Below, one piece after another: positions 1 through 64,000 of a stretch of DNA of 64,000 nucleotides. Under the pieces are notes generated by a model, which searched no databases, was not told the DNA's origin, and saw nothing but the letters and a program-made list of their open reading frames with translations. This stretch comes from Roseibium porphyridii. GTDB taxonomy: Bacteria > Pseudomonadota > Alphaproteobacteria > Rhizobiales > Stappiaceae. Each line of letters opens with the position of its first letter. Position 1 is the stretch's first letter. Both the position numbers and the translations under genes were made by a program. Location: positions 4,072,001 to 4,136,000 of the forward strand of contig NZ_CP120863.1 in assembly GCF_026191725.2 (NCBI RefSeq). The letters run 5' to 3'.

Positions 1-1683
1 GAAGGCGATCCGATCACAACGGCGGACTTTCTGGCCGGTTTCGCCAATCCGGCGCTTATCACCGTTATCTGCCTTTTGATCATCGGTCAGGGACTGTTTC
101 AGACAGACGCGCTGGAAGGCCCTGCAAAAATTATCGTCCAGATGTCGCGGGGCCATTCGGCACGCGCCGCCATTCCAATTCTGATCGTTGTTGCCGTTCT
201 GAGTGCGTTTTTGAACAACACGCCGGTCGTGGTGATGTTCCTGCCCATTTTGACGGCCGTTGCTGCAACAGTCGGGCAGTCCCCTGCCCGGGTGCTGATG
301 CCGCTTTCCTTCATTGCCATCCTTGGTGGCATGACGACACTGATCGGGTCCTCGACCAACCTGCTGGTGGCAAATTATGCGGCTCAAACGTCCGATCTGA
401 AGCTGACCTTCTTCAGCTTCACGCCCATCGGAATGATTGTCGCGGGGACAGGTGCCATCTATGTGCTCTTTGTGATGCCGCATCTCATGCGCGCTCGCAA
501 AACAATGGCAGAGGAGTTTCAGGCAACGTCGGGCAAGCAGTTCATAGCTCAGATCGAGATCACTCATGGCCATCCGCTGGTTGGGGTCGAATCCGTGTCC
601 GGCATGTTTCCCAAGCTCAAGGACATGACGGTCCGACTGGTTCAACGTGGTCAAAAACCAATTCTGCCACCCTTTGAAAATGTCGTGCTGACCCCCGGTG
701 ACACGGTGATTGTTGCAGCGACGCGTGCGGCGCTCGCAAATGCGCTTGCCCGCCGCCAGCCATTGTTGGAGACCGACAGCGAAACCCCGAGCAGTGCCGA
801 GCGCGAGATCTCGGCGGCTCAGCCCGGGTCGATCAGTTTGTCGGAGGTGGTTGTCGCTCCGGCATCGCGGCTGATGGGCAGAACCTTGCCACAGTCCGGG
901 TTCTATTCGGAAACCGGCTGCCTGGTGATGGGCATTCAACGGCGCAGCCGCATGCCCCGTATGGCCATGAATGATATCCGTCTGGAAGCCGGCGATGTCC
1001 TTTTGGTCGCCGGAAACGAGGACGAGATCGCGCGACTGCGCGGCAACAGGGATGTGCTGCTGCTCGACTGGTCGACCACCGAGGTGCCAAGGCGGCGCTA
1101 TGCTCCTCGGGCTCTTGCAATTTTTGCAATCGTCGTCGCGCTAGCGGCTACTGGCATCGTTCCCATTGTAACCGCGGCAGTCGCCGGCACGTTTGCCATG
1201 ATCGCCTCAGGCTGCCTGAACATTCGCCAGGCCATGCGTGCCATCGACAGCCGGATCTTCATGCTCGTCGGAGCTTCTCTTGCAGGAGCCGTTGCCCTGG
1301 AAGGCACTGGAGGTGCGGTCGCGATTGCGTCCGGTCTCGTCCAGGTTCTGGAGGGCGCGTCGGCATCTGTCGTGCTGTCGGCCCTGTTTTTCATTGTTAT
1401 GATACTGACGAATTTTCTGTCGAATAATGCTGCGGCTGTCCTTTTTACGCCCATTGCGATCAATCTTGCCGAGCAGATCGGCCAGCCACCTGAAGCCTTT
1501 GTTGTTTGTCTGATCATCGCGGCAAACACCTCGTTTGCAACACCGGTCGGTTATCAGACCAATCTGATCGTCATGGGGCCCGGTCATTATCGTTTTGCTG
1601 ACTTTGTGCGGGCTGGTACGCCACTGGCTATTATTTTATGGTTGACCTTCTCTTTGGTGGCTCCATGGTATTATGGATTGTAA
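1..1683 (+). CDS. SLC13-family permease with two TrkA-C domains (5' truncated)
   Basis: The reading frame is open from the first base of the window, so the N-terminus lies outside; 560 codons are visible. It is an inner-membrane ion-coupled permease of the DASS/SLC13 type. Hydrophobic segments fill both ends. The middle, roughly visible residues 165-340, is hydrophilic and holds two RCK_C/TrkA-C-like regulatory modules, each ending in a pattern like LTPGDTVIVAA or LEAGDVLLVAG. Near the C-terminus, NTSFATPVGYQTNLIVMGPG matches the conserved end signature of the family. Members of this architecture move sulfate, dicarboxylates or other anions; the substrate cannot be read from sequence. Its stop lies 45 bp before bpt on the same strand, without an obvious terminator. 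Confidence 0.88.
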   Translation, partial: EGDPITTADFLAGFANPALITVICLLIIGQGLFQTDALEGPAKIIVQMSRGHSARAAIPILIVVAVLSAFLNNTPVVVMFLPILTAVAATVGQSPARVLMPLSFIAILGGMTTLIGSSTNLLVANYAAQTSDLKLTFFSFTPIGMIVAGTGAIYVLFVMPHLMRARKTMAEEFQATSGKQFIAQIEITHGHPLVGVESVSGMFPKLKDMTVRLVQRGQKPILPPFENVVLTPGDTVIVAATRAALANALARRQPLLETDSETPSSAEREISAAQPGSISLSEVVVAPASRLMGRTLPQSGFYSETGCLVMGIQRRSRMPRMAMNDIRLEAGDVLLVAGNEDEIARLRGNRDVLLLDWSTTEVPRRRYAPRALAIFAIVVALAATGIVPIVTAAVAGTFAMIASGCLNIRQAMRAIDSRIFMLVGASLAGAVALEGTGGAVAIASGLVQVLEGASASVVLSALFFIVMILTNFLSNNAAAVLFTPIAINLAEQIGQPPEAFVVCLIIAANTSFATPVGYQTNLIVMGPGHYRFADFVRAGTPLAIILWLTFSLVAPWYYGL

Positions 1684-1728
1684 GACAACAGATCAGGGAC
1701 ATATTTTGAGGCATCGCGGGACAACACG

Positions 1729-2511
1729 GTGACACGGCACCCAACAGATCATCCGCAGTTTTATCTTACAGCACCTGCGCCCTGTCCCTACCTTGAGGGA
1801 AAACAAGAGCGCAAGGTCTTCACCCACCTTGTTGGCCATGGCGCACCGGCTCTCAATGAAGTCCTGACCCAAGGCGGTTTTCGTCGCAGCCAGAATATTG
1901 CCTACAGACCTGCATGTGAGCGCTGTCAGGCCTGTGTCTCCGTGCGCGTCCGCGTTGACGACTTCAAATGGAGCCGCTCTTTCCGAAGGGTTTGGAAATC
2001 GGGTTCAGACCTGGTCGGAGCGCGGCTGCCGCCCAGCCCGTCAGCCGAGCAATACGATCTTTTCCGCGACTACCTGGAAGAACGCCACGAGAACGGCGGC
2101 ATGACCGAAATGAGCGTTCTCGACTACGCAATGATGGTGGAAGATACCCATGTCGACACGCTACTGATCGAGTATCGAAAGCGGGGACCGAATTCTTTCA
2201 TTACGGGCACTGGTGAAGGTCCGCTTCTGGGGGTTGCTCTCAGCGACCAGCTCTCCGACGGCCTGTCGATGGTCTATTCGTTCTATGACCCCGACCACGC
2301 CGACACAGCGCTCGGAACTTACATGATCCTCGACCATATTGAACGCGCACGAAAGCTGCACCTTCCCTATGTCTACCTCGGATACTGGGTCGAAGGATCT
2401 GAAAAGATGGCTTACAAGGCGCGTTTCAAGCCTCAGGAGCATTTGGGACCCAATGGCTGGGCGATTGCGGATGCAGAAGACTACAAAAAGGCCCCGCACA
2501 CTGCCGAATGA
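1729..2511 (+). CDS. bpt: Aspartate/glutamate leucyltransferase (bacterial N-end rule)
   Basis: 260 aa, the usual length for Bpt. It transfers Leu from Leu-tRNA to proteins with N-terminal Asp or Glu, marking them for ClpS/ClpAP degradation in the cytoplasm. The N-terminal ATE_N-like part has the paired cysteines expected of the family ([13 protein letters not shown], then CERCQAC around residues 64-67). The C-terminal GNAT-like part includes [12 protein letters not shown] and YLGYWV. The chosen start is [16 protein letters not shown] follows directly and agrees with family N-termini. No AUG candidate lies close upstream in frame. Confidence 0.93.
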
Positions 2512-2667
2512 GGTTCTGCCCTTTTTCCTCGCGGCGCACCTTGAGAGCGACACAGTCAAGACTTTGCCTGCTAGCGCCAGTCTGAACTGAGTTCCGGGAT
2601 ACACCGCCTGGCACTCTGCCTGGTCTCGCAGCTTTTGTGCTCACTCAAGAACAAAGGCTCAATTGGA

Positions 2668-3327
2668 TCAGGGGATCTTATTTCGGATCTTGTCAAAGAC
2701 AGAACGGAACATGTCTTCCGTCAGCCGGCCCGTATTCGTGTTGTATCGCGAGCAATGATAGCTGTCGAAGAGCGTCGTGCCATGGTCTGGCAAGTTATGC
2801 TCCGCGCAGTGCGCAAAGGGAAAGGCGGACCGTTTCAGCTCAAGCGCCGTCAGAAAGGTCTCATGGGCAATCCGGCCCAGTGCAAGAACAGCACGAATGG
2901 AAGGATTGGCGGCCAATGTCGACAACAGATAGGGACGGCACGTTTTGATTTCCGCGCCTGTCGGCTTGTTCTGCGGCGGCAGGCACCGCACCGCATTGGT
3001 GATCATGGCGTCCCTCAGCTGCAGACCATCATCAGGCCGCGCCAGATAAGTGCCTTCGGCAAAGCCATAATCAAGCATGGTCTTATAGAGAAGATCACCG
3101 GCGTAATCGCCCGTGAAAGGCCGTCCTGTGCAGTTGGCGCCTTTCATGCCGGGCGCCAGGCCGATGACCAACAGGCGGGGCTTTTCAGATGTAAACGAAA
3201 TGACAGGCGCGTTGTGCCAGTCGGGGTGCGTGGCTTTTAGCTCCTCACGAAGTTCAACCAGACGCGGACAAGCCGGACAATCCAGAGGAGGATCGACCGG
3301 CCCGTGAGTTTTGTTCTGCAAATTCAT
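2668..3327 (-). CDS. Uracil-DNA glycosylase, family 5-like (UDGb)
   Basis: 219 aa cytoplasmic DNA repair enzyme that removes uracil or related deaminated bases. Motif A reads GLAPGMKGAN, followed by the GRPFTGD element, and NAVRCLPPQNKP comes later, which fits the family 4/5 group better than classical Ung. Cysteines near the N-terminus (CPACPRL) and at NAVRC could bind an Fe-S cluster, as in related families. The ATG at 3327 is preferred because a longer frame would overlap the acidic tail of the upstream NYN gene. It lies 19 bp downstream of that gene, so the two are probably cotranscribed. Confidence 0.88.
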   Translation of the reverse strand: MNLQNKTHGPVDPPLDCPACPRLVELREELKATHPDWHNAPVISFTSEKPRLLVIGLAPGMKGANCTGRPFTGDYAGDLLYKTMLDYGFAEGTYLARPDDGLQLRDAMITNAVRCLPPQNKPTGAEIKTCRPYLLSTLAANPSIRAVLALGRIAHETFLTALELKRSAFPFAHCAEHNLPDHGTTLFDSYHCSRYNTNTGRLTEDMFRSVFDKIRNKIP

Positions 3328-3346
3328 CGTCAAGGCAGACCCGACC

Positions 3347-3940
3347 TCAGTAGTCGTCTTCCTCGTCCTCGTCATCCAGATGCGCCGGTGCTTGCGGGCG
3401 TACCGGACGTTCTGACGGGTCACGGCCGATCTTGTTGGCAAGATTGGCAAGATCAATGAAATGGTCAGCCTGGCGGCGCAAATCGTCGGCGATCATCGGC
3501 GGCTGTGTCTTCAAGGTTGATACAACGCTGACCTTGCGGCCCTTGCGCTGCAGGGCCTCAACGAGCGAACGGAAATCGCCATCACCAGAGAACAGCACAA
3601 CGTGATCGACGGAATCCACGAGCTCCATCGCATCGACGGCGAGCTCGATATCCATGTTGCCTTTGACCTTGCGACGGCCGGCACTGTCGACGAATTCCTT
3701 CACAGGCTTCGTGATGACCTTGTATCCGTTGTAGTCAAGCCAATCGATCAAAGGCCGGATCGAAGAATACTCCTGATCCTCGATCAAAGCGGTGTAGTAA
3801 TATGCGCGCAGAAGATAGGCTTGCCCCTGGAATTCTTTCAGCAGCCGCTTGTAGTCAATGTCGAAGCCGATAGCCTTGGCAGTGGAATAGAGGTTGGCCC
3901 CATCAATGAACAAGGCAACCTTTTCACGAGCGTCAAACAT
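3347..3940 (-). CDS. NYN/LabA-like PIN-fold RNase domain protein (DUF88)
   Basis: 197 aa. The NYN fold is a PIN-like metal-dependent nuclease domain, and related bacterial proteins are proposed to act on RNA. The acidic residues of the active site are all present: FIDGANL near residue 12, GNMDIELAVDAM near 95, and FSGDGDFRSLV near 115. The last 30 residues are proline-rich and then strongly acidic (DDEDEEDDY), which looks like a disordered tail. It is followed at 19 bp by the uracil-DNA glycosylase on the same strand. The cellular target is unknown. Confidence 0.88.
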   Translation of the reverse strand: MFDAREKVALFIDGANLYSTAKAIGFDIDYKRLLKEFQGQAYLLRAYYYTALIEDQEYSSIRPLIDWLDYNGYKVITKPVKEFVDSAGRRKVKGNMDIELAVDAMELVDSVDHVVLFSGDGDFRSLVEALQRKGRKVSVVSTLKTQPPMIADDLRRQADHFIDLANLANKIGRDPSERPVRPQAPAHLDDEDEEDDY

Positions 3941-4347
3941 TTTATTTGAAACCTTTCCAAGTCATATGCGCAGATAGGTAAGAGGTCGTCATGTGCCGGG
4001 CTTCCCGCAGCCAGGCACTTTCCGCCAGCTTTCGTCATCAATCAGCGCATATTTTGCTGTGGAGATGCTACGTATAAGGCAACGTCAAACAGCTTATTGT
4101 TTTGTTTTCCCACCGGCCTTTTGATTCTTTAGTTAAGGGCCTGCCAGTGCCCTACACTATAATATTGGAGTGCCGCAATGCAAAAGCGAGAGACACTCTC
4201 AAAAAATCGACAAAAACTCAGCCAAAATTGACCATCCGTAACGTCAACAAAAGCTTCCGCTTCCAAGAATTGACAAGGGGTTGCTTTTTCTAAACGCGAC
4301 TACTATACGCTGGTTCTTCAAGTTCCTAAAGCTTATGGAGACGTCGA
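3941..4347. other. Intergenic region between NYN gene and rpoZ
   Basis: 407 bp separate divergent genes. The right end carries a probable rpoZ promoter (listed separately). I see no convincing gene in the remainder; the short reading frame near 4102-4293 has no start context, no family resemblance and a lysine/asparagine-rich composition unlike its neighbours. Confidence 0.5.
4281..4308 (+). promoter_or_regulatory. Candidate sigma-70 promoter of rpoZ-rsh
   Basis: TTGCTT at 4281-4286 and CTATAC at 4303-4308 are 16 bp apart and resemble alphaproteobacterial housekeeping elements. The predicted transcript start would be about 33 bp before the rpoZ ATG. A TTGACA at 4270-4275 is also present but is badly spaced for this -10. 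Confidence 0.4.
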
Positions 4348-4749
4348 ATGGCGCGCGTGACCGTCGAGGACTGCATCGACAAGGTCGAAAACCGGTTTGA
4401 GCTGGTGCTGCTGGCTGCGCACCGGGCTCGCATGATCTCTAGCGGTTCGCCGCTGACCATCGACCGTGACAACGACAAAAACCCTGTTGTCGCGCTTCGC
4501 GAGATCGCCGAGCAGACCGTCAGCCCGGAAGATATGAAAGAAGACCTGATCCACTCTCTGCAGAAATTTGTGGAAGTGGACGAGCCGGAAGCGGAAGCCG
4601 TACCGGTGGTGCCTGCGCCTGGACAGCAGCAGGTGACTCAGGTGAACACTGTCGATGACGGTGCTGTTGAATTCGACCGCATGTCAGAAGAAGATCTTCT
4701 GCGTGGTCTGGAAGGCCTGGTTCCGCCAGAGCGGACCGACGACGTCTGA
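4348..4749 (+). CDS. rpoZ: RNA polymerase omega subunit
   Basis: 133 aa. The N-terminus [26 protein letters not shown] is the highly conserved omega signature and fixes the start. A Glu/Pro/Val-rich extension of about 50 residues follows the core, typical of alphaproteobacterial omega subunits. Omega helps assemble the beta' subunit and forms part of one ppGpp-binding site in proteobacterial RNA polymerase. Its position directly before rsh (109 bp gap) is a conserved linkage between a ppGpp target and the ppGpp enzyme. Confidence 0.97.
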
Positions 4750-4858
4750 TTTCACGTCTCAAGCTCGTTCGAAGCGCGGCTGGCTTCAGCCCGCGCTTTG
4801 CTCGTATTTCTCTTTGTCCTGCTGAAGTCTCAGCCGGTTTCCAGGGTCGGTTGCGGCC

Positions 4859-7105
4859 ATGATGCGTCAATACGAACTCGTTGAACGGGTTACGCGTTAC
4901 AATCCGGAAGCTGACGAAGCCTTGCTCAACAAGGCTTACGTCTATGCCATGCAAAAACATGGCTCCCAGATGCGTGCATCGGGCGACCCCTATTTTTCCC
5001 ATCCTCTTGAAGTCGCGGCCATTCTGACCGATCTGCGCCTTGATGACGCAACGATTGCTGTCGCCTTGTTGCATGACACGATCGAGGACACGGATGCGAC
5101 GCGATCCGAGATCGACTCTCTTTTTGGCGAGGAAATCGGCAAACTTGTTGAAGGCCTGACCAAGATCAAGCGGCTCGATCTTGTTTCACAAAAGGCCAAA
5201 CAGGCGGAAAACTTCCGCAAACTGTTGCTTGCCATTGCCGATGACGTGCGGGTGCTCTTAGTCAAACTGGCAGACCGTTTGCACAACATGCGCACGCTTC
5301 AGCACATGCCGGAACACAAGCGTGGCCGAATTGCCGAAGAAACCATGGAAATCTACGCGCCGCTCGCCGGTCGCATGGGGATGCATGACATGCGTGAGGA
5401 ACTGGAAGACATTGCCTTCCACACGCTCAACCCCGAAGCCTATGAGACGATTACCAGCCGGTTGAGCGACCTGCGCGACCGCAATGCCGAGCTGATCAAG
5501 GACATTGAAACCACGCTGACCGAACGCCTGAGCGAACGAGGCATGGCAGCGGAAGTCCGCGGCAGAGAAAAGCGGCCTTATTCGATCTTCCGGAAGATGC
5601 AACGCAAGGCAATTGGCTTTGAACAGCTCTCCGACATTCACGGGTTTCGGGTCACCGTCGGAACAGTCGAAGCCTGCTACCGCGTACTGGGCGTGATTCA
5701 CACCACCTGGCCAACAGTTCCAGGACGGTTCAAGGACTACATCTCAACACCAAAGCAAAACGACTACCGTTCGATCCACACAACCATTGTCGGCCCGTCC
5801 CGCCAGCGCGTTGAACTTCAGATCCGAACGATTTCGATGGATCGTGTCGCCGAATACGGCATTGCGGCACATGCGCTTTACAAGGACGGTGAGTTCGGCG
5901 GCCGCAACATTGCCCGCCACACGGAAGACTGCCGAGCATTCGAATGGTTGCGCAGGACGACTGAACTGCTTGCGCAGGGAGATACGCCGGAAGAGTTTCT
6001 GGAAAATACAAAGCTCGAACTGTTCCACGATCAGGTCTTCTGTTTTTCGCCGAAAGGCCGCCTGATCGCTCTGCCCAGAGGTGCAACCCCAATCGATTTT
6101 GCCTACGCCGTTCACACGGGGATCGGAAACACCTGCGTCGGGTGCAAGGTGAACGGCAAGATCATGCCGCTCGTCACCGAGCTTAGAAACGGCGACGAGG
6201 TGGAGATCATCCGCTCACCGGCTCAGACACCACCGCCTGCCTGGGAGGCGATCGCCGTCACGGGCAAGGCAAGGGCGGCCATTCGGCGCGCAACCCGGGA
6301 ATCGGTTCGCAAACAATATGGCGCTCTGGGCGAGCACATTTTGAAACGGGCTTTTGCTCGCGCCGACAAGGCCTATTCGGAGGATCTTCTGGAAGCTGTC
6401 CTTGCGGAGCATCATCAGTCCAGCGTCGCCGACCTGCTGGCTGCTGTCGGTCGAGGAGACCTCAGCGCCCAAATGGTGCTCAAGTCGGCGCATCCGGACT
6501 ATCAGGACGAACGGGTCGCCATTTCGGGGCCATTGACTGAAGAAGGCTGGTTCGGGCTCAAGCAGGGTCAAGGCCTGAAGTTCCGCATTCCCCCCGATGC
6601 CCTTGCAGCAGACAAAAATACCGCCGAACAGTCGGATGATCCCGGCGAAGGTCCCGCCCTTCCGATAAGAGGCCTATCAGGTGACATTCCCGTTACTTTC
6701 GCACCGGATGGCGGCGCTGTTCCGGGGGACCGTATCGTTGGTATCTTGACCCCGTCGGAGGGACTGACCATTTATCCGATACAGTCGCCGGCATTGAAGG
6801 AATTTGATGACCAGACGGAACGCTGGGTAGATGTGCGTTGGGATATCGACCTCAACAATCCAGAGCGGTTTCCGGCCCGTTTGGACATATCTGCTGCCAA
6901 TGAACCGGGGTCTCTGGCGACAATCGCCCAGGTGATAGGTGAGAACAGCGGGAATATCGACAATGTCAAGATGGTACAGCGCGCGCGCGACTTTCATCAG
7001 ATGCTCATTGACCTGGAGGTCTGGGATCTGAAGCACCTGAACCGGATTATCAACCAATTGCGTTCCAAACCGAATGTTTCCAGCGTCAACCGCGTAAACG
7101 GCTAG
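4859..7105 (+). CDS. rsh: Bifunctional (p)ppGpp synthetase/hydrolase Rsh
   Basis: 748 aa, full length. It makes (p)ppGpp from GTP/GDP and ATP and also hydrolyses it, controlling the stringent response. An HD hydrolase domain occupies about residues 20-180, with LLHDTIED near residue 72. A synthetase domain follows at about 235-350; its RFKD motif near residue 289 is the RxKD version associated with bifunctional enzymes rather than the ExDD version of RelA. A TGS domain (about 390-450) and a C-terminal ACT domain (about 670-745) complete it. This is the only RSH-type gene in the window, as expected for alphaproteobacteria. Two consecutive ATGs, at 4859 and 4862, could both serve as start. Confidence 0.97.
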   Translation: MMRQYELVERVTRYNPEADEALLNKAYVYAMQKHGSQMRASGDPYFSHPLEVAAILTDLRLDDATIAVALLHDTIEDTDATRSEIDSLFGEEIGKLVEGLTKIKRLDLVSQKAKQAENFRKLLLAIADDVRVLLVKLADRLHNMRTLQHMPEHKRGRIAEETMEIYAPLAGRMGMHDMREELEDIAFHTLNPEAYETITSRLSDLRDRNAELIKDIETTLTERLSERGMAAEVRGREKRPYSIFRKMQRKAIGFEQLSDIHGFRVTVGTVEACYRVLGVIHTTWPTVPGRFKDYISTPKQNDYRSIHTTIVGPSRQRVELQIRTISMDRVAEYGIAAHALYKDGEFGGRNIARHTEDCRAFEWLRRTTELLAQGDTPEEFLENTKLELFHDQVFCFSPKGRLIALPRGATPIDFAYAVHTGIGNTCVGCKVNGKIMPLVTELRNGDEVEIIRSPAQTPPPAWEAIAVTGKARAAIRRATRESVRKQYGALGEHILKRAFARADKAYSEDLLEAVLAEHHQSSVADLLAAVGRGDLSAQMVLKSAHPDYQDERVAISGPLTEEGWFGLKQGQGLKFRIPPDALAADKNTAEQSDDPGEGPALPIRGLSGDIPVTFAPDGGAVPGDRIVGILTPSEGLTIYPIQSPALKEFDDQTERWVDVRWDIDLNNPERFPARLDISAANEPGSLATIAQVIGENSGNIDNVKMVQRARDFHQMLIDLEVWDLKHLNRIINQLRSKPNVSSVNRVNG

Positions 7106-7130
7106 CACGCTACACCCGAGGATCAGCTTA

Positions 7131-7712
7131 ATGACACGCGACGAAGTCTTGTCCTTGTTTCGCGAGGCAGGTGCCTACATGGAAGGGCACTTCATTCTGA
7201 CGTCCGGGCTTCGCAGTCCGGTCTACCTGCAAAAGGCGCGGGTATTCATGTATCCGGACAAGACCGAGACGTTGTGCAAGGCACTGGCTGACAAAATCAG
7301 GTCCTCAGGGCTTGGACAGGTTGATTACATTATTTCACCTGCACTTGGCGGCCTTATCCCCGGTTATGAGACAGCTCGTCACCTGGGCGTCCCTGCAATG
7401 TGGGTGGAACGTGAAGATGGCGAATTTCGCTTACGCCGTTTTGACCTTCCGAAGGGTGCAAAAGTGGTTATTGTCGAAGATATCGTCACAACAGGCCTTT
7501 CAGTGCGCGAGACGGTAACCTCACTGAAAGCTCTTGGTGCTGAAGTGGTTGCAGTGGCTTGCCTGATCGACCGCTCTGCAGGCGAGGCGGACACATCCGT
7601 GCCTCTAATTGCGCTAACGGAATATAAGGTGCCTGTTTACGAACCGGATAACCTGCCTCCGGAACTGGCAGCCCTGCCCGCGGTCAAACCAGGCAGTCGC
7701 GGACTGAGCTGA
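7131..7712 (+). CDS. pyrE: Orotate phosphoribosyltransferase
   Basis: 193 aa cytoplasmic enzyme of de novo pyrimidine synthesis; it condenses orotate and PRPP into OMP. The PRPP-binding loop reads VVIVEDIVTTG around residues 115-125. FILTSGLRSPVYLQKA near the N-terminus matches the short-chain PyrE family. It begins 25 bp after rsh and appears to be in the same transcriptional run. Confidence 0.95.
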   Translation: MTRDEVLSLFREAGAYMEGHFILTSGLRSPVYLQKARVFMYPDKTETLCKALADKIRSSGLGQVDYIISPALGGLIPGYETARHLGVPAMWVEREDGEFRLRRFDLPKGAKVVIVEDIVTTGLSVRETVTSLKALGAEVVAVACLIDRSAGEADTSVPLIALTEYKVPVYEPDNLPPELAALPAVKPGSRGLS

Positions 7713-7743
7713 AATAAAAAGTAACGGAGACGAAGCCTACACA

Positions 7744-8346
7744 ATGCTGTTCCGCCGAAGACAAATACCAACACGCATAGAGCGATTGCGCGTTGCCGTC
7801 TGGCCACGGAACAGCTGGTCACGTTCTACCAAGTATTTCGGCAAACGGGTTTTACGTCTGACCGCGACCCCACACGCAATTGCCATCGGGTTCGCCGCAG
7901 GTGCCTTTGCTTCTTGCACGCCTTTGGTTGGGTTCCACTTCCTCACGGCTTTCGGCCTGGCCTGGGTTCTTCGCGGCAATTTGATTGCAGCGGCTCTAGG
8001 TACCTCAATCGGCAACCCGATTACTTTCCCGTTTATCTGGGCATTCACATTCAAGATCGGTCAATGGATCCTGCACGGACGCGCACCCAAAGCAGATCCT
8101 GCGCATGTCCATCAGCAGTTTCAACATGGGCTTTTTGAAAAATCGCTCGATTCTCTTTGGCCAATGCTCAAACCGATGTTCATTGGTGGCGTCCCGCTCG
8201 GATTGGTCATCGGTTCGGTATCTTATGTGATTGTCTATAAGAGCGTCGAGGTCTACCAGCGCCGGCGCAAACGCATTCTCGCCGAGCGCGGCGAACAGCT
8301 GTTCCCGGCGCCCGGACGCACGCTGGAAGAAGATGGCGGCGCTTGA
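7744..8346 (+). CDS. DUF2062 membrane protein
   Basis: 200 aa. The DUF2062 core lies at about residues 45-170, with two or three membrane segments and the conserved pattern GFAAGAFASCTPLVGFH and GTSIGNPITFPFIW. Function is unknown; homologues often sit beside lipid-metabolism or acpS/lepB genes in alphaproteobacteria. The N-terminus and C-terminus are strongly basic and probably cytoplasmic. It starts 31 bp after pyrE and ends 60 bp before acpS. Confidence 0.88.
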   Translation: MLFRRRQIPTRIERLRVAVWPRNSWSRSTKYFGKRVLRLTATPHAIAIGFAAGAFASCTPLVGFHFLTAFGLAWVLRGNLIAAALGTSIGNPITFPFIWAFTFKIGQWILHGRAPKADPAHVHQQFQHGLFEKSLDSLWPMLKPMFIGGVPLGLVIGSVSYVIVYKSVEVYQRRRKRILAERGEQLFPAPGRTLEEDGGA

Positions 8347-8406
8347 TTCCAGGCCCCGCATGCACCACTTTTTGCCGATACCCCTCAGGGACGGAAATCA
8401 AGAAAC

Positions 8407-8838
8407 ATGATCTTGGGCATTGGTAGCGATCTGATCGACATCCGTCGGATCGAAAAAACACTGGACCGTTTTGGCGAACGCTTCACCAATCGGGTCTTCA
8501 CCGATATTGAACGAGCCAAATCTGACAAGCGCGCAGAGAGAGCCGCTTCCTACGCCAAGCGTTTTGCTGCCAAGGAGGCTTGCTCCAAGGCGTTGGGAAG
8601 TGGCATCCGCATGGGTGTCGCCTGGCGGGAAATGGGTGTGGTCAATCTGCCATCGGGAAAGCCGACAATTGCCTTGGCGGGAGGGGCAGCCGAACGGCTT
8701 GCCGCGATGACACCTGAAGGCTTCAAAACGACTATCGATCTCACAATCACGGATGATTTTCCGTTGGCGCAGGCCTTCGTCGTCATTTCCGCATGGCCCC
8801 GGGACTGGCCTGAACCACCCCAACCAGGATCAAACTGA
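8407..8838 (+). CDS. acpS: Holo-[acyl-carrier-protein] synthase
   Basis: 143 aa. AcpS transfers phosphopantetheine from CoA to the serine of acyl carrier protein. [16 protein letters not shown] at the N-terminus carries the metal-binding Asp (D8), and [14 protein letters not shown] around residues 48-61 carries the second conserved acidic residue and catalytic lysine. The position upstream of lepB-rnc-era is the standard order in alphaproteobacteria. Confidence 0.96.
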
Positions 8839-8954
8839 AAGGCGTTGGGCATAGCGCCCTCGCCTGCATTGCTTCCGCAGACGTGAACAGCTAAAAGTCG
8901 CGCAGCATTGCAGCGTCGCCCTCCGGATCAACGGAAAGTATTTTAAGGGATATT

Positions 8955-9707
8955 ATGAGCGTGACCGAAAACAAAAAAGAGAAGGAAAGCGGCGTTGGCG
9001 AAACCATCAAGGTGATCGTCCAGGCGCTTCTGCTTGCCCTTGTCGTGCGCACATTTTTGTTTCAGCCGTTCAACATTCCATCCGGATCGATGAAGGACAC
9101 TTTGCTGATTGGCGACTACCTGTTTGTGTCCAAATACAGCTACGGCTATTCCCGATATTCGTTCCCGCTGGGATTGGTACCAATCCCGGGCCGCGTTTGG
9201 TCGGCTGATCCCGAACGTGGCGATGTGGCCGTTTTCAAACTACCGACCGACACATCCATCGACTACATCAAACGGGTTATCGGCTTGCCTGGCGATACAA
9301 TCCAGGTGCTGGAAGGTGTTGTTCACATCAACGGCGAACCGGTCAAACGCGAGCGCATTGACGACTATATCGAGCAGTCTGAGTCGGGTGCCGTTCGCCG
9401 GGTACCGCGTTTCAAAGAGACGTTGCCGAATGGCGTTTCCTACGACACTCTGGACCTGACCACTAACGGCCAGCTGGATAACACGCGCGAATACAAGGTC
9501 CCGGAAGGCCATTACTTCATGATGGGCGACAACCGCGACAATTCCGTCGACAGCCGTGTACTTAGCAAGGTCGGTTACGTGCCGATCGAAAACTTTATGG
9601 GCCGTGCGGAAATCCTGTTCTTTTCCATCAAAGACAAAACCCCTGCCTGGCAGATCTGGACCTGGCCCTGGAGCGTGCGTTGGGAGCGGATTGGCCGGAC
9701 CCTCTAG
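8955..9707 (+). CDS. lepB: Signal peptidase I (primary copy)
   Basis: 250 aa. It cleaves Sec signal peptides on the periplasmic face. One N-terminal membrane segment (about residues 17-36) is followed by the catalytic serine in IPSGSMKDTL (near 45) and the catalytic lysine in YIKRVIGLPGD (near 110), with the family box GDNRDNSVDSR near 193. It stands 21 bp upstream of rnc. A second lepB-like gene lies at 12300-13001 on the other strand. Confidence 0.96.
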   Translation: MSVTENKKEKESGVGETIKVIVQALLLALVVRTFLFQPFNIPSGSMKDTLLIGDYLFVSKYSYGYSRYSFPLGLVPIPGRVWSADPERGDVAVFKLPTDTSIDYIKRVIGLPGDTIQVLEGVVHINGEPVKRERIDDYIEQSESGAVRRVPRFKETLPNGVSYDTLDLTTNGQLDNTREYKVPEGHYFMMGDNRDNSVDSRVLSKVGYVPIENFMGRAEILFFSIKDKTPAWQIWTWPWSVRWERIGRTL

Positions 9708-9728
9708 TCCGGATTTCTGTCAAACCGC

Positions 9729-10433
9729 ATGACCCTAAAACCGAAGAACCCAATCTCAGCATTGAAATCCGCCCTGGAGTACGACTTCAAGGATCTGGAA
9801 CTTCTGAGAGTAGCCCTGACGCATGCCAGTGCGCTCAATCCCTCTGAAACCGTCGCGGGCAGCTATCAGCGACTGGAATTTTTGGGCGACCGGGTTCTTG
9901 GCCTTGCCATTGCCTCCATGCTTCATCAGCACTTTCCAAAAGCTGATGAAGGTGAACTTGCACGGCGTTTCAATCATATGGTCAAGCGAGAGACCTGTGC
10001 CGAAATCGCGCAGGAGCTCGGCATCGGTGACGCAATGCGCATCGGGCTTGCCGAGGCACAGACAGGCGGGCGCAAGAAAACCGCCCTGCTCGCTGATATC
10101 TGCGAAGCGGTGATCGCTGCTATTTATCTGGATGGTGGATTTGAGTCCGCCCAGGACTTCGTCAGACGCCTTTGGGAACCGCGTATGCTATCTTGGTCCG
10201 GTCCGCTAAGAGATGCGAAGACGACATTGCAGGAATGGGCACAGTCCAAAAGTCTGCCAACTCCTCGATATGACGTGATCGGCCGGGATGGCCCTGACCA
10301 TGCTCCCAGTTTTACCGTTGCCGTGATCGTTCAGGGTCTGGCACCAGGGGAAGGCAAAGGCGGTTCAAAGAGGCTTGCCGAACAGAATGCGGCCGAGGCC
10401 GTTCTGCGCCGTGAAGGCGTCTGGAAGGAATGA
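9729..10433 (+). CDS. rnc: Ribonuclease III
   Basis: 234 aa. It cleaves double-stranded RNA and processes rRNA precursors. The RNase III signature RLEFLGDRVLG is at about residues 47-57, with the second acidic cluster at LLADICEAVIAA near 115. A dsRNA-binding domain fills the C-terminal third, from TTLQEWAQ to the end. It is followed 7 bp later by era. Confidence 0.97.
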   Translation: MTLKPKNPISALKSALEYDFKDLELLRVALTHASALNPSETVAGSYQRLEFLGDRVLGLAIASMLHQHFPKADEGELARRFNHMVKRETCAEIAQELGIGDAMRIGLAEAQTGGRKKTALLADICEAVIAAIYLDGGFESAQDFVRRLWEPRMLSWSGPLRDAKTTLQEWAQSKSLPTPRYDVIGRDGPDHAPSFTVAVIVQGLAPGEGKGGSKRLAEQNAAEAVLRREGVWKE

Positions 10434-10440
10434 TGACACC

Positions 10441-11442
10441 GTGAGCGATGAGAACACCAACGGCGATCCGGACGATGAGGACAATGGGTTCGTTGCCCCG
10501 AGCGGCCGTTTTGACATGCCGCTTCCAGAACCTCTGGCCGACATGCCGGCCGACACGAAAGCGGGCTTCGTTGCCCTGATCGGAGCCCCGAATGCGGGCA
10601 AATCAACCCTGATCAATCAGCTCGTCGGCACCAAGGTGTCAATCGTTACTCACAAGGTCCAAACGACGCGTACCATCGTGCGCGGAGTGGCCATGCACGG
10701 CTCCGCCCAACTGGTCTTCATTGACACTCCCGGTATTTTCAAACCCAAACGGCGCCTTGACCGAGCCATGGTCGACACCGCCTGGGGTGGCGCAAGGGAT
10801 GCGGACGTCATTGCGCTTTTGATCGATGCTCGTAAGGGTATCGATGAAGAAGTGGAGAACATATTGAAGCGCCTGAGGAACCAGCCGGCCCCGAAGGTTC
10901 TGATTCTGAACAAAACCGACATTGCCAAGCGGGAAAAACTGCTCAACCTGGCGCAAATGGCCAACGAATACATCGAGTTTGAAGAAACCTTCATGGTTTC
11001 AGCGCTGACCGGCGACGGAACAGACGCGATACTTGACTATTTTGCGTCCAAAGTCCCGGAAGGACCTTGGCTCTATCCCGAAGATCAACCGTCTGATCTG
11101 CCCTTGCGGATCCTTGCGGCAGAGATCACGCGTGAAAAGTTGTTTGAACGCCTGCACCAGGAGCTGCCCTATATTTCCACGGTGGAGACGGAACAATGGC
11201 AAACTCGAAAGGACGGGTCTGCACGTATCGAACAAACGATCTATGTGGAGCGTGACAGCCAGAAGAGCATCGTACTCGGCAAGCGAGGCCAAACGATCAA
11301 AGCAATTTCACAAGCCGCGCGCGAAGAACTATCTGAGATCATCGATGCGCCTGTGCACCTGTTCCTGTTTGTAAAGGTACGCGAAAACTGGGCCAATGAC
11401 CCGGAACGCTACCGCGAAATGGGGTTGGAATTTCCGAAATAA
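10441..11442 (+). CDS. era: GTPase Era
   Basis: 333 aa GTPase that binds 16S rRNA and the inner membrane and is needed for 30S maturation. G1 is GAPNAGKST, G3 is DTPG and G4 is NKTD; the C-terminal KH domain contains VLGKRGQTIKAISQAAREEL. The GTG start at 10441, 7 bp after the rnc stop, is chosen; the frame continues upstream only over rnc. An acidic N-terminal extension of about 40 residues precedes the G domain, longer than in E. coli Era. An ATG at 10516 (MPLPEP) is an alternative start. Confidence 0.95.
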   Translation: MSDENTNGDPDDEDNGFVAPSGRFDMPLPEPLADMPADTKAGFVALIGAPNAGKSTLINQLVGTKVSIVTHKVQTTRTIVRGVAMHGSAQLVFIDTPGIFKPKRRLDRAMVDTAWGGARDADVIALLIDARKGIDEEVENILKRLRNQPAPKVLILNKTDIAKREKLLNLAQMANEYIEFEETFMVSALTGDGTDAILDYFASKVPEGPWLYPEDQPSDLPLRILAAEITREKLFERLHQELPYISTVETEQWQTRKDGSARIEQTIYVERDSQKSIVLGKRGQTIKAISQAAREELSEIIDAPVHLFLFVKVRENWANDPERYREMGLEFPK

Positions 11443-11521
11443 CTGGCATTCAGACCGAATTTCGCGAAGATCGGCAAAGCAGATCCGGTATCGATTGTCA
11501 TCCAAGCACGGGACCTGAGAC

Positions 11522-12280
11522 GTGGAGTGGAGCGGACGCGGCGTGGTTCTCACCACCCGCAAACATGGTGAAAACGACATCATTCTGGAAGTCATGACGC
11601 TGGACCGGGGACGTCACCTCGGCCTGGTGCGCGGTGGACGATCCAGACGCCACCGCCCCATGCTGCAGCCTGGAAACGAGCTGGATTTGACCTGGAAAGC
11701 ACGTCTTTCCGATCATTTGGGTCAATTCCAGATTGAGCCTCACGCTCTGCGAGCTGGAGACCTCATGACAAACTCGGTTGGCCTCACGGCTCTTCAGCAC
11801 CTTGCATTTCTGCTCAGGCTATTGCCTGAACGCCATCCTTATCCGAAGCTCTATTCAGCCTTGGCTGTTGTTCTTGATCATTTGGAGAGTTCAGACGCCG
11901 CTGCGGCACTGCTCATCCGATTCGAGCTCGAGCTGCTTCGCGATCTTGGTGTTGGCCTGGATCTTACATCGTGCGCGGCAAACGGCACGCAGGAAGACCT
12001 CGTCTATGTCTCACCAAAATCGGCTCGCGCAGTCAGTCGGCAGGCCGGCCTCCCCTATCATGACAAGCTTTTGCCACTGCCCTCCTTCCTACTGGATGGA
12101 CAGCGACAGAAGGGCAGCGAACTGACCTGGCATGACGTGACGGAGGGGTTTGAACTGACAGGCTTTTTCCTGAACCGACACCTGATGGAGCGAAACGGTG
12201 AAGACAGCGGTACGCGTGACATGCTGGTCGGAGCGTTGGAAAAACGGTTTCGCGCCGACTTTCCCTGGAATTTTCAATAG
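11522..12280 (+). CDS. recO: DNA repair protein RecO
   Basis: 252 aa. RecO anneals DNA and helps RecR load RecA at SSB-coated gaps. An N-terminal OB fold starts MEWSGRGVVLTTRKHGEND, which matches alphaproteobacterial RecO and supports the GTG start at 11522. The C-terminal helical part contains RFELELLRDLGVGLDLTSCAA; most of the zinc-finger cysteines of some RecO proteins are missing here. It ends convergently with the second lepB, 19 bp apart. Confidence 0.94.
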   Translation: MEWSGRGVVLTTRKHGENDIILEVMTLDRGRHLGLVRGGRSRRHRPMLQPGNELDLTWKARLSDHLGQFQIEPHALRAGDLMTNSVGLTALQHLAFLLRLLPERHPYPKLYSALAVVLDHLESSDAAAALLIRFELELLRDLGVGLDLTSCAANGTQEDLVYVSPKSARAVSRQAGLPYHDKLLPLPSFLLDGQRQKGSELTWHDVTEGFELTGFFLNRHLMERNGEDSGTRDMLVGALEKRFRADFPWNFQ

Positions 12281-12299
12281 GGCTTTTCTCAGACCTATC

Positions 12300-13001
12300 T
12301 CAGTTCTGCTCCAGGGAGCGCCAAACAAACCCGTCTTCGGGACCTGAGAAATAGACATGCCGGGCGATGCCGGTGACATTTTCTATCGGTACAAATCCAA
12401 AATGACCTTGCATGCGGCTATCTATCGAATTGTCCCGGTTGTCACCCAGCACGAACAAATGCCCCTCGGGGATATCGAATTCCGGTGTTTCGTCGAACCT
12501 GCCGTCAACCTGAAGGTCAATGACCTCATGTGATCTCCCGTTCGGCAAGGTCTCGCGGTAGGTCTGAACCATTGAAACTTTTCCATCTCTGGACTTTTCT
12601 TCAATCGCTTCCGTTTGCTGCCGCTCGAAGGGCTGACCGTTCAGATAGACTTCCCCTTTTTTCATCTGGATGCGCTCACCCGACAGGCCAATCACACGCT
12701 TTACATATGTGACGCCCGGGTTCTGAGGATGACGGAAAACGACGATGTCTCCGCGCTCGGGTGCATATCTTTCACCAATGATTGGAAAGATCTGGCTGAC
12801 AAGAAAACTGTCTCCTTGCTGAAGCGTCGGGCGCATGCTGCCTGCAGGTGTTTCAAAAGGTTTGGCGCGCAAATAGTAGAAACTTGTCGAGAAAAACGCA
12901 GTGGTTATTAGCGCCAAAACCCCCAGGACCAATCCTGACAAAAGGAGTGTCTTCACAGATCGGGTCAATTTCAGCTCCTTGAATTCAAATGTTAAAATCA
13001 T
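12300..13001 (-). CDS. Signal peptidase I paralogue
   Basis: 233 aa from the ATG at 13001. One membrane segment lies near residues 15-37. All catalytic elements are kept: Ser in TPAGSMRPTL, Lys in YVKRVIGLSGE, and LGDNRDNSIDSR. The spacing of the boxes is close to the primary LepB upstream of rnc, so this is a complete second peptidase and not a remnant. It is transcribed alone, convergent with recO. Its role could be redundancy or a particular substrate set; sequence alone does not decide. Confidence 0.9.
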   Translation of the reverse strand: MILTFEFKELKLTRSVKTLLLSGLVLGVLALITTAFFSTSFYYLRAKPFETPAGSMRPTLQQGDSFLVSQIFPIIGERYAPERGDIVVFRHPQNPGVTYVKRVIGLSGERIQMKKGEVYLNGQPFERQQTEAIEEKSRDGKVSMVQTYRETLPNGRSHEVIDLQVDGRFDETPEFDIPEGHLFVLGDNRDNSIDSRMQGHFGFVPIENVTGIARHVYFSGPEDGFVWRSLEQN

Positions 13002-13315
13002 GAACGGGGGCAAAGTGAAACGTGGCCAGTTCGATGTATTCAATGTCAGCGAAATTTCAACCAGAGCGCATCAATCACGCTCCTCTCCACCTGGTTGAAT
13101 GAATATTTGCCCCCCGGCAAGTCGCCTGACTTGCAGTTCCAGCAAACAGACAGAAGCCAAGTCGATCTAAAGGCTTCGGGTATAGTTGGGTCGAACAGAG
13201 ATATTGTACATTTTTGCTCACTACACGTTCGATTTCCGTTGAAAATCCGCCATTCGTGGCTGCAAACATCCGCAATCGAATTGCACCGGTTGGCGGAAAG
13301 GTTTAGCAAGCGAAT
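13002..13315. other. Intergenic region between lepB paralogue and parC
   Basis: 314 bp between divergent genes, so it must hold both promoters. I see no strong -35/-10 pair, no hairpin with a T-run and no credible small gene. A GGAAAGG about 10 bp before the parC ATG is a usable ribosome binding site. Confidence 0.4.
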
Positions 13316-15571
13316 ATGGGAAAAGAGACGACACCTCCACCAAGCGGCGGAATCGAAGGCATCAATCTGAAAGACGCGCTGGAAGAGCGCTATCTTGCAT
13401 ATGCCCTTTCGACCATCATGCACCGGGCACTGCCGGATGTGCGCGACGGTTTGAAACCGGTTCACCGACGCCTTCTATACGCCATGCGGCTCCTGAAGCT
13501 GGACCCGGGTGCCGGTTTCAAGAAATGCGCACGTGTGGTCGGTGACGTAATCGGTAAATACCACCCCCATGGTGACCAGGCTGTCTATGACGCACTTGTC
13601 CGGCTGGCACAGGACTTTGCGCAGCGTTATCCGCTGATCGACGGTCAGGGCAACTTCGGCAATGTCGACGGCGATAACGCGGCTGCGATGCGTTACACCG
13701 AAGCCCGAATGACGGACACGGCGAAGAGGTTGCTTGATGGCCTAGACGAAAACGCTGTTGATTTCCGGGAAACCTACGATGGCGAAGACAAGGAACCTAT
13801 CGTTCTGCCCGGCGGGTTCCCGAACCTGCTTGGAAACGGGTCTTCTGGCATCGCGGTCGGCATGGCGACATCGATCCCGCCGCATAATGCCTTTGAACTT
13901 TGCGAAGCCTGCCAGCACCTGATCAAGAACCCGAAGGCGGAAGTCGACCAGCTTCTTGAATTCATCAAGGGGCCTGATTTTCCGACTGGTGGTCTGCTTG
14001 TGTCGGACCAGGGATCCATTCGCGAAGCCTATGCCACCGGTCGAGGAAGCTTCCGTATCCGGGCGCGTTGGGAAGTTGAGGATCTGGGACGTGGCCAATG
14101 GGTCATCGTGGTTTCAGAAATTCCCTATCAGGTCCAAAAATCTCGCCTCATAGAGAAGATCGCCGAGCTGCTGACGGCACGCAAACTTCCGTTGCTGGAC
14201 GATGTTCGTGACGAGTCGGCGGAAGACATTCGTGTCGTGCTGGTTCCACGGTCTCGCAACGTCGATGCCAATCTGCTGATGGAATCCTTGTTCAAGCTCA
14301 CCGACCTTGAAAACCGCTTTTCGTTGAACATGAATGTTCTGTCCATGGGCAAGGTGCCGATGGTCATGGGCCTCAAGCAGGTGCTTCGTGAATGGCTGGA
14401 CCATCGCAAAGTCGTGCTGATACGCCGTTCCGAGTACCGGCTCGGTCAGATAAATCACCGACTTGAGGTCCTTGCAGGCTATTTGATTGCCTATCTGAAT
14501 CTTGATGAAGTGATCCGCATCATTCGTGAAGAGGATGATGCCAAGGCTGAGCTGATCAGAACGTTCGAACTGACCGATGTTCAAGCTGAAGCCATCTTGA
14601 ACATGCGCCTGAGATCCTTGCGCAAGCTGGAAGAATTGGAAATCCGCAAGGAGCACGACAAGCTCACCGAGGAAAAGGACCAGCTGTCGAAACTGCTCGG
14701 TTCCGACGCTCGCCAGTGGACCAAGATATCCAAGGAAATCTCCGAAATTTCCAAGGTTTATGGTCCGGAGACCGAGATCGGTCGGCGGCGCACGGACAAA
14801 TCCGAAGCACCGGAAGCCGACCTTGTCGATATTCAACAGGCGATGATTGAAAAGGAACCGATCACCGTCATTATCTCCGAGAAGGGCTGGATACGCGCGC
14901 TCAAAGGCCACCAGACGGACCTGTCGAGCTTGTCCTTCAAACAGGGGGACAATCTGAAGCTGTCGTTCCATGCAGAAACAACGGACAAGATCCTGGTTTT
15001 CTCAACGGGCGGCAAGTTCTTTACCCTTGGTGCAGACCGGCTTCCTGGCGGTCGCGGCCATGGCGAACCCATCCGTCTGATGGTTGAAATGGACGAAGCG
15101 CAGGATGTTGTGAACGCGTTTGTTCACAAGGCGGGGCGGAACCTGCTGTTGTCCAACAACGAAGCGCGCGGATTTGTTGTCTGTGAAGATGACGTCATTG
15201 CCAACACGCGCAAAGGCAAGCAGGTATTGAACCTTTCTACACCGGCTGAGGCTTCGTTGTGTGTCGAAGCAACTGGCGATCAGGTTGCCGTCATAGGTGA
15301 AAACCGCAAATTGCTTGTGTTCCCCTTGGCGCAGATACCGCAGATGGGCCGTGGACGCGGAGTGCGGCTACAGCGCTACAGGGATGGAAACATCTCCGAC
15401 TTGCGCGTCTTCAGCGCCGAACAGGGTCTGACTTGGACAGACAGTTCCGGACGGAGCTTCACACGATCTCTCGATGAACTTGCGGATTGGCGCGGAGAAC
15501 GCGGGAACGCTGGCCGCTTGCCGCCAACCGGCTTCCCACGGTCGAACAAGTTCGGTCCAAATAAACTATAA
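13316..15571 (+). CDS. parC: DNA topoisomerase IV subunit A
   Basis: 751 aa. ParC cuts DNA in the ParC2ParE2 enzyme that decatenates daughter chromosomes. The catalytic tyrosine is Tyr127 in RYTEARM. The quinolone-pocket segment [12 protein letters not shown] carries Gln88 and Asp92 where E. coli ParC has Ser80 and Glu84. The C-terminal part (from about residue 500) carries beta-pinwheel repeats, for example [14 protein letters not shown]. The length and lack of a GyrA box separate it from GyrA. Its last codons overlap the end of the convergent AraC gene by 6 bp. Confidence 0.95.
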
Positions 15572-16483
15572 AGTTTGACCGCCGGCGGCGTGCAGGCGCC
15601 GCCATTCGCCCGGAGACATGCCGAAGGCACGCTTGAAGTGTCGGTTCATGTGGCTTTGATCGGAAAATCCGCTGCCAACAGCGGCATCGGCAAGCTTCTC
15701 GCCCTTCTGCAATTTAAGCTTCACCCGATCCAGACGTCGCATGACCAGGTAGCGATGCGGACTGGTGCCGTAGGCACGACGAAACTGGCGGGCAAGAGAA
15801 TATCGGTCGATTTGCGCGATCGCTTCAAGGTCGGCCAGTGTCACGTCCCGATCGCAACACTCCTTCATCAAGTCGCTGCATTCCTTCAAGGCTTTGTGGT
15901 CAAGCACTGCCGGTCTGTTAGACTTTCCGTTGTCTGCATGCCGTTTCAGACAGGCAGCAAGATCGGCAAGCAAGCAGTCACGTTTCAAGTCTCCGATTTC
16001 ACACTCGATATCGGACAGGGCCTCGACAAGATCCTGTCGAAACTCAATATCGGTCAGAACTGGTGAAGATACGAAGGGAAGTCCGCTGTCCCGGCCCGCT
16101 GCGAGCGCGTCTGAGATCTTTTCGGGCGGAACATAAATCATTCGATAACGCAGGCCTTGTTCATTCCCAGCTCCGCCATCGTGGAGTTCGTCAGGGTGAA
16201 TGACAATGACCTGACCTGGCAAGGATGCCTGCCCCTCTCCCCGATAGTTGAATGTTTGCACGCCGTTGATGGTCAAACCGATCGCATAAGTGTCGTGGCG
16301 ATGCGGAGAAAATCCATTGCCTTGAAACCGGGCTTCAATGCGCTCAATACCGGCTTCAGGTGGCGCTGATGTTATTCCGTCTCCCGGCGTGTTGCACAAA
16401 CGTTCAAGACCTGCACCCAGCCCCGCATCTAGGGTCTGGGCCGTGTTGTTTTCTTGATACCCCAACGTGGAGTTTGTGCTCAT
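15566..16483 (-). CDS. AraC-family transcriptional regulator
   Basis: About 305 aa. An N-terminal cupin-like sensing domain ([22 protein letters not shown], about residues 60-85) is followed by a C-terminal double helix-turn-helix, with [21 protein letters not shown].. and [26 protein letters not shown]. The best AUG at 16483 shares the CATG tetranucleotide with the start of the divergent DUF2000 gene, leaving no room for a promoter, so the true start may be the TTG at 16465 or further upstream. Because it faces the DUF2000 gene, that gene is a likely target. Confidence 0.88.
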
Positions 16484-16889
16484 GTTCGAAACCAAATTTG
16501 TCGTTGTTGTTCGCGACGACCTTGCCGTTTGGCAAAAGCTGAATGTCACCGCTTTTCTGGCGACCGGTATTGCCTCCGCCAAGGTTGAAATCATTGGTGA
16601 AAACTATCGCGATGCTGCCAATAATGTCTATTATCCAATGAGCGTCCAGCCGATCATTGTGCTTTGCGCAGACGCAGAAACACTTGCCAAGATACAGCAG
16701 CGCGCGCTGAATCGAGACGTTTCCTCCAGCCTCTATGTCGAAGAGATGTTTGCAACGGGACACGACACCGCCAACAGGGAGGTGTTCTCGAAATTCTCGC
16801 CAGACAACGCCAATGTTGTGGGGATTGCCTTTCACACCGACAGGAAAACTGCAGACAAAATCTCAAAAGGGGCTCGCATGCATCCCTGA
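16482..16889 (+). CDS. DUF2000 family protein
   Basis: 135 aa cytoplasmic protein of the peptidyl-tRNA hydrolase-like DUF2000 family, with [18 protein letters not shown] at the start and a central LNVTAFLATGIA. No catalytic function is assigned to the family. GTGGAG about 9 bp upstream supports the ATG at 16482. It is divergent from the AraC regulator, with which it probably forms a regulator-target pair. Confidence 0.82.
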   Translation: MFETKFVVVVRDDLAVWQKLNVTAFLATGIASAKVEIIGENYRDAANNVYYPMSVQPIIVLCADAETLAKIQQRALNRDVSSSLYVEEMFATGHDTANREVFSKFSPDNANVVGIAFHTDRKTADKISKGARMHP

Positions 16890-16982
16890 ACCGTTCGACT
16901 TCATCTAAAGTCTGGTCCTTGGCCCCTCGACGAATTGCCTTTTGGGGGGCAATCTTCGGTTCTCTGTCAGATGAGGGAAACA

Positions 16983-18146
16983 ATGATCGGTGCATTCACT
17001 TTCAACACCAGCCAACGCATCGTCTTTGAAAACGGATCCGCGGAACGACTGACAGACCACGCTGCCGAATTCCTTGGTGAACGTCCGTTCCTTGTCACCG
17101 ACCCGGGGATCCTGTCTCTTGGTCTGCAAAGCCCTTGTGAGCGCGCAATTGTTAAAACCGGCCGCGATCTGGGACGGTTTGAAAAAGTTGCCGCCGATCC
17201 ACCGCGAGCACTTGTCGCTGAGGCCGTGGATGCGGCAAAACGGCATCGAGCGACCTCAATTATCGGCTTTGGCGGCGGTTCGTCCCTTGACGTTGCCAAA
17301 CTCGTTGCGCTCCTTGCCGGCAGCAATGAGGACTTGGATGGGGCCTGGGGAATTGGAAATGCCAAGGGACCACGTTTGCCGCTTATCCTGATACCGACAA
17401 CAGCGGGTACCGGTTCCGAAGTAACACCAATCTCGATCATCACTGTTGGCGATGAGGAAAAGCGCGGCGTCGTGTCACCGGTCCTGTTGCCAGACATTGC
17501 CGTTCTTGATCCGCTTTTGACACTCGGACTGCCCGGCCCGGTGACGGCGGCCACGGGTATAGATGCCATGGTGCATGCCATTGAGGCCTATGCCTCGAAA
17601 TCTGCAAACAATAATCCTGTTTCCAAGGCACTTGCGGTCGAAGCATTGCGACTTTTGGGAGCCAATATCGAAACAGCGGTTTTTTCGCCACAAAATGAGA
17701 GCGCTCGCGGCGCGATGCTTCTCGGCTCCATGCTCGCAGGCATGGCATTTGCCAACGCGCCGGTGGCCGCCGTACACGCCCTCGCCTACCCGATCGGTGG
17801 AACCTTTCACGTCCCACACGGCCTTTCAAACGCACTGGTGCTGCCGCATGTCCTGAAGTACAATAATCCAGTTGCTGCAGAGCTTTACGCTGAAATTGCA
17901 CCCGTCTTGTTTCCCGATCTTGCCCTTATCGATGATCCGTCGAACTGCGCAGACGAGTTTGCGGAAAGGCTAGCCGACCTGTCAGAAAAACTCGGACTTC
18001 AAACCAGTTTGCGCGACGTTGGCATCGGCGAAGATGACCTTCCCAAGATGGCACGTGATGCCATGAAACAAACGCGGCTCCTGATCAACAACCCGCGCGA
18101 CATCGCTGAAAAAGACGCTCTTGAGATCTATACGGCCGCCCTATGA
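16983..18146 (+). CDS. Iron-containing alcohol dehydrogenase
   Basis: 387 aa NAD(P)-dependent group III alcohol dehydrogenase. The nucleotide-binding loop is GFGGGSSLDVAK (about residues 92-103) and the family box is PTTAGTGSEVTPIS. Metal ligands fit the histidines in HAIEAY and in HALAYPIGGTFHVPHG plus an upstream Asp. GAGGG about 8 bp before the ATG at 16983 supports this start. Its ATGA junction with the thioesterase gene shows translational coupling. The substrate is not determined; homologues act on 1,2-diols, lactaldehyde, butanol or maleylacetate. Confidence 0.92.
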   Translation: MIGAFTFNTSQRIVFENGSAERLTDHAAEFLGERPFLVTDPGILSLGLQSPCERAIVKTGRDLGRFEKVAADPPRALVAEAVDAAKRHRATSIIGFGGGSSLDVAKLVALLAGSNEDLDGAWGIGNAKGPRLPLILIPTTAGTGSEVTPISIITVGDEEKRGVVSPVLLPDIAVLDPLLTLGLPGPVTAATGIDAMVHAIEAYASKSANNNPVSKALAVEALRLLGANIETAVFSPQNESARGAMLLGSMLAGMAFANAPVAAVHALAYPIGGTFHVPHGLSNALVLPHVLKYNNPVAAELYAEIAPVLFPDLALIDDPSNCADEFAERLADLSEKLGLQTSLRDVGIGEDDLPKMARDAMKQTRLLINNPRDIAEKDALEIYTAAL

Positions 18147-18601
18147 CGACAAGTATCCCTCCACAAGTTGCCCGCCCCGTCTCATTAAACCGTTCGGATT
18201 TCAAAGCTTTTCAACAAATCCCCACCAGGTGGATGGATGTGGACATCTATGGCCATGTCAACAATGTCCAGTATTTGAGCTTCTTCGACACTGCCGTGAA
18301 TGGCTGGTACGTGGCCAATGGCCTTCTGGATCCGGTAAACAGTTCCGAGATCTTTCTGGTCGTCGAGACTGGATGCCACTATTTTTCCGAACTCACATTC
18401 CCTAATGAGGTCTCCGCAGGTCTCAAGATCGAAAAACTTGGCGGAAGTTCTGTGGTTTTCAGGATCGGTCTGTTTTCGGGCGACGCCAACGAAACGGCTG
18501 CGCACGGGCGTTTCGTCCATGTGCAGGTGGACCGAAACAGCCGAAGACCAGTCACAATTTCCCACCAGAAACGCAGTATCCTAACAAGCTTGATGGCTTA
18601 A
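18143..18601 (+). CDS. Hotdog-fold acyl-CoA thioesterase
   Basis: 152 aa, 4-hydroxybenzoyl-CoA thioesterase/YbgC-like. The active-site segment DVDIYGHVNNVQYLSFFD (about residues 31-48) has the Asp-x-x-Gly-His-Val-Asn pattern. It hydrolyses acyl-CoA in the cytoplasm. It overlaps the alcohol dehydrogenase stop by ATGA, so the two products are probably made together; a shared pathway from an alcohol or aldehyde to an acyl-CoA is possible but unproven. Confidence 0.9.
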   Translation: MTTSIPPQVARPVSLNRSDFKAFQQIPTRWMDVDIYGHVNNVQYLSFFDTAVNGWYVANGLLDPVNSSEIFLVVETGCHYFSELTFPNEVSAGLKIEKLGGSSVVFRIGLFSGDANETAAHGRFVHVQVDRNSRRPVTISHQKRSILTSLMA

Positions 18602-18788
18602 ATAGGCATCAATCACACAAGTCGTGGAAGTTCTGGCACAAACCACAAGCTTTCAACAGGATTGCCGGTTGAAGGTAAAAGTGACAAACCACAGGAAAGT
18701 CACACACCATTCACAGCTTATCCTCAGGCTGATAACAGGTTGCACACAGACTCGATTGCGATCCTGAGGTTCAAAAAAGAAGTGTCGC

Positions 18789-19268
18789 TTAGCCCAAATT
18801 CTTCATAAGGCGAGACTTTTCGCGTTGCCAATCGCGCTTTTTCTCAGTCTCGCGCTTGTCATGAAGCTTCTTCCCTCGCGCAAGGGCCAGTTCAAGCTTC
18901 GCCCGGCCCTTGTCGTTGAAATAAAGCTTGAGCGGGACAATGGTCTTGCCTTCCTTTTGAACCGCTCCTGCAAGCTTCCCGATTTCACGCTTGTGTAACA
19001 ATAGCTTACGCGGACGACGCGGCTCGTGATTGAAACGGTTGGCCTGAAGATATTCCGGAATATAAACGTTGTAGATCCAAATCTCTCCGCCATATTCAGC
19101 CGCGTAGGATTCGGCAATATTCGCCTTGCCGTTGCGCAGGGATTTGACTTCCGTGCCCTTCAGCTCAATGCCAGCTTCCAGCGTGTCCTCTATTTCAAAG
19201 TTGAAACGGGCTTTCCGGTTGTCGGAGATAATGGTCCGTCCCGGAACGTCCCCCTTTTTCGGAGCCAT
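18789..19268 (-). CDS. smpB: SsrA-binding protein SmpB
   Basis: 159 aa. SmpB binds tmRNA and rescues stalled ribosomes. The oligonucleotide-binding barrel includes [20 protein letters not shown] and [14 protein letters not shown], and the C-terminal basic tail [17 protein letters not shown] is typical. It lies 43 bp downstream of dapA on the same strand, a common alphaproteobacterial linkage. No tmRNA gene is visible nearby. Confidence 0.97.
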
Positions 19269-19311
19269 TTTGTTCTTTCCAGGTGCGCTGCACCTTGTTT
19301 GTTACGTCCGA

Positions 19312-20190
19312 TCAGTTGATCAAGCCTGCATGCGCCATTGCATCTCTGACTTCGGTCCTCGCGCTTTCCGAGATCGGAACAAGCGGCAGACGAAGTTCCT
19401 CGTCGATCTTGCCAAGCAGCGACAATGCGTATTTCGACCCACCCGGGCTCGGTTCCAGAAACAAAGCGCGATGTAGTGGAGCCAAGCGGTCCTGCAGTTC
19501 CAAGGCTTTTTTATAGTCACCTGCGCGCGTGGCTGCCTGGAATTCAGCACACATTCGCGGAGCAACATTGGCGGTTACGGAAATACAGCCGACGCCCCCA
19601 TGAGCGTTGAATGCCAATGCTGAAATATCTTCGCCGGACAACTGAACGAATTCCGGTCCACACAAATGCCGTTGGCGACTCGCCTTTGCCATATCCGCGG
19701 TCGCGTCTTTGACACCTTTGATGTTTTCGCAGGTTTCAAAGAGCTCAGCCATTGTCTCCGGGGTCATATCGATGATGGAGCGACCCGGAATGTTGTAGAT
19801 GAAGATCGGAATGCCGACAGCATCGTTGACAGCCTTGAAGTGTGCTTTCAATCCGGCCTGATTTGGCTTGTTGTAATATGGTGTTACGACAAGAATTGCA
19901 TTGGCGCCGGCCCTTTCGGCATGCTGCGCAAAATCAATCGCTTCAGTCGTATTGTTAGACCCGGCCCCCGCCATTACGGGAACGCGGCCAGATGCTGCTT
20001 CGACACAGAGTTCAATTACACGCTTGTGCTCTTCGTGGGTCAGCGTCGGGCTTTCACCAGTTGTACCAACAGGCACGAGACCGGAAGAGCCCTCAGAAAT
20101 CTGCCAATCTACAAAGTCCTGGAACCGTTTCTCGTCAAGTACTCCATCCTTGAAGGGTGTAATCAGTGCTGGAATGGAGCCTTTGAACAT
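19312..20190 (-). CDS. dapA: 4-hydroxy-tetrahydrodipicolinate synthase
   Basis: 292 aa. It condenses pyruvate with aspartate semialdehyde in lysine and diaminopimelate synthesis. Pyruvate-binding GTTGESP (near residue 43), Tyr/Arg in [10 protein letters not shown] (near 133-138) and the Schiff-base lysine in GVKDATAD (near 161) are all present. Linkage with smpB makes this the likely housekeeping copy; a second, closely similar gene lies at 60095-60973. Confidence 0.95.
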
Positions 20191-20547
20191 TTCTGTTTCC
20201 TCTTGAACCGTCTGGTCAGACTTTTCAGATTTTAGACTTACTGTCTTGAATGGAGGCGCAACATACTCATCTGCAGGTCATCGGGCAATGCTTGCTGTAC
20301 CATTCCCAGCTCGTAAAACGACTTTTCTTGCTGCAACCGGATACTTCCAACGCGACAGGCGATCTAAAAGTCTCGACCACATTCCAAATGATCAAAAGCC
20401 CCACCTCTGACCGGAGCAAATCAAAGCGGCATTTCGTCTGAAAATAGCGAACTCCGGCTGCGATCTTCCGTTTGTCTTCTGGCAACCGCATTGAAAGGTC
20501 ATTATCTTTCGCGGCAAACAGAATTGAGAACCTTTGAGGAGACGCTC
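20191..20547. other. Intergenic region between dapA and alpha/beta hydrolase gene
   Basis: 357 bp between divergent genes. No hairpin terminator, RNA gene or convincing promoter was recognised. A GAGGAG motif at about 20536 is the ribosome binding site of the hydrolase gene. Confidence 0.4.
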
Positions 20548-21477
20548 ATGGCTTTCGTGCCGCAAGAAGCACCGACCGGCGAGAATAGTGATCAGTTGCC
20601 TCAGACGAGTGAATTCTTCTGGAAAAGCCATGATGGTTTGACCCTCGCTGGGAGAGAATGGCCAGCATCACCTAACGCGAATGAAGCGCACAAAACACCG
20701 ATACCAGTTCTCTGCCTGCCGGGTCTCTCTAGAAATACGAGAGATTTCAATGAGATCTCCAATTTCCTTCAAAGAAAAGGACATCGCGTTATCGCACTCG
20801 ACTATCGAGGGCGCGGCAAAAGCGATTGGGATCCGGATTGGCAAAACTACGCTCTCCCGATAGAGGAAAAGGATATCGATGCCGCCATTGACCATCTCAA
20901 GCTAGAACGGTTCGCGTTGTTCGGAACATCGCGCGGTGGTCTTCATGCGCTTGTTTTGGGCCTGCGCTACCCGGCAGATCGAATGGCGGCAGTGGTTTTT
21001 AATGATATTGGTCCGCATATCGAGATGCGCGCAATCCACCGGATTGCGGCAACTCTTGGTCACAACATGTCCTGTGCCACTCTTGATGGCATTGCTGAGA
21101 CGCTGACCCGGACACTTGGGCCACAATTTCCAGTGTTTGGGAAGGATGATTGGCTGAAAATGGCCGCGCAACTGGCTTCCAAGCACGATGGTTCGTTTGT
21201 CATGGATTATGACCCGGCACTTGCGCGCCAGTTTGCAAGTTTGGACGATGCCGCACCGGTCCCCGATCTCTGGCCTCTTTATGACAATCTTACGGACCGA
21301 CCTGTTTTGATCCTGCGGGGTGAGCACTCAGATCTGTTGAGCGCCGAAACGTGTAAACGAATGATCGACATGCATCCCAATTCTCAACTTAAAACGATCA
21401 AGGGTCAGGGACACGCCCCGGTCCTCTGGGAGACTGACACCCATGAGACCATCGCAGAGTTCTTGAGTTCGATCTGA
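20548..21477 (+). CDS. Alpha/beta hydrolase
   Basis: 309 aa. The start at 20548 follows GAGGAG by 7 bp. The nucleophile elbow is GTSRGG (Ser near residue 134), the acid is likely Asp in RGEHSDLL, and the histidine is in GQGHAPVLW. The oxyanion region matches LCLPGLSRNTRDFNEIS. It is a cytoplasmic esterase or C-C/epoxide-type hydrolase of unknown substrate. It is transcribed alone. Confidence 0.88.
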   Translation: MAFVPQEAPTGENSDQLPQTSEFFWKSHDGLTLAGREWPASPNANEAHKTPIPVLCLPGLSRNTRDFNEISNFLQRKGHRVIALDYRGRGKSDWDPDWQNYALPIEEKDIDAAIDHLKLERFALFGTSRGGLHALVLGLRYPADRMAAVVFNDIGPHIEMRAIHRIAATLGHNMSCATLDGIAETLTRTLGPQFPVFGKDDWLKMAAQLASKHDGSFVMDYDPALARQFASLDDAAPVPDLWPLYDNLTDRPVLILRGEHSDLLSAETCKRMIDMHPNSQLKTIKGQGHAPVLWETDTHETIAEFLSSI

Positions 21478-21580
21478 GTTCAAGACCGGTCGGCAGGACT
21501 AAGTAGCAATGGTCCGCCGCTCAACACAGTGTCTCCGGAAGAAATCTGCAGAGACCGGTTTTTCAATTAAACATTCAAAC

Positions 21581-21611
21581 AAAAAGAAACCCGGCGTTTC
21601 CGCCGGGTTTC
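21581..21611 (-). terminator. Intrinsic terminator of the porin gene
   Basis: A perfect 11-bp stem (GAAACCCGGCG / CGCCGGGTTTC) with a 4-nt loop lies at 21586-21611. Read on the minus strand, it is followed by a T-rich tract. It is 25 bp past the porin stop. Confidence 0.9.
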
Positions 21612-21636
21612 TCATCAAACCTCAAGAGAGGGTTGA

Positions 21637-22800
21637 TTAGAAGGTGCGCTGCAGGCGAACACCGAAGAGGAGTTCGTCAACATCGGAACCAGTGTTCGGG
21701 TCAGTGTTGGAGTAACCAACGTCTGCACCCATTACGAAGCCAGAGACCGGCTCCCACTGTACGGAACCATCGATCGCCCAACGGGAGAAGTCGGTGAAGC
21801 CGTTAGCCTGGTCGACGTCCATGTAAGAACCGTCGAGTGCAAGACCGATAGTGGAAGTTGCCTGGACGTATGCACCAGCTGACAGAGAGTAACCAGTGGA
21901 AGTACCGCTAGTTGCGCCGAAGTCAGAAACAGTCACGCCGCCTTCAGTGCTGCCTGCACCGATGTAGGACAGAGCGCCGTCAGCATAGAAACCCTGGAAG
22001 TAGATGTTCGAACCGGAGTTGATCATCGGCAGGTTGAACTTCACGCCAGCGCCGATTGCCCAACCGAGCTGATCGTCAGCACCGTTGTTGGTTGCGCCAG
22101 TCTGGTGAGCAGCAGCTGTGCTCGGGTAGACCTGGTGCAGAGCACCGGAAAGCTGTGCAGAACCCCAGCCCTGGGAAACGCCAAGAGCAGCAACGACGTC
22201 CGGCATGCGGGTGCCGCCGTAGGAACCGACCTGACGGCCAGCCTGATCTTCAAGAGCGATCGTAGCGGAGAAACCGTTGCCGAAAGCTGCAGTGTAAGCG
22301 ATCTGGTTCAGAGTTTCATCGGACCAGTCACGACCAACAACACCGACGAAAACCTGACCGGTGAAGATGTCGAAGTTAGAACCGAGGTAACCAGCGGTGA
22401 GGCCGCCCCACTGAATGTAAGTGGAACCGAAGTCGAAGGTTTCGACGTCGTTGTCTACTCGCTGAGACAGCTCAACATAGGCACGCAGAGTACCGAACTC
22501 AGTTGCGGTACGAGCGTCGAGGTACAGGTAACCCTGTGTACGCCAGGAGTAACCGTCAGAGTCGCGAGTGCCCCAGTTACCATCGTCAAGAACGTTGTTC
22601 ACGATGAACTGGGTACGAACACGGCCACCAACACGCAGGCAGGTTTCTGTGCCCGGGATGTAGTAGAAGCGTGCGCCGTATGCGTCACAGATACGAACGT
22701 AGTCGACCGGCTCCGGAGCAACCGGAAGATCGGCAGCCTGAGCGGTGGCAGCAGTAGCAACTGCAGCAGCGCCGAGCATCATGCCCTTAAAGAGTTTCAT
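21637..22800 (-). CDS. Outer-membrane porin (Porin_2 family)
   Basis: 387 aa. An obvious signal peptide MKLFKGMMLGAAAVATAATAQA is followed by a mature N-terminus with DYVRICDAYGARFYYIPGTETCLRVGGRVR, the hallmark of the Omp2/RopA-like porins of Rhizobiales. The C-terminus ends in LQRTF, a beta-barrel assembly signal with terminal phenylalanine. GGAGGTC before the ATG and the strong terminator suggest high expression. It allows diffusion of small hydrophilic solutes. A longer open frame upstream (to 23199) is rejected in favour of the signal-peptide start. Confidence 0.96.
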   Translation of the reverse strand: MKLFKGMMLGAAAVATAATAQAADLPVAPEPVDYVRICDAYGARFYYIPGTETCLRVGGRVRTQFIVNNVLDDGNWGTRDSDGYSWRTQGYLYLDARTATEFGTLRAYVELSQRVDNDVETFDFGSTYIQWGGLTAGYLGSNFDIFTGQVFVGVVGRDWSDETLNQIAYTAAFGNGFSATIALEDQAGRQVGSYGGTRMPDVVAALGVSQGWGSAQLSGALHQVYPSTAAAHQTGATNNGADDQLGWAIGAGVKFNLPMINSGSNIYFQGFYADGALSYIGAGSTEGGVTVSDFGATSGTSTGYSLSAGAYVQATSTIGLALDGSYMDVDQANGFTDFSRWAIDGSVQWEPVSGFVMGADVGYSNTDPNTGSDVDELLFGVRLQRTF

Positions 22801-23322
22801 TTTTGACCTCCAATCAGTCATATCAATCGGTACTAAACAGAAGCACCATTGTCCCCGCGAATTATGTCTGTGTTTGCTACCGACCGGAGGTTGGACGTCC
22901 GAGGTGTGCAAACCAGTGCGGCGCGAAGCCGCTCGCAAATGTGACCATACGCATCCAGCATCGCGGTTCAACACAGAATGCGGTTCCCCCAACCCTCTGA
23001 GCCTGTTTTCAAAAACCGGTGTTGCGCGAATGTCACAAAATCGGTGGTGAAATTTAGGAACTGTTAGGAAATAGGCGTGGTTCTGCCCCTGAAGCGTGGT
23101 CCCGATGGGCAGACTCTCCAAAGTGTTTTCGAGAATTTCGGTCAAAACCGGGAATCGAATCCACGTCGAACAGACCATCTTCACCCGCAGGAGCCACAAG
23201 AATATAGGGCTCGCGAATCCCCTCGTTGAAAAATCGACTGTCTCAGAATCAGATATCGGAATTGAGCGCCCCGGCAGTTCACAGCGCGAATGGTTTCACG
23301 CCTCACCGAGCGACGCCGGAGG
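22801..23322. other. Long leader/intergenic region of porin gene
   Basis: 522 bp between pbpC and porin, both on the minus strand. It must contain the porin promoter and a long untranslated leader. No credible protein gene is visible. Long leaders of porin messages are often targets of regulatory RNAs; no specific site is claimed here. Confidence 0.4.
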
Positions 23323-25464
23323 CTACCGAAGCAGAACCGTCACTTTGTCGCTGTGACCTGATCTGTCCAAAATGGTCACCTCGGTGAAGCCTGGCCCATC
23401 CGGCTGCCAGACCAGCTGCTGGCGTTGCATTTTCTCCGGCAAAGGCCGTCCATTGATCAGCACCGAATAGGGAGCCTTGCCTCCTTTCAACTTCACCACC
23501 AACGGCTGGACTTGCCAACTTGACGTCTCGTTCCGAGTAAACCCCAGGTCCAGTTCCGCACCGTCAGGTGGAAAGGCGATGCGAAGACCTTCGTTTCCAG
23601 AACCCCGGTTTTGCGCATCCGGCAATCGTGCATAGCGTAGCGGAACAGGAACTTCGCCTTGCGCTTGCCGGGAAACGTCTACAGGGGCGTCTTGGAGCGG
23701 AACCCTTTCTGGCCCCAGTTTCTGAAAGACTTCAAACAGGATGGGAACAGCAACCGATGCGCCTGTTTGCCCAGGCACGGGCGTGCCATCCGGTCGGCCA
23801 ACCCAAACGGCCACAACATGCCGACCGTCGAACCCAGCCGCCCAAGCATCCCGGTACCCGTAAGCCGTCCCGGTCTTATAGGCGATGTGTGAAGTCTCGG
23901 CGCTCTGTGTCTGTGGAAGACCCGTCAATATGTCGCTGACCATCCAGGATGCTTTCCCGGACAAGAGTCTCTGTGACACCTGAGCGCTGCTTTCCACCTT
24001 ACAATCAATTCGGCAGGTCGTAAGGTCAATGGGAACCCCTCCTCTGGCCAGGGCTGCATAAGCCTGGGCGAGGTCTTTCAGAGTGATACCAACGCCCCCC
24101 AGACTGATCGCAAGGCCGGGAGCAACATCCTTTTTCAGCACAGGACGAACGCCCGCGCGCTTCAAACGCGCGATCAATCGTGCAGGACCAACCGCCTCGA
24201 GCAACTGAACAGCCGGAGTATTGAGTGACAGCTGCAAGGCTTCCCGCAATGTAACGGTGCCTTGATAGGCCTGATCGAAGTTTGTCGGCTGGTAGCCACT
24301 GATATCGATTGCCCGATCCACAATAAGGCTTTGGGGCAACCCGATGCCTTCCTCAAATGCGAGGCCATAAATAAAGGGCTTGAGAGTCGAGCCTGGTGAG
24401 CGGACTGCTCGTGTCATATCGACATGTCCGAGACGCCCGCCATTGAGCATATCCGGGGCGCCAATCCGGGCAACGATTTCGCCGCTTTGGTGATCCGCGA
24501 CAATAATAGATGACGAAATGGGTGCTGGCAGTGCGGTGATCTTTCGGCGTGCCAGCTTTTCAAGTGCTGCCTGGAGATCTCGGTCAAGGGTCAGATTGTG
24601 CTCGGACCGGACGGGATTTCCAGCTTTTGCTTCCCTGCTCTCATGAGGGGCCAGAAACGGCATGTCGTATCGTTTGGAGCGAACAGGCTCAGTCATTGCC
24701 GACGCGGTTTCGTCCTTGGTCAGAACGCCAGCCGCCAACGCTCGCTTCAACACCCTGTTGCGTGCCTTCATCGCATTTTCAGCAAATCGGTCCGGTCGCC
24801 GGGCTTCAGGGCTCTGTGGAAGAGCGACAAGCAGAGCGGCCTGCGCCGGTGTCAACCGCTTCGGCTCCTTGCCGAACCATGTCAGGCTTGCAGCACGCAC
24901 CCCTTCAAGATTGCCGCCAAATGGGGCTCTCAGCGCATAGAAACGCAAAATGTCTTCTTTGGAATAGGCCTGCTCAAGCTGTACGGCTTTTAAAAACTGC
25001 TCGTATTTGCGCTTCAATGACCGTGTCGGTCTTTCGTCCAGCAACCTGGCGACCTGCATCGTCAACGTGGATCCACCGGAAACAATTTGTCCCTGACGAA
25101 GGCTGGCAAGCAGCGAGCGCAAAAGTGCCCTGACGTCGATCCCGTGGTGCCGGTGAAAGCGCTGATCTTCGAATGCGAGCAGCATTTTGATATAAAGCGG
25201 GTCGATGCTTTCCAGCTCGACAGGCAAACGCCATTTGTCATCAAGACTTGTGAAGGCCCGCAATAGCCTGTCCTGCCTATCCAGCACGACAACGGAAAGC
25301 GACAAGTCACTCACTGCAGGCAATGGCGGTAAGGCGCCATAGTCGGCCTGGACTTTCAAAACCCCGCACATCGCCAGGGACGCAAGGCCGATTCCGGCAG
25401 CGACAAGCCGCTGTCCGGCCGTGTGCAGGCTTCGCCGATGGTGAATTTTAAACACATCAGGCAT
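23323..25464 (-). CDS. pbpC: Penicillin-binding protein 1C
   Basis: 713 aa inner-membrane bifunctional murein synthase. After an N-terminal anchor (about residues 17-38), the GT51 glycosyltransferase carries EDQRFHRHHG near residue 101. The transpeptidase carries STLK near residue 358 and KTGTAYG near 531. A C-terminal BiPBP_C domain (about 640-713) marks the PBP1C subfamily. The gene follows the alpha-2-macroglobulin gene by 30 bp, the conserved bacterial pair. Confidence 0.95.
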   Translation of the reverse strand: MPDVFKIHHRRSLHTAGQRLVAAGIGLASLAMCGVLKVQADYGALPPLPAVSDLSLSVVVLDRQDRLLRAFTSLDDKWRLPVELESIDPLYIKMLLAFEDQRFHRHHGIDVRALLRSLLASLRQGQIVSGGSTLTMQVARLLDERPTRSLKRKYEQFLKAVQLEQAYSKEDILRFYALRAPFGGNLEGVRAASLTWFGKEPKRLTPAQAALLVALPQSPEARRPDRFAENAMKARNRVLKRALAAGVLTKDETASAMTEPVRSKRYDMPFLAPHESREAKAGNPVRSEHNLTLDRDLQAALEKLARRKITALPAPISSSIIVADHQSGEIVARIGAPDMLNGGRLGHVDMTRAVRSPGSTLKPFIYGLAFEEGIGLPQSLIVDRAIDISGYQPTNFDQAYQGTVTLREALQLSLNTPAVQLLEAVGPARLIARLKRAGVRPVLKKDVAPGLAISLGGVGITLKDLAQAYAALARGGVPIDLTTCRIDCKVESSAQVSQRLLSGKASWMVSDILTGLPQTQSAETSHIAYKTGTAYGYRDAWAAGFDGRHVVAVWVGRPDGTPVPGQTGASVAVPILFEVFQKLGPERVPLQDAPVDVSRQAQGEVPVPLRYARLPDAQNRGSGNEGLRIAFPPDGAELDLGFTRNETSSWQVQPLVVKLKGGKAPYSVLINGRPLPEKMQRQQLVWQPDGPGFTEVTILDRSGHSDKVTVLLR

Positions 25465-25494
25465 GTTGCTACCGCCTTGCTGCCGACCGCCTCA

Positions 25495-28400
25495 TCACCT
25501 GGTTGGTCCCAGAACGGTGAAGCGGCCTGTCGCAGTGACCGCACGACGATCCGGCCGGTACATATCCTCCACAGACGCCGGCGGGTGAGCAAACTCACCC
25601 GGCGTTGCAGCACGCGCCAGATAGGCAAAACTCATTTCCTGACCATTTTGCCGTGTCTGGTCGATCGCAACTTCGAACCTGTCACTATAAAATGCGCTGT
25701 GTTCCGGCCGATCAATCATCGAAAGGAAGGACAAACCACCTAGATCGCCTGAACGCACGAGCCGAGGATTGTCGATAGCCAGTCCCGCTGGCAATCGGTC
25801 AACCACCATCAGACGGCCCGGCTGATCGGTCAGTGCACGAACGGTGACGACAACGGCAAGACGTGTGTTTACGGGTACCGCTGAAGGGTCGATCTCATTT
25901 CCATTGAGATCATAGATCTTCCGCTCGACCGCATAGTCTGTGCCCCCAGCGGGTTCCGGCGTCAGCGGCTGTCCCGCAACAGAAACAAGCAGATCAGTTT
26001 CGTCGGCACCGTTGTTTGTAACATTGACGGGAGCGCTGGAGATTGCCTCACCCGCAAACGACCATGCCAATCGACCGGGCGTCTCATCTCCGTCTACGGA
26101 GATCCGGGCTTCTTCAGCCGACTGGTTCAATGCCTGTGCGGCCAGCAACAGCCAGGCCATATCCTGGGTTGAACGTCCACCCGTTCGTGCCTGCGCAGAT
26201 TTCAGCGCAGCCAGTGCATCTTCCTTCAGTTTTTCTCCCATCGACGCCGAGACCACGTAGTCGGTGACACCTGCGCTGTCGCGCAGGATAGACCCGTAGT
26301 CAGACCGGTAAGTCTGTTTCTTCTCGCGGGGAAGTGCCGAGATCGCAGCGACAAATCCCGTCGCTGCCCGTTCCTGCTCACCATAGAGAGCAAGGCTAGC
26401 TGCCACCTGAGCCTTGGCCAGCGGCGTAGCAAAGCTTTGCAGCTTGGCATCAAGGTAATAACGCAGATCGCCCATGGAGGCGCGTCCGTTTCGCGCCAGA
26501 ACATAGAGCGAATACGCGATGCCCTCACCGCCATCCTGGAAATCGGATGCGTAAGCCAGCTGGTTCTCCAGATTGTCCAGCGCGGTGGTAAAGGCAAGAT
26601 CCGGGACCCGGTAGCCTTTCTCTTTTGCGCGGGTCAGGAAATCGGTGACGTAGGCATCCAGCCAGGTGTCGCCGTCGCCATAGCTGTTCCAAAGCCCGAA
26701 ATCACCGGATGCCGACTGATTGGCCAACACGGCAGCAATCGCCTTCACGACACGTTCCCGGATAGCACTGTCACCACCAAGGCCGGCCGCTTCCGCCACT
26801 TCACTCAAATAAAGCAATGGCAAAGCACGACTGGTGGTCTGCTCCGTGCAGCCATAAGGATACCTGTCCAGCGCTGCCAGCAATCCCGCGATATCGATGC
26901 TTGCTGCGCCGCCGGCGCTCAGCGTGACATCGACCGTGTCGGCGCGCAAACCGTCGAATGTATCCGGGCTGAGTGTCAGACTGCCGCCAGAGGCCAGCTG
27001 AAACGACGATCTGCGAACCACCTCTGGCTGAGTGTCCTTCACGTCCAGACCGAAGCGTTTGACATAAACCTTGCCGTCGGGACCTGTAAGTGAGGCAACG
27101 ACTTCAGACGTGATGGGTGACGCTCCGGCAGACACAGGCAGAAGCGACAAGGTTTTCTTGCCGGTTTCCAGATCGAAGGTCCGGGTCTGGCGGTCAGTGC
27201 CGCCTTCGAGTGCCAATCCCTCGGCAACAGATACTTCCAATTCATAAGAGCCCGACGCGCCATCGACATTGTCTATCTCAAGAGCAAGGCGCGACTGATC
27301 GCCCGGGGCAAGAAACGCTGGTGCGCTCGCAGTCATCACGACCGGCGAGCGAACCTCAACTTCCTGCTCTGCGTGGCCAACGCCGTCCTTGCTCCAGGCA
27401 ACCGCCATCAGCTTCAGGGCGCCGTTGAATGCAGGTACGTCGAATGAAACTGTGGCTTCACCATCCGCACCAATTTCAACAAGACCGGAGAACAACGCGA
27501 CCGGTTCGTCATCGGGCGGCGGGGCATCCAGACGCAAGGCCATGGCATCGCCGCCAGACCTCACGCGGCCAAGCGTGCCTGCGGTGCGGTCAATGAGCTG
27601 ACCATAAAGATCTCTGATATCCGTACCTAGACGTCGTTGGCCGAAGTACCAATTCTCCGGATCCGGTGTTTCGAAAGCAGTCAGGTTCAAGATACCGACA
27701 TCAACCGCTGCAACAGTGACATATGCTTGCGTTCCCGACTGAAGGTTAGCCAGCTTGATCGGCACATCCAATGTCGTTTCCGGCAAAATCCTATCAGGCG
27801 CTGAAAGTTCGACTTCAATTGCGCGTGCACCTGGATCGACTTTCAGCCAGGACAGACCCATAGAACGCGAGGGCATCCTGTTCTGGTCGAGATCCATGGG
27901 CCTATAGAGGCTTGCTGTGACATAGGCACCTGCACCCCAGTCATCGCTGACTTGGATCTCGACTTCCGTTTCAGTCGCGTCGACTTCAACCGAACGGCTG
28001 GAAACGAGCCCACCGGAAACAACATTGATGACAGCAATCCCGGATGTTTGCGGTTTCAGTCTGAGCTTTGCGGTGTCGCCGGGCCTGTAGGAACTCTTGT
28101 CAAGGCCGACGTCCAGGTAGTCCGGCGTTTCCGACGTCGCGTCTGCAGTGTACCAACCAGCATCGAACGTGACAGCGGTGGAAGTCTGCAAATCACCACC
28201 GCCCTGAATGTCGAGGCGGTATTCACCCCATTCAACCGGGAGTGACAATCGCGCCGGCTGTCCTGCAAGGACGTCCAGATAGCCGCTTGATACTCTACGC
28301 GTCGTGGTGATCGGCTCGTAGTTCCAGCGGCCGTCGACGCGGTACCATTGGTATCTGCGATCAACTTTCGAAAGCGTCCAGGTGAGACCCTCTGCACTTT

Positions 28401-31032
28401 GCTCTGTGCCATCGCCGCTGACTACGATGACCGTGAAATCGGCAGGCCCGCCTTCATCTACACCGCCATCGAAGGCCGGTTTGATTCCAATCCGAGGCCC
28501 ATCGAGCGCGACAGAAAGTTCAAGATCTCGCTCCACATAGCGGCCTCCGGCCTCGACCAGCCTGGCAACCAATTGGCCGTTATAAAGCTGCGTCGTGTCC
28601 GCCAACTCCGGAAGTATCACATCAAAAGACAGTTTTCCGTCAGCGTCGGTCTTGAGGCCGGATGGAAGGCTGCGGCGCTGCGTATAAACTTCGCTATCCT
28701 CCAGACCAAATTGGTACTCGGGAAAGGCCTTGAGCGATCGCGTCGGTTTAACAATGATATCGCCTTCCAAGGCTTGGCCGCTTGCCGGTGAGCCGTAAAG
28801 GAATTTGGCATCAAGCGAAACCTCTGTCGGTTCAGTGCGGTTGAAGGCCGTTGCCGATGTCTCAAGGTCGAAGTCCACCCGTTCGGGCTGGTAGTCCTCG
28901 ACGAGGAAGGTTTCCTGGCTCAGTGCGCTTGCCTTGGGATCGGAAAAAACCTCCCAAGACCAAATGCCCTGCTGGGCCGAGGCACTCAAGGTCAGGTCCT
29001 GAAGATGTCCGCCCAATCCACCGTCATTGACGGTAAAACGAGCGTGCTCAACACCATCTGGACGACTGAAGACAAAGGTAAGAGGAAAGTCTTCTTGGGC
29101 GACGGCTTTGGCATTGCGCAAGAGCGCCTGCGCATGAACGGTTTCACCGGCCTTGTAGATACCGCGATCTGTCCAGGCGAATACATCCAACGGCCCTGGC
29201 GCGGGCCTGCCTTCGACACCACGGTCGGACAGATCGAAAGCCGGTTTGCGCAAATCAAGGAAAGAATAGTCCCCGTCATCCGTCTCCGCGACCAGAACAC
29301 CTGGTGCAAGGCCACCACGTCCGCGGGTCATTCCTGCTTCAAACTCGGCAAATCCGTCTGCGTTGGTGACCTCCTCACCCAGGATTTCGTTGTTGACGGC
29401 AAGCAGACGAACCTTGACGCCTTCAAGTGCGGCAGCCGTGGTCAATGAACGGATGTTGGCGGCCACTCCGGTGTCGCCACTCAAAGCCGTCACTCCGAGA
29501 TCGGAAACCAGAAACCATTGTGTTGCCAGAGCGCTCCAACGGTTCTGGAGATCCAGTTTCGAGCGGGCCGTCATCGCGTAGACACCCGGCTCCAACTCAA
29601 TTCCCGTTTCCGAGAGCGGAATGGCAGTCGTGATATCCACATTCAATTCGTTTTCAGTCTCGACAGTTCCGGTCCAGACCTTTTCGCCCAATTCATCTTC
29701 AATCTGCTCAGCTTGGTAGGAATCCAGCTGACGCAAAAACTTGTTGTCTCTCAGAATATCCGCGATCGCCCTGTTGCCGACCCGGTAGACAGATGCCTCA
29801 ACCTCGGTGGTGTTGACCGAAATGATCGGGATCGTCGGGTTGCCTCCAGCAGGCAGAACGTAGGAACGGCTGAGGAAATTCACCGAAGGAGACCGGTCTT
29901 TCACATAAACGGAAAGATCAGCTGATCTTTCCAGTTTTTCGCCATCGGCGGCGGGCAGCCCGCTGCGAGCCGTAATTTTGTATCTGGCTCCGTGTTTCAG
30001 GCCGTCAGCACAGATCTGATTGTCGTTCGCCTCAATGGAAGCAGTCCCTTCACCGATCACGCTGACATACGGGCTCATGTCTTCACCCAGGGCCAGCTTT
30101 TGCGAAAAGACCAGGCATATCCTTGGTGTCACACTATCGGAATCAACCACATGATCGACAATCCGGAAGCCATGTTTGGCAATCAGGTCGTCGTAACGAC
30201 GGCGCAGATTGGCGTTTTCCTCGAGTGCCAAAGACGCACGAAGGGCTTTGATTGCAGTCTTGAATTCATTGCGGCGCTCAAATGCCCTGCTCAGGATGTC
30301 GAGCGAGAACGCCCTTTCATTAGAGCTGACTGAACGCAGATACGCATTGATCGCTGCCGAGATCGCATTCTTTTGCTTGGTCTCTTTTGTCTGCCAATCG
30401 TCCGGATTCTGCAGCAGAAGTGCCGTTGTCAGGCTGGTCCAGCCTTCGTAGTCACCCGGTTCCAGCAACAATAGTTGCAGAAAGTCGCTCTCCGCCAGCG
30501 CACCGTTCCGGTTGTTCAGCGCTGCAAGTCCGTTGCGTCGGTTCACGTCCGCGCTTTGGCCATTGCCGCGAACCGAGTTTTCAATTTGAAGCGAATAGGT
30601 TTTTGCGCTCTCAAGCTGAGCTTCCGGCACGAAATTCAGTTCCGCCCGCCGATCGGCACTCATGTCGGCTCGTGGTGCCTGTACTGCCACCACGCGCCCT
30701 GCGATGGCACCTGAGAAACTCTGGAGTTCTCCGAAATCAGTCTTCAGGAAACACCAGCCGGCAGACGTGTTGAACGTAAAAGCCCGGCACTGATTGTCCT
30801 TCAGGCACGCCGATTTGCAGCCTTCCAGGTCAACATCCTTGACCGTTCGGTAATCGCTGCCGAAGAAGTCAGCATCGTCGATTGTGACGATACGCCTGTC
30901 CTGGGCACTTGCTGCATTTGGGTGCAATCCGCCAAAGAGCAACGTCGCTGCCAAAACGGCAGTGCAGATGCGGGCAGTATCTTTGTTTGAATTCAGAAGT
31001 TTATGTTTAAAAACAAGCGAAAAAATAGACAT
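25495..31032 (-). CDS. Bacterial alpha-2-macroglobulin with N-terminal PAN/Apple-like domain
   Basis: 1845 aa periplasmic protease-trap protein. The start at 31032 follows GGAGGA by 6 bp and gives a signal peptide ending ASAQD. There is no lipobox cysteine, so unlike E. coli YfhM it is probably soluble and not a lipoprotein. A PAN/Apple-like module (CKSACLKDNQC, then CFLKTDFG) at about residues 65-110 precedes MG-type domains. The thioester box is YGCTEQ near residue 1394, matching the reactive Cys-Gln bond that links to attacking proteases. Coupling to pbpC suggests defence of the murein layer when the outer membrane is breached. Confidence 0.93.
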   Translation of the reverse strand: MSIFSLVFKHKLLNSNKDTARICTAVLAATLLFGGLHPNAASAQDRRIVTIDDADFFGSDYRTVKDVDLEGCKSACLKDNQCRAFTFNTSAGWCFLKTDFGELQSFSGAIAGRVVAVQAPRADMSADRRAELNFVPEAQLESAKTYSLQIENSVRGNGQSADVNRRNGLAALNNRNGALAESDFLQLLLLEPGDYEGWTSLTTALLLQNPDDWQTKETKQKNAISAAINAYLRSVSSNERAFSLDILSRAFERRNEFKTAIKALRASLALEENANLRRRYDDLIAKHGFRIVDHVVDSDSVTPRICLVFSQKLALGEDMSPYVSVIGEGTASIEANDNQICADGLKHGARYKITARSGLPAADGEKLERSADLSVYVKDRSPSVNFLSRSYVLPAGGNPTIPIISVNTTEVEASVYRVGNRAIADILRDNKFLRQLDSYQAEQIEDELGEKVWTGTVETENELNVDITTAIPLSETGIELEPGVYAMTARSKLDLQNRWSALATQWFLVSDLGVTALSGDTGVAANIRSLTTAAALEGVKVRLLAVNNEILGEEVTNADGFAEFEAGMTRGRGGLAPGVLVAETDDGDYSFLDLRKPAFDLSDRGVEGRPAPGPLDVFAWTDRGIYKAGETVHAQALLRNAKAVAQEDFPLTFVFSRPDGVEHARFTVNDGGLGGHLQDLTLSASAQQGIWSWEVFSDPKASALSQETFLVEDYQPERVDFDLETSATAFNRTEPTEVSLDAKFLYGSPASGQALEGDIIVKPTRSLKAFPEYQFGLEDSEVYTQRRSLPSGLKTDADGKLSFDVILPELADTTQLYNGQLVARLVEAGGRYVERDLELSVALDGPRIGIKPAFDGGVDEGGPADFTVIVVSGDGTEQSAEGLTWTLSKVDRRYQWYRVDGRWNYEPITTTRRVSSGYLDVLAGQPARLSLPVEWGEYRLDIQGGGDLQTSTAVTFDAGWYTADATSETPDYLDVGLDKSSYRPGDTAKLRLKPQTSGIAVINVVSGGLVSSRSVEVDATETEVEIQVSDDWGAGAYVTASLYRPMDLDQNRMPSRSMGLSWLKVDPGARAIEVELSAPDRILPETTLDVPIKLANLQSGTQAYVTVAAVDVGILNLTAFETPDPENWYFGQRRLGTDIRDLYGQLIDRTAGTLGRVRSGGDAMALRLDAPPPDDEPVALFSGLVEIGADGEATVSFDVPAFNGALKLMAVAWSKDGVGHAEQEVEVRSPVVMTASAPAFLAPGDQSRLALEIDNVDGASGSYELEVSVAEGLALEGGTDRQTRTFDLETGKKTLSLLPVSAGASPITSEVVASLTGPDGKVYVKRFGLDVKDTQPEVVRRSSFQLASGGSLTLSPDTFDGLRADTVDVTLSAGGAASIDIAGLLAALDRYPYGCTEQTTSRALPLLYLSEVAEAAGLGGDSAIRERVVKAIAAVLANQSASGDFGLWNSYGDGDTWLDAYVTDFLTRAKEKGYRVPDLAFTTALDNLENQLAYASDFQDGGEGIAYSLYVLARNGRASMGDLRYYLDAKLQSFATPLAKAQVAASLALYGEQERAATGFVAAISALPREKKQTYRSDYGSILRDSAGVTDYVVSASMGEKLKEDALAALKSAQARTGGRSTQDMAWLLLAAQALNQSAEEARISVDGDETPGRLAWSFAGEAISSAPVNVTNNGADETDLLVSVAGQPLTPEPAGGTDYAVERKIYDLNGNEIDPSAVPVNTRLAVVVTVRALTDQPGRLMVVDRLPAGLAIDNPRLVRSGDLGGLSFLSMIDRPEHSAFYSDRFEVAIDQTRQNGQEMSFAYLARAATPGEFAHPPASVEDMYRPDRRAVTATGRFTVLGPTR

Positions 31033-31130
31033 GGCCAATCCTCCGGGGCCTATAATTTCCTCTATCAAGGCACCGGAACGTGACAAGGACAAGGCATATT
31101 TTCGAAGAGTGATGACTGATGAGGCCCGCG

Positions 31131-31772
31131 TCAGCCGATCCTGTCGACAAGTTCCTCAATTAATGACGCAACTTCTTGTGCAGCTTTACTGCTCGGCGCA
31201 TCTTCAGTCACCGCACATCCCCTGCCCATTGCCGATGCAAAAACCGTTCGGTTCCCGAGACGGGCATTGAGTGTGTCGTAACCCGATTCTGCTATCGCCT
31301 CGGCCATCTCGCCTGTCAGCAAAGCACGCGGCGGCACTCTATTGAGCACGAGCAAGGCCGGCGTATCTTCCCGGGCTGCCAGATCTATTGTCTGTGACGT
31401 TGCCCAAAGGTCCACCGGCGTCGGCTGTATCGGAACGATGACAAAATCAGCGGCGTCTATAGCCGGTTTAGCGTCCGTATCAGTCTTGGGCGGAGTATCG
31501 ATGATGACATAGCCGTGCGATCTTGCGAGAGACCTCGCCTCCCTGCGCGCACCCCATCCGGACGCTGTCCGAAATTCCAGTCCGGTCTCATCCTCGCCGT
31601 GAGCCTCCTCGCGGGCTTCATACCAGGTCCCAAGTGATCCTTGCGGGTCTACATCCAGAATTGCGACCGGTTCACCGGACTGTTTTGCCAAGGCAACAGC
31701 CAGGTGAGCCGCCAGCGTGGTTTTTCCCGAGCCACCTTTTTGTTGCGCAACTGTCAATATCCGACCGGACAT
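31131..31772 (-). CDS. Orphan ParA-family ATPase
   Basis: 213 aa from the ATG at 31772. The deviant Walker A box KGGSGKTT is at about residues 11-18, Walker A' LDVDPQGS near 42, and the Walker B-type DTPP near 94. Such ATPases form nucleoid- or membrane-bound gradients that position DNA or protein cargo. There is no parB or parS neighbour, and the chromosomal rnc-era region is not a replication origin, so this is an orphan ParA. It follows the transglycosylase gene, and a dyad lies in between. Cargo unknown. Confidence 0.9.
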
Positions 31773-31800
31773 GGCAAACCTCCAAGTTTCCGGCTCAATA

Positions 31801-31826
31801 TTGCGTTGCAAAATACTGCAGCGCAA
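31801..31826. promoter_or_regulatory. Near-perfect inverted repeat upstream of parA-like gene
   Basis: TTGCGTTGCA at 31801-31810 and TGCAGCGCAA at 31817-31826 form arms that pair at 9 of 10 positions around a 6-bp centre. The dyad lies 28 bp upstream of the ParA start codon, where an operator would act. No T-run follows it, so a terminator for the transglycosylase gene is less likely. Confidence 0.6.
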
Positions 31827-31864
31827 CAAGGCAATTCGTTTAAGCGTTGAACAAGCGCTTTGGA

Positions 31865-33064
31865 CTATCGTCCGCCAAGCGCATAGTAGACGTTCCAGGA
31901 TGGCCGGCCTGTGACGGGCATCCCGTATTTAGCCTCGGCTTTGCGGATACCGGCGCGAGTGGCCGGACCAACCTTTCCGTCGGCCTCACCCACATTAAAG
32001 CCGTTTTTGTTCAAGAGCTTCTGAAGATCCAGACGCTGTGCCCTCGACAATCCCGGATTGTTTGTGGGCCAAGGTGTCTTGAACGGATCACCACCGGCAA
32101 CGAGCTCCGACAGCAAGGCGATCGCCATGCCGTATGATGTAGACGCGTTATAAGATCGCAGTGCACGAAAATTCCTCGTCACGAGGAAGCCAGGGCCCTT
32201 TGCGCCAGCCGGCCGGATGAGAGCTGCCTCCAGCTTGCCGGACAGTTTGCCGCCATCTATCCTTGTCAAACCGCGTTTGTTCCAGGTTGCCAATGACGCA
32301 TTTTTCTTGCGGCCCGACGGACCGGAATACCCGCTCGGCACCTTCACTTCGATGCCCCACGGTCGACTGTCACGCCAACCAGCGTTTTTCAAGAAATTAG
32401 CCGTCGATGCCAATGCATCGGGTACGGAATTCACGAGATCCTTTCGGCCGTCCCCGTCAAAATCCACTGCCAGACTGTTGTATGTGCTCGGCATAAACTG
32501 TGTCTGGCCGAATGCACCTGCCCAGGACCCTCTGAAGTCGTTGATCGGCACGTCCCCGCGAGACGCAATCTGCAATGTCTTGATCAGTTCGCCACGGAAA
32601 TACTTTTGACGCCGCTTACCGGCGCACGCCAGTGTCGCCAGTGCATGGGGAGTGTAAAAATCTCCTCTGAACTGACCATAGTCACTTTCGATGCCCCAAA
32701 CGGCAAGAACGACGTGACGGTTGACGCCATATCTTTTCTCGATTGCTGACAGCGTTTTGCTGTGTTTTTTGAGGTTTTTCTTTCCGTCGTCGATCCGTTT
32801 GGCGTCCACCAGAAACGCCATGTAGTCCCAGATCTCGGTCTTGTATTCCGGCTGTGATGTGGAAAAGCGGATGACTTTCTCATCGTAGTTGGCACCGGAA
32901 AGCATGCGTTCGGCAATTTCCGGCTTAACACCGGCAGAAACAGCCTGTTTCTTGAGGGAGGCGACACAGCTCTCAATCGCATGCGCAGAGACGGTCGTCC
33001 CCATCATGAGTATTCCGGCTCCGACAGCCGCACTAGTCCACGTCTTCCAAAAACCTTGCTGCAT
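31865..33064 (-). CDS. MltB-type lytic murein transglycosylase with PG-binding domain
   Basis: 399 aa. A signal peptide (about residues 1-30, ending SAHA) is followed by the SLT_2/MltB catalytic domain. The catalytic glutamate is in [10 protein letters not shown] near residue 127, with [12 protein letters not shown] further on. The C-terminal 60 residues form a PG_binding_1 domain ([26 protein letters not shown]). It cleaves murein glycans to 1,6-anhydromuramyl products in the periplasm. Confidence 0.94.
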
Positions 33065-33220
33065 CGCCCGCTCCGCCAGCTCTGATTCCTTAAGGGAACG
33101 CTGACACGGTAGCGCGACGGAAATGCGGCAAAAAGATGCGAAGAACAGTTTTCAAGCAAAATCAGGGCAACCAACGTCATCAGGCGGATGGCTTGTCCCC
33201 TTTCTGGTCCCAGGGTCTGA

Positions 33221-34558
33221 CTATTTGCCTTCGATCAGCTTTCGCCGGAGCCAGCTTGATGTCTGGTCCATGATGATCACAACGAGTATCGTTAAGATGA
33301 TGATATAGCTTGTGTTTTCCCAGTCCCGAGAAGTTTTCATGGTTTCAACGAGCATCAAACCGATGCCCCCTGCTCCAAGAGCACCAATAACCGTTGCCGA
33401 ACGGGTATTCGACTCAAGGTAATAGAGGACCTGTGAAACGAAGACCGGCAGGATCTGCGGGATCACGCCAAACCGGTAGCGCTGTATCTGACTGGCGCCC
33501 GTTGCGCGCACACCTTCCACCTGCTTGTTGTCGATATTTTCAAGCGCTTCCGAGAAGAGCTTTCCAAGAGACCCGGTGTCAGTGAACGCAATAGCCAGAG
33601 CACCTGTGAGCGGACCAAGGCCAAATGCACGAATGAAGATCAGCGACCAGATCAACATGTCGATCCCCCGCAGGAAGTCGAACAGCCGCCGGGTACCGAA
33701 ACGAAGGATCTTTGAAGGCGTGAAATTCCGGGCAGCGAGAAAGGCCAGCGGCAGGCCGAAAAAGGCTGCTGTCAATGTGCCGAGCACGGCCATCATGATG
33801 GTTTCAAACAATGCAATGAAAACCTCGCCATGCTGCCAGTCGGGATTGCCCAGAAAGTCATGCATGATCAGAGACATGTTCGACTGCGAAGGATCGATCC
33901 GCTCGTTTGACAAGGCAATCGCCCAAAGCTGGCTGAAGGACAGTCCGTAGAGTTCTGAGTGGAATGGAAACCAGAAGTTCTCCCATCCGCCAAAATAGTT
34001 GTGAACTTCTATCTTGGTGCGCGTGACCTGAACGCGCCTGTCCAATGTCGGGCGGGCATCGAACTTTTTCGGATCGTCCTTGATCCAATCCGGGATAGGG
34101 CCTGGCGGAAGTTCGGTCTTCACACCGCTTTGTGTAGCGGTCACCCTGATCGTACCGTAGTCCGGCACCGTGAATTCCATCACCTTGCCTGCAATCGCGA
34201 TCTCATACCCCTGGCCAAGATCAACAAGAGCGTCGGTTCCGTCCACTTTTACCCAGTCCGGCAGATCCTCGTTCTCGTAGGTCGCACGGCGTTCGCCTTC
34301 AATGGCGACTTCCATAATGTCGCGGCGCAAAAGCTTGGTAACATGAACCTTATAGGCGACGGAGTCAGTCGCCAGAATGGCGGCCCTTTCGGGCTGGGCT
34401 TTGGACAGTAGCTGCGGGACGCCGAACGCAAACCATGTGTACACAAGGTAAAGACAAACGGCGACCGGCACGGCCACGGTAATCCATGCCCTGCGGCGGA
34501 CTGTCTGAAACACCGTGTTGCGATCAGATACCGGTTCGTTGAACGTTTCGTAAGCCAT
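33221..34558 (-). CDS. phnE: Phosphonate ABC transporter permease PhnE (long form)
   Basis: 445 aa inner-membrane permease. Start at 34558 follows GAGGAAG. One N-terminal membrane segment (about 27-49) is followed by a polar insertion of roughly 150 residues and then the MetI-like permease domain; the EAA-type loop contains VEGVRATGASQIQRYRFG. The insertion explains the length compared with about 260-280 aa in the short PhnE. It is the last gene of phnCDEE, 11 bp after the other permease. Confidence 0.92.
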   Translation of the reverse strand: MAYETFNEPVSDRNTVFQTVRRRAWITVAVPVAVCLYLVYTWFAFGVPQLLSKAQPERAAILATDSVAYKVHVTKLLRRDIMEVAIEGERRATYENEDLPDWVKVDGTDALVDLGQGYEIAIAGKVMEFTVPDYGTIRVTATQSGVKTELPPGPIPDWIKDDPKKFDARPTLDRRVQVTRTKIEVHNYFGGWENFWFPFHSELYGLSFSQLWAIALSNERIDPSQSNMSLIMHDFLGNPDWQHGEVFIALFETIMMAVLGTLTAAFFGLPLAFLAARNFTPSKILRFGTRRLFDFLRGIDMLIWSLIFIRAFGLGPLTGALAIAFTDTGSLGKLFSEALENIDNKQVEGVRATGASQIQRYRFGVIPQILPVFVSQVLYYLESNTRSATVIGALGAGGIGLMLVETMKTSRDWENTSYIIILTILVVIIMDQTSSWLRRKLIEGK

Positions 34559-34569
34559 CTTCAACTTCC

Positions 34570-35424
34570 TCAGTGCGCCCGGCCTGCGCCGACAAGCTTG
34601 CCGCGAAGGTAGGAGGACAGTTGGTCAATCATCATGATTGTGAGAAACAGCAGAACGAAAATGGCTGCTGTCTCGTCACCGGCACCCTGGCCCCAGCCTA
34701 TTGTCCGGCGCAGCTCCTGGCCGATACCCCCTGCGCCGACGAAACCCAGAATTGCCGACGCGCGCACATTGATTTCAAGTCGCAGCAGGAAATAGCTGAG
34801 ATAGTTCGGCGCGACTTGCGGCATGACAGCAAACCGGATCCGTTGGAGCCAGCTTGCACCGCAGGCGGACAACCCTTCGATTGGCTTGCGATCAATGTTG
34901 TCATTCACTTCCGAGAACAGCTTTCCGAGCGCCCCTGCGGTGTGGAAGGCGACGGCGATCATGGCCGGAACCGGGCTGGAGCCGAGAACGAAAATCAAGA
35001 ACAGGGCGATGATCAATTCGGGAAAGGCGCGCATCACGTCCATCAGACGGCGAACCACGGGAATGAGCGGTCCCCAACTGTCGACATTGCGGGTAGATGC
35101 CATGGCGAGGACCACGGCCATCGCGCCGCCAATCAACGTTGCAACAGCTGCGATGTTGAGTGTTTCCAGCATCGCTGGCACGAATGTCAGGATCAGGGAG
35201 AAAAACGCCGGCCCGGACTGCCACGCTTCGGCGACAATTTCACCTGGATAGTCAAAGAACTTGGAAAGACCCTGCAGAAAACCACCGGAATTCATCTCGT
35301 TGGACTTTGAATATCCGGAAACAACAACGGCAACGACCAGCAACAATCCGATGAGCGAATAGAGTTGGCGACGTTTGCGCAGCGACAGGATTTCCTGCTC
35401 GAGGGCGGCAACGGCCATGACCAT
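34570..35424 (-). CDS. phnE: Phosphonate ABC transporter permease PhnE (short form)
   Basis: 284 aa, six membrane segments. The EAA loop reads IEGLSACGASWLQRIRFAVMPQ. With the long PhnE it forms the heteromeric channel of a phosphonate/phosphite/phosphate-ester importer. AAAGGA precedes the ATG at 35424; an in-frame ATG at 35418 is also possible. A GC-rich hairpin separates it from phnD. Confidence 0.93.
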   Translation of the reverse strand: MVMAVAALEQEILSLRKRRQLYSLIGLLLVVAVVVSGYSKSNEMNSGGFLQGLSKFFDYPGEIVAEAWQSGPAFFSLILTFVPAMLETLNIAAVATLIGGAMAVVLAMASTRNVDSWGPLIPVVRRLMDVMRAFPELIIALFLIFVLGSSPVPAMIAVAFHTAGALGKLFSEVNDNIDRKPIEGLSACGASWLQRIRFAVMPQVAPNYLSYFLLRLEINVRASAILGFVGAGGIGQELRRTIGWGQGAGDETAAIFVLLFLTIMMIDQLSSYLRGKLVGAGRAH

Positions 35425-35450
35425 GTTCCTTTGAGGGCAACGTGAGAAGA

Positions 35451-35473
35451 CGCGGGCCGTTATCCGGCCCGCG
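35451..35473 (-). promoter_or_regulatory. Intercistronic hairpin between phnD and phnE
   Basis: CGCGGGCCG / CGGCCCGCG form a perfect 9-bp stem around a 5-nt loop. No T-run follows on the minus strand, so it is not a good intrinsic terminator. Such hairpins commonly stabilise the upstream mRNA for the abundant binding protein and lower permease expression. Confidence 0.65.
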
Positions 35474-35493
35474 ATTTGGTTCTGAAGAACCGA

Positions 35494-36411
35494 TTAGTTT
35501 TTGTTTTTCGCCTTGCGAGCTTCGATGATGTTCGCATAGGCCTCATGCGTGATCGGCATAAAACCTTTGGTTTCACCGGCAGCAATGTTGTAGGCGCAGT
35601 CAGGATCGATCGAGTTCATGGAAGCGACAAGACCGGTCATCTTGACCTTGACGTCTTCCGGCAGCTTCTTGGACAGAACGATCGGGCCTTCCGGGATCAC
35701 CGGCGAACGCCAGATTTCCCTCATTTCTGTCATGTCGACCAAACCTGCGTCAGAGGCTTTGCGCAAAGCGCCGGAATTGTAGCCATCTTCCCACTCGCCC
35801 AGGCCGTCAGCCCAGGTCACACCGGCGTCAATGTCACCATTGGAAACGGCAACGATGGTTTGCTCGTGACCACCCGTGAAGACGACGTCGCCAAAATACG
35901 CGCCCTTCTCCATGGAGTAACCTTCCTGGGGGATCGCGATCGAGGGGATCAGGTAACCGGAGGTGGAATTCGGATCACCAAAACCGAACACCTTGCCTTT
36001 CATGTCTTCCAGCGAGTTGATCTCGTTGTCGACGCGTGCGAAGCCGATTGAATAGTAGCCGTAACCGCCGTCGACATTGACTTTGACGAGAACCGGATCA
36101 ACAGCTTCCGGATCTGTCAGAAAAACCTTGGCGTAGCCCGAAGCGCCCAGCCATGCCATGTCGAGGTTTCCGCCGAGCAGACCTTCGATCACACCGTTAT
36201 AATCAGCTGGTGCGAACAGCTTGACTGGAACACCAAGCAAATCTGCCGTTTTCTGTTCCAGGCACTCATAAGCACGCAGACGATCCGAGGCGTTTTCTCC
36301 GCCAAGGATGCCGATGCGGAATTCGGTGATTTCCTCAGCACCTGCAACAGCGGCGTTCAATGCGATCATGCTGACAGCAGCAAGCGCAACGACTTTGGAA
36401 ACGATTTTCAT
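35494..36411 (-). CDS. phnD: Phosphonate ABC transporter substrate-binding protein
   Basis: 305 aa periplasmic protein. The signal peptide is MKIVSKVVALAAVSMIALNAAVAGA. Family features include YNGVIEGLLGGNLDMAWLGASGY near residue 70 and GGHEQTIVAVSNGDIDAGVTWADG near 185. A GTG three codons upstream is possible, but AGGGAG spacing favours the ATG at 36411. Homologues bind 2-aminoethylphosphonate, methylphosphonate, phosphite or phosphate esters; the ligand here is open. Confidence 0.93.
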   Translation of the reverse strand: MKIVSKVVALAAVSMIALNAAVAGAEEITEFRIGILGGENASDRLRAYECLEQKTADLLGVPVKLFAPADYNGVIEGLLGGNLDMAWLGASGYAKVFLTDPEAVDPVLVKVNVDGGYGYYSIGFARVDNEINSLEDMKGKVFGFGDPNSTSGYLIPSIAIPQEGYSMEKGAYFGDVVFTGGHEQTIVAVSNGDIDAGVTWADGLGEWEDGYNSGALRKASDAGLVDMTEMREIWRSPVIPEGPIVLSKKLPEDVKVKMTGLVASMNSIDPDCAYNIAAGETKGFMPITHEAYANIIEARKAKNKN

Positions 36412-36469
36412 TTGGGACACTCCCTGAGAGTTCTCAATCTCGATGACGTTTGAAGGGTGCGCAGACGGT

Positions 36470-37303
36470 TCAGACCGCCGCTGCCGCCGGGGTCATCGCA
36501 CCGGCGGATTCTTGTGAGCCGGTCTCGCCGGCATCGATAGCGGTGGAGGTTGCCGCTTCGTTGAAACTTTCATCCGCGCCGTAAATTTCGCGAGCAACAG
36601 CCGTTGTCAGCGCTGCCGGCGCGCCATCGAAGACGATGAAGCCGTCGCGCATACCGATGACCCGGTCGCAATAACTTCGTGCGGTATCGAGTGTGTGGAG
36701 ATTGCAGATGACGATCTTGTTGTCCCGCTCGTGAATTTCACGCAGGGCATCCATGACGATCTTAGCGTTCATCGGATCAAGCGAGGCAATCGGCTCATCC
36801 GCAAGGATCATGTGCGGGCTTTGCATGAGAGCACGTGCGATCGCGACACGTTGCTGCTGGCCGCCGGAAAGCTCTTCAGCCCTTTTTGTTGCTTCCTGCG
36901 CGATGCCGAGGCGGTCAAGAGCTGCAAGAGCGTCGTTCACATCGTCCGGGCTGAAAACATTAAAGAGGCTTTTGATTGTGCCGTGGCCATTCAACCGGCC
37001 CAGCATCACATTGGTCACCACATCCAGACGAGGCACGAGATTGAATTGCTGGAACACCATCGCGCAATCGCGCTGCCATCGGCGCATCATGCCACCCGTC
37101 AGGTTTAAGATGTCGCGCCCGTCAAACAGAATTTGCCCTGAGGTTGCCGGGGTCAGGCGATTGATCATGCGAAGCAAGGTCGACTTGCCGGCACCCGAGC
37201 GCCCAATGATGCCGACCATTTGCGGCTCATCGATATTAAAGCTGACCTTGTTGACAGCGGTCCGAGACCCGAAGGTCTTGGTAACTTCCTGAAACTGAAT
37301 CAC
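36470..37303 (-). CDS. phnC: Phosphonate ABC transporter ATP-binding protein
   Basis: 277 aa. Walker A is GRSGAGKST (near residue 34), the ABC signature is [15 protein letters not shown] and Walker B is MILADEP. A tail of about 30 residues, rich in Ala, Thr and Gly, extends beyond the usual C-terminus. It is the first gene of phnCDEE and stands directly behind the minus-strand Pho boxes. Confidence 0.94.
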
Positions 37304-37370
37304 GCGCCGGCCCTGTTCGTTTTGTCCTGTGGTGCCCGGCGCACAAGAGCCACTGGATCATTACAAAGGG

Positions 37371-37421
37371 ATGACAGCTATTTGACTGAAACGTCAAAAA
37401 TTTATGACAGATCAATGACAT
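37371..37421 (-). promoter_or_regulatory. PhoB-box array for phnCDEE
   Basis: ATGACAG (37404-37410), ATCA, ATGACAT (37415-37421) is the reverse complement of a near-consensus Pho box (13 of 14 half-site bases agree with CTGTCAT-N4-CTGTCAT). A second, weaker pair ATGACAG (37371) and TTGACTG (37382) lies in the same 11-bp phase. The array is 68-118 bp upstream of the phnC start. Confidence 0.78.
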
Positions 37422-37607
37422 GCATGATCGCGCAACGCTCAATCACACCTGCCAGTCAGAAAACCCGCAGCAAGCTCAAACCCTTCGCGCTTTGATCCAC
37501 CTTACTGAGAGGGGCTGCCTTTCCGGAGCTCACCATCCGCTCTGAAGGAAATATCCGGTGTCAAACATCAATCCGATTTGGAAAAACCGTCTCCGGAGAA
37601 ACGAAAA

Positions 37608-37636
37608 GGGTCATGGCAATGTCATCAAACTGTCAC
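37608..37636 (+). promoter_or_regulatory. PhoB-box array for the hexapeptide transferase gene
   Basis: Three half-sites in direct orientation repeat every 11 bp: GGGTCAT (37608), ATGTCAT (37619), CTGTCAC (37630). The last two form a 12/14 match to the Pho box. GACTAA at 37655-37660 is a possible -10 about 18 bp downstream, as expected when PhoB replaces the -35. Confidence 0.72.
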
Positions 37637-37699
37637 CAAGACCTGTTGCGCAAAGACTAAACCCGGGTTCTCAACCACTTTTGAGCCGATGGAGATCAA

Positions 37700-38326
37700 A
37701 TGTCCGCGCCCACTAAAAAACAGTCCCTGAACGAGGCCCCTAACATTCATCCTGAAGCGAGCGTCACAAATTGCGAGCTGGGCATATGGACGGAAGTTGG
37801 TGCGCGAACTGAAATGCGCGAAAGCCAAATGGATGACTATTCCTACATCGTTCAAGAAGGAGATGTCGTCTGGACAACTATCGGCAAGTTTTGCTCAATT
37901 GCGCGCCGTGTGCGCATCAACCCAGGCAACCATGCAACCTGGCGAGCCTCTCAGCATCACTTCACCTATCGCGCTGCAGCCTATGGACTTGGCGAGGACG
38001 ATGCCGATTTCTTCGAATGGCGTAAGAGCGACTGGGTCACCGTAGGACATGACGTCTGGATTGGTCACAATGCCACCGTTCTTGCCGGCGTCCGCGTTGG
38101 CACCGGTGCCATCATTGCGGCGGGTGCCGTAGTCGCAAAGGACGTGGCACCCTACACGGTGGTAGGCGGCGTTGCCGCAAAGCCGATCAAGCGACGTTTT
38201 ACAGAGGTACAGGCCGACGCTCTGATGGAAATTGCCTGGTGGGACTGGAGCCATGAAACGCTCAAGCAGCGCTTGCCGGATTTCCGAAAGCTGGCGATCG
38301 ACGCGTTTATTGAAAAATATCGATAG
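37700..38326 (+). CDS. Hexapeptide-repeat acetyltransferase of the phosphonate-metabolism family
   Basis: 208 aa left-handed beta-helix transferase. It resembles the phosphonate-associated hexapeptide family (phn_thr-fam): isoleucine-patch repeats include [19 protein letters not shown] and [25 protein letters not shown], and [23 protein letters not shown] is typical. Members sit in C-P lyase clusters and may acetylate aminophosphonates or pathway intermediates; no exact reaction is established. It is divergent from phnCDEE and has its own Pho boxes. The C-P lyase core phnGHIJKLM is not in this window. Confidence 0.88.
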
Positions 38327-38404
38327 GTCTCTTCGAAAAAAGCCATATTGAACGCCTCCCCTGCGAGTGCTTTGCTGAACGGTAAACTTTATGGGAGGCA
38401 CTTG

Positions 38405-38842
38405 ATGGCGACACGAATTGCGACCTGTAGATGCGGGCAATTGCGCGCCGAGTGCGAGGGTCATCCGGTACGTATCTCGGCTTGCCATTGCCTCGAATGT
38501 CAGAAGAGAACGGGCAGTGTGTTCGCCGTTCAAGCTCGCTGGCCTGACGACAAGGTGCTGATAAAAGGAAATTTCTCCGAATGGCAGCGGGAATGTGACA
38601 GCGAGCATGTAGCGACCTACAGGTTCTGCCCCAAATGCGGCTCCACACTTGCCTTCGTAATTGAAGGCTGGCCCGGCGTTATCGCAATTCCGGTGGGTGC
38701 GTTTGCAGATCCTGAATTTCCCTCACCGCGCTTTTCGGTTTACGAGCACCGCAAGCATTCCTGGGTCACGGTACCAGGGGAAAATGTCGAGCACTCTTCA
38801 GATCCTTCGATTGCCTTCACACAGGGTGAGCTCAGAAAATGA
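38405..38842 (+). CDS. GFA-family zinc protein
   Basis: 145 aa. Zinc-binding cysteines of the GFA (glutathione-dependent formaldehyde-activating-like) fold are visible: CRCGQ near residue 9, CHCLECQK near 28, and FCPKCGST near 75. Despite the name, most GFA proteins of this size have no proven formaldehyde activity. The ATG at 38405 follows GGGAGGC. It overlaps the next gene by ATGA. Confidence 0.88.
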   Translation: MATRIATCRCGQLRAECEGHPVRISACHCLECQKRTGSVFAVQARWPDDKVLIKGNFSEWQRECDSEHVATYRFCPKCGSTLAFVIEGWPGVIAIPVGAFADPEFPSPRFSVYEHRKHSWVTVPGENVEHSSDPSIAFTQGELRK

Positions 38843-39261
38843 GTACGCATGATCTCGACACCATGCAGAACACGCAGCCCACTGTTGCAATCAGTCTCAG
38901 CCGCATCATTCTTTATGTGCGCGATGTGGACATCAGCGCGTGCTTTTATTCTTTCTTTTTCGGCTTCAAGGTCGTGAGAACCCCAACGGACCGATTGACA
39001 GAACTGGTGCCGGAAAATGGGGGCGCGCACTTGCTGCTTCACCGGGCTGGCAAGGCCCAAAAGCTTGGCCAAGCGTCCGTCAAACTTGTTTTCGATGTCG
39101 AGGATGTGCAGGCTTTTCGGAAAGAGGCCAACAAAAAGGGCTTGAAGTTCGGCCCCGTTCACAAAGCTGACGGCTATTCATTTTCGAACGCCAAAGATCC
39201 GGACGGAAACTCCGTCCAAGTGTCCAGCCGCGCTTACAGAGACCAGGACAAAGGCAAGTAA
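38839..39261 (+). CDS. VOC/glyoxalase superfamily protein
   Basis: 140 aa with two beta-alpha-beta-beta-beta modules: ISLSRIILYVRDVDISACFYSFFFGF at the start and DGYSFSNAKDPDGNSVQVSS at the end. The family contains lyases, dioxygenases and resistance proteins that use a metal; the final ligand-like Glu seen in glyoxalase I is replaced in this motif by Gln/Ser, so activity is uncertain. It is coupled to the GFA gene by ATGA. Confidence 0.85.
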   Translation: MSTHDLDTMQNTQPTVAISLSRIILYVRDVDISACFYSFFFGFKVVRTPTDRLTELVPENGGAHLLLHRAGKAQKLGQASVKLVFDVEDVQAFRKEANKKGLKFGPVHKADGYSFSNAKDPDGNSVQVSSRAYRDQDKGK

Positions 39262-39300
39262 GCCTCCCCTTTTGGGCCAATAGCCTGTAGTCTTTGCTGA

Positions 39301-39873
39301 ATGAAAAACGTTCCGGCCGTTCTACCTTCCAGCTTGGGTTTGTCGCTCCGTCGTTGGCGAGTGCTGAATCGCATCAAGCAGGACGTTCTGGCACACGAGC
39401 TGGGTGTTTCCCAAAGCCGCATTTCGCGATGGGAAAGCGGCCGGTCTCACCCAAACCACAAAGACTGCCTAAGGATTACGACGCTCCTGCGCGCACGCGC
39501 GGACAGTGCGGCCGACAATGCTCTTTTGCATCTGGTGTCCCGGTCGAGCGAGCCCGTTCACCTGGTTTGCGATCTCACACACCGGCTTTTGGCCATGTCG
39601 CCTGCTCGGGAGCGGGAATGGCGCGCGCCTGTCTCGGAGTTTCTCCACCGCCCGCTCTGGCGATTTGCGACCGACGGCATCCGCAGTGTTGAGCACCGGT
39701 TGGCCGACTTTGGTTGGTTCGAACCGCTCAACGATGACGTTGTTTATTGGACCGAAGCTGCCGATTTTCCGGAAATGTCCATTCCAGAAAGCCAAATCCG
39801 GATTTCAAGGCTTCAGTTGTCAGACGGCAGCTTCGCACGCCTTGTCAGAGAAGAATCGTCGAGTGCCGCATAA
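39301..39873 (+). CDS. XRE-type regulator with C-terminal sensor-like region
   Basis: 190 aa. A Cro/CI-type helix-turn-helix occupies residues 12-65 (LRRWRVLNRIKQDVLAHELGV, SQSRISRWESG). The remaining 120 residues are not a family I can name; VHLVCDLTHRLLAMSP followed by WFEPLNDDVVYW could be a PAS-like fold. It begins 39 bp after the VOC gene and may regulate its neighbours or itself. Confidence 0.8.
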   Translation: MKNVPAVLPSSLGLSLRRWRVLNRIKQDVLAHELGVSQSRISRWESGRSHPNHKDCLRITTLLRARADSAADNALLHLVSRSSEPVHLVCDLTHRLLAMSPAREREWRAPVSEFLHRPLWRFATDGIRSVEHRLADFGWFEPLNDDVVYWTEAADFPEMSIPESQIRISRLQLSDGSFARLVREESSSAA

Positions 39874-39921
39874 ATTATTCAGGCTCTCGTTGGGACGGGT
39901 GCTCAGCGCTAAACTGCGCAT

Positions 39922-40560
39922 ATGACCGATCAAATCATTCCTGCTGACAAAGCTTCACCTCTTGCCCGGATGGATGCCGACCGACTTTCGGGCCTTCTGT
40001 CATTTCTCCAGGCCGCAGAGCAACTGAAAGACACGCTGCGGTCAGGCACCACGCGAAAGAAACGACCGGAAAGCACAGCTGAACACACTTGGCGGCTTGC
40101 ACTCATGGTGCTTGTTTTCGAGCGCGAGCTTGAAGGGCTCGATCTTCAAAGACTGATAAAACTGTGCCTCATCCATGACCTTGGCGAAGCCATTTCCGGA
40201 GATGTTCCGGCTCCGTCCCAAAGACAGGATGACGACAGACAGGAACGGGAAAGGCGCGACTTTGAAACGCTCTGTGCGCCGCTGCCCAAAGACATGCGAG
40301 ACCATCTTATGGCTCTTTGGTTGGAATATGCGGCTGCAGAAACCGCAGAGGCTCAGCTGGCCAAGGCTTTCGACAAGCTGGAAACGATGCTCCAGCATCT
40401 CCTGATGCCCCCGGGAGACGTGATCTTTTACGAATTCAATCTCACCTATGGACGTGAACGTACGGATTTTTCTCCGCTGACCCGGCAAATACGAGATTTG
40501 GTGGACAATGGCACACGACAGATTATGGAGGATCTGCAGAACGCCGCATCCAGGACCTGA
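39922..40560 (+). CDS. HD-domain hydrolase (YfbR/HDDC2-like)
   Basis: 212 aa. The metal-binding residues of an HD phosphohydrolase are present: STAEHTWRLALM near residue 54, IHDLGEAISGD near 86, and a late Asp in LAKAFDKLETMLQHLL. Close relatives are 5'-nucleotidases that act on deoxynucleoside monophosphates. Cytoplasmic. Its regulation is not apparent. Confidence 0.9.
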   Translation: MTDQIIPADKASPLARMDADRLSGLLSFLQAAEQLKDTLRSGTTRKKRPESTAEHTWRLALMVLVFERELEGLDLQRLIKLCLIHDLGEAISGDVPAPSQRQDDDRQERERRDFETLCAPLPKDMRDHLMALWLEYAAAETAEAQLAKAFDKLETMLQHLLMPPGDVIFYEFNLTYGRERTDFSPLTRQIRDLVDNGTRQIMEDLQNAASRT

Positions 40561-40688
40561 ATGCAATTTACGCGGCGGGAAGACTTCGTGAAGCGAACAC
40601 ATGCATTTCTGGGTCTTGGACAACCGGATTGTGGACCCTTAAGCTGATGTGAAAGGATCGATTGACCATCACATCCGGAGAAAACGAC

Positions 40689-41054
40689 ATGTATTCAGTA
40701 TTGCCCCGCAGCCTGGGCCCTGTCCTTGGTGTCGAGATATCCGGAAAAATAGACATCGCTCAAGAAAAAGAGCTGATCGCCAAGGCTGAAGAGCTGATCG
40801 AAGCACATGACAAGATCAGCATACTTGTCACGCTCGGTGACCATATTGGCACGTCATTTGAGGCGGCGGCTGCCGACATCAGATGGATGCTCACTCACCT
40901 GGCGCATCTCAACAAGATTGCTATCGTGACTGACAGCAAGATGCTGGCAACCCTGGTTGCCGTCGATGCGACTTTTGCAAAGCTGGTCGGGATCGAGGAA
41001 AAACACTTTGACAGAAATGAAATTGAAATCGCCTGGCATTGGATAGAAAGCTAA
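40689..41054 (+). CDS. STAS/SpoIIAA-like protein
   Basis: 121 aa, PF11964 type (SpoIIAA-like). VEISGKIDIAQEKELIAKAEELIE and LTHLAHLNKIAIVTDSKML outline the alternating beta-alpha fold. The family resembles anti-anti-sigma factor domains and lipid-binding CRAL-TRIO folds, without assigned activity. GGAG 9 bp before the ATG at 40689 sets the start. Its stop overlaps the convergent amidotransferase gene by 4 bp. Confidence 0.85.
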   Translation: MYSVLPRSLGPVLGVEISGKIDIAQEKELIAKAEELIEAHDKISILVTLGDHIGTSFEAAAADIRWMLTHLAHLNKIAIVTDSKMLATLVAVDATFAKLVGIEEKHFDRNEIEIAWHWIES

Positions 41055-41848
41055 ACGGCGGCAACTTCGGCAAGTTCCTCGTCACTTACAAACGCCATCT
41101 CAGTAACCGTCCCATTTTTTACCTCGATCATGTGACCTTGCTGGACTTCCACCCAGCAATTTGGTGCTTCATCGAGCGGTTCGGACACAACCATGACGCC
41201 GTCTGAAAACTTCCGGTAATAGAGCGTCGGGGCAAATCGATCCGATGCATAGCGCGCTGCATAAAGGGTCTCGCCATTCGACCAGGCCGACGCAAACCGC
41301 ATGTGCGGCGCGGTTCCGGCATATTTGGAAACGGCTTCGGCTTCGCTCACCGTTCGCGCCATTGCGGCCCGAGGATGCAGTTTCAAACCATAGGCCAAAG
41401 CGATCAAAAACAGACTTTCACTGTCTGTGCCCCCTGCCCTGTGGCGGTAAAGATCATCCGGGATCATGTTGTCCAGGCGTCGCCGAACGGTGTCGTATCC
41501 GCCAACCTGGCCATTGTGCATGAATGTCCAGTGCTCGAAGGTATAGGGATGGCAATTGTCGCGCGTTGTTGCGGTACCCGTCGACGCGCGCACATGCGCC
41601 AGAAAGTGTCCGGAGCGAACGTGACGGGCGATCTGGAGAAGGTTCGGATCCGACCAGGCCGGGCGCACATCCTTGTAGAGGCATGGCGTTTCACGGTCGC
41701 CATACCAGGCGACTCCGAACCCGTCCGCATTGACTGCTGTCTTACAGGAAAGCGCATTCCGGCTTTGGTCGATGAGGGAATGCTGCGGGTCGCAGATCAC
41801 TTCCTCCAGATATTTGGGAGCTCCACTCCAGGCGGCCCAGCGGCACAT
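41051..41848 (-). CDS. Class II glutamine amidotransferase (YafJ/EgtC-like)
   Basis: 265 aa. Mature Cys1 follows the initiator Met (MCRWAAWSGAPKYLEE), which, with the AGGAGACC just upstream, fixes the start at 41848. NADGFGVAWYG and HVRASTGTATTRDNCHPY are the amidotransferase boxes; the HNGQVGGYDTVRRRL segment is also present. The family includes YafJ, Dug3 and EgtC, the ergothioneine gamma-glutamyl hydrolase. It lies 10 bp downstream of a class-V aminotransferase gene, so both are cotranscribed. Which substrate it acts on is open. Confidence 0.9.
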   Translation of the reverse strand: MCRWAAWSGAPKYLEEVICDPQHSLIDQSRNALSCKTAVNADGFGVAWYGDRETPCLYKDVRPAWSDPNLLQIARHVRSGHFLAHVRASTGTATTRDNCHPYTFEHWTFMHNGQVGGYDTVRRRLDNMIPDDLYRHRAGGTDSESLFLIALAYGLKLHPRAAMARTVSEAEAVSKYAGTAPHMRFASAWSNGETLYAARYASDRFAPTLYYRKFSDGVMVVSEPLDEAPNCWVEVQQGHMIEVKNGTVTEMAFVSDEELAEVAAV

Positions 41849-41858
41849 ATGGTCTCCT

Positions 41859-43325
41859 TTACGCTGCGTCCCGCACAGCCTTGAAGCGCGCGGTGGTCGT
41901 GTCACAGTTGTAAGAGTCAGCGGCCGGGTAAGGATTGAGTGCCAGTTCCTCAACTGCTGCGATGATTGCGTCAGTCTTTTTGTCACTCATCAGCACGGAA
42001 AAGTTGAGTCTTGTCCAGCCGGGCTTTTTGAGTTCTTCACCGGACAGAATACCTGCTCTCAGCAATTCCGACTCGTCCCTGTCTATGCCCAGAAGGCGGT
42101 GGGCATAAGGTCCGGCGCACGCGCAGCCCCCACGTGCCTGAATACCGTAAAGATCAGACAGCATCCTTGTAACCAGTTGCTGGTGGATGTAGCCACCACG
42201 TTCGGTATCCCTGATGCGGAAGGAAAAAATTGGAAGCGCGTGCCTAGCGTTCGGATTCCCCAGAATTTCAATCGCCGAATTGTGCCGCCAGGCCGAAAGC
42301 GCTTTCGCGCGCGCCACCGCATTGCGCTCATCCATGCAGCTTTGCCCGATTGCCTCTTTGACGAGAAATGCAAGTGCGGCGCGAATGTCTCCCACCACGT
42401 TGGGCGTTCCGGCTTCTTCGCGGACGGCAATTTCCTCGCAGTAATCGTGTTGCCAGGGAGATACGAAACGGACCGTACCGCCACCTGGAAAAACAGGCGT
42501 GCCCAGCGAGACTGCAGCCTTGCGCACGATCATCACACCAGAGGCTGCGGGGCCACCAATGAATTTATGTGGTGAGACCACCAAGGCGTCTATCTGCGTT
42601 TCCTGCCCGGCATTGACGTCGATCGGAAGGTAAGGTCCTGAACCTGCGCAGTCCCAGACACTGAGCGCGCCGTATTTCTTTAGGACGCGTGTGACCGCGT
42701 CGCTATCGGTCACAATACCGGTGACATTCGACATCATTGAAAAGGCACCGACAATCAACCGGTCCGGTCCCGCGTTTTTCAGCAAGGTTTCCAGGTCATG
42801 GAGGTCCGGACCGCCATCTTCAGCTTCAGAAACCTCAACCACCTCAGCTCCGCTTTCGCGCCAAGGCAAAATGTCTGAGTGATGTTCATAGGGGCCGATG
42901 ACGACCAGCGGACGATGACCTTCTTCGACTGCAGCCGACACGCCAAGAAGATGGACCAGCCTGTTCAAACCGGCCGTTGCACCCGAACCGCAAAAAACGG
43001 TGGCATAGTGTTCGTTCGCGCCACAAATCCTTGCGATTTCAGAGCGTGCTGCACCACGCATACGCGTCATGGCACTGCCACAATAAGACGCTTCTGTATG
43101 AGAATTGGCGTAGACAGGCAGTATCTCTTCAAGGACGAAATCCTCGATCTGACGCAGAGCGCGCCCGGACGCGACATAGTCTGCATAGATCATTTCCCGT
43201 TCGCCGAACGGGCCTGAAATGGTTGTCCCTTCGCCAATCAGGCCGGCCCGAAGCCGATCCATGAGGTCGTCACCCTTGAGTTCGTTCTTGAAGCAATCGA
43301 GCGCTGTATCGCTTGTTTGGGTCAT
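41859..43325 (-). CDS. Class-V aminotransferase-fold PLP enzyme
   Basis: 488 aa cysteine desulfurase-like PLP enzyme. The Schiff-base lysine lies in VSPHKFIGG near residue 254, and PLP contacts fit GSGATAGLN and WDCAGSGPYLP. A cysteine-rich loop GGCACAGPYAHRLL near residue 405 resembles the mobile catalytic cysteine loop of cysteine desulfurases and C-S lyases. It is longer than NifS/SufS (about 400 aa). An Lrp-type regulator is divergent at 104 bp, and the amidotransferase follows. The substrate is unknown. Confidence 0.9.
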   Translation of the reverse strand: MTQTSDTALDCFKNELKGDDLMDRLRAGLIGEGTTISGPFGEREMIYADYVASGRALRQIEDFVLEEILPVYANSHTEASYCGSAMTRMRGAARSEIARICGANEHYATVFCGSGATAGLNRLVHLLGVSAAVEEGHRPLVVIGPYEHHSDILPWRESGAEVVEVSEAEDGGPDLHDLETLLKNAGPDRLIVGAFSMMSNVTGIVTDSDAVTRVLKKYGALSVWDCAGSGPYLPIDVNAGQETQIDALVVSPHKFIGGPAASGVMIVRKAAVSLGTPVFPGGGTVRFVSPWQHDYCEEIAVREEAGTPNVVGDIRAALAFLVKEAIGQSCMDERNAVARAKALSAWRHNSAIEILGNPNARHALPIFSFRIRDTERGGYIHQQLVTRMLSDLYGIQARGGCACAGPYAHRLLGIDRDESELLRAGILSGEELKKPGWTRLNFSVLMSDKKTDAIIAAVEELALNPYPAADSYNCDTTTARFKAVRDAA

Positions 43326-43429
43326 TATGTGCTCCGAATCCGATTTCTCAGATCATACGACCCATCAAGGTTTGGTTTCTTCACCTAATGAGATTGTTTT
43401 GCTGCCAAATTTGTGTCAATTGAACCGAT

Positions 43430-43891
43430 ATGGAGAAAAAATTAGATCAAATTGATCGTGCGCTCGTCAGGGCATTGCAGCGTGAAGCGCGTCTTTCGCA
43501 GAGGGAACTTGCTGACGAGGTTGGCCTTTCCCAAAATGCCTGCTGGCGCCGACTGAAGGCTTTGCACGAGAGCGGACTTATCGAAGGGCATACCGTGCGT
43601 CTGAACCCTGCCCGGCTTGGTCTCAATCTTACTGTGTTCGTGATGATCCGAACACGTCACCATTCCAAGGAATGGCTAAAGACCTTCCGCGATGAAGTCG
43701 CGTCGATCCCCAACGTGATCGATTTCTATCGAATCGCCGGGGACTACGACTACATGCTGAAAGTGGTTGCGGAGGACATGAATGCCTTCGACCGAATCTA
43801 TCAACGCCTTATCGACAAGATCGATCTCGACACCGTCACATCTTACATGACCATGGAAGCGATCGCGGACGCCCGCGATCTTCCGATTTAG
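43430..43891 (+). CDS. Lrp/AsnC-family regulator
   Basis: 153 aa. N-terminal helix-turn-helix (LSQRELADEVGLSQNACWRRL) and a C-terminal RAM ligand domain (VIDFYRIAGDYDYMLKVV). Such regulators respond to amino acids. Because it faces the PLP enzyme gene across 104 bp, that operon is its likely target. Confidence 0.93.
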   Translation: MEKKLDQIDRALVRALQREARLSQRELADEVGLSQNACWRRLKALHESGLIEGHTVRLNPARLGLNLTVFVMIRTRHHSKEWLKTFRDEVASIPNVIDFYRIAGDYDYMLKVVAEDMNAFDRIYQRLIDKIDLDTVTSYMTMEAIADARDLPI

Positions 43892-43906
43892 TCGTTCTCT
43901 GGCCCG

Positions 43907-45019
43907 TCAGGAGTGTTCGGTTTTCTTCACGACGACGGTCAGGATGGTTTTTTTCTCAAGGTGCCGTCGATTTGGCCCTCTGCAAGCGTCGGCCCAGATA
44001 GCCCTTTCCATGCGCTCGTAAAAGATCTCCGCCAGTTGAGCCGCTTCAAAAGGCGTGTCGCTCGACGGCGTGAACAAATGCGCCTTCAACGTGCTGTGAA
44101 GTACAGCGCGCGCAGCCTTGGTCTTTTTTCGAGCATAAAGGTGCGGTGTCATCAAAAGACCGCCTAAGGGATCCGCATCCTGACCATCGCTGAACTTGAT
44201 GTCCAGATGCTCAATTTCACAAGCCGTTCCCTGCGACATAGCCTGATGAATAGCCGAACGGGCATCATCTGCCGTCAGGAACCAGACCGCTACGACGAAA
44301 TTATCGACCAGAGACTGCTCGAGAAGACCATCCTTGACCATCGCGTAGGCCGTTTCGGTTGCGAAGGGCATTAGGATGCTTCTCGAAGGAGCAACCCCAT
44401 TCCTGGTGTTCCTGTCGGCAACCGACCCCATCGTTGACACGATCAGGCGACCACCTGTCGCAAGTTCGTGCATTCGGTTTTTCACGAAATGGGCAAAGTC
44501 GTTCAGGGCTTTCTGTCTCAGATCCGCATAGGCCAGCGCAGGCAACTCATGAAACCACAAAGTGCCCGGCGACAAAGTTGTTTGAGGCCTGCTGAGCCAG
44601 TGTGTCGCGTAAAACGCAGTCGATAGTGAGAGCGCGTTTTTTGGAAAAATCTCCTTGTAGAAGTCACGCGCAACGAGCTGAATTTGCGGCGGATTTGGCT
44701 TGGAAACTATGCCGTCTTGCCCAAACAATCGGCTTCTCAACGCCGACCAGTCATTGCCGGGCAGATCTACAAAACAGGCTGAAACCCGTTGCGCAGGTGG
44801 CGCTTTTCGCCACACATCAAGAACGGGACGCACAGTGCGAAGAGACCCCAATCCGGGCCCACAGCCAAAGTCGGCAATGGCAGGCACTTCGTTCAAGGAT
44901 TGCGTCTTGCCTGCGTATTCTCGCAGCAGCGTCTCGTGATCTTCGATGTTTTTGATCTGATCGACGGAATTCAAGTCGTAGTCAATCATGCCGTGCGTTG
45001 CTCTGGCAGGCTCCGCCAT
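43907..45019 (-). CDS. SABATH-type SAM-dependent carboxyl methyltransferase
   Basis: 370 aa. It matches the plant salicylate/jasmonate/IAA carboxyl methyltransferase family (PF03492). The SAM motif is IADFGCGPG (residues 48-56). The family-specific VDLPGNDW lies at 84-91, where plant enzymes have NDLPGNDF, and ATHWLS at 138-143 corresponds to their SLHWLS. RMHELATGGRLIVS is the post-motif strand. GAGAGG and GGAG upstream favour the ATG at 45019. The enzyme probably methylates a carboxylate on a small acid; the acid is unknown. It is transcribed alone, convergent with the Lrp gene. Confidence 0.85.
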   Translation of the reverse strand: MAEPARATHGMIDYDLNSVDQIKNIEDHETLLREYAGKTQSLNEVPAIADFGCGPGLGSLRTVRPVLDVWRKAPPAQRVSACFVDLPGNDWSALRSRLFGQDGIVSKPNPPQIQLVARDFYKEIFPKNALSLSTAFYATHWLSRPQTTLSPGTLWFHELPALAYADLRQKALNDFAHFVKNRMHELATGGRLIVSTMGSVADRNTRNGVAPSRSILMPFATETAYAMVKDGLLEQSLVDNFVVAVWFLTADDARSAIHQAMSQGTACEIEHLDIKFSDGQDADPLGGLLMTPHLYARKKTKAARAVLHSTLKAHLFTPSSDTPFEAAQLAEIFYERMERAIWADACRGPNRRHLEKKTILTVVVKKTEHS

Positions 45020-45174
45020 TTCTCCGCTCCTCTCTTGCGTCCAGTAAACTGCCTGTGCGCATGAGGTGGGCATGCTACGTTACGTAAGCAAATTAAGTCT
45101 TTGTAATGGCGACACGAACGCAAACAGCCGACGTCCCGGAGAACATCGGCCGCTTCATTTCAACCAGGATCGCC

Positions 45175-47832
45175 TTAACGACGACGGCCACCTCCGCCAC
45201 GGCGATGTCCGCCGCCACCGCGCTGCGGGCGCGCCTGTTGCGGACGCGCCTGCTGCGGCCTGGACCGTTGCACATTGCGTTGGCGATTGACCTGTCGGTT
45301 GCCCGCATCTCTCGCTCGGCGATCCCGGTTCAGGTGCGCCGGTGCCTGCTGAGGCCTTTGCGCCGGGCGCGTAGCAGGTCTCTGCTGAGGCCGCTGCGCG
45401 GGACGCTGGACATTGGGTCTTTGGGCCGGCCTTTGAACATTGGGCTGCTGGGCAGGCCGTTGGACATTCGGTCTTTGTCCTGCGGGAAGGTTGGCGGGTC
45501 TTTGGACGTTGGGGCGATTGCCCGCATTAGGGCGGTTCTGGAGCCTGTCGCCAGCAGGTCGGTTTGCTATCGCTGCGCCCGCACCGGCACCGATAGCAGC
45601 TCCAGCGCCGAGGTCTCCAAGCCTGTCCTGCAAGTTTTCGCGTGACGGTGCAGCAACATCACCCCAGCGGCCGCCTTCGAACTTCTTCCAGTTCTCTCCA
45701 TCGCGCCGATAGACCGACCCGTCGCGCCCGGCAAACACATCGCTGCGCCTGTCGAAACTGGCGGCCCGGCCAAGATTGCCGTCCTGCTTCCAGCGCTGGG
45801 CGGCGTTTGCCTGGAGGTCTCGTGTCCGTGACCATTGCGGTCCCGAGACGACCGCACCGCCCCAAGAGCCGTATATTCCCCTGGCGCCACCGGCAACAAT
45901 CCGGTTACCGGTGCGTGGATTATAGGCGCTTATGAAACCGGCGCTGCCGCGGGGGCCACTGATGGCGCCGCCCCGGATATAACCTCCAGTGCGCGGATTG
46001 TAGATCCCGCCTCCGGCAATGCCCCGGCGTGGTCCATACGCATAGCCGTAGCGCCCGAAGGTCCCGCGTACCGGATTGTAAAACGCACCAATTCCGTAGG
46101 TAACCGGTCGTGGGAAATAAATGGGGCGTACGCCCGGGCGCCACCATGGACGGTAGTAATACCCTGTTCCGTAAACGAAGACGCCCCAGGCAAGAAAGCC
46201 CGTCAGGTATCCCATAGTGTAGCCGTACCACACCGCGTTGGGTTCACTTTCATAGACCCGAACATAAGTCACGTTATAAACCGGCGAGGAAGGCGGAATT
46301 GTGTAGATTTCATCTGGAACGGCAGTTGCAACGACAAATGGGCCATCGGGATTATCGCTGACAAACCAGACACCGTTTTGCAGCACATAATACTTGGCAC
46401 CGACCTGGATCACCTGTTCGTTGGTGTTGACCGCATAAGACATGGATGTGCCTTCGATCGGCTCAAACTCAGGGTCTCCCGCGTAGGCGACATCCGCACT
46501 CACCGAACCCACTTCGACACGCGCAGTCGTCGGAATGCTGGCCTTCAGCCGTGCCTGGGAGGCTTCCGAAGTGCCTGGGATTGAAGACCGCACGGAGTAG
46601 TAAGGCGCATTTTCCGGAATGTTCTGAAAATCGGAAGGCATGTCCTGAGTGGTAAAAGTCCACGGCCCATCAAGGGACGCGGACTTGAACCAGCGGCCTG
46701 AAACCAGGATGTACCAGGTGGATGTGGATTTCAGGAAAAAGACATCACTGTCGGTGTTGGAGGCCCATTCAAGATCCGTTCCCTCGACCGGCTCCAGTTT
46801 CGGTTCACCGTCAAACACGATCATTTCCGCGGGCTTGTCGGAATAAACTACCTTTGGCGGTTTGTTGTCCGCAAACGCTTCACCGGGAATGGCTTCACGC
46901 GTCTCCTTCCAGTTGTCGTCATCCGGTAGGGCTTTGATCAATTCCGGAAGTTCTGAAGCGGCTTCCCATCCGGCTGAAACGTCCATGGTCTTCAACCAGG
47001 ATTTTTCATCACGCAGGTAAAGCTCTTTCGTTTCGTCGATCTGCAAAATGTCCCAATTGGTGTTGACGACAAAGCTGAGGCCCTGATCGCCCTTAACCGG
47101 CGCAAAAATGGGTTCGCCTTCGGTTTGAACCAGAATGGCCGGTTCATTGGATATAAAAATCGGTGGAGCTTCCGAGTTCAGCCCCTGAACGTCGTCCATT
47201 CGCTGATACTCGGCGAGACCCGCGGTAATGCGATCTTCTTTGACCGTGATCGTCCCGGTTGGCATGATCTTGCCGATCTGCAGCGAAAGGTCACCAAGCG
47301 AACTTCGATCAAGCGCTGAAAAGTCCAGCTGGGTGACCTGAATGTTGCTGACATCGACGACACCCTTTTCAGGGTCTGCAACCGTGTCACCATTGACGCC
47401 GATCACACCAAAAACGGGTGTTGCGTCTTTATCTTTAATGTATTCGGCTGCAACAAGCGCCTTCAAGGTTTTGAAATTGTCCCACTCGGTGAACTGAGGC
47501 TGATAAAGGACCAACGTTGCACCGGCATCTGTTTGAAACGATCTTGGCCACCCTGTTGTGTCTTCAGATTCGCTCAGTTGAAGATATTGCCCGCTGACAA
47601 AACCGTTTTGCCCGTTATAGCTTACCGAACACCATGCTCCATTGTCGTCGCAGTTTTGAAGATCGACCTCCGCGCCATTTGGTAATGTTCCAAATGATCC
47701 GAAATTGGTTCCAGGGCCCTGGCGAAAGTTCACGTTCGCCGTGGTCACGGCCGGAGCTGCAAAAACACCATTTATGAAAACCGTCTGAAATACCAATGCA
47801 GAAGATAAAAGAACGGACAAGGACTTGCGCAT
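45175..47832 (-). CDS. Secreted SH3-domain repeat protein with basic Asn/Pro/Arg/Gln-rich tail
   Basis: 885 aa from the ATG at 47832, behind GGAGGG. A signal peptide (residues 1-26) is followed by a bacterial SH3b domain with NVNFRQGPGTNFG. Three imperfect repeats of about 110 residues follow, starting near 227, 334 and 451; each contains a core like EPIFAPVKG, EPKLEPVEGT, PEFEPIEGT. A hydrophobic segment comes near 540, then a Gly/Tyr/Arg-rich region. The last 120 residues are a low-complexity basic tail of RPNVQRPAQ-like units ending in a Gly/Arg run. It is likely a periplasmic or surface protein; function unknown. Confidence 0.85.
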   Translation of the reverse strand: MRKSLSVLLSSALVFQTVFINGVFAAPAVTTANVNFRQGPGTNFGSFGTLPNGAEVDLQNCDDNGAWCSVSYNGQNGFVSGQYLQLSESEDTTGWPRSFQTDAGATLVLYQPQFTEWDNFKTLKALVAAEYIKDKDATPVFGVIGVNGDTVADPEKGVVDVSNIQVTQLDFSALDRSSLGDLSLQIGKIMPTGTITVKEDRITAGLAEYQRMDDVQGLNSEAPPIFISNEPAILVQTEGEPIFAPVKGDQGLSFVVNTNWDILQIDETKELYLRDEKSWLKTMDVSAGWEAASELPELIKALPDDDNWKETREAIPGEAFADNKPPKVVYSDKPAEMIVFDGEPKLEPVEGTDLEWASNTDSDVFFLKSTSTWYILVSGRWFKSASLDGPWTFTTQDMPSDFQNIPENAPYYSVRSSIPGTSEASQARLKASIPTTARVEVGSVSADVAYAGDPEFEPIEGTSMSYAVNTNEQVIQVGAKYYVLQNGVWFVSDNPDGPFVVATAVPDEIYTIPPSSPVYNVTYVRVYESEPNAVWYGYTMGYLTGFLAWGVFVYGTGYYYRPWWRPGVRPIYFPRPVTYGIGAFYNPVRGTFGRYGYAYGPRRGIAGGGIYNPRTGGYIRGGAISGPRGSAGFISAYNPRTGNRIVAGGARGIYGSWGGAVVSGPQWSRTRDLQANAAQRWKQDGNLGRAASFDRRSDVFAGRDGSVYRRDGENWKKFEGGRWGDVAAPSRENLQDRLGDLGAGAAIGAGAGAAIANRPAGDRLQNRPNAGNRPNVQRPANLPAGQRPNVQRPAQQPNVQRPAQRPNVQRPAQRPQQRPATRPAQRPQQAPAHLNRDRRARDAGNRQVNRQRNVQRSRPQQARPQQARPQRGGGGHRRGGGGRRR

Positions 47833-48054
47833 AGGGCCCTCCAAAATGCGAAATATGCAGGAGCCGGTTTACAAAATCACATTGTCAAAGTTGCCAATAT
47901 AGATTTTGCAACCCGGTCCAATAGTTATCCTGCACATCGCTTGAGCCAAATGTCCAGCTCGTCACAACAGCACAATGAAGCGGACCATAGTCTGAAAGCT
48001 AAAATTGATGCGTTTCAAACACATGACCTCACTAAACGAACGGAGTGTATCGAC

Positions 48055-48483
48055 ATGCAGAACCTGAAGAGATCGTTGGTTTTCCTGCTGACGCTTCTTG
48101 GTTTCTCCGCATTCTGGCCGTTTACTTCTTCAACTGCTCAGGCAGAGATCTTCTTTTGCCAGAGCACGCGTACACCGGCCGGTTCGGCCAAGTACTGTAA
48201 TTTTCTGTTGTTCGACAATGGCTTCACACGCCACCGCCAGATCATTGTCGCTCAGGGCGCTCGCCGCGAAATCGCGATCAATGGCCGATATGACCTTTTC
48301 TGCGTATTGGTTCAAAACACCAAAGGTGTTCCGGAAAACATCGCCTATCGGAAGCAACAATGCCGGCAAACGGATACAGGAAGGGAATACAAGGTGCCGA
48401 TTCGCGCACTCAACATGCGCAGGGGCCGGGACGGCTTCAGTACAGACGCGACCATCGATCACCTGCCGGCAACGCGCTGGTGA
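48055..48483 (+). CDS. Small secreted protein of unknown function
   Basis: 142 aa from the ATG at 48055. It begins with a signal peptide MQNLKRSLVFLLTLLGFSAFW..QAEI. The mature protein has several cysteines (CQSTRTPAG, YCNF, FCVLV, QQC) that could form two disulfides. An upstream TTG-initiated frame adds 38 residues but would bury the signal peptide, so it is rejected. No family recognised. Confidence 0.7.
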   Translation: MQNLKRSLVFLLTLLGFSAFWPFTSSTAQAEIFFCQSTRTPAGSAKYCNFLLFDNGFTRHRQIIVAQGARREIAINGRYDLFCVLVQNTKGVPENIAYRKQQCRQTDTGREYKVPIRALNMRRGRDGFSTDATIDHLPATRW

Positions 48484-48488
48484 TCCAT

Positions 48489-48520
48489 AAAAATGCCGGC
48501 GTGACAGCGTCACGCCGGCA
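48489..48520 (-). terminator. Intrinsic terminator of the Gfo/Idh/MocA gene
   Basis: A perfect 12-bp stem TGCCGGCGTGAC / GTCACGCCGGCA (48494-48520) with a 3-nt loop is followed on the minus strand by TTTTTA. It lies 27 bp past the minus-strand stop and may also slow transcription from the converging plus strand. Confidence 0.85.
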
Positions 48521-48546
48521 GTTACCCCGGAGGAAACACCTTTAAA

Positions 48547-49671
48547 TCAACAGGCGACCGAGGAAAGCTTGTTGCTCATGAGAAGGACAGCCTGGCCGGT
48601 GCGCGCTGACTGTTGGGCCGCAAGACCCATCTCAACAGCGCGGCGACCGTCTTCCAACGTTACTTCAGGAGCCTGTTTTTCACCCCTTACTACGGCAACG
48701 AACCCTTCGTGCTGATAGAAGGTTGAGCCGTTGTGATCTCCAGCGTCGAGAATTGTCGGATCCACTGGAATGTCTATCTGGCGCGGTCCTTTGGGCTGCC
48801 GCGGAGACACAACCAATTGAGGCACTGGCGGATCGCCAAGATCCGATGGCCAGAAACGCCCTGGACCTGGAACGAATGCTTCGATCTTTCCTTCAGATCC
48901 GATTGCAACCACTTCTTCCTGGTACCGCGAACCTTCTGCAAACATGCAAAGTTCGAGCATGGCACGTGAGCCATTTTCGAAATCAACAATCACATAGCCG
49001 TTGTCCAGGATGTCAGGCTGTTCGCCGTCATAAGTCTCGTCCTTGTGATTGGCGTCCTGGCCAGCTGAGGCCATCACACGAACAGGTTCGCTTTTCATGA
49101 TCAGGCGCATCAGATCGAAAAAGTGGCAACATTTTTCAACGAAGGTGCCCCCGGAATACTTGTTGAACCTGTTCCAGGCACCAACCTTGTCGAGAAACGG
49201 AAACCGATGTTCGCGAATGGTCAACATCTTGATCCCACCGGTCGCTTCCTCAGCCTGTTCAATCAGCGCTGCAATCGGCGGCATGTAGCGGTATTCCATG
49301 GCGACCCAAACAGGCGCGGGATAGGCCGACTTGAAGGTCTCCAATTCCGCCAGATCTTTCGGGTCGGTGAAAAGCGGCTTTTCGACGAGCAATGGTAGCG
49401 GCCGCTTCTTGCGAATCTCCTCCATCTGAGGCACGTGGCAGTGGTTGGGGCTCGCGATCAGGATGCAATCAAGCTCTTCCACTTCCAAAAGCTCGGCAAC
49501 GGATCCGACAAACTTTGCACCAGGTGCAAACGCTGCGGCCTCGCGGGCCATATCAGCATCCGGCTCAAACACCACGGTCACTTCCGTGTCGGCAAGCAGG
49601 GCGATATTGCGCAAATGCTCCTGGCCCATCATTCCGCAGCCAATAACCCCGTATCTTACCTTTGCAGGCAT
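48547..49671 (-). CDS. Gfo/Idh/MocA-family protein; candidate NAD-dependent sulfoquinovosidase (GH188-like)
   Basis: 374 aa. The N-terminal Rossmann fold has GVIGCGMMG (near residue 8) and the EKPLF box. The C-terminal domain has GGTFVEKCCHFFDLMRL near residue 190. It binds NAD(P) and acts on a sugar or sugar derivative; related enzymes include GH109- and GH188-type NAD-dependent glycosidases as well as simple dehydrogenases. It shares a 37-bp gap with the GntR gene and faces the monooxygenase operon. That context suggests it releases sulfoquinovose from its glycosides with an NAD-based mechanism, replacing the GH31 enzyme that is not seen here. This function is inferred. Confidence 0.75.
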   Translation of the reverse strand: MPAKVRYGVIGCGMMGQEHLRNIALLADTEVTVVFEPDADMAREAAAFAPGAKFVGSVAELLEVEELDCILIASPNHCHVPQMEEIRKKRPLPLLVEKPLFTDPKDLAELETFKSAYPAPVWVAMEYRYMPPIAALIEQAEEATGGIKMLTIREHRFPFLDKVGAWNRFNKYSGGTFVEKCCHFFDLMRLIMKSEPVRVMASAGQDANHKDETYDGEQPDILDNGYVIVDFENGSRAMLELCMFAEGSRYQEEVVAIGSEGKIEAFVPGPGRFWPSDLGDPPVPQLVVSPRQPKGPRQIDIPVDPTILDAGDHNGSTFYQHEGFVAVVRGEKQAPEVTLEDGRRAVEMGLAAQQSARTGQAVLLMSNKLSSVAC

Positions 49672-49708
49672 TTCCTTCTCCTAATTCCGGCGGTTTCTTG
49701 CCGTCCGC

Positions 49709-50419
49709 CTATTTCAACCGTTGCACGTAATGCGCCTTGTCCGTATCAAACCAAGTTCGTGAATACTCGACCGGCCTGGCTCTATCGGACCAGCTGAAAC
49801 GCTCAATATATCCAGTGAGTGTTCCAGGTGTTTTTGAAAAAACGTCCGGAGCCCACTCCGGTACCTTTCCGATCGTCACCCTGTCTTCGGCGCGAACAAT
49901 CCAAAATCCAAGATGCTTCTGGTAGAAGCGATAGAGAGAGTCTGAAAGCAGATCCTGTCGCACCGTGCCACAGTCACCATCAAGCCAGATTTCCTCCACA
50001 GCAATCATGACCTCATTCAGGTAGCGGAGCCTACGAATGCGCGTGCCTTCACGGCTTGTGCCAAAGGTTGGTAGCTCATCCGGCTTGTGCAGGCGGTCGA
50101 CCGTGAGGATGTCGGCGCGCGGCAAACCGCCTCCGGACAAAAGCTCCAGGCGGAACATCGCATAGACGCTTTCCTGTGTGCCTCCTTGACGTACGTAATT
50201 CCCCGAGCCCTGAATTCGCTCAAGTAAGCCTTTATCCGTAAGGTCCGCCAACGCTTTTCGCAAGGTGCCGATGGATATCCCAAGCTCTTCCGCCATGTCT
50301 CGCTCTGGTGGCAACCGCTCTCCATCGATCAGCCGCCCAGCAGCGATATCCCTAATCAAAAGCTCGCTGATCTGCACATAAAGCGGCAGCGCTCCGGACG
50401 TTTGCGAGTCAGTTGGCAT
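49709..50419 (-). CDS. GntR-family regulator with UTRA ligand domain
   Basis: 236 aa. The winged helix (residues 8-75, LPPERDMAEELGISIGTLRKALADL) is joined to a UTRA-type ligand domain (about 95-230), which in the HutC subfamily binds small sugars or amino-acid derivatives. It is the gene nearest to the divergent flavin-monooxygenase operon (178 bp away), so it is the likely local repressor and is probably relieved by the pathway substrate. A small dyad in the gap is listed separately. Confidence 0.9.
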   Translation of the reverse strand: MPTDSQTSGALPLYVQISELLIRDIAAGRLIDGERLPPERDMAEELGISIGTLRKALADLTDKGLLERIQGSGNYVRQGGTQESVYAMFRLELLSGGGLPRADILTVDRLHKPDELPTFGTSREGTRIRRLRYLNEVMIAVEEIWLDGDCGTVRQDLLSDSLYRFYQKHLGFWIVRAEDRVTIGKVPEWAPDVFSKTPGTLTGYIERFSWSDRARPVEYSRTWFDTDKAHYVQRLK

Positions 50420-50457
50420 GACGTTTTTGTTGCCTGATTTTCAAAATTGATACACTA

Positions 50458-50471
50458 TTGATTTACATCAA
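50458..50471. promoter_or_regulatory. Possible GntR operator dyad
   Basis: TTGAT and ATCAA form a perfect 5-bp inverted repeat around TTAC, inside an AT-rich stretch just upstream of the GntR start. TTGATAC at 50447 repeats part of it. Position fits an autorepressor site; the motif is short. Confidence 0.35.
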
Positions 50472-50597
50472 ACCGAGTGATATGCAAGAAGAAATCGAAG
50501 GCAAAATGAAGCCATTCGAAAACAAACGAAAACACCCCGGTAGCCGCTCGAAGGCAAGATCCGAGGGTTGAAATGGTCAGTCCCAGGGAGGCACTTT

Positions 50598-51752
50598 ATG
50601 ACCGTAGTCCCAGTCACTTCGCCGGACCTTGATGCAGCGGAAGTTTCCTGGTTTGCCGCACTTTGCTCCGACGACTATCAGTTCCTGGGAGTGCCGGAGG
50701 GCGATCTGCGTTCTTCGTGGGAGCATTGCTCCTCAATTGTGAAGACAGCGGAAGCACAGGGCTTTCGAAACATTCTGTGCCCGTCCTCTTATCAGGTGGG
50801 TCAGGACACGTTGAGTTTCGTTGCCGGCTGCGCACCGATCACCGAGAAAATCAATCTTCTGGCCGCAGTGCGCTGTGGCGAGATGCAGCCGATCATGCTG
50901 GCGCGGACAATCGCGACGCTCGATCACATGCTCGAAGGCCGTCTTACAGTGAATATCATTTCGTCCGACTTTCCGGGCGAACAGGCAGACAGCGGCTACC
51001 GGTATCAGCGCTCACGAGAAGTTGTTGAAATCCTGAAACAGGCCTGGACACAGGACGAAATCAACTACGAAGGCGAGATCTACAACTTCAAGAACCTGAC
51101 AACGGATCCGGTCCGGCCTTACCAGACCGGCGGCCCCCTGCTCTATTTCGGTGGCTACTCGCCTGCAGCACTCGAGCTTTGCGGACAACATTGCGACGTC
51201 TATCTGATGTGGCCTGAAACTATGGGTGAGCTGGAAGGCCGTATGAAAGCGGTCAATTCTGTTGCGGAGAATTACAACCGCACTCTCGATTACGGCCTGC
51301 GGGTACATATGATCGTGCGGGATACGGAAAAAGAAGCACAGGAATATGCCGACTACATCGTCTCGAAACTCGACGATGCACAAGGCACAGCAATCCGCGA
51401 ACGCGCTCTCGACGCAAAGTCACTGGGTGTCAGCCACCAGGCAAAGAACCGTGAAGTCGCTGACGAGTTCGGATACATCGAACCAAACCTTTGGACCGGG
51501 GTTGGACGTGCCCGCTCGGGCTGCGGCGCTGCGCTTGTTGGTTCCACAGATCAGGTCATGACGAAAATCGAGGGTTACCAGAAGATGGGCATTCGGGCCT
51601 TCATCTTCTCAGGCTACCCGCACCTTGAAGAAGCAAAACACTTCGGCGCCCGCGTATTGCCGAATTTGAAAACATGCTCGCTGCCCCATGCCTATGGCCG
51701 CGTACCTGCTGAAACACCGGCAACACCACTCGGCAACGGAGTCCGCCGCTGA
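50598..51752 (+). CDS. SsuD-like FMN-dependent sulfonate monooxygenase; candidate SmoC
   Basis: 384 aa luciferase-like (LLM) flavin monooxygenase of the alkanesulfonate monooxygenase group, with reduced FMN supplied by a partner reductase. Recognisable stretches are WFAALCSDDYQFLGVP near residue 15, GRLTVNIISSDFPGEQ near 118 and PLLYFGGYSPAALELC. The ATG at 50598 follows GGGAGGC; a GTG at 50568 is rejected. The stop overlaps the start of the aldo/keto reductase gene (TGATG). Together with the reductase partners the set matches SmoC/SmoB/SmoA of sulfoquinovose desulfonation, which opens the C-S bond to give 6-oxo-glucose and sulfite. Confidence 0.82.
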   Translation: MTVVPVTSPDLDAAEVSWFAALCSDDYQFLGVPEGDLRSSWEHCSSIVKTAEAQGFRNILCPSSYQVGQDTLSFVAGCAPITEKINLLAAVRCGEMQPIMLARTIATLDHMLEGRLTVNIISSDFPGEQADSGYRYQRSREVVEILKQAWTQDEINYEGEIYNFKNLTTDPVRPYQTGGPLLYFGGYSPAALELCGQHCDVYLMWPETMGELEGRMKAVNSVAENYNRTLDYGLRVHMIVRDTEKEAQEYADYIVSKLDDAQGTAIRERALDAKSLGVSHQAKNREVADEFGYIEPNLWTGVGRARSGCGAALVGSTDQVMTKIEGYQKMGIRAFIFSGYPHLEEAKHFGARVLPNLKTCSLPHAYGRVPAETPATPLGNGVRR

Positions 51753-52642
51753 TGAACCGCGTCAAACTTACAGAAACCCTGGAATTTTCCCAACTGATCT
51801 ACGGCATGTGGCGGCTGGGTGACGACACAGATACGTCTCCTGCTCATGTTGAGCGGAAGATCCAGATTTGCCTTGATCAAGGCATCACGACGTTCGATCA
51901 GGCAGACATTTACGGCGGCTACGCTGCCGAAGCGGTGCTCGGCGGTGCATTGAAAGCAAACCCGTCGCTGCGTCAGCGAATGGAAATCGTCACCAAATGT
52001 GACATCGTCGCACCCGCAGGACGATATGCCGATGCCAAAGTGAAATACTACGACACCAGCCGTTCCCACATCGAGAAATCCGTCGACATTTCGCTCTCCG
52101 AAATGGGCATCGAGACGATAGATCTACTTTTGATCCACCGCCCCGACCCGCTCATGGATCACCATGAGACCGGCGCAACGCTCGACGATCTGATCAAAAG
52201 CGGCAAAGTGAAGAATGCGGGTGTTTCCAACTTCCGTCCCTGGGATTGGGAGCTGCTGCAATCGGCTATGTCAAACAAGCTGGTGACCAATCAGATCGAG
52301 ATCAGTCTGAAAGAAATTTCGCCTTTCACCAACGGTGACCTGGCCTTCCATCAGCGGCTCGGCACGAAGCTCATGGCCTGGTCTCCCCTCGGCGGAGGCG
52401 CCCTGATTTCCGAAGGTGGCCAGCTTGGTGCAGTGTTGGACGAAATTGCAGGGGCCCATGGCGTTGATCGCTCTGCGGTGGCGGTCGCATTTCTCTTGGC
52501 CCATCCCGCAGGTTTGCTGCCGGTTATGGGCACGAACAATACCGATCGGATCGCAAAGATTTCCGATGCCCTGAAAGTCTCGATAGATCGTGAAACCTGG
52601 TATCGGCTCTATGAAGCCGCCCTTGGCAACGAGGTGCCTTGA
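51752..52642 (+). CDS. Aldo/keto reductase (YdhF-type); candidate SmoB
   Basis: 296 aa TIM-barrel oxidoreductase. The catalytic tetrad is visible: Asp and Tyr in TTFDQADIYGGY, Lys in IVTKCDIV, His in LLLIHRPDP. YGMWRLGDDTDTSPAHVERK at the N-terminus is typical of the YdhF branch, to which SmoB also belongs in my recollection. In the sulfo-SMO route SmoB reduces 6-oxo-glucose to glucose with NAD(P)H. Overlaps with both neighbours (TGATG at each end) show tight coupling. Confidence 0.85.
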   Translation: MNRVKLTETLEFSQLIYGMWRLGDDTDTSPAHVERKIQICLDQGITTFDQADIYGGYAAEAVLGGALKANPSLRQRMEIVTKCDIVAPAGRYADAKVKYYDTSRSHIEKSVDISLSEMGIETIDLLLIHRPDPLMDHHETGATLDDLIKSGKVKNAGVSNFRPWDWELLQSAMSNKLVTNQIEISLKEISPFTNGDLAFHQRLGTKLMAWSPLGGGALISEGGQLGAVLDEIAGAHGVDRSAVAVAFLLAHPAGLLPVMGTNNTDRIAKISDALKVSIDRETWYRLYEAALGNEVP

Positions 52643-53157
52643 TGACCATGCAAAATGCCAATCATCCCGTAACCTTCGAGCCGGACTCAGACAACACACG
52701 GCTGTTGCGCGACGCTTTTGGGCGATTTGCCACCGGGGTTACCGTCGTGACCACGCATTCGGCTGATGGTCCTGTCGGCATTACCGCCAACAGCTTTTCT
52801 TCCGTGTCTCTGGAACCGCCGCTTGTGCTCTGGATGCCGGACAAGGGATCGCGGCGTTTTCAGTATTTCGAAGAGGCCGAACACTACGCCATTCACGTCC
52901 TCAGCCATCATCAGGCGGAGGTCTGCAATGGTTTCGTGCGCAATGCGCACGCTTTCGATCAGCTGCGACACAGAATAGATGAAAAAGGCATACCGCTGAT
53001 CGAGAATTGCCTTGCGCGTTTCGAGTGCAAGCGTTTTGCTGCCTATGAGGGAGGCGATCACCTGATTGTTCTGGGTCAGGTATTGCAGGCGGAAATGCGC
53101 ACCGGTGACGCCTTGACATTTTTCTCGGGCAAGCTCGGGCAAATCGCTCCACGGTAA
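52642..53157 (+). CDS. NAD(P)H:flavin reductase; candidate SmoA
   Basis: 171 aa from the ATG that overlaps the upstream stop by one base. It has the flavin-reductase-like split barrel: FATGVTVVTTHSADGPVGITANSFSSVS at residues 27-55, the region that holds FMN. It supplies reduced FMN to the two-component monooxygenase encoded two genes upstream. Adjacent LLM and reductase genes are the standard arrangement for such pairs. Confidence 0.9.
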   Translation: MTMQNANHPVTFEPDSDNTRLLRDAFGRFATGVTVVTTHSADGPVGITANSFSSVSLEPPLVLWMPDKGSRRFQYFEEAEHYAIHVLSHHQAEVCNGFVRNAHAFDQLRHRIDEKGIPLIENCLARFECKRFAAYEGGDHLIVLGQVLQAEMRTGDALTFFSGKLGQIAPR

Positions 53158-53215
53158 GGGCGGACTGCGGGGCGATGCTGAGTCCCGCCAGGAGGAAAAA
53201 CTTGGGAGGGCCCTC

Positions 53216-53806
53216 ATGGGCATTTTGCTGGCGGTGTTAGCACCGTTCGCTTTCGTCAATACGCATTTGTTGCGCATTGGCCGAGCTATAGGCGTCGTCG
53301 CTGTCGCCCTGATGGTTGTTGCGATCCTGATTCAGGTCGTATTCCGCTATGTTTTCAACAACGCTCTTCCATGGCCCGATGAGGCCGCTCGTTTCTGCAT
53401 GCTCTGGATGGCGGGGCTCATGGCACCGACGGCCTTTCGTCGCGGCGGCTTTGTCGCCATTGACATGCTGGGCCAGGCCTTGCCTGCGATGGCGGGAAAG
53501 GTGCTGACGCTAGTCCTGCTGCTCATCTCGCTGGCCGTTCTGGTCGTTTCCGTACAAATCGGATATTTTGAGGTGACCGGATTTGGCGGAAAATTCGCGA
53601 CCGCTTCTCTTTACGTGCCGGGCAATTTCACACTGACAGAATGGATCAGGGTTCCTCGCAGCTGGATGATGCTGTCGATGTTCGTGGGCGTGATCCTGCT
53701 AACGCTGGTCAATATCGAACTGATCCTGAGAAACCTTATCTCTCTTTTTGGCGGCGATGACCGGATGCCGGTCATGCCCGATGCAGACATGGCGGGGGCT
53801 GACTGA
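53216..53806 (+). CDS. TRAP transporter small membrane subunit (DctQ-type)
   Basis: 196 aa, four membrane segments. The family's LPWPDEAARFCMLWMAGLMAPTAFRRGG is at residues 44-70. GGAGGG precedes the ATG. It overlaps the large subunit gene by one base. The C-terminus is cytoplasmic and acidic. Confidence 0.92.
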   Translation: MGILLAVLAPFAFVNTHLLRIGRAIGVVAVALMVVAILIQVVFRYVFNNALPWPDEAARFCMLWMAGLMAPTAFRRGGFVAIDMLGQALPAMAGKVLTLVLLLISLAVLVVSVQIGYFEVTGFGGKFATASLYVPGNFTLTEWIRVPRSWMMLSMFVGVILLTLVNIELILRNLISLFGGDDRMPVMPDADMAGAD

Positions 53807-55299
53807 TGCTTATCTGGTTCCTGCCCGTCTTTCTTGTCTTCCTGATGATCGGTCTGCCGGTATTCTTCGGCCTCCTGGCAGCGCCGGGTATCCTGCTTTG
53901 GCTGAATGGCCAAGAACGGGATATCACCCTTCTCTACCGTAACGTTTACAACGGTATGGACAGTTTTCCTCTGATGGCGATTCCGTTCTTCATGCTTGCG
54001 GGCGAGCTGATGAACAAGGGCGGCATCACCATGCGCCTCGTGGAATTTTCACAGGCGCTGATGGGCCACCTGAGGGGCGGCCTTGCTCATGTGAACATTC
54101 TGTCTTCGATGCTGTTCGCAGGGCTTTCCGGTTCTGCAGTCGCTGATACGTCAGCTCTCGGGTCAATGCTGATCCCCGCGATGGAGAAGCAGGGCTACAC
54201 CCGAAAATTTGCCGCTGCCGTTACAGCTGCCTCGTCCGTCATCGGTCCGATCATTCCGCCATCCGGCATCATGATCATTTATGCCTATGTCATGGGTGAA
54301 AGCGTCGCCGCGCTGTTTCTGGCCGGCATTGTGCCCGGTGTCATGGTCGGCATCGGCCTGATGCTGATGGTGCGTTTCATGGCGGACAAATACGATCTTC
54401 CGAAAGCGCAACGGATCGTCAATCCAGGCCAGTCCATGGCACCGGTTGAAAAATGGTTCTCGTTTGTCGTTCTGCGCATCAACGTTGCCGGTCTTGCAAC
54501 CGTCGCAGCGACAGGCATAGCTTCCGCGCTCGGATTTGAATCCTTCTCCTACACCGTCACACTCCTTCTCTTTGTCGTGATGATGGTGCTGTCGCATTTC
54601 CTGCTTGTCAGCCTGCGCGGCGCGGTTTCAAGTGATTTCCGGGTGGTCTGCAAGAAAGCGGTCGCTCCTTTGCAAACACCGATCATCATCTTGGGCGGTA
54701 TTTTGTTGGGCGTTTTCACGCCGACCGAAGCAGCCGCGGTCGCCGTCGCCTATGCGCTTCTGATCGGTTTTTTCGTTCTTCATTCCTTGAAGATGAAAGA
54801 GATCCCGGGCGTTTTGAACAGGGCCGGAATTACGTCTGCCGTCGTGCTTTTGCTGGTTGGCGCTGCAATGGCCTTCAAGACGGTCGTTAGTCTGAGCCAT
54901 GCTCCGGAAACAATGGCTGCTTTCGTTCTCAGCCTCACCGAGAACCCGCTGATCCTGCTTTTCCTGATCAACCTTCTGCTTTTCGTCGTAGGCATGTTTC
55001 TGGATGCAGGTCCAGCCATCATCATTCTCGGCCCGATCCTCGGCCCCATCTTCACATCCATGGGTGTCGACCCGATCCATTTCGCCATCATCATGAGCGT
55101 CAACCTGACCATCGGTCTGGCCACGCCGCCGATGGGGCTCGTTCTGTTTGTCGCGGCATCGGTCTCACGAGAACGGGTTGAGACCATCGCCAAAGCAATT
55201 CTGCCGTTCCTGGCGGTAGAGATCGCGGTGATCTTCTTGATCACTTATATCCCGGCACTTTCCATGACGATTCCGCGTCTGACCGGATTTGCCAACTGA
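53806..55299 (+). CDS. TRAP transporter large membrane subunit (DctM-type)
   Basis: 497 aa, about 12 membrane segments, the full length for DctM. Landmarks are ALFAGLSGSAVADTSALGSM (about 105-125) and IGPIIPPSGIMIIYAYV. It couples Na+ entry to uptake of an organic acid. The substrate is set by the binding protein of the next gene. TRAP systems for sulfonates (for example taurine) are known, so a sugar sulfonate is possible. Confidence 0.95.
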   Translation: MLIWFLPVFLVFLMIGLPVFFGLLAAPGILLWLNGQERDITLLYRNVYNGMDSFPLMAIPFFMLAGELMNKGGITMRLVEFSQALMGHLRGGLAHVNILSSMLFAGLSGSAVADTSALGSMLIPAMEKQGYTRKFAAAVTAASSVIGPIIPPSGIMIIYAYVMGESVAALFLAGIVPGVMVGIGLMLMVRFMADKYDLPKAQRIVNPGQSMAPVEKWFSFVVLRINVAGLATVAATGIASALGFESFSYTVTLLLFVVMMVLSHFLLVSLRGAVSSDFRVVCKKAVAPLQTPIIILGGILLGVFTPTEAAAVAVAYALLIGFFVLHSLKMKEIPGVLNRAGITSAVVLLLVGAAMAFKTVVSLSHAPETMAAFVLSLTENPLILLFLINLLLFVVGMFLDAGPAIIILGPILGPIFTSMGVDPIHFAIIMSVNLTIGLATPPMGLVLFVAASVSRERVETIAKAILPFLAVEIAVIFLITYIPALSMTIPRLTGFAN

Positions 55300-55326
55300 T
55301 TATGAGCTATTAAAGGGAGGTACCTA

Positions 55327-56385
55327 ATGCTCAAATCTGCACTGAAAACGCTCACCGTTGCGGCGATGCTCGCCGGATCGGCCTTGAGTGCCGTTGCCGC
55401 GGATTACACGTTGCGCGCAACCGCAAACTCCAACGAAAACGACGAAGACTATGACGGTCTGGTCGTGTTCAAGAACTTCGTGGAATCCGCCTCGAACGGC
55501 GCCATTGAGGTGGAACTCTTCATCGGCACGCAGTTGTGCTCAAACGGTGCCGAGTGTCTTCAGGGTGTTGCTGGCGGCGCGATCGACATCTACATTTCGA
55601 CTTCCGGCGGTGCATCGGGCATCTTCCCGTATGTGCAGGTTCTCGACCTGCCTTACATGATGGCTGACGACCGGATTGCCGAGCATGTCCTGTCCGGCGA
55701 CTTTGTCCGCACGATGCGCGCCATGGCACTGGAAGACAGCCAGAACGCCATTCGCCTCATGACTGTCGGCAACACCGGCGGCTGGCGTAACTTTGCCAAC
55801 ACAAAGCGTCGTGTTGCAAATCCGGCCGATATGGAAGGCCTGAAAATCCGGACCGTGGTCGCCGACCTTCCGCAGGAACTGGTCAAGGCACTTGGTGCTT
55901 CGCCAACCCCGATTCCGTGGCCGGAGCTGTTCACCTCCTTCCAGACCGGTGTTGTTGAAGGCTCCAAGAATGGCATCACTGACATCATGGGCATGAAGTT
56001 CCCGGATGCCGGCCTGCAGTATGTCACTTTGGACGGCCATGCCTACATGGGCGCACTTTGGTGGATGAGCAACGAGAAGTTCCTCTCCATGCCTGAAGAC
56101 ATGCGCCGCGTCGTCGTCGACGGCTTCTATGCCCTGCAGCAGGCGACTTTCGCGTCTCCGAAGCGCAAGTCCATTCAGGCCTATGAAGACTTCGTTGCCG
56201 GTGGTGGCGATCTTTACGTCCCGACCCCGGAAGAGAAAGCAGCCTTCAAAGAAGCTGCTGCTCCCGTTTATGACTGGTTCAAGGACAACGTGAACCGTGG
56301 CGGCGAAATCTTCGGCGCATTGGAAGAAGCTGTTGCTGCAGCTGAAACCGACATCAACGGTGCACGCGACGCTGACCTGAACTGA
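55327..56385 (+). CDS. TRAP transporter substrate-binding protein (DctP-type)
   Basis: 352 aa periplasmic protein with signal peptide MLKSALKTLTVAAMLAGSALSAVAA. Family features are GLKIRTVVADL near residue 175, whose arginine normally pairs with the ligand carboxylate, and WPELFTSFQTGVVEGSKNGI. It is followed by a strong terminator, marking the end of the operon that starts with the monooxygenase. If the sulfo-SMO reading holds, the arginine could bind a sulfonate. Confidence 0.93.
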   Translation: MLKSALKTLTVAAMLAGSALSAVAADYTLRATANSNENDEDYDGLVVFKNFVESASNGAIEVELFIGTQLCSNGAECLQGVAGGAIDIYISTSGGASGIFPYVQVLDLPYMMADDRIAEHVLSGDFVRTMRAMALEDSQNAIRLMTVGNTGGWRNFANTKRRVANPADMEGLKIRTVVADLPQELVKALGASPTPIPWPELFTSFQTGVVEGSKNGITDIMGMKFPDAGLQYVTLDGHAYMGALWWMSNEKFLSMPEDMRRVVVDGFYALQQATFASPKRKSIQAYEDFVAGGGDLYVPTPEEKAAFKEAAAPVYDWFKDNVNRGGEIFGALEEAVAAAETDINGARDADLN

Positions 56386-56401
56386 TCCTTCGGATCAAAA
56401 A

Positions 56402-56436
56402 AGGAGCCCGGTGATTTGCCGGGCTCCTGCATTTTT
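56402..56436 (+). terminator. Intrinsic terminator of the monooxygenase-TRAP operon
   Basis: AGGAGCCCGG (56402-56411) and CCGGGCTCCT (56419-56428) form a perfect 10-bp stem with a 7-nt loop, followed by GCATTTTT. Confidence 0.92.
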
Positions 56437-56522
56437 GCAAAGCTACTCAGGACGTTTGAATTGACTGTTTCAAGCAATACCTGGGAACATGAAGCCGGCC
56501 AAGGCGTTTGACCGCTTTCAAA

Positions 56523-57005
56523 TCAGCGGAACGGATACATCCAAACCTTGTAGTCATCGACCAGGATATGCGCTTTCTCAATCTCATCCTTCGTCATTTT
56601 CTTGACCACTTCCTCAAGCGAGATCGCAGCGTCAGGATCGCCGCCGATCGCGGAAAGGGTGTACCACATATAAGCGCGCACAAGGTCGGGTGCCGGCATT
56701 CCACGACCGATTTCATAGTACCATCCGACGCCGGACTGAGCTCCCGGATGCCCCTTCATTGCGCTTCGGAGATACCATTCGAACGCCCTCTGATCGTCCC
56801 GTTCGACGCCAAGTCCCATCGCGTACATGATGCCGATAAGCTCTTCGGCATCCGCGTTGCCGGACCGCGCAGCCGGCCAGAGTTCCTTCATCGCCTCTTC
56901 ATAGCGATCGGCCTCCATCAGGTCGCGCGCCTCCTCGATTTCCGCGTGGACAGGCGCGTTCATCACAACAAGCGCCAACAAGGCGGCTTTCAGGGTTTTC
57001 GTCAT
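56523..57005 (-). CDS. Sel1-like repeat protein, secreted
   Basis: 160 aa. A signal peptide (MTKTLKAALLALVVMNAPVHA) is followed by two to three Sel1-type TPR-like units, with ELIGIMYAMGLGVERDDQRAFEWYLRSA and GVGWYYEIGRGMPAPDLVRAYMWYTLSA. These repeats bind proteins; here in the periplasm. It is divergent from the cytochrome gene, whose start lies only a few bases away. Confidence 0.88.
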   Translation of the reverse strand: MTKTLKAALLALVVMNAPVHAEIEEARDLMEADRYEEAMKELWPAARSGNADAEELIGIMYAMGLGVERDDQRAFEWYLRSAMKGHPGAQSGVGWYYEIGRGMPAPDLVRAYMWYTLSAIGGDPDAAISLEEVVKKMTKDEIEKAHILVDDYKVWMYPFR

Positions 57006-57011
57006 CAGTTC

Positions 57012-58325
57012 TTGTCGTTCCCCGTTGTTCTTCTCTTGTCAGCCCCGGCATATGCTGCGGAACTACCGCCACCGCTTACTGAAGACAACTTCATCGCCTT
57101 CGATCAAAAGCAGGCAGCGCTCGGTCAACTCCTGTTTTACGACAAGATCCTGTCGGGTAACAGGAATATTGCCTGCGCCACGTGCCATCATCCAACGCTT
57201 GGAACAGGCGACCGGTTGTCACTTGGCATCGGCGAAGGCGGTGCCGGGCTTGGCAAGGAACGTACGGCCGGTGAAGGCGGCAACCGAATTAAGAAACGGA
57301 TTCCGCGAAACGCGCCAGGCCTTTGGAATCTCGGTGCAAAAGACCTTCACACGCTCTTTCACGATGGACGTTTGTCGATCGCCGACACCTACGAAAACGG
57401 TTTCAATTCTCCAGCGGAAGAATGGCTTCCAGAAGGCCTTGAATCCCTGCTTGCTGCACAGGCGATCTTTCCGCTTGTCGCCCAGTTCGAGATGGCAGGA
57501 AATCCGAGAGAAAACGAAGTTGCCGGAGCAGTGCATGATCGCATCGACGCGTCCTGGCCGATCCTTGCCAAACGCGTGCGCGTTATACCCGAGTATGGAC
57601 GTCTATTTGTCGAAGCGTTTGACCACGTAGACACACCGGATGAAGTGACAATTGCCGAAGTTGCCAATGCGCTTGCTGCTTTCCAGGCCATTGAGTGGGA
57701 AAGCTACGACAGCCCTTTTGACAAATACCTGGCAGGTGACAAGACAGCCCTCTCACCCACTCAGAAACGTGGCCTTGAGCTTTTCTATGGGAAGGCGCAG
57801 TGCTCCAGCTGTCACTCTGGAAGTCTGCTCAGCGATCAAGAATTCCATGCCATTGGCCTGCCGCCATTCGGGCCAGGCAGAACCCGCCGCTTCGATCCCA
57901 TGGTACGCGATGTCGGACGTATGGGAGAAAGCGACCGGCTGGAAGATGCCTACAGCTTCCGCACCCCTATGCTGCGCAATGTGGAGCTGACCGGTCCTTA
58001 TGGCCACAATGGCGCTTATCCAACGCTGGAAGGCATTGTTCGTCATCACCTCGATCCCGATGGAAGCCTGGCTTCATGGCGTCCAGAAACTGCCTCACTT
58101 CCCAATGTTCCCTGGCTGGAGGCAATTGATTTTGTCGTCTGGAACGACAAACGGGAAATGGCGCGGCATGCCAGGTTTCGCGACATCGCCCCCATTGCTT
58201 TGAGCGACGATGAGATTTCCGATCTGGTTGGCTTCCTGAAAGCTCTGACAGGAACAGCCTCGGTTTCCAATCCTCCCTTCGGCATTCCCAAAAGTGTTCC
58301 CAGTGGCTTGCCGATAGACAGATAG
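57012..58325 (+). CDS. Di-heme cytochrome c peroxidase family protein (MauG/Ccp-like)
   Basis: 437 aa from a proposed TTG at 57012, which gives the short signal peptide MSFPVVLLLSAPAYAAE. The frame continues upstream for 500 bp, but there it only mirrors the Sel1 gene. Two c-type heme sites are CATCH (residues 55-59) and CSSCH (264-268), with the long gap typical of the CcpA/MauG group. It acts in the periplasm, reducing peroxide or oxidising a protein or small molecule. The start region overlaps the Sel1 start region, so the exact first codon is uncertain. Confidence 0.85.
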   Translation: MSFPVVLLLSAPAYAAELPPPLTEDNFIAFDQKQAALGQLLFYDKILSGNRNIACATCHHPTLGTGDRLSLGIGEGGAGLGKERTAGEGGNRIKKRIPRNAPGLWNLGAKDLHTLFHDGRLSIADTYENGFNSPAEEWLPEGLESLLAAQAIFPLVAQFEMAGNPRENEVAGAVHDRIDASWPILAKRVRVIPEYGRLFVEAFDHVDTPDEVTIAEVANALAAFQAIEWESYDSPFDKYLAGDKTALSPTQKRGLELFYGKAQCSSCHSGSLLSDQEFHAIGLPPFGPGRTRRFDPMVRDVGRMGESDRLEDAYSFRTPMLRNVELTGPYGHNGAYPTLEGIVRHHLDPDGSLASWRPETASLPNVPWLEAIDFVVWNDKREMARHARFRDIAPIALSDDEISDLVGFLKALTGTASVSNPPFGIPKSVPSGLPIDR

Positions 58326-58520
58326 GTGTTCCGGCATTGTCCCTTGCCGCAGCTGACCGGTCATCGTGGGCGCTGTGCTTTTCACCGGCCCAGGGCTTTC
58401 AATGGGCACATGAGTGTGAAATATAGCTTCGACTTCATATATTCGGCACAGACGGGCTCACGCGCCCGATAAAACTGTCGACGGACTGCCCTTAAAGGCC
58501 AAAATTTCGAAAGCGTTTGG

Positions 58521-60041
58521 ATGAAAAGCTACATCACCACTCCGATCTACTACGTCAATGGATCCCCGCATATCGGTCACGCCTTCACTTCCGTGATGGC
58601 TGACATCTTGAAGCGGAACCGTGAGGCGCTGGGGTATGAGCTGATGCTGTCCACCGGCGTTGACGAGCATGGCCAAAAAAACCAGGAAGCTGCTGGCGAC
58701 CTCGGAATGCCTGTCGAGGCGTTTCTCGACATGCGCTGCAAGGAATTCCGCGACGTTTTCGACAAACTGGACGTGCGGTACGACTATTTTGTCCGGACAA
58801 GTCGTGAGGGGCACAAGGCGGCCGTTGGCGGCATGGAGCAGTCGATCTTCGACAAGGGGCTGATCGTCAAGAAGAATTACACCGGCACCTACTGCAAGGG
58901 CTGCGAAGAGTTCAAAAAGGAATCCGATCTCACTGAAGACGGTCAGTGCCCACTGCATCCGACCATGAAGGTGGAGCATACGGAAGAGACCAACTACTTC
59001 TTGAAAATGGAGCCGTTTCGCGAGCAACTGCTGAAGCATATTGCCGACAACCCGGACTTCGTACAGCCTGAAGCGTTCCGAAACGAATTGAAACAGATGC
59101 TGTCAGATCCCCTTGAGGATCTTTGCATCTCGCGCCCAAAATCCCGCGTAACCCTTGGTGTCGACCTGCCGTTCGATACCGAGTTCGTCACCTATGTCTG
59201 GTTCGACGCGCTTGCCAACTATCTGACCAACATTGACTGGCCAGACACCAAGTATGCAACCTGGTGGGCAGAATGCGAACATCTGATCGGCAAGGACATT
59301 TTGAAACCTCACGGGGTTTACTGGCCGATCATGCTGATGGCCGCAGGTCTTCCGCTGCCAAAGAAACTCTCGGTGCACAGCCACTGGGTGGGTGCTGGCG
59401 GCGTGAAAATGTCAAAGTCCATCGGCAATGTCGTTGATCCGATCGAAGTGATCGAGAAACTCGGCGTTGATGCCCTGCGCTGGTATCTTGCGCGCCATAT
59501 GCGCGCAGACAGCGACAGCCAGATTTCGGTCGAGCTGATCACGCAAAGCTATAACAGTGAACTGGGCAACAAGATCGGCAACCTTCTGTCTCGCGCTGCA
59601 AAGTTCTCCAAGGCGCGGTTCGATGGCACTTTGCCTGTTCCGGGGCCGCTGTCGGCTCAGGACGAAGCCATTCGCAAAGCGGTCGTGGATGCAACAGCGG
59701 GATTGGGTGAATGGATCGATCTCGCGGACATACCGGCGAGAATGCAGTCGATCATCACTGTCGCGGATGAAATGAACAACTATTTCGCCGAGCAGGCTCC
59801 CTGGGAACTCATCAAGAATGATGACACCAGAGAACGTTGCCAAACGGTGATTTATGTGACGCTCGACAGCCTGCGGGTCGTGATGGAAGCCCTGCAACAG
59901 GTCATTCCAGAATCCGCCAGTCGCGCGCTGAACATGCTCAACGCACCTGACGCGGCTCAGCCCTGGAAGCCGGAACTGGACAAGCTTCTCGGCGGTGGTG
60001 ACCTTGGCGAGATTGAGACCCTGTTCCCACGCGTACAATAA
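58521..60041 (+). CDS. metG: Methionyl-tRNA synthetase
   Basis: 506 aa, short class without a C-terminal tRNA-binding extension. Its HIGH motif is HIGH in GSPHIGHAFT near residue 13, and the KMSKS motif is KMSKS near residue 297. Zinc-type cysteines (CKGCEEF) lie near residue 126. It charges tRNA-Met in the cytoplasm. Confidence 0.97.
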   Translation: MKSYITTPIYYVNGSPHIGHAFTSVMADILKRNREALGYELMLSTGVDEHGQKNQEAAGDLGMPVEAFLDMRCKEFRDVFDKLDVRYDYFVRTSREGHKAAVGGMEQSIFDKGLIVKKNYTGTYCKGCEEFKKESDLTEDGQCPLHPTMKVEHTEETNYFLKMEPFREQLLKHIADNPDFVQPEAFRNELKQMLSDPLEDLCISRPKSRVTLGVDLPFDTEFVTYVWFDALANYLTNIDWPDTKYATWWAECEHLIGKDILKPHGVYWPIMLMAAGLPLPKKLSVHSHWVGAGGVKMSKSIGNVVDPIEVIEKLGVDALRWYLARHMRADSDSQISVELITQSYNSELGNKIGNLLSRAAKFSKARFDGTLPVPGPLSAQDEAIRKAVVDATAGLGEWIDLADIPARMQSIITVADEMNNYFAEQAPWELIKNDDTRERCQTVIYVTLDSLRVVMEALQQVIPESASRALNMLNAPDAAQPWKPELDKLLGGGDLGEIETLFPRVQ

Positions 60042-60061
60042 CAGCGCTAATGCAAATTTCT

Positions 60062-60089
60062 AAAACGCCCCAGCCGGGGCGTTTTTTCT
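60062..60089 (+). terminator. Intrinsic terminator of metG
   Basis: AAAACGCCCC / GGGGCGTTTT form a perfect 10-bp stem around AGCC, followed by TTTTT. It lies between metG and the converging dapA-like gene. Confidence 0.92.
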
Positions 60090-60094
60090 ATCGA

Positions 60095-60973
60095 CTAGAT
60101 CAGCCCGGCTGCCTCCATTGCCTGATCGAGTGCCTTCTTCGTCTCGTCGGCAATCGGGGTCAGCGGCAAGCGAACCTCATCGGTACAATGGCCGAGCCTG
60201 GACAAGGCATATTTGACACATGCTGCCGGCGGTTCCAGAAACACGGCGCTATGCAGAGGCAATAGTCGATCCTGAAGCGCTCGTGCACGGCTCAGGTCTT
60301 CCGCAAGTGAGGCTTCCTGAAATTCGGCGCACAGGCGCGGAGCGACATTGGCGGTGACTGAAATGCACCCGCTTCCACCGTGTGCATTGAAGCCGAGGAC
60401 AGCTGCATCTTCCGCGCTGAGCTGGAGGAAGTCTTTCCCGCACTTGGCGCGTTGCTGACTGACCCGCTCCATGCTGCCGGTTGCATCCTTGACGCCGATT
60501 ATTCGCGGCCAGCGGGCCATCTGAGCCATTGTGTCGGGCAAGATATCAATCACGCACCGTCCGGGAATATTGTAGATAATGATCGGCAGATTGCTGTTGT
60601 CATGCAGCACCTGGTAGTGGCTCAAAAGGCCTGCCTGGTTCGGTTTATTGTAGTAGGGAGTGACGATAAGCGCTGCATCAGCGCCAACACTCTCGGCGTG
60701 TTGCAGCATGTCCAGAGATTGAGCGGTTGCGTTCGAGCCAGTTCCGGCGATCACCGGGAGCCTGCCAGCCGTGAATTCTACGACACGTTTCAAGATGTCT
60801 TTGTGTTCCAACTTCGAAACTGTCGGACTTTCGCCGGTCGTGCCCACTGCAACGATTCCGTGACTGCCTTCATCGACATGCCACTCGATAAGGCGTTCCA
60901 ACGCTTCGTAGTCCACCTTGCCGTTCTTGAAAGGGGTCACAAGAGCAGGAATGGATCCTTTAAAGTCCGGCAT
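60095..60973 (-). CDS. DapA-family lyase, second copy
   Basis: 292 aa from the ATG at 60973 ([15 protein letters not shown]). GTTGESP, IIIYNIPGRC and the Schiff-base lysine in GVKDATGS are all kept, as in the copy at 19312. Close identity along the chain points to a fairly recent paralogue that could be a full dihydrodipicolinate synthase or a related lyase. It is convergent with metG. Confidence 0.9.
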   Translation of the reverse strand: MPDFKGSIPALVTPFKNGKVDYEALERLIEWHVDEGSHGIVAVGTTGESPTVSKLEHKDILKRVVEFTAGRLPVIAGTGSNATAQSLDMLQHAESVGADAALIVTPYYNKPNQAGLLSHYQVLHDNSNLPIIIYNIPGRCVIDILPDTMAQMARWPRIIGVKDATGSMERVSQQRAKCGKDFLQLSAEDAAVLGFNAHGGSGCISVTANVAPRLCAEFQEASLAEDLSRARALQDRLLPLHSAVFLEPPAACVKYALSRLGHCTDEVRLPLTPIADETKKALDQAMEAAGLI

Positions 60974-61147
60974 TGTGGTCTCCCGCCTGCGGCACATTTC
61001 AATGCGCCGCTCCGTATCTGGTCATGTTCAAGAACGAAGCTGTGACACTAAACGGCTCGCAATTGCAACCGGTGCAATAGCCAGGACACGTTTGTCCGAG
61101 CCCGCAAGTCTCGCGTCTGCTTGCTCCGGAAGGAGGCCTTCACGGGT

Positions 61148-61435
61148 CTATGCGGCCAGAAAGTTCAACCGCTCATCCAGTCTTGCAGGTGTGATTTCAA
61201 GGATGTCGGCGCTGACCACCTCTTCCGCAACAAACGGGTCTGTTGATACAAACCTCTCCAGGTCGTCGCGTGAAACCTGGTGCGCGAGGATACCACCTCC
61301 CTGACTGGGCTGCAGGCTGCCCACCATCAGAAAAAAACCTTGATCAAATCCGCGCTGTATCCAGGCTTTGTGCTCGGCCATAAGCTCAACTGCCCTATTT
61401 CTGTTCTTAGAAAATTTCAGTGTGACAACAAACAT
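61148..61435 (-). CDS. YciI-family protein
   Basis: 95 aa, small dimeric alpha+beta barrel. MFVVTLKFSKNRNRAVELMAEHKAWIQRG carries the conserved His, and FVSTDPFVAEEV the DPF box. Biochemical role is not established. It follows the TetR gene by 33 bp, so the regulator probably controls it. Confidence 0.9.
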   Translation of the reverse strand: MFVVTLKFSKNRNRAVELMAEHKAWIQRGFDQGFFLMVGSLQPSQGGGILAHQVSRDDLERFVSTDPFVAEEVVSADILEITPARLDERLNFLAA

Positions 61436-61468
61436 CTTTCGCTCACCTCGCAACTTTGATTGTGACGT

Positions 61469-62062
61469 TCAATTGGTAGTGGAAATTCGGCTAGTGGCGG
61501 CAGCGACGCCCTTTAGCCAGTGAGTGATTTGCTCGACCTCACGGCGTACATACGCATCGTCACCGAATGCCTGCGCAAGGCTCGCCACACCCTGGCTCCA
61601 ACCTAAAACGTGAAGTGCATGCGCCTCGGCTTCCTCGCCACAGCCAAGCACATCGAATTGACGCTGGAGCCAATTGCGAAAGAGAGCCATGATTTTGTTG
61701 GCCCTGCCCGATGAGGGATGATCCAGCTTCGCAAGTTCGGCTGTCATCGTGCCGACCGGGCAGCCGTAAGCCATTATCTTTGACTGGTTCACAATGACGA
61801 TGCGTATAAAGCAAATGATGCGCTGGACCGGATCGTCAGCCGTTTCATCCCACTTGGCCAACAGTGTCTCACGGTCAGCCAAGCGCTTGTCGATCACAGC
61901 ATCGAGGATCTCGTCTTTTGTCTTGAAGTGATAGTAGAAGTTTCCCCGCGAGATGTTCACAGCCTTGGCGATGTCGGCAAACGATGTCTGCCCAAATCCG
62001 GCGCTGTAGAACAGGTCATCAGCTGCCTCGATGATCTGTCTCCGGGTTTCGATTGCTGCCAT
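61469..62062 (-). CDS. TetR/AcrR-family regulator
   Basis: 197 aa. The N-terminal HTH (SFADIAKAVNISRGNFYYHFKTKDEIL) spans residues 27-53. The C-terminal ligand domain contains AYGCPVGTMTAELAKLDH; its cysteine could sense redox or electrophiles. It stands directly upstream of the YciI gene and behind two operator-like palindromes, so it probably represses its own operon. Confidence 0.93.
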   Translation of the reverse strand: MAAIETRRQIIEAADDLFYSAGFGQTSFADIAKAVNISRGNFYYHFKTKDEILDAVIDKRLADRETLLAKWDETADDPVQRIICFIRIVIVNQSKIMAYGCPVGTMTAELAKLDHPSSGRANKIMALFRNWLQRQFDVLGCGEEAEAHALHVLGWSQGVASLAQAFGDDAYVRREVEQITHWLKGVAAATSRISTTN

Positions 62063-62108
62063 TGCTGCACTTTCCCACTCTTTGACTTGCCTGGCTTTTT
62101 AACGTCAT

Positions 62109-62145
62109 TAGGACAATTGACCTAGAATTTAGGACAATCGTCCTA
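62109..62145. promoter_or_regulatory. Two tandem operator-like palindromes before tetR-yciI
   Basis: TAGGACAATTGACCTA (62109-62124) and TAGGACAATCGTCCTA (62130-62145) share the arms TAGGAC/GTCCTA, the second with perfect arms and the first with one mismatch. Their starts are 21 bp apart, about two helical turns. They lie 47-83 bp upstream of the TetR start codon. Confidence 0.75.
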
Positions 62146-62626
62146 TTAAATCAACTCCCTCGAGATTGATCGTGTAGTGTTGCAATCCCAGTTTATGCCA
62201 ATCGTTGTCGATGAAGGTTCGCGAGCAACCTGCTTTCAAGGCTGCTTGGAAGTCAGGGGATCGAACGCTCACGTCAATGTGAAGAGATACCACCGGCAAT
62301 CCTGACAGCAGGTTGTCAGGATGCTCTCCCTATTCTCTCCCAGATCCAGGGCGTCAGCCTTTTGACACTGTCGCACCAATTGTTTTTGAAAAAACAATGC
62401 GATGAGGATTTTTCATCACCATTTCACGATAAAGGAAGCGAACTTCAACAGTGTTGATTTTCATAAACAATGAGAACTCGGCCCGATTGTCGGCGCATTT
62501 TTGCACCGGTGCGGTGCAATTCCCGACATTGGAAAACCGGAAAGCCCGCTTACGTTCAAACCGCTTGGTGGCATTCACAGGCTCGGTCGGGGGCAAGTCG
62601 ACCGGGATCCGCGTGGAGGAATTGAT
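62146..62626. other. Intergenic region upstream of egtB
   Basis: 481 bp with no credible gene. It holds a 9-bp inverted repeat (listed separately) and should carry the egtB promoter. A GGAGGA at 62615-62620 is the egtB ribosome binding site. A 57-codon minus-strand frame from TTG at about 62310 lacks any recognisable features. Confidence 0.4.
62299..62322. promoter_or_regulatory. Perfect inverted repeat upstream of egtB
   Basis: ATCCTGACA (62299-62307) and TGTCAGGAT (62314-62322) form a perfect 9-bp dyad around GCAGGT. No T-run follows, so an operator is likelier than a terminator. It is about 305 bp before the egtB start and 237 bp before the TetR gene. Confidence 0.55.
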
Positions 62627-63892
62627 ATGACAAACTTGGACGGGCAGACACAACCGTCGCCGGTTGACGACATTCTGCATCTCTTCAATCGAACCAGATC
62701 TCAAACCCTGAAATTGAGCGCCCCATTGAGTGCTGAAGACATGGGCCTTCAATCGATGGAGGACGCTAGTCCTCCCAAGTGGCATCTGGCTCATACGACC
62801 TGGTTTTTCGAAGAGTTTATCCTGAAGCCATCGCTCCCCGGCTATCAGCCGATTGATGATCGTTTCGCCCAGCTCTTCAATTCCTACTATGTGCAGGCCG
62901 GCCCAAGGCACACGCGTTCCAAGCGCGGACTTTTGTCCCGTCCTTCGGCAGAAGACGTGATGAATTACCGCAATCACGTCGAAGATGCCGTTCGTCACGG
63001 ACTGATGACCGATGCATTCGACCTAGACGAACCAAAGCTTGAAGAACTGATCACGCTTGGTTGCCACCATGAAATGCAGCATCAGGAACTTCTGGTAACC
63101 GATCTTTTGCACGCCTTTTCCTACAATCCGCTGCTTCCGGCCTATTGCGAACCGAAGCCGCTCCCGGTGACACCGGCACGTGACCTGAGCTGGGCCAGCT
63201 TTGACGGTGGACTTCTGCAAATCGGGCATGCCGGAGACGGATTTGCCTATGACTGCGAAGGACCTCGCCACAAAGTCTGGCTCAATCCATACAGGCTGGC
63301 CAATCGACCCGTGTCCAATGGCGAGTGGATCGCCTTCATGGAGGACGGTGGCTACGAAACCCAAACGCTCTGGCTGATGGAAGGCTGGGCGGTCAAGGAA
63401 CAGAACGCTTGGGACACACCGCTATACTGGTGGAAGCAGGATGGCGAATGGTGGACATACACCTTGCAGGGTCCACGCCCTGTCGATCCGTCTGCGCCCG
63501 TTGTCCATGTCAGCTACTATGAAGCCGATGCGTTTGCCCGTTGGGCAGGTCATCGCCTTCCAAGCGAGGCAGAATGGGAAGCTGCCGCCGAGCCAACCGC
63601 AATTGATGGAAACTTCCTGGACACCGGGGTGCTTTTGCCGACCGGACAAAAGGACAGTCTTTGGGGGGATGTTTGGCAATGGACATCAAGCGCTTTTTCA
63701 CCCTACCCCGGCTTCAAGCCGCCGGAAGGTGCAATCGGCGAATACAACGGCAAGTTCATGGTGAACCAGATGGTTCTCCGAGGCGGATCCTGCGCAACAC
63801 CCAAGCTGCAAATGCGCGCCTCTTATCGCACCTTTTTCTATCCACACCAGCGTTGGCAAATGCTGGGCCTCAGACTGGCGGCTGACCAATGA
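62627..63892 (+). CDS. egtB: Ergothioneine biosynthesis sulfoxide synthase
   Basis: 421 aa non-heme iron enzyme. It joins hercynine to a cysteine or gamma-glutamylcysteine donor with oxygen. The DinB-like N-terminal domain has the HLAH box (His53/His56) and the iron-binding HX3HXE motif at His148, His152 and Glu154. The C-terminal formylglycine-enzyme-like domain ends WQWTSSAFSPYPGF and RASYRTFFYPHQRW. GGAGGA before 62627 fixes the start and rules out a longer frame. The stop overlaps the egtD start (ATGA), so both are cotranslated. Confidence 0.95.
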   Translation: MTNLDGQTQPSPVDDILHLFNRTRSQTLKLSAPLSAEDMGLQSMEDASPPKWHLAHTTWFFEEFILKPSLPGYQPIDDRFAQLFNSYYVQAGPRHTRSKRGLLSRPSAEDVMNYRNHVEDAVRHGLMTDAFDLDEPKLEELITLGCHHEMQHQELLVTDLLHAFSYNPLLPAYCEPKPLPVTPARDLSWASFDGGLLQIGHAGDGFAYDCEGPRHKVWLNPYRLANRPVSNGEWIAFMEDGGYETQTLWLMEGWAVKEQNAWDTPLYWWKQDGEWWTYTLQGPRPVDPSAPVVHVSYYEADAFARWAGHRLPSEAEWEAAAEPTAIDGNFLDTGVLLPTGQKDSLWGDVWQWTSSAFSPYPGFKPPEGAIGEYNGKFMVNQMVLRGGSCATPKLQMRASYRTFFYPHQRWQMLGLRLAADQ

Positions 63893-64000
63893 GCAAACAC
63901 GTTCCCCCTGTCTCTCACAATGATGCGTTCCGATCCGATGTGTTGTCGGGCCTGGGAGCAGATCAAAAGCGGCTTTCCAGCAAGTGGCTTTACGATGATG
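63889..64000 (+). CDS. egtD: L-histidine N-alpha-methyltransferase, 5' end only
   Basis: The first 37 codons before the window ends. FRSDVLSGLGADQKRLSSKW matches the EgtD N-terminal signature, where the substrate-binding surface begins. EgtD trimethylates histidine to hercynine with three SAM. Overlap with egtB (ATGA) makes an egtBD operon, the usual arrangement. Confidence 0.88.
   Translation, partial: MSKHVPPVSHNDAFRSDVLSGLGADQKRLSSKWLYDD

Follow-up and report, generated by a model that had tools for sequence, protein, structure and literature searches.

Sulfoquinovose (SQ), a sulfur sugar abundant in plants and algae, has to be imported by bacteria before they can recycle it. The sulfo-SMO enzymes of Agrobacterium are arranged with a GH31 enzyme and an ABC importer. 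The amount of SQ made and degraded yearly is estimated at 10 billion tons in the main text of a study of Roseobacter sulfo-SMO clusters (Kaur et al., 2023; PMC10755693), which also describes glycosidases of family GH188 (SqgA) as near-universal in these clusters. The enzyme set is the same as in the locus that we describe here. The main text of that paper, figures and supplements aside, is silent on the type of importer and on the Sel1/di-heme gene pair reported below. TRAP transporters are able to bind sulfonates, as exemplified by the isethionate-binding protein IseP, which holds the sulfonate with two arginines and one asparagine according to the part of PMC11668362 consulted. A TRAP marker of SQ uptake that is independent of the catabolic route would sharpen the prediction of this trait from genomes.

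A predicted sulfo-SMO cluster with a GH188 enzyme

The window analyzed is a 64,000-nucleotide stretch of the Roseibium porphyridii genome (contig NZ_CP120863.1, positions 4,072,001–4,136,000). An initial annotation had placed a candidate sulfo-SMO cluster at 48547..56436. Its eight genes are all among the open reading frames of this interval in the order described, and Pfam and NCBIfam concur on their protein classes, but the conserved neighborhood extends past 56436, to 58325.

The gene smoC (50598..51752, plus strand) encodes a predicted FMNH2-dependent SQ monooxygenase. The gene is where the initial annotation had it, but its likely start is the ATG at 50598 rather than the TTG at 50568, because in the alignment the former coincides with the first residue of the solved proteins. 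SmoC shares 76.2% identity with 7oh2 and scores 695 and 687 bits against 7olf and 7oh2, which we take to be SmoC proteins, versus 193 bits for 7jv3, the next family, and 176 bits for 1nqk/1m41. These scores rule out an SsuD- or 7jv3-type oxygenase. The adjoining smoB (51752..52642, plus strand) codes for a predicted aldo/keto reductase acting on 6-dehydroglucose, with 62.9% identity and 407 bits to 7bby (next match, 201 bits). The flavin reductase gene smoA (52642..53157, plus strand; PF01613) owes its assigned role to its position; family and position both fit a sulfo-SMO operon, and its best relative in a solved set devoid of SmoA structures is 4xhy. As proposed, stop and start codons overlap in this operon, by one base (TGATG) at both joints.

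On the opposite strand, sqgA (48547..49671, minus strand) encodes a protein of the Gfo/Idh/MocA fold that is predicted to be a GH188 NAD-dependent sulfoquinovosidase. It is 66.5% identical to 8zn9 (552 bits) and 48.5% identical to ArSqgA (8qc3; 362 bits), whereas the next Gfo/Idh/MocA match scores 54 bits, a difference that rules out an inositol-type dehydrogenase. Residues K98, Y127, E154, R156, L160, K162, E179, H183, and H313 of the protein match ArSqgA in the alignment, covering eight out of eight catalytic and sulfonate-binding positions (K107, Y136, R166, L170, K172, E189, H193, and H321). The Glu163 of Kaur et al. (2023) corresponds to E164 by our residue count and is also matched. All of the residues named by these authors are therefore present, with one difference in numbering only. 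The reported lack of a GH31 gene in the window holds for the whole 5.94 Mb genome, where a profile search returned no PF01055 match.

The locus thus resembles the Agrobacterium system in its SmoC, its SmoB, and a flavin reductase in the same operon, and differs from it in that GH188 replaces GH31 and TRAP replaces the ABC importer. The identities of SmoC, SmoB, and the GH188 protein and the conserved residues support the prediction that the cluster serves SQ catabolism, by a pathway that is itself already known. From the homology, active-site residues, gene order, and co-occurrence that we observed, we infer a route in which DctPQM would import SQ or sulfoquinovosyl-glycerol through the inner membrane and SqgA would cleave the glycoside in the cytoplasm by NAD-dependent redox chemistry. 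SmoC, provided with reduced flavin by SmoA, would then convert SQ to sulfite and 6-dehydroglucose, which SmoB would reduce to glucose.

Divergent promoter region and hairpins

The GntR-family (UTRA) regulator gene gntR (49709..50419; PF07702 and PF00392) lies with sqgA on the minus strand, divergent from smoC on the plus strand as first described. The gap between gntR and smoC contains the palindrome TTGAT-N4-ATCAA (50458..50471), which has no other exact match in the window, against an expectation of 0.07; of 85 related gntR-smoC gaps, 64 contain it unchanged. It is a candidate operator through which GntR probably governs the divergent promoter. A promoter scan of the region detected none, and the vicinity of the sel1 and di-heme genes holds no exact copy of the palindrome. 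A terminator-like hairpin of 12 pairs with a T run (48494..48520, minus strand) lies 3' of the GH188 gene, and a second 12-pair hairpin, terminator-like on both strands, spans 56402..56428. The region has 13 hairpins of this kind versus 9.8 (sd 3.1) in shuffled sequences and so is not enriched for them generally.

The TRAP importer and its link to SQ genes

A complete TRAP set follows the enzyme genes and precedes the second hairpin, as in the initial annotation: dctQ (53216..53806; PF04290) for the small permease, dctM (53806..55299; TIGR00786 above cut-off, PF06808) for the large permease, and dctP (55327..56385; PF03480) for a solute-binding protein with SQ or sulfoquinovosyl-glycerol as predicted ligand, all on the plus strand. 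Residues R154, R175, W198, and N215 of DctP are invariant in 18 orthologues. The two arginines and the asparagine are spaced like R156, R177, and N217 of IseP (PMC11668362, as far as consulted), a likeness of spacing, compared without direct alignment to IseP, that is not diagnostic. Such a set is compatible with sulfonate binding, yet it is also typical of carboxylate-binding TRAP proteins. If the same offset holds, the IseP contacts Asn98 and Tyr153 become Ala96 and Gly151 in DctP, and thus the further sulfonate contacts are apparently not conserved. The nearest solved relative of DctP is 4p47 (118 bits), and 8t9t scores about 97 bits. DctP would probably grip the sulfonate via the two arginines and the asparagine. 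The predicted structure of the protein is poor (mean pLDDT 51.7) and no claim is built on it.

In a sample of 385 genomes of the class, DctP orthologues (at least 79% identity) occur in 11, which span seven family labels; 10 of the 11 have a GH188 match. DctP is present in eight of the nine genomes of this sample with a close SmoC (at least 74%). The ninth (G349) has the SmoC without this DctP, and another genome (G310) carries the two on separate contigs, its SmoC being near another DctM-like gene (29% identical). Three genomes with DctP and no SmoC match carry a GH188 gene (52–53%) together with SQ-isomerase-like and aldolase genes. They look like cases in which the importer is paired with another SQ route, sulfo-EMP, although the SQ-isomerase match (246 bits) is under the model's cut-off of 700. 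The recurrence of DctP with sulfo-SMO genes and with a second SQ-type pathway ties the TRAP transporter to the SQ cluster, and this formerly open part of the pathway reading is now well supported.

A second SQ-type ABC importer in the genome was considered and rejected, because the sole clear binding-protein match (45%) sits among uronate-use-like genes, the gene classes around it being assigned by eye. More distant DctP relatives (51% in locus L099 and 41% in L101) are also near sugar genes. The GH31 protein of L099 reaches 511 bits as an alpha-xylosidase but 226 bits as the PRK10426 alpha-glucosidase, so neither locus was counted as an SQ locus.

A Sel1-repeat and di-heme gene pair adjoins the importer

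The cluster continues beyond the terminator with two further genes, newly described here. One encodes a Sel1-repeat protein (56523..57005, minus strand; PF08238) and the other a di-heme cytochrome-c-peroxidase/MauG-like protein (about 57012..58325, plus strand; PF03150, 120 bits, cut-off 25.6) with two CxxCH motifs. Both have a signal-peptide-like N-terminus and are apparently exported. Where the di-heme gene starts is uncertain: 59 orthologues were scanned with a crude signal-peptide rule, 24 were dropped when the motif was not found, and 16 of the 35 scored had no ATG, GTG, or TTG yielding a signal peptide of 17–45 residues.

The CxxCH residues C55/C58/H59 and C264/C267/H268 are invariant in 18 sequences. 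Fold and sequence are nearest to bacterial cytochrome c peroxidases, although the fold list separates peroxidase and MauG types poorly. The protein falls below the cut-off for MauG proper (TTQ_mauG equivalog of NCBIfam, 133 of 443.85 bits) and below that of its best curated model (TIGR03981, 263 of 340 bits). In MauG proper a tyrosine is a ligand of the six-coordinate heme; the invariant His346 of the protein aligns with a tyrosine of the MauG-like 6e1c, the reference used for this comparison. The protein differs from bacterial di-heme peroxidases, MauG, and 6e1c also in its partner gene, here a Sel1 protein.

Orthologues of the Sel1 (at least 67%) and di-heme (at least 62%) proteins share the distribution of DctP in the class sample without exception, being present in those 11 of the 385 genomes and in no others, adjoining dctP. 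We also compared the 80 nearest named SmoC genomes, whose loci are the best 80 of 574 and therefore close relatives. Both genes are present at 49 of these 80 SmoC loci, the two sets being identical. Genome-wide, the di-heme orthologue is found in 56 of the 64 with DctP, leaving eight that have TRAP genes without it, and in none of the 16 without DctP; in six of these 16, an ABC cassette follows the SMO genes. The pair tracks the TRAP importer rather than the oxygenase. A literature search by titles and abstract openings, with key papers outside its reach, found no published account of this pair.

Alternative explanations

Reduced-flavin oxygenases leak peroxide, and the nearness of the di-heme protein to bacterial cytochrome c peroxidases would suit an ordinary periplasmic enzyme, with Sel1 as its helper, that clears H2O2 leaked by the monooxygenase. 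However, the pair also occurs in the three sulfo-EMP-type clusters without a SmoC match, and the di-heme orthologue is missing from every SmoC genome devoid of this DctP (16 of 16), including the six with an ABC cassette. Peroxide removal for the oxygenase is thus disfavored, and we judge it unlikely. The di-heme enzyme might instead modify the sugar outside the cytoplasm, for example from glycoside to acid, before TRAP import. It accompanies TRAP genes and not the ABC cassette, and acids are the usual ligands of TRAP binding proteins. Yet we know of no enzyme of the di-heme family that acts on sugars. SQ already has a sulfonate, moreover, and IseP is a TRAP protein that binds one (PMC11668362, in the part consulted). 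We consider such a modification very improbable.

The TRAP transporter could also be a mere neighbor of the SQ genes that imports another, carboxylated substrate, as would be compatible with the general TRAP character of the DctP ligand residues and the low score of its best solved relative. This is quite improbable given that the same TRAP set is common to two unrelated SQ-type clusters, that six loci have an ABC cassette in its place behind the SMO genes, that DctP orthologues remain 79–91% identical (17 aligned), and that the genome's one clear ABC binding-protein relative sits elsewhere, among uronate-use-like genes. Finally, the Sel1 and di-heme genes may be bystanders that travel with the TRAP genes. 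The hairpin and opposite orientation set sel1 apart from dctP, the TRAP genes occur in eight named genomes that have no di-heme orthologue, and the co-occurrence counts are not independent because relatives share ancestry. On the other hand, the occurrence of the pair coincides exactly with that of DctP in the class sample (11 of 385 genomes, seven family labels), the pairing persists despite a changed catabolic pathway, and Sel1 is conserved at 68–90% identity in 17 diverse relatives. Furthermore, 33 bases separate the di-heme gene from the kinase gene downstream of it in one SQ-type cluster (L095). We judge the bystander explanation unlikely.

Possible role of the pair in uptake

We consider it likely that the explanation as a whole is correct, namely an SQ cluster with TRAP uptake and an exchangeable Sel1/di-heme module. 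The importer would be part of a larger uptake module (TRAP, Sel1-repeat, and di-heme peroxidase/MauG-like proteins) that is combined with either sulfo-SMO or sulfo-EMP-type enzymes. The two apparently exported proteins go with the importer over two unrelated catabolic routes, from which we infer that they may serve uptake rather than the monooxygenase. A more specific proposal, which we put forward tentatively and with low confidence, is that the MauG-like enzyme oxidatively matures the small, aromatic-rich Sel1 protein outside the cytoplasm or exchanges electrons with it, and that many marine SQ degraders require the pair for TRAP uptake, whatever their catabolic pathway, with paralogues acting likewise on UnbV/ASPIC proteins in other sugar loci. 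If true, the pair would be a new kind of enzyme and dedicated-partner system in sugar uptake. Paralogous heme enzymes paired with UnbV/ASPIC proteins suggest that heme enzymes with dedicated partners form a wider class near sugar genes.

A predicted sulfo-SMO gene cluster with a GH188 sulfoquinovosidase

The window carries the eight genes described in the initial annotation, in the order claimed. The genes for a Gfo/Idh/MocA protein (sqgA, 48547–49671, minus strand) and a GntR regulator (gntR, 49709–50419, minus strand) are divergent from an operon that starts with smoC (50598–51752, plus strand) and continues with smoB and smoA, with the overlapping stop and start codons already noted being one-base TGATG overlaps at smoC–smoB and smoB–smoA. 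The dctQ, dctM and dctP genes of a TRAP transporter lie downstream on the same strand (to 56385), and dctP is followed by a hairpin of 12 pairs (56402–56428). The window was reported to lack a GH31 gene, and a PF01055 search of the whole genome (5.94 Mb, three contigs) returned no match. A very long ORF, with 1865 codons, lies at 25495–31092 (minus strand) of the window.

SmoC shares 76.2% identity with 7oh2 and scores 695 bits to 7olf and 687 bits to 7oh2, with the next families at 193 and 176 bits. Its closest relatives among the best 80 of 574 confirmed SmoC loci are from Roseibium (up to 99% identity). The SmoB reductase is 62.9% identical to 7bby. We take 7oh2, 7olf and 7bby to be Agrobacterium and Rhizobium proteins of the SmoC and SmoB types; the titles of the entries read alkanesulfonate monooxygenase, methanesulfonate sulfonatase and aryl-alcohol dehydrogenase. 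Position makes the flavin reductase, a member of PF01613, the putative SmoA. Two PF00174 oxidoreductases encoded elsewhere in the genome (G000:C1:2244492 and 1975723) are putative enzymes that could oxidize the sulfite released by the pathway.

Identity of the Gfo/Idh/MocA protein is 66.5% to 8zn9 and 48.5% to the GH188 enzyme ArSqgA (8qc3), and the next structure match reaches only 54 bits. Its proposed GH188 identity is borne out by counterparts for every sulfoquinovose (SQ)-binding and catalytic residue given in the available text of Kaur et al. (2023; PMC10755693), whose Glu163 is E164 by our count. The same text places GH188 in sulfo-SMO clusters and describes it as near-universal in Roseobacter clusters without GH31. 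The central reading of a sulfo-SMO cluster with GH188 is therefore right, and its enzyme part was already known. In the parts available, PMC11465081 treats the GH188 sulfonate site, and PMC13372026 and the review PMC12890257 regard the sulfo-SMO pathway as widespread.

The gap between gntR and smoC contains TTGATTTACATCAA. No other exact TTGAT-N4-ATCAA occurs in the window, the expected number being 0.07, and 7 of 100 shuffles had at least one. Of 85 related gntR–smoC gaps, 64 carry the motif without a mismatch; the nearest loci (best 80 of 574) give 62 exact matches, 60 of them upstream of gntR. We infer that GntR would bind this candidate operator. The motif also resembles an FNR box and may instead be one.

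A TRAP importer found with two putative sulfoquinovose-type routes

The assignment of the TRAP system as the predicted importer of the pathway is well supported by gene neighborhood. DctP orthologues (79% or more identity; next 52%) occur in 11 of the 385 genomes sampled from the class. Nine of the 385 have a close SmoC orthologue (at least 74%; next 53%), and eight of these nine share DctP, the exception being G349. SmoC and DctP are on separate contigs in genomes G310 and G193, and SmoC of G310 lies near a different DctM-like gene (29%). Genomes G022, G222 and G117 have DctP and no SmoC match at E 1e-60; they encode GH188 (52–53%), an SQ-isomerase-like protein and a tagatose-bisphosphate-type aldolase. 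At locus L095, the SQ-isomerase-like protein scores 246 bits to NF048012, under the model cut-off of 700, and is accompanied by a PfkB kinase, an aldose epimerase and an aldehyde dehydrogenase. We read the SmoC-less DctP clusters of the three genomes as putative sulfo-EMP clusters. The prediction that this importer takes up SQ or its glycoside is best supported by its occurrence with both SQ-type routes, which are unrelated to each other.

All 18 DctP orthologues compared retain R154, R175, W198 and N215; an Arg-Arg-Asn set is also typical of carboxylate-binding TRAP proteins. The spacing of the four DctP residues is identical to that of R156, R177, W200 and N217 in IseP, in which the two arginines and the asparagine hold the sulfonate, according to the available text of PMC11668362. 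Two other contacts of IseP, Asn98 and Tyr153, would correspond to Ala96 and Gly151 in DctP if the offset stays constant.

DctP was present within the fetched stretch in 60 of the 80 nearest loci (best 80 of 574), and six of the 80 had an ABC cassette instead. This ABC sugar cassette occupies the TRAP position after the SMO genes (L048, L053, L060, L065, L066 and L077). All six loci, and some others, also match a YeiH-type membrane protein (PF03601), a possible sulfite or sulfate exporter. In the open-licence literature, the only match for SQ with a TRAP transporter concerns a taurine-respiring gut bacterium, and nothing was found for SQ, TRAP and GH188 together.

A Sel1/di-heme gene pair associated with dctP

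The new and surprising part is the association of the importer locus with two genes 3′ of dctP that are arranged head to head: sel1 (Sel1-repeat protein, 56523–57005, minus strand) and a di-heme cytochrome c peroxidase/MauG-like gene (about 57012–58325, plus strand). Of the 385 genomes, the 11 with DctP and no others have orthologues of Sel1 (67% or more identity; next by E-value 42%, with short partial matches up to 47%) and of the di-heme protein (at least 62%; next 50%), adjoining dctP in each. GH188 matches in 29 of the 385 genomes include 10 of these 11 (the other, G193, is 64% complete), leaving 19 GH188 genomes without this TRAP system. Among the best 80 of 574 SmoC loci, the 49 that have either gene have both, always with the di-heme gene on the dctP strand and sel1 on the opposite one. 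The median distance between dctP and the di-heme match in these loci is 553 bases (496–3281). The pair of L056 is still together 9.8 kb from dctP, and the di-heme ORF of L095 ends 33 bases ahead of the kinase gene.

A genome-wide search covered 31 of the 80 loci: those without the pair or without DctP, and those whose sequence stopped early. Taken together, the best 80 of 574 SmoC loci include 64 genomes with DctP (at least 67% identity, in some cases partial at a contig end), of which 56 have a di-heme orthologue; none of the 16 genomes without DctP has one. The 16 comprise six ABC genomes and ten in which no such importer was found. Seven of these 16 genomes have a paralogue of the di-heme protein at 45–48% and nothing closer, and some of the 16 are incomplete metagenome bins. 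Against a strict link, DctP occurs without the di-heme orthologue at L016, L020, L021, L024, L052, L068, L069 and L074. Because the genomes share ancestry, these co-occurrence counts are not independent trials. Open-licence matches for SQ with cytochrome c peroxidase concern other matters, by title and start of abstract.

A stretch of genome G335 (L099, 7103–14594) encodes a DctP of 51% identity, close to genes for an SQ-isomerase-like protein and a GH31 protein. The stretch has no Sel1/di-heme pair and may represent a different sugar route that uses a related TRAP system.

At 56526–57030 and in related loci, the starts of sel1 and the di-heme gene are almost gapless, and the di-heme signal peptide overlaps the antisense of the sel1 start. 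By a crude rule, 16 of 35 scored di-heme orthologues (24 more were dropped) had no standard start codon giving a signal peptide of normal length. In 14 of 23 loci (L122–L128, L132–L134 and L154–L157), a paralogous di-heme enzyme (42–50%) has an UnbV/ASPIC FG-GAP protein as its neighbor, and three annotated cases of this arrangement have sugar kinase, epimerase or isomerase-like genes nearby.
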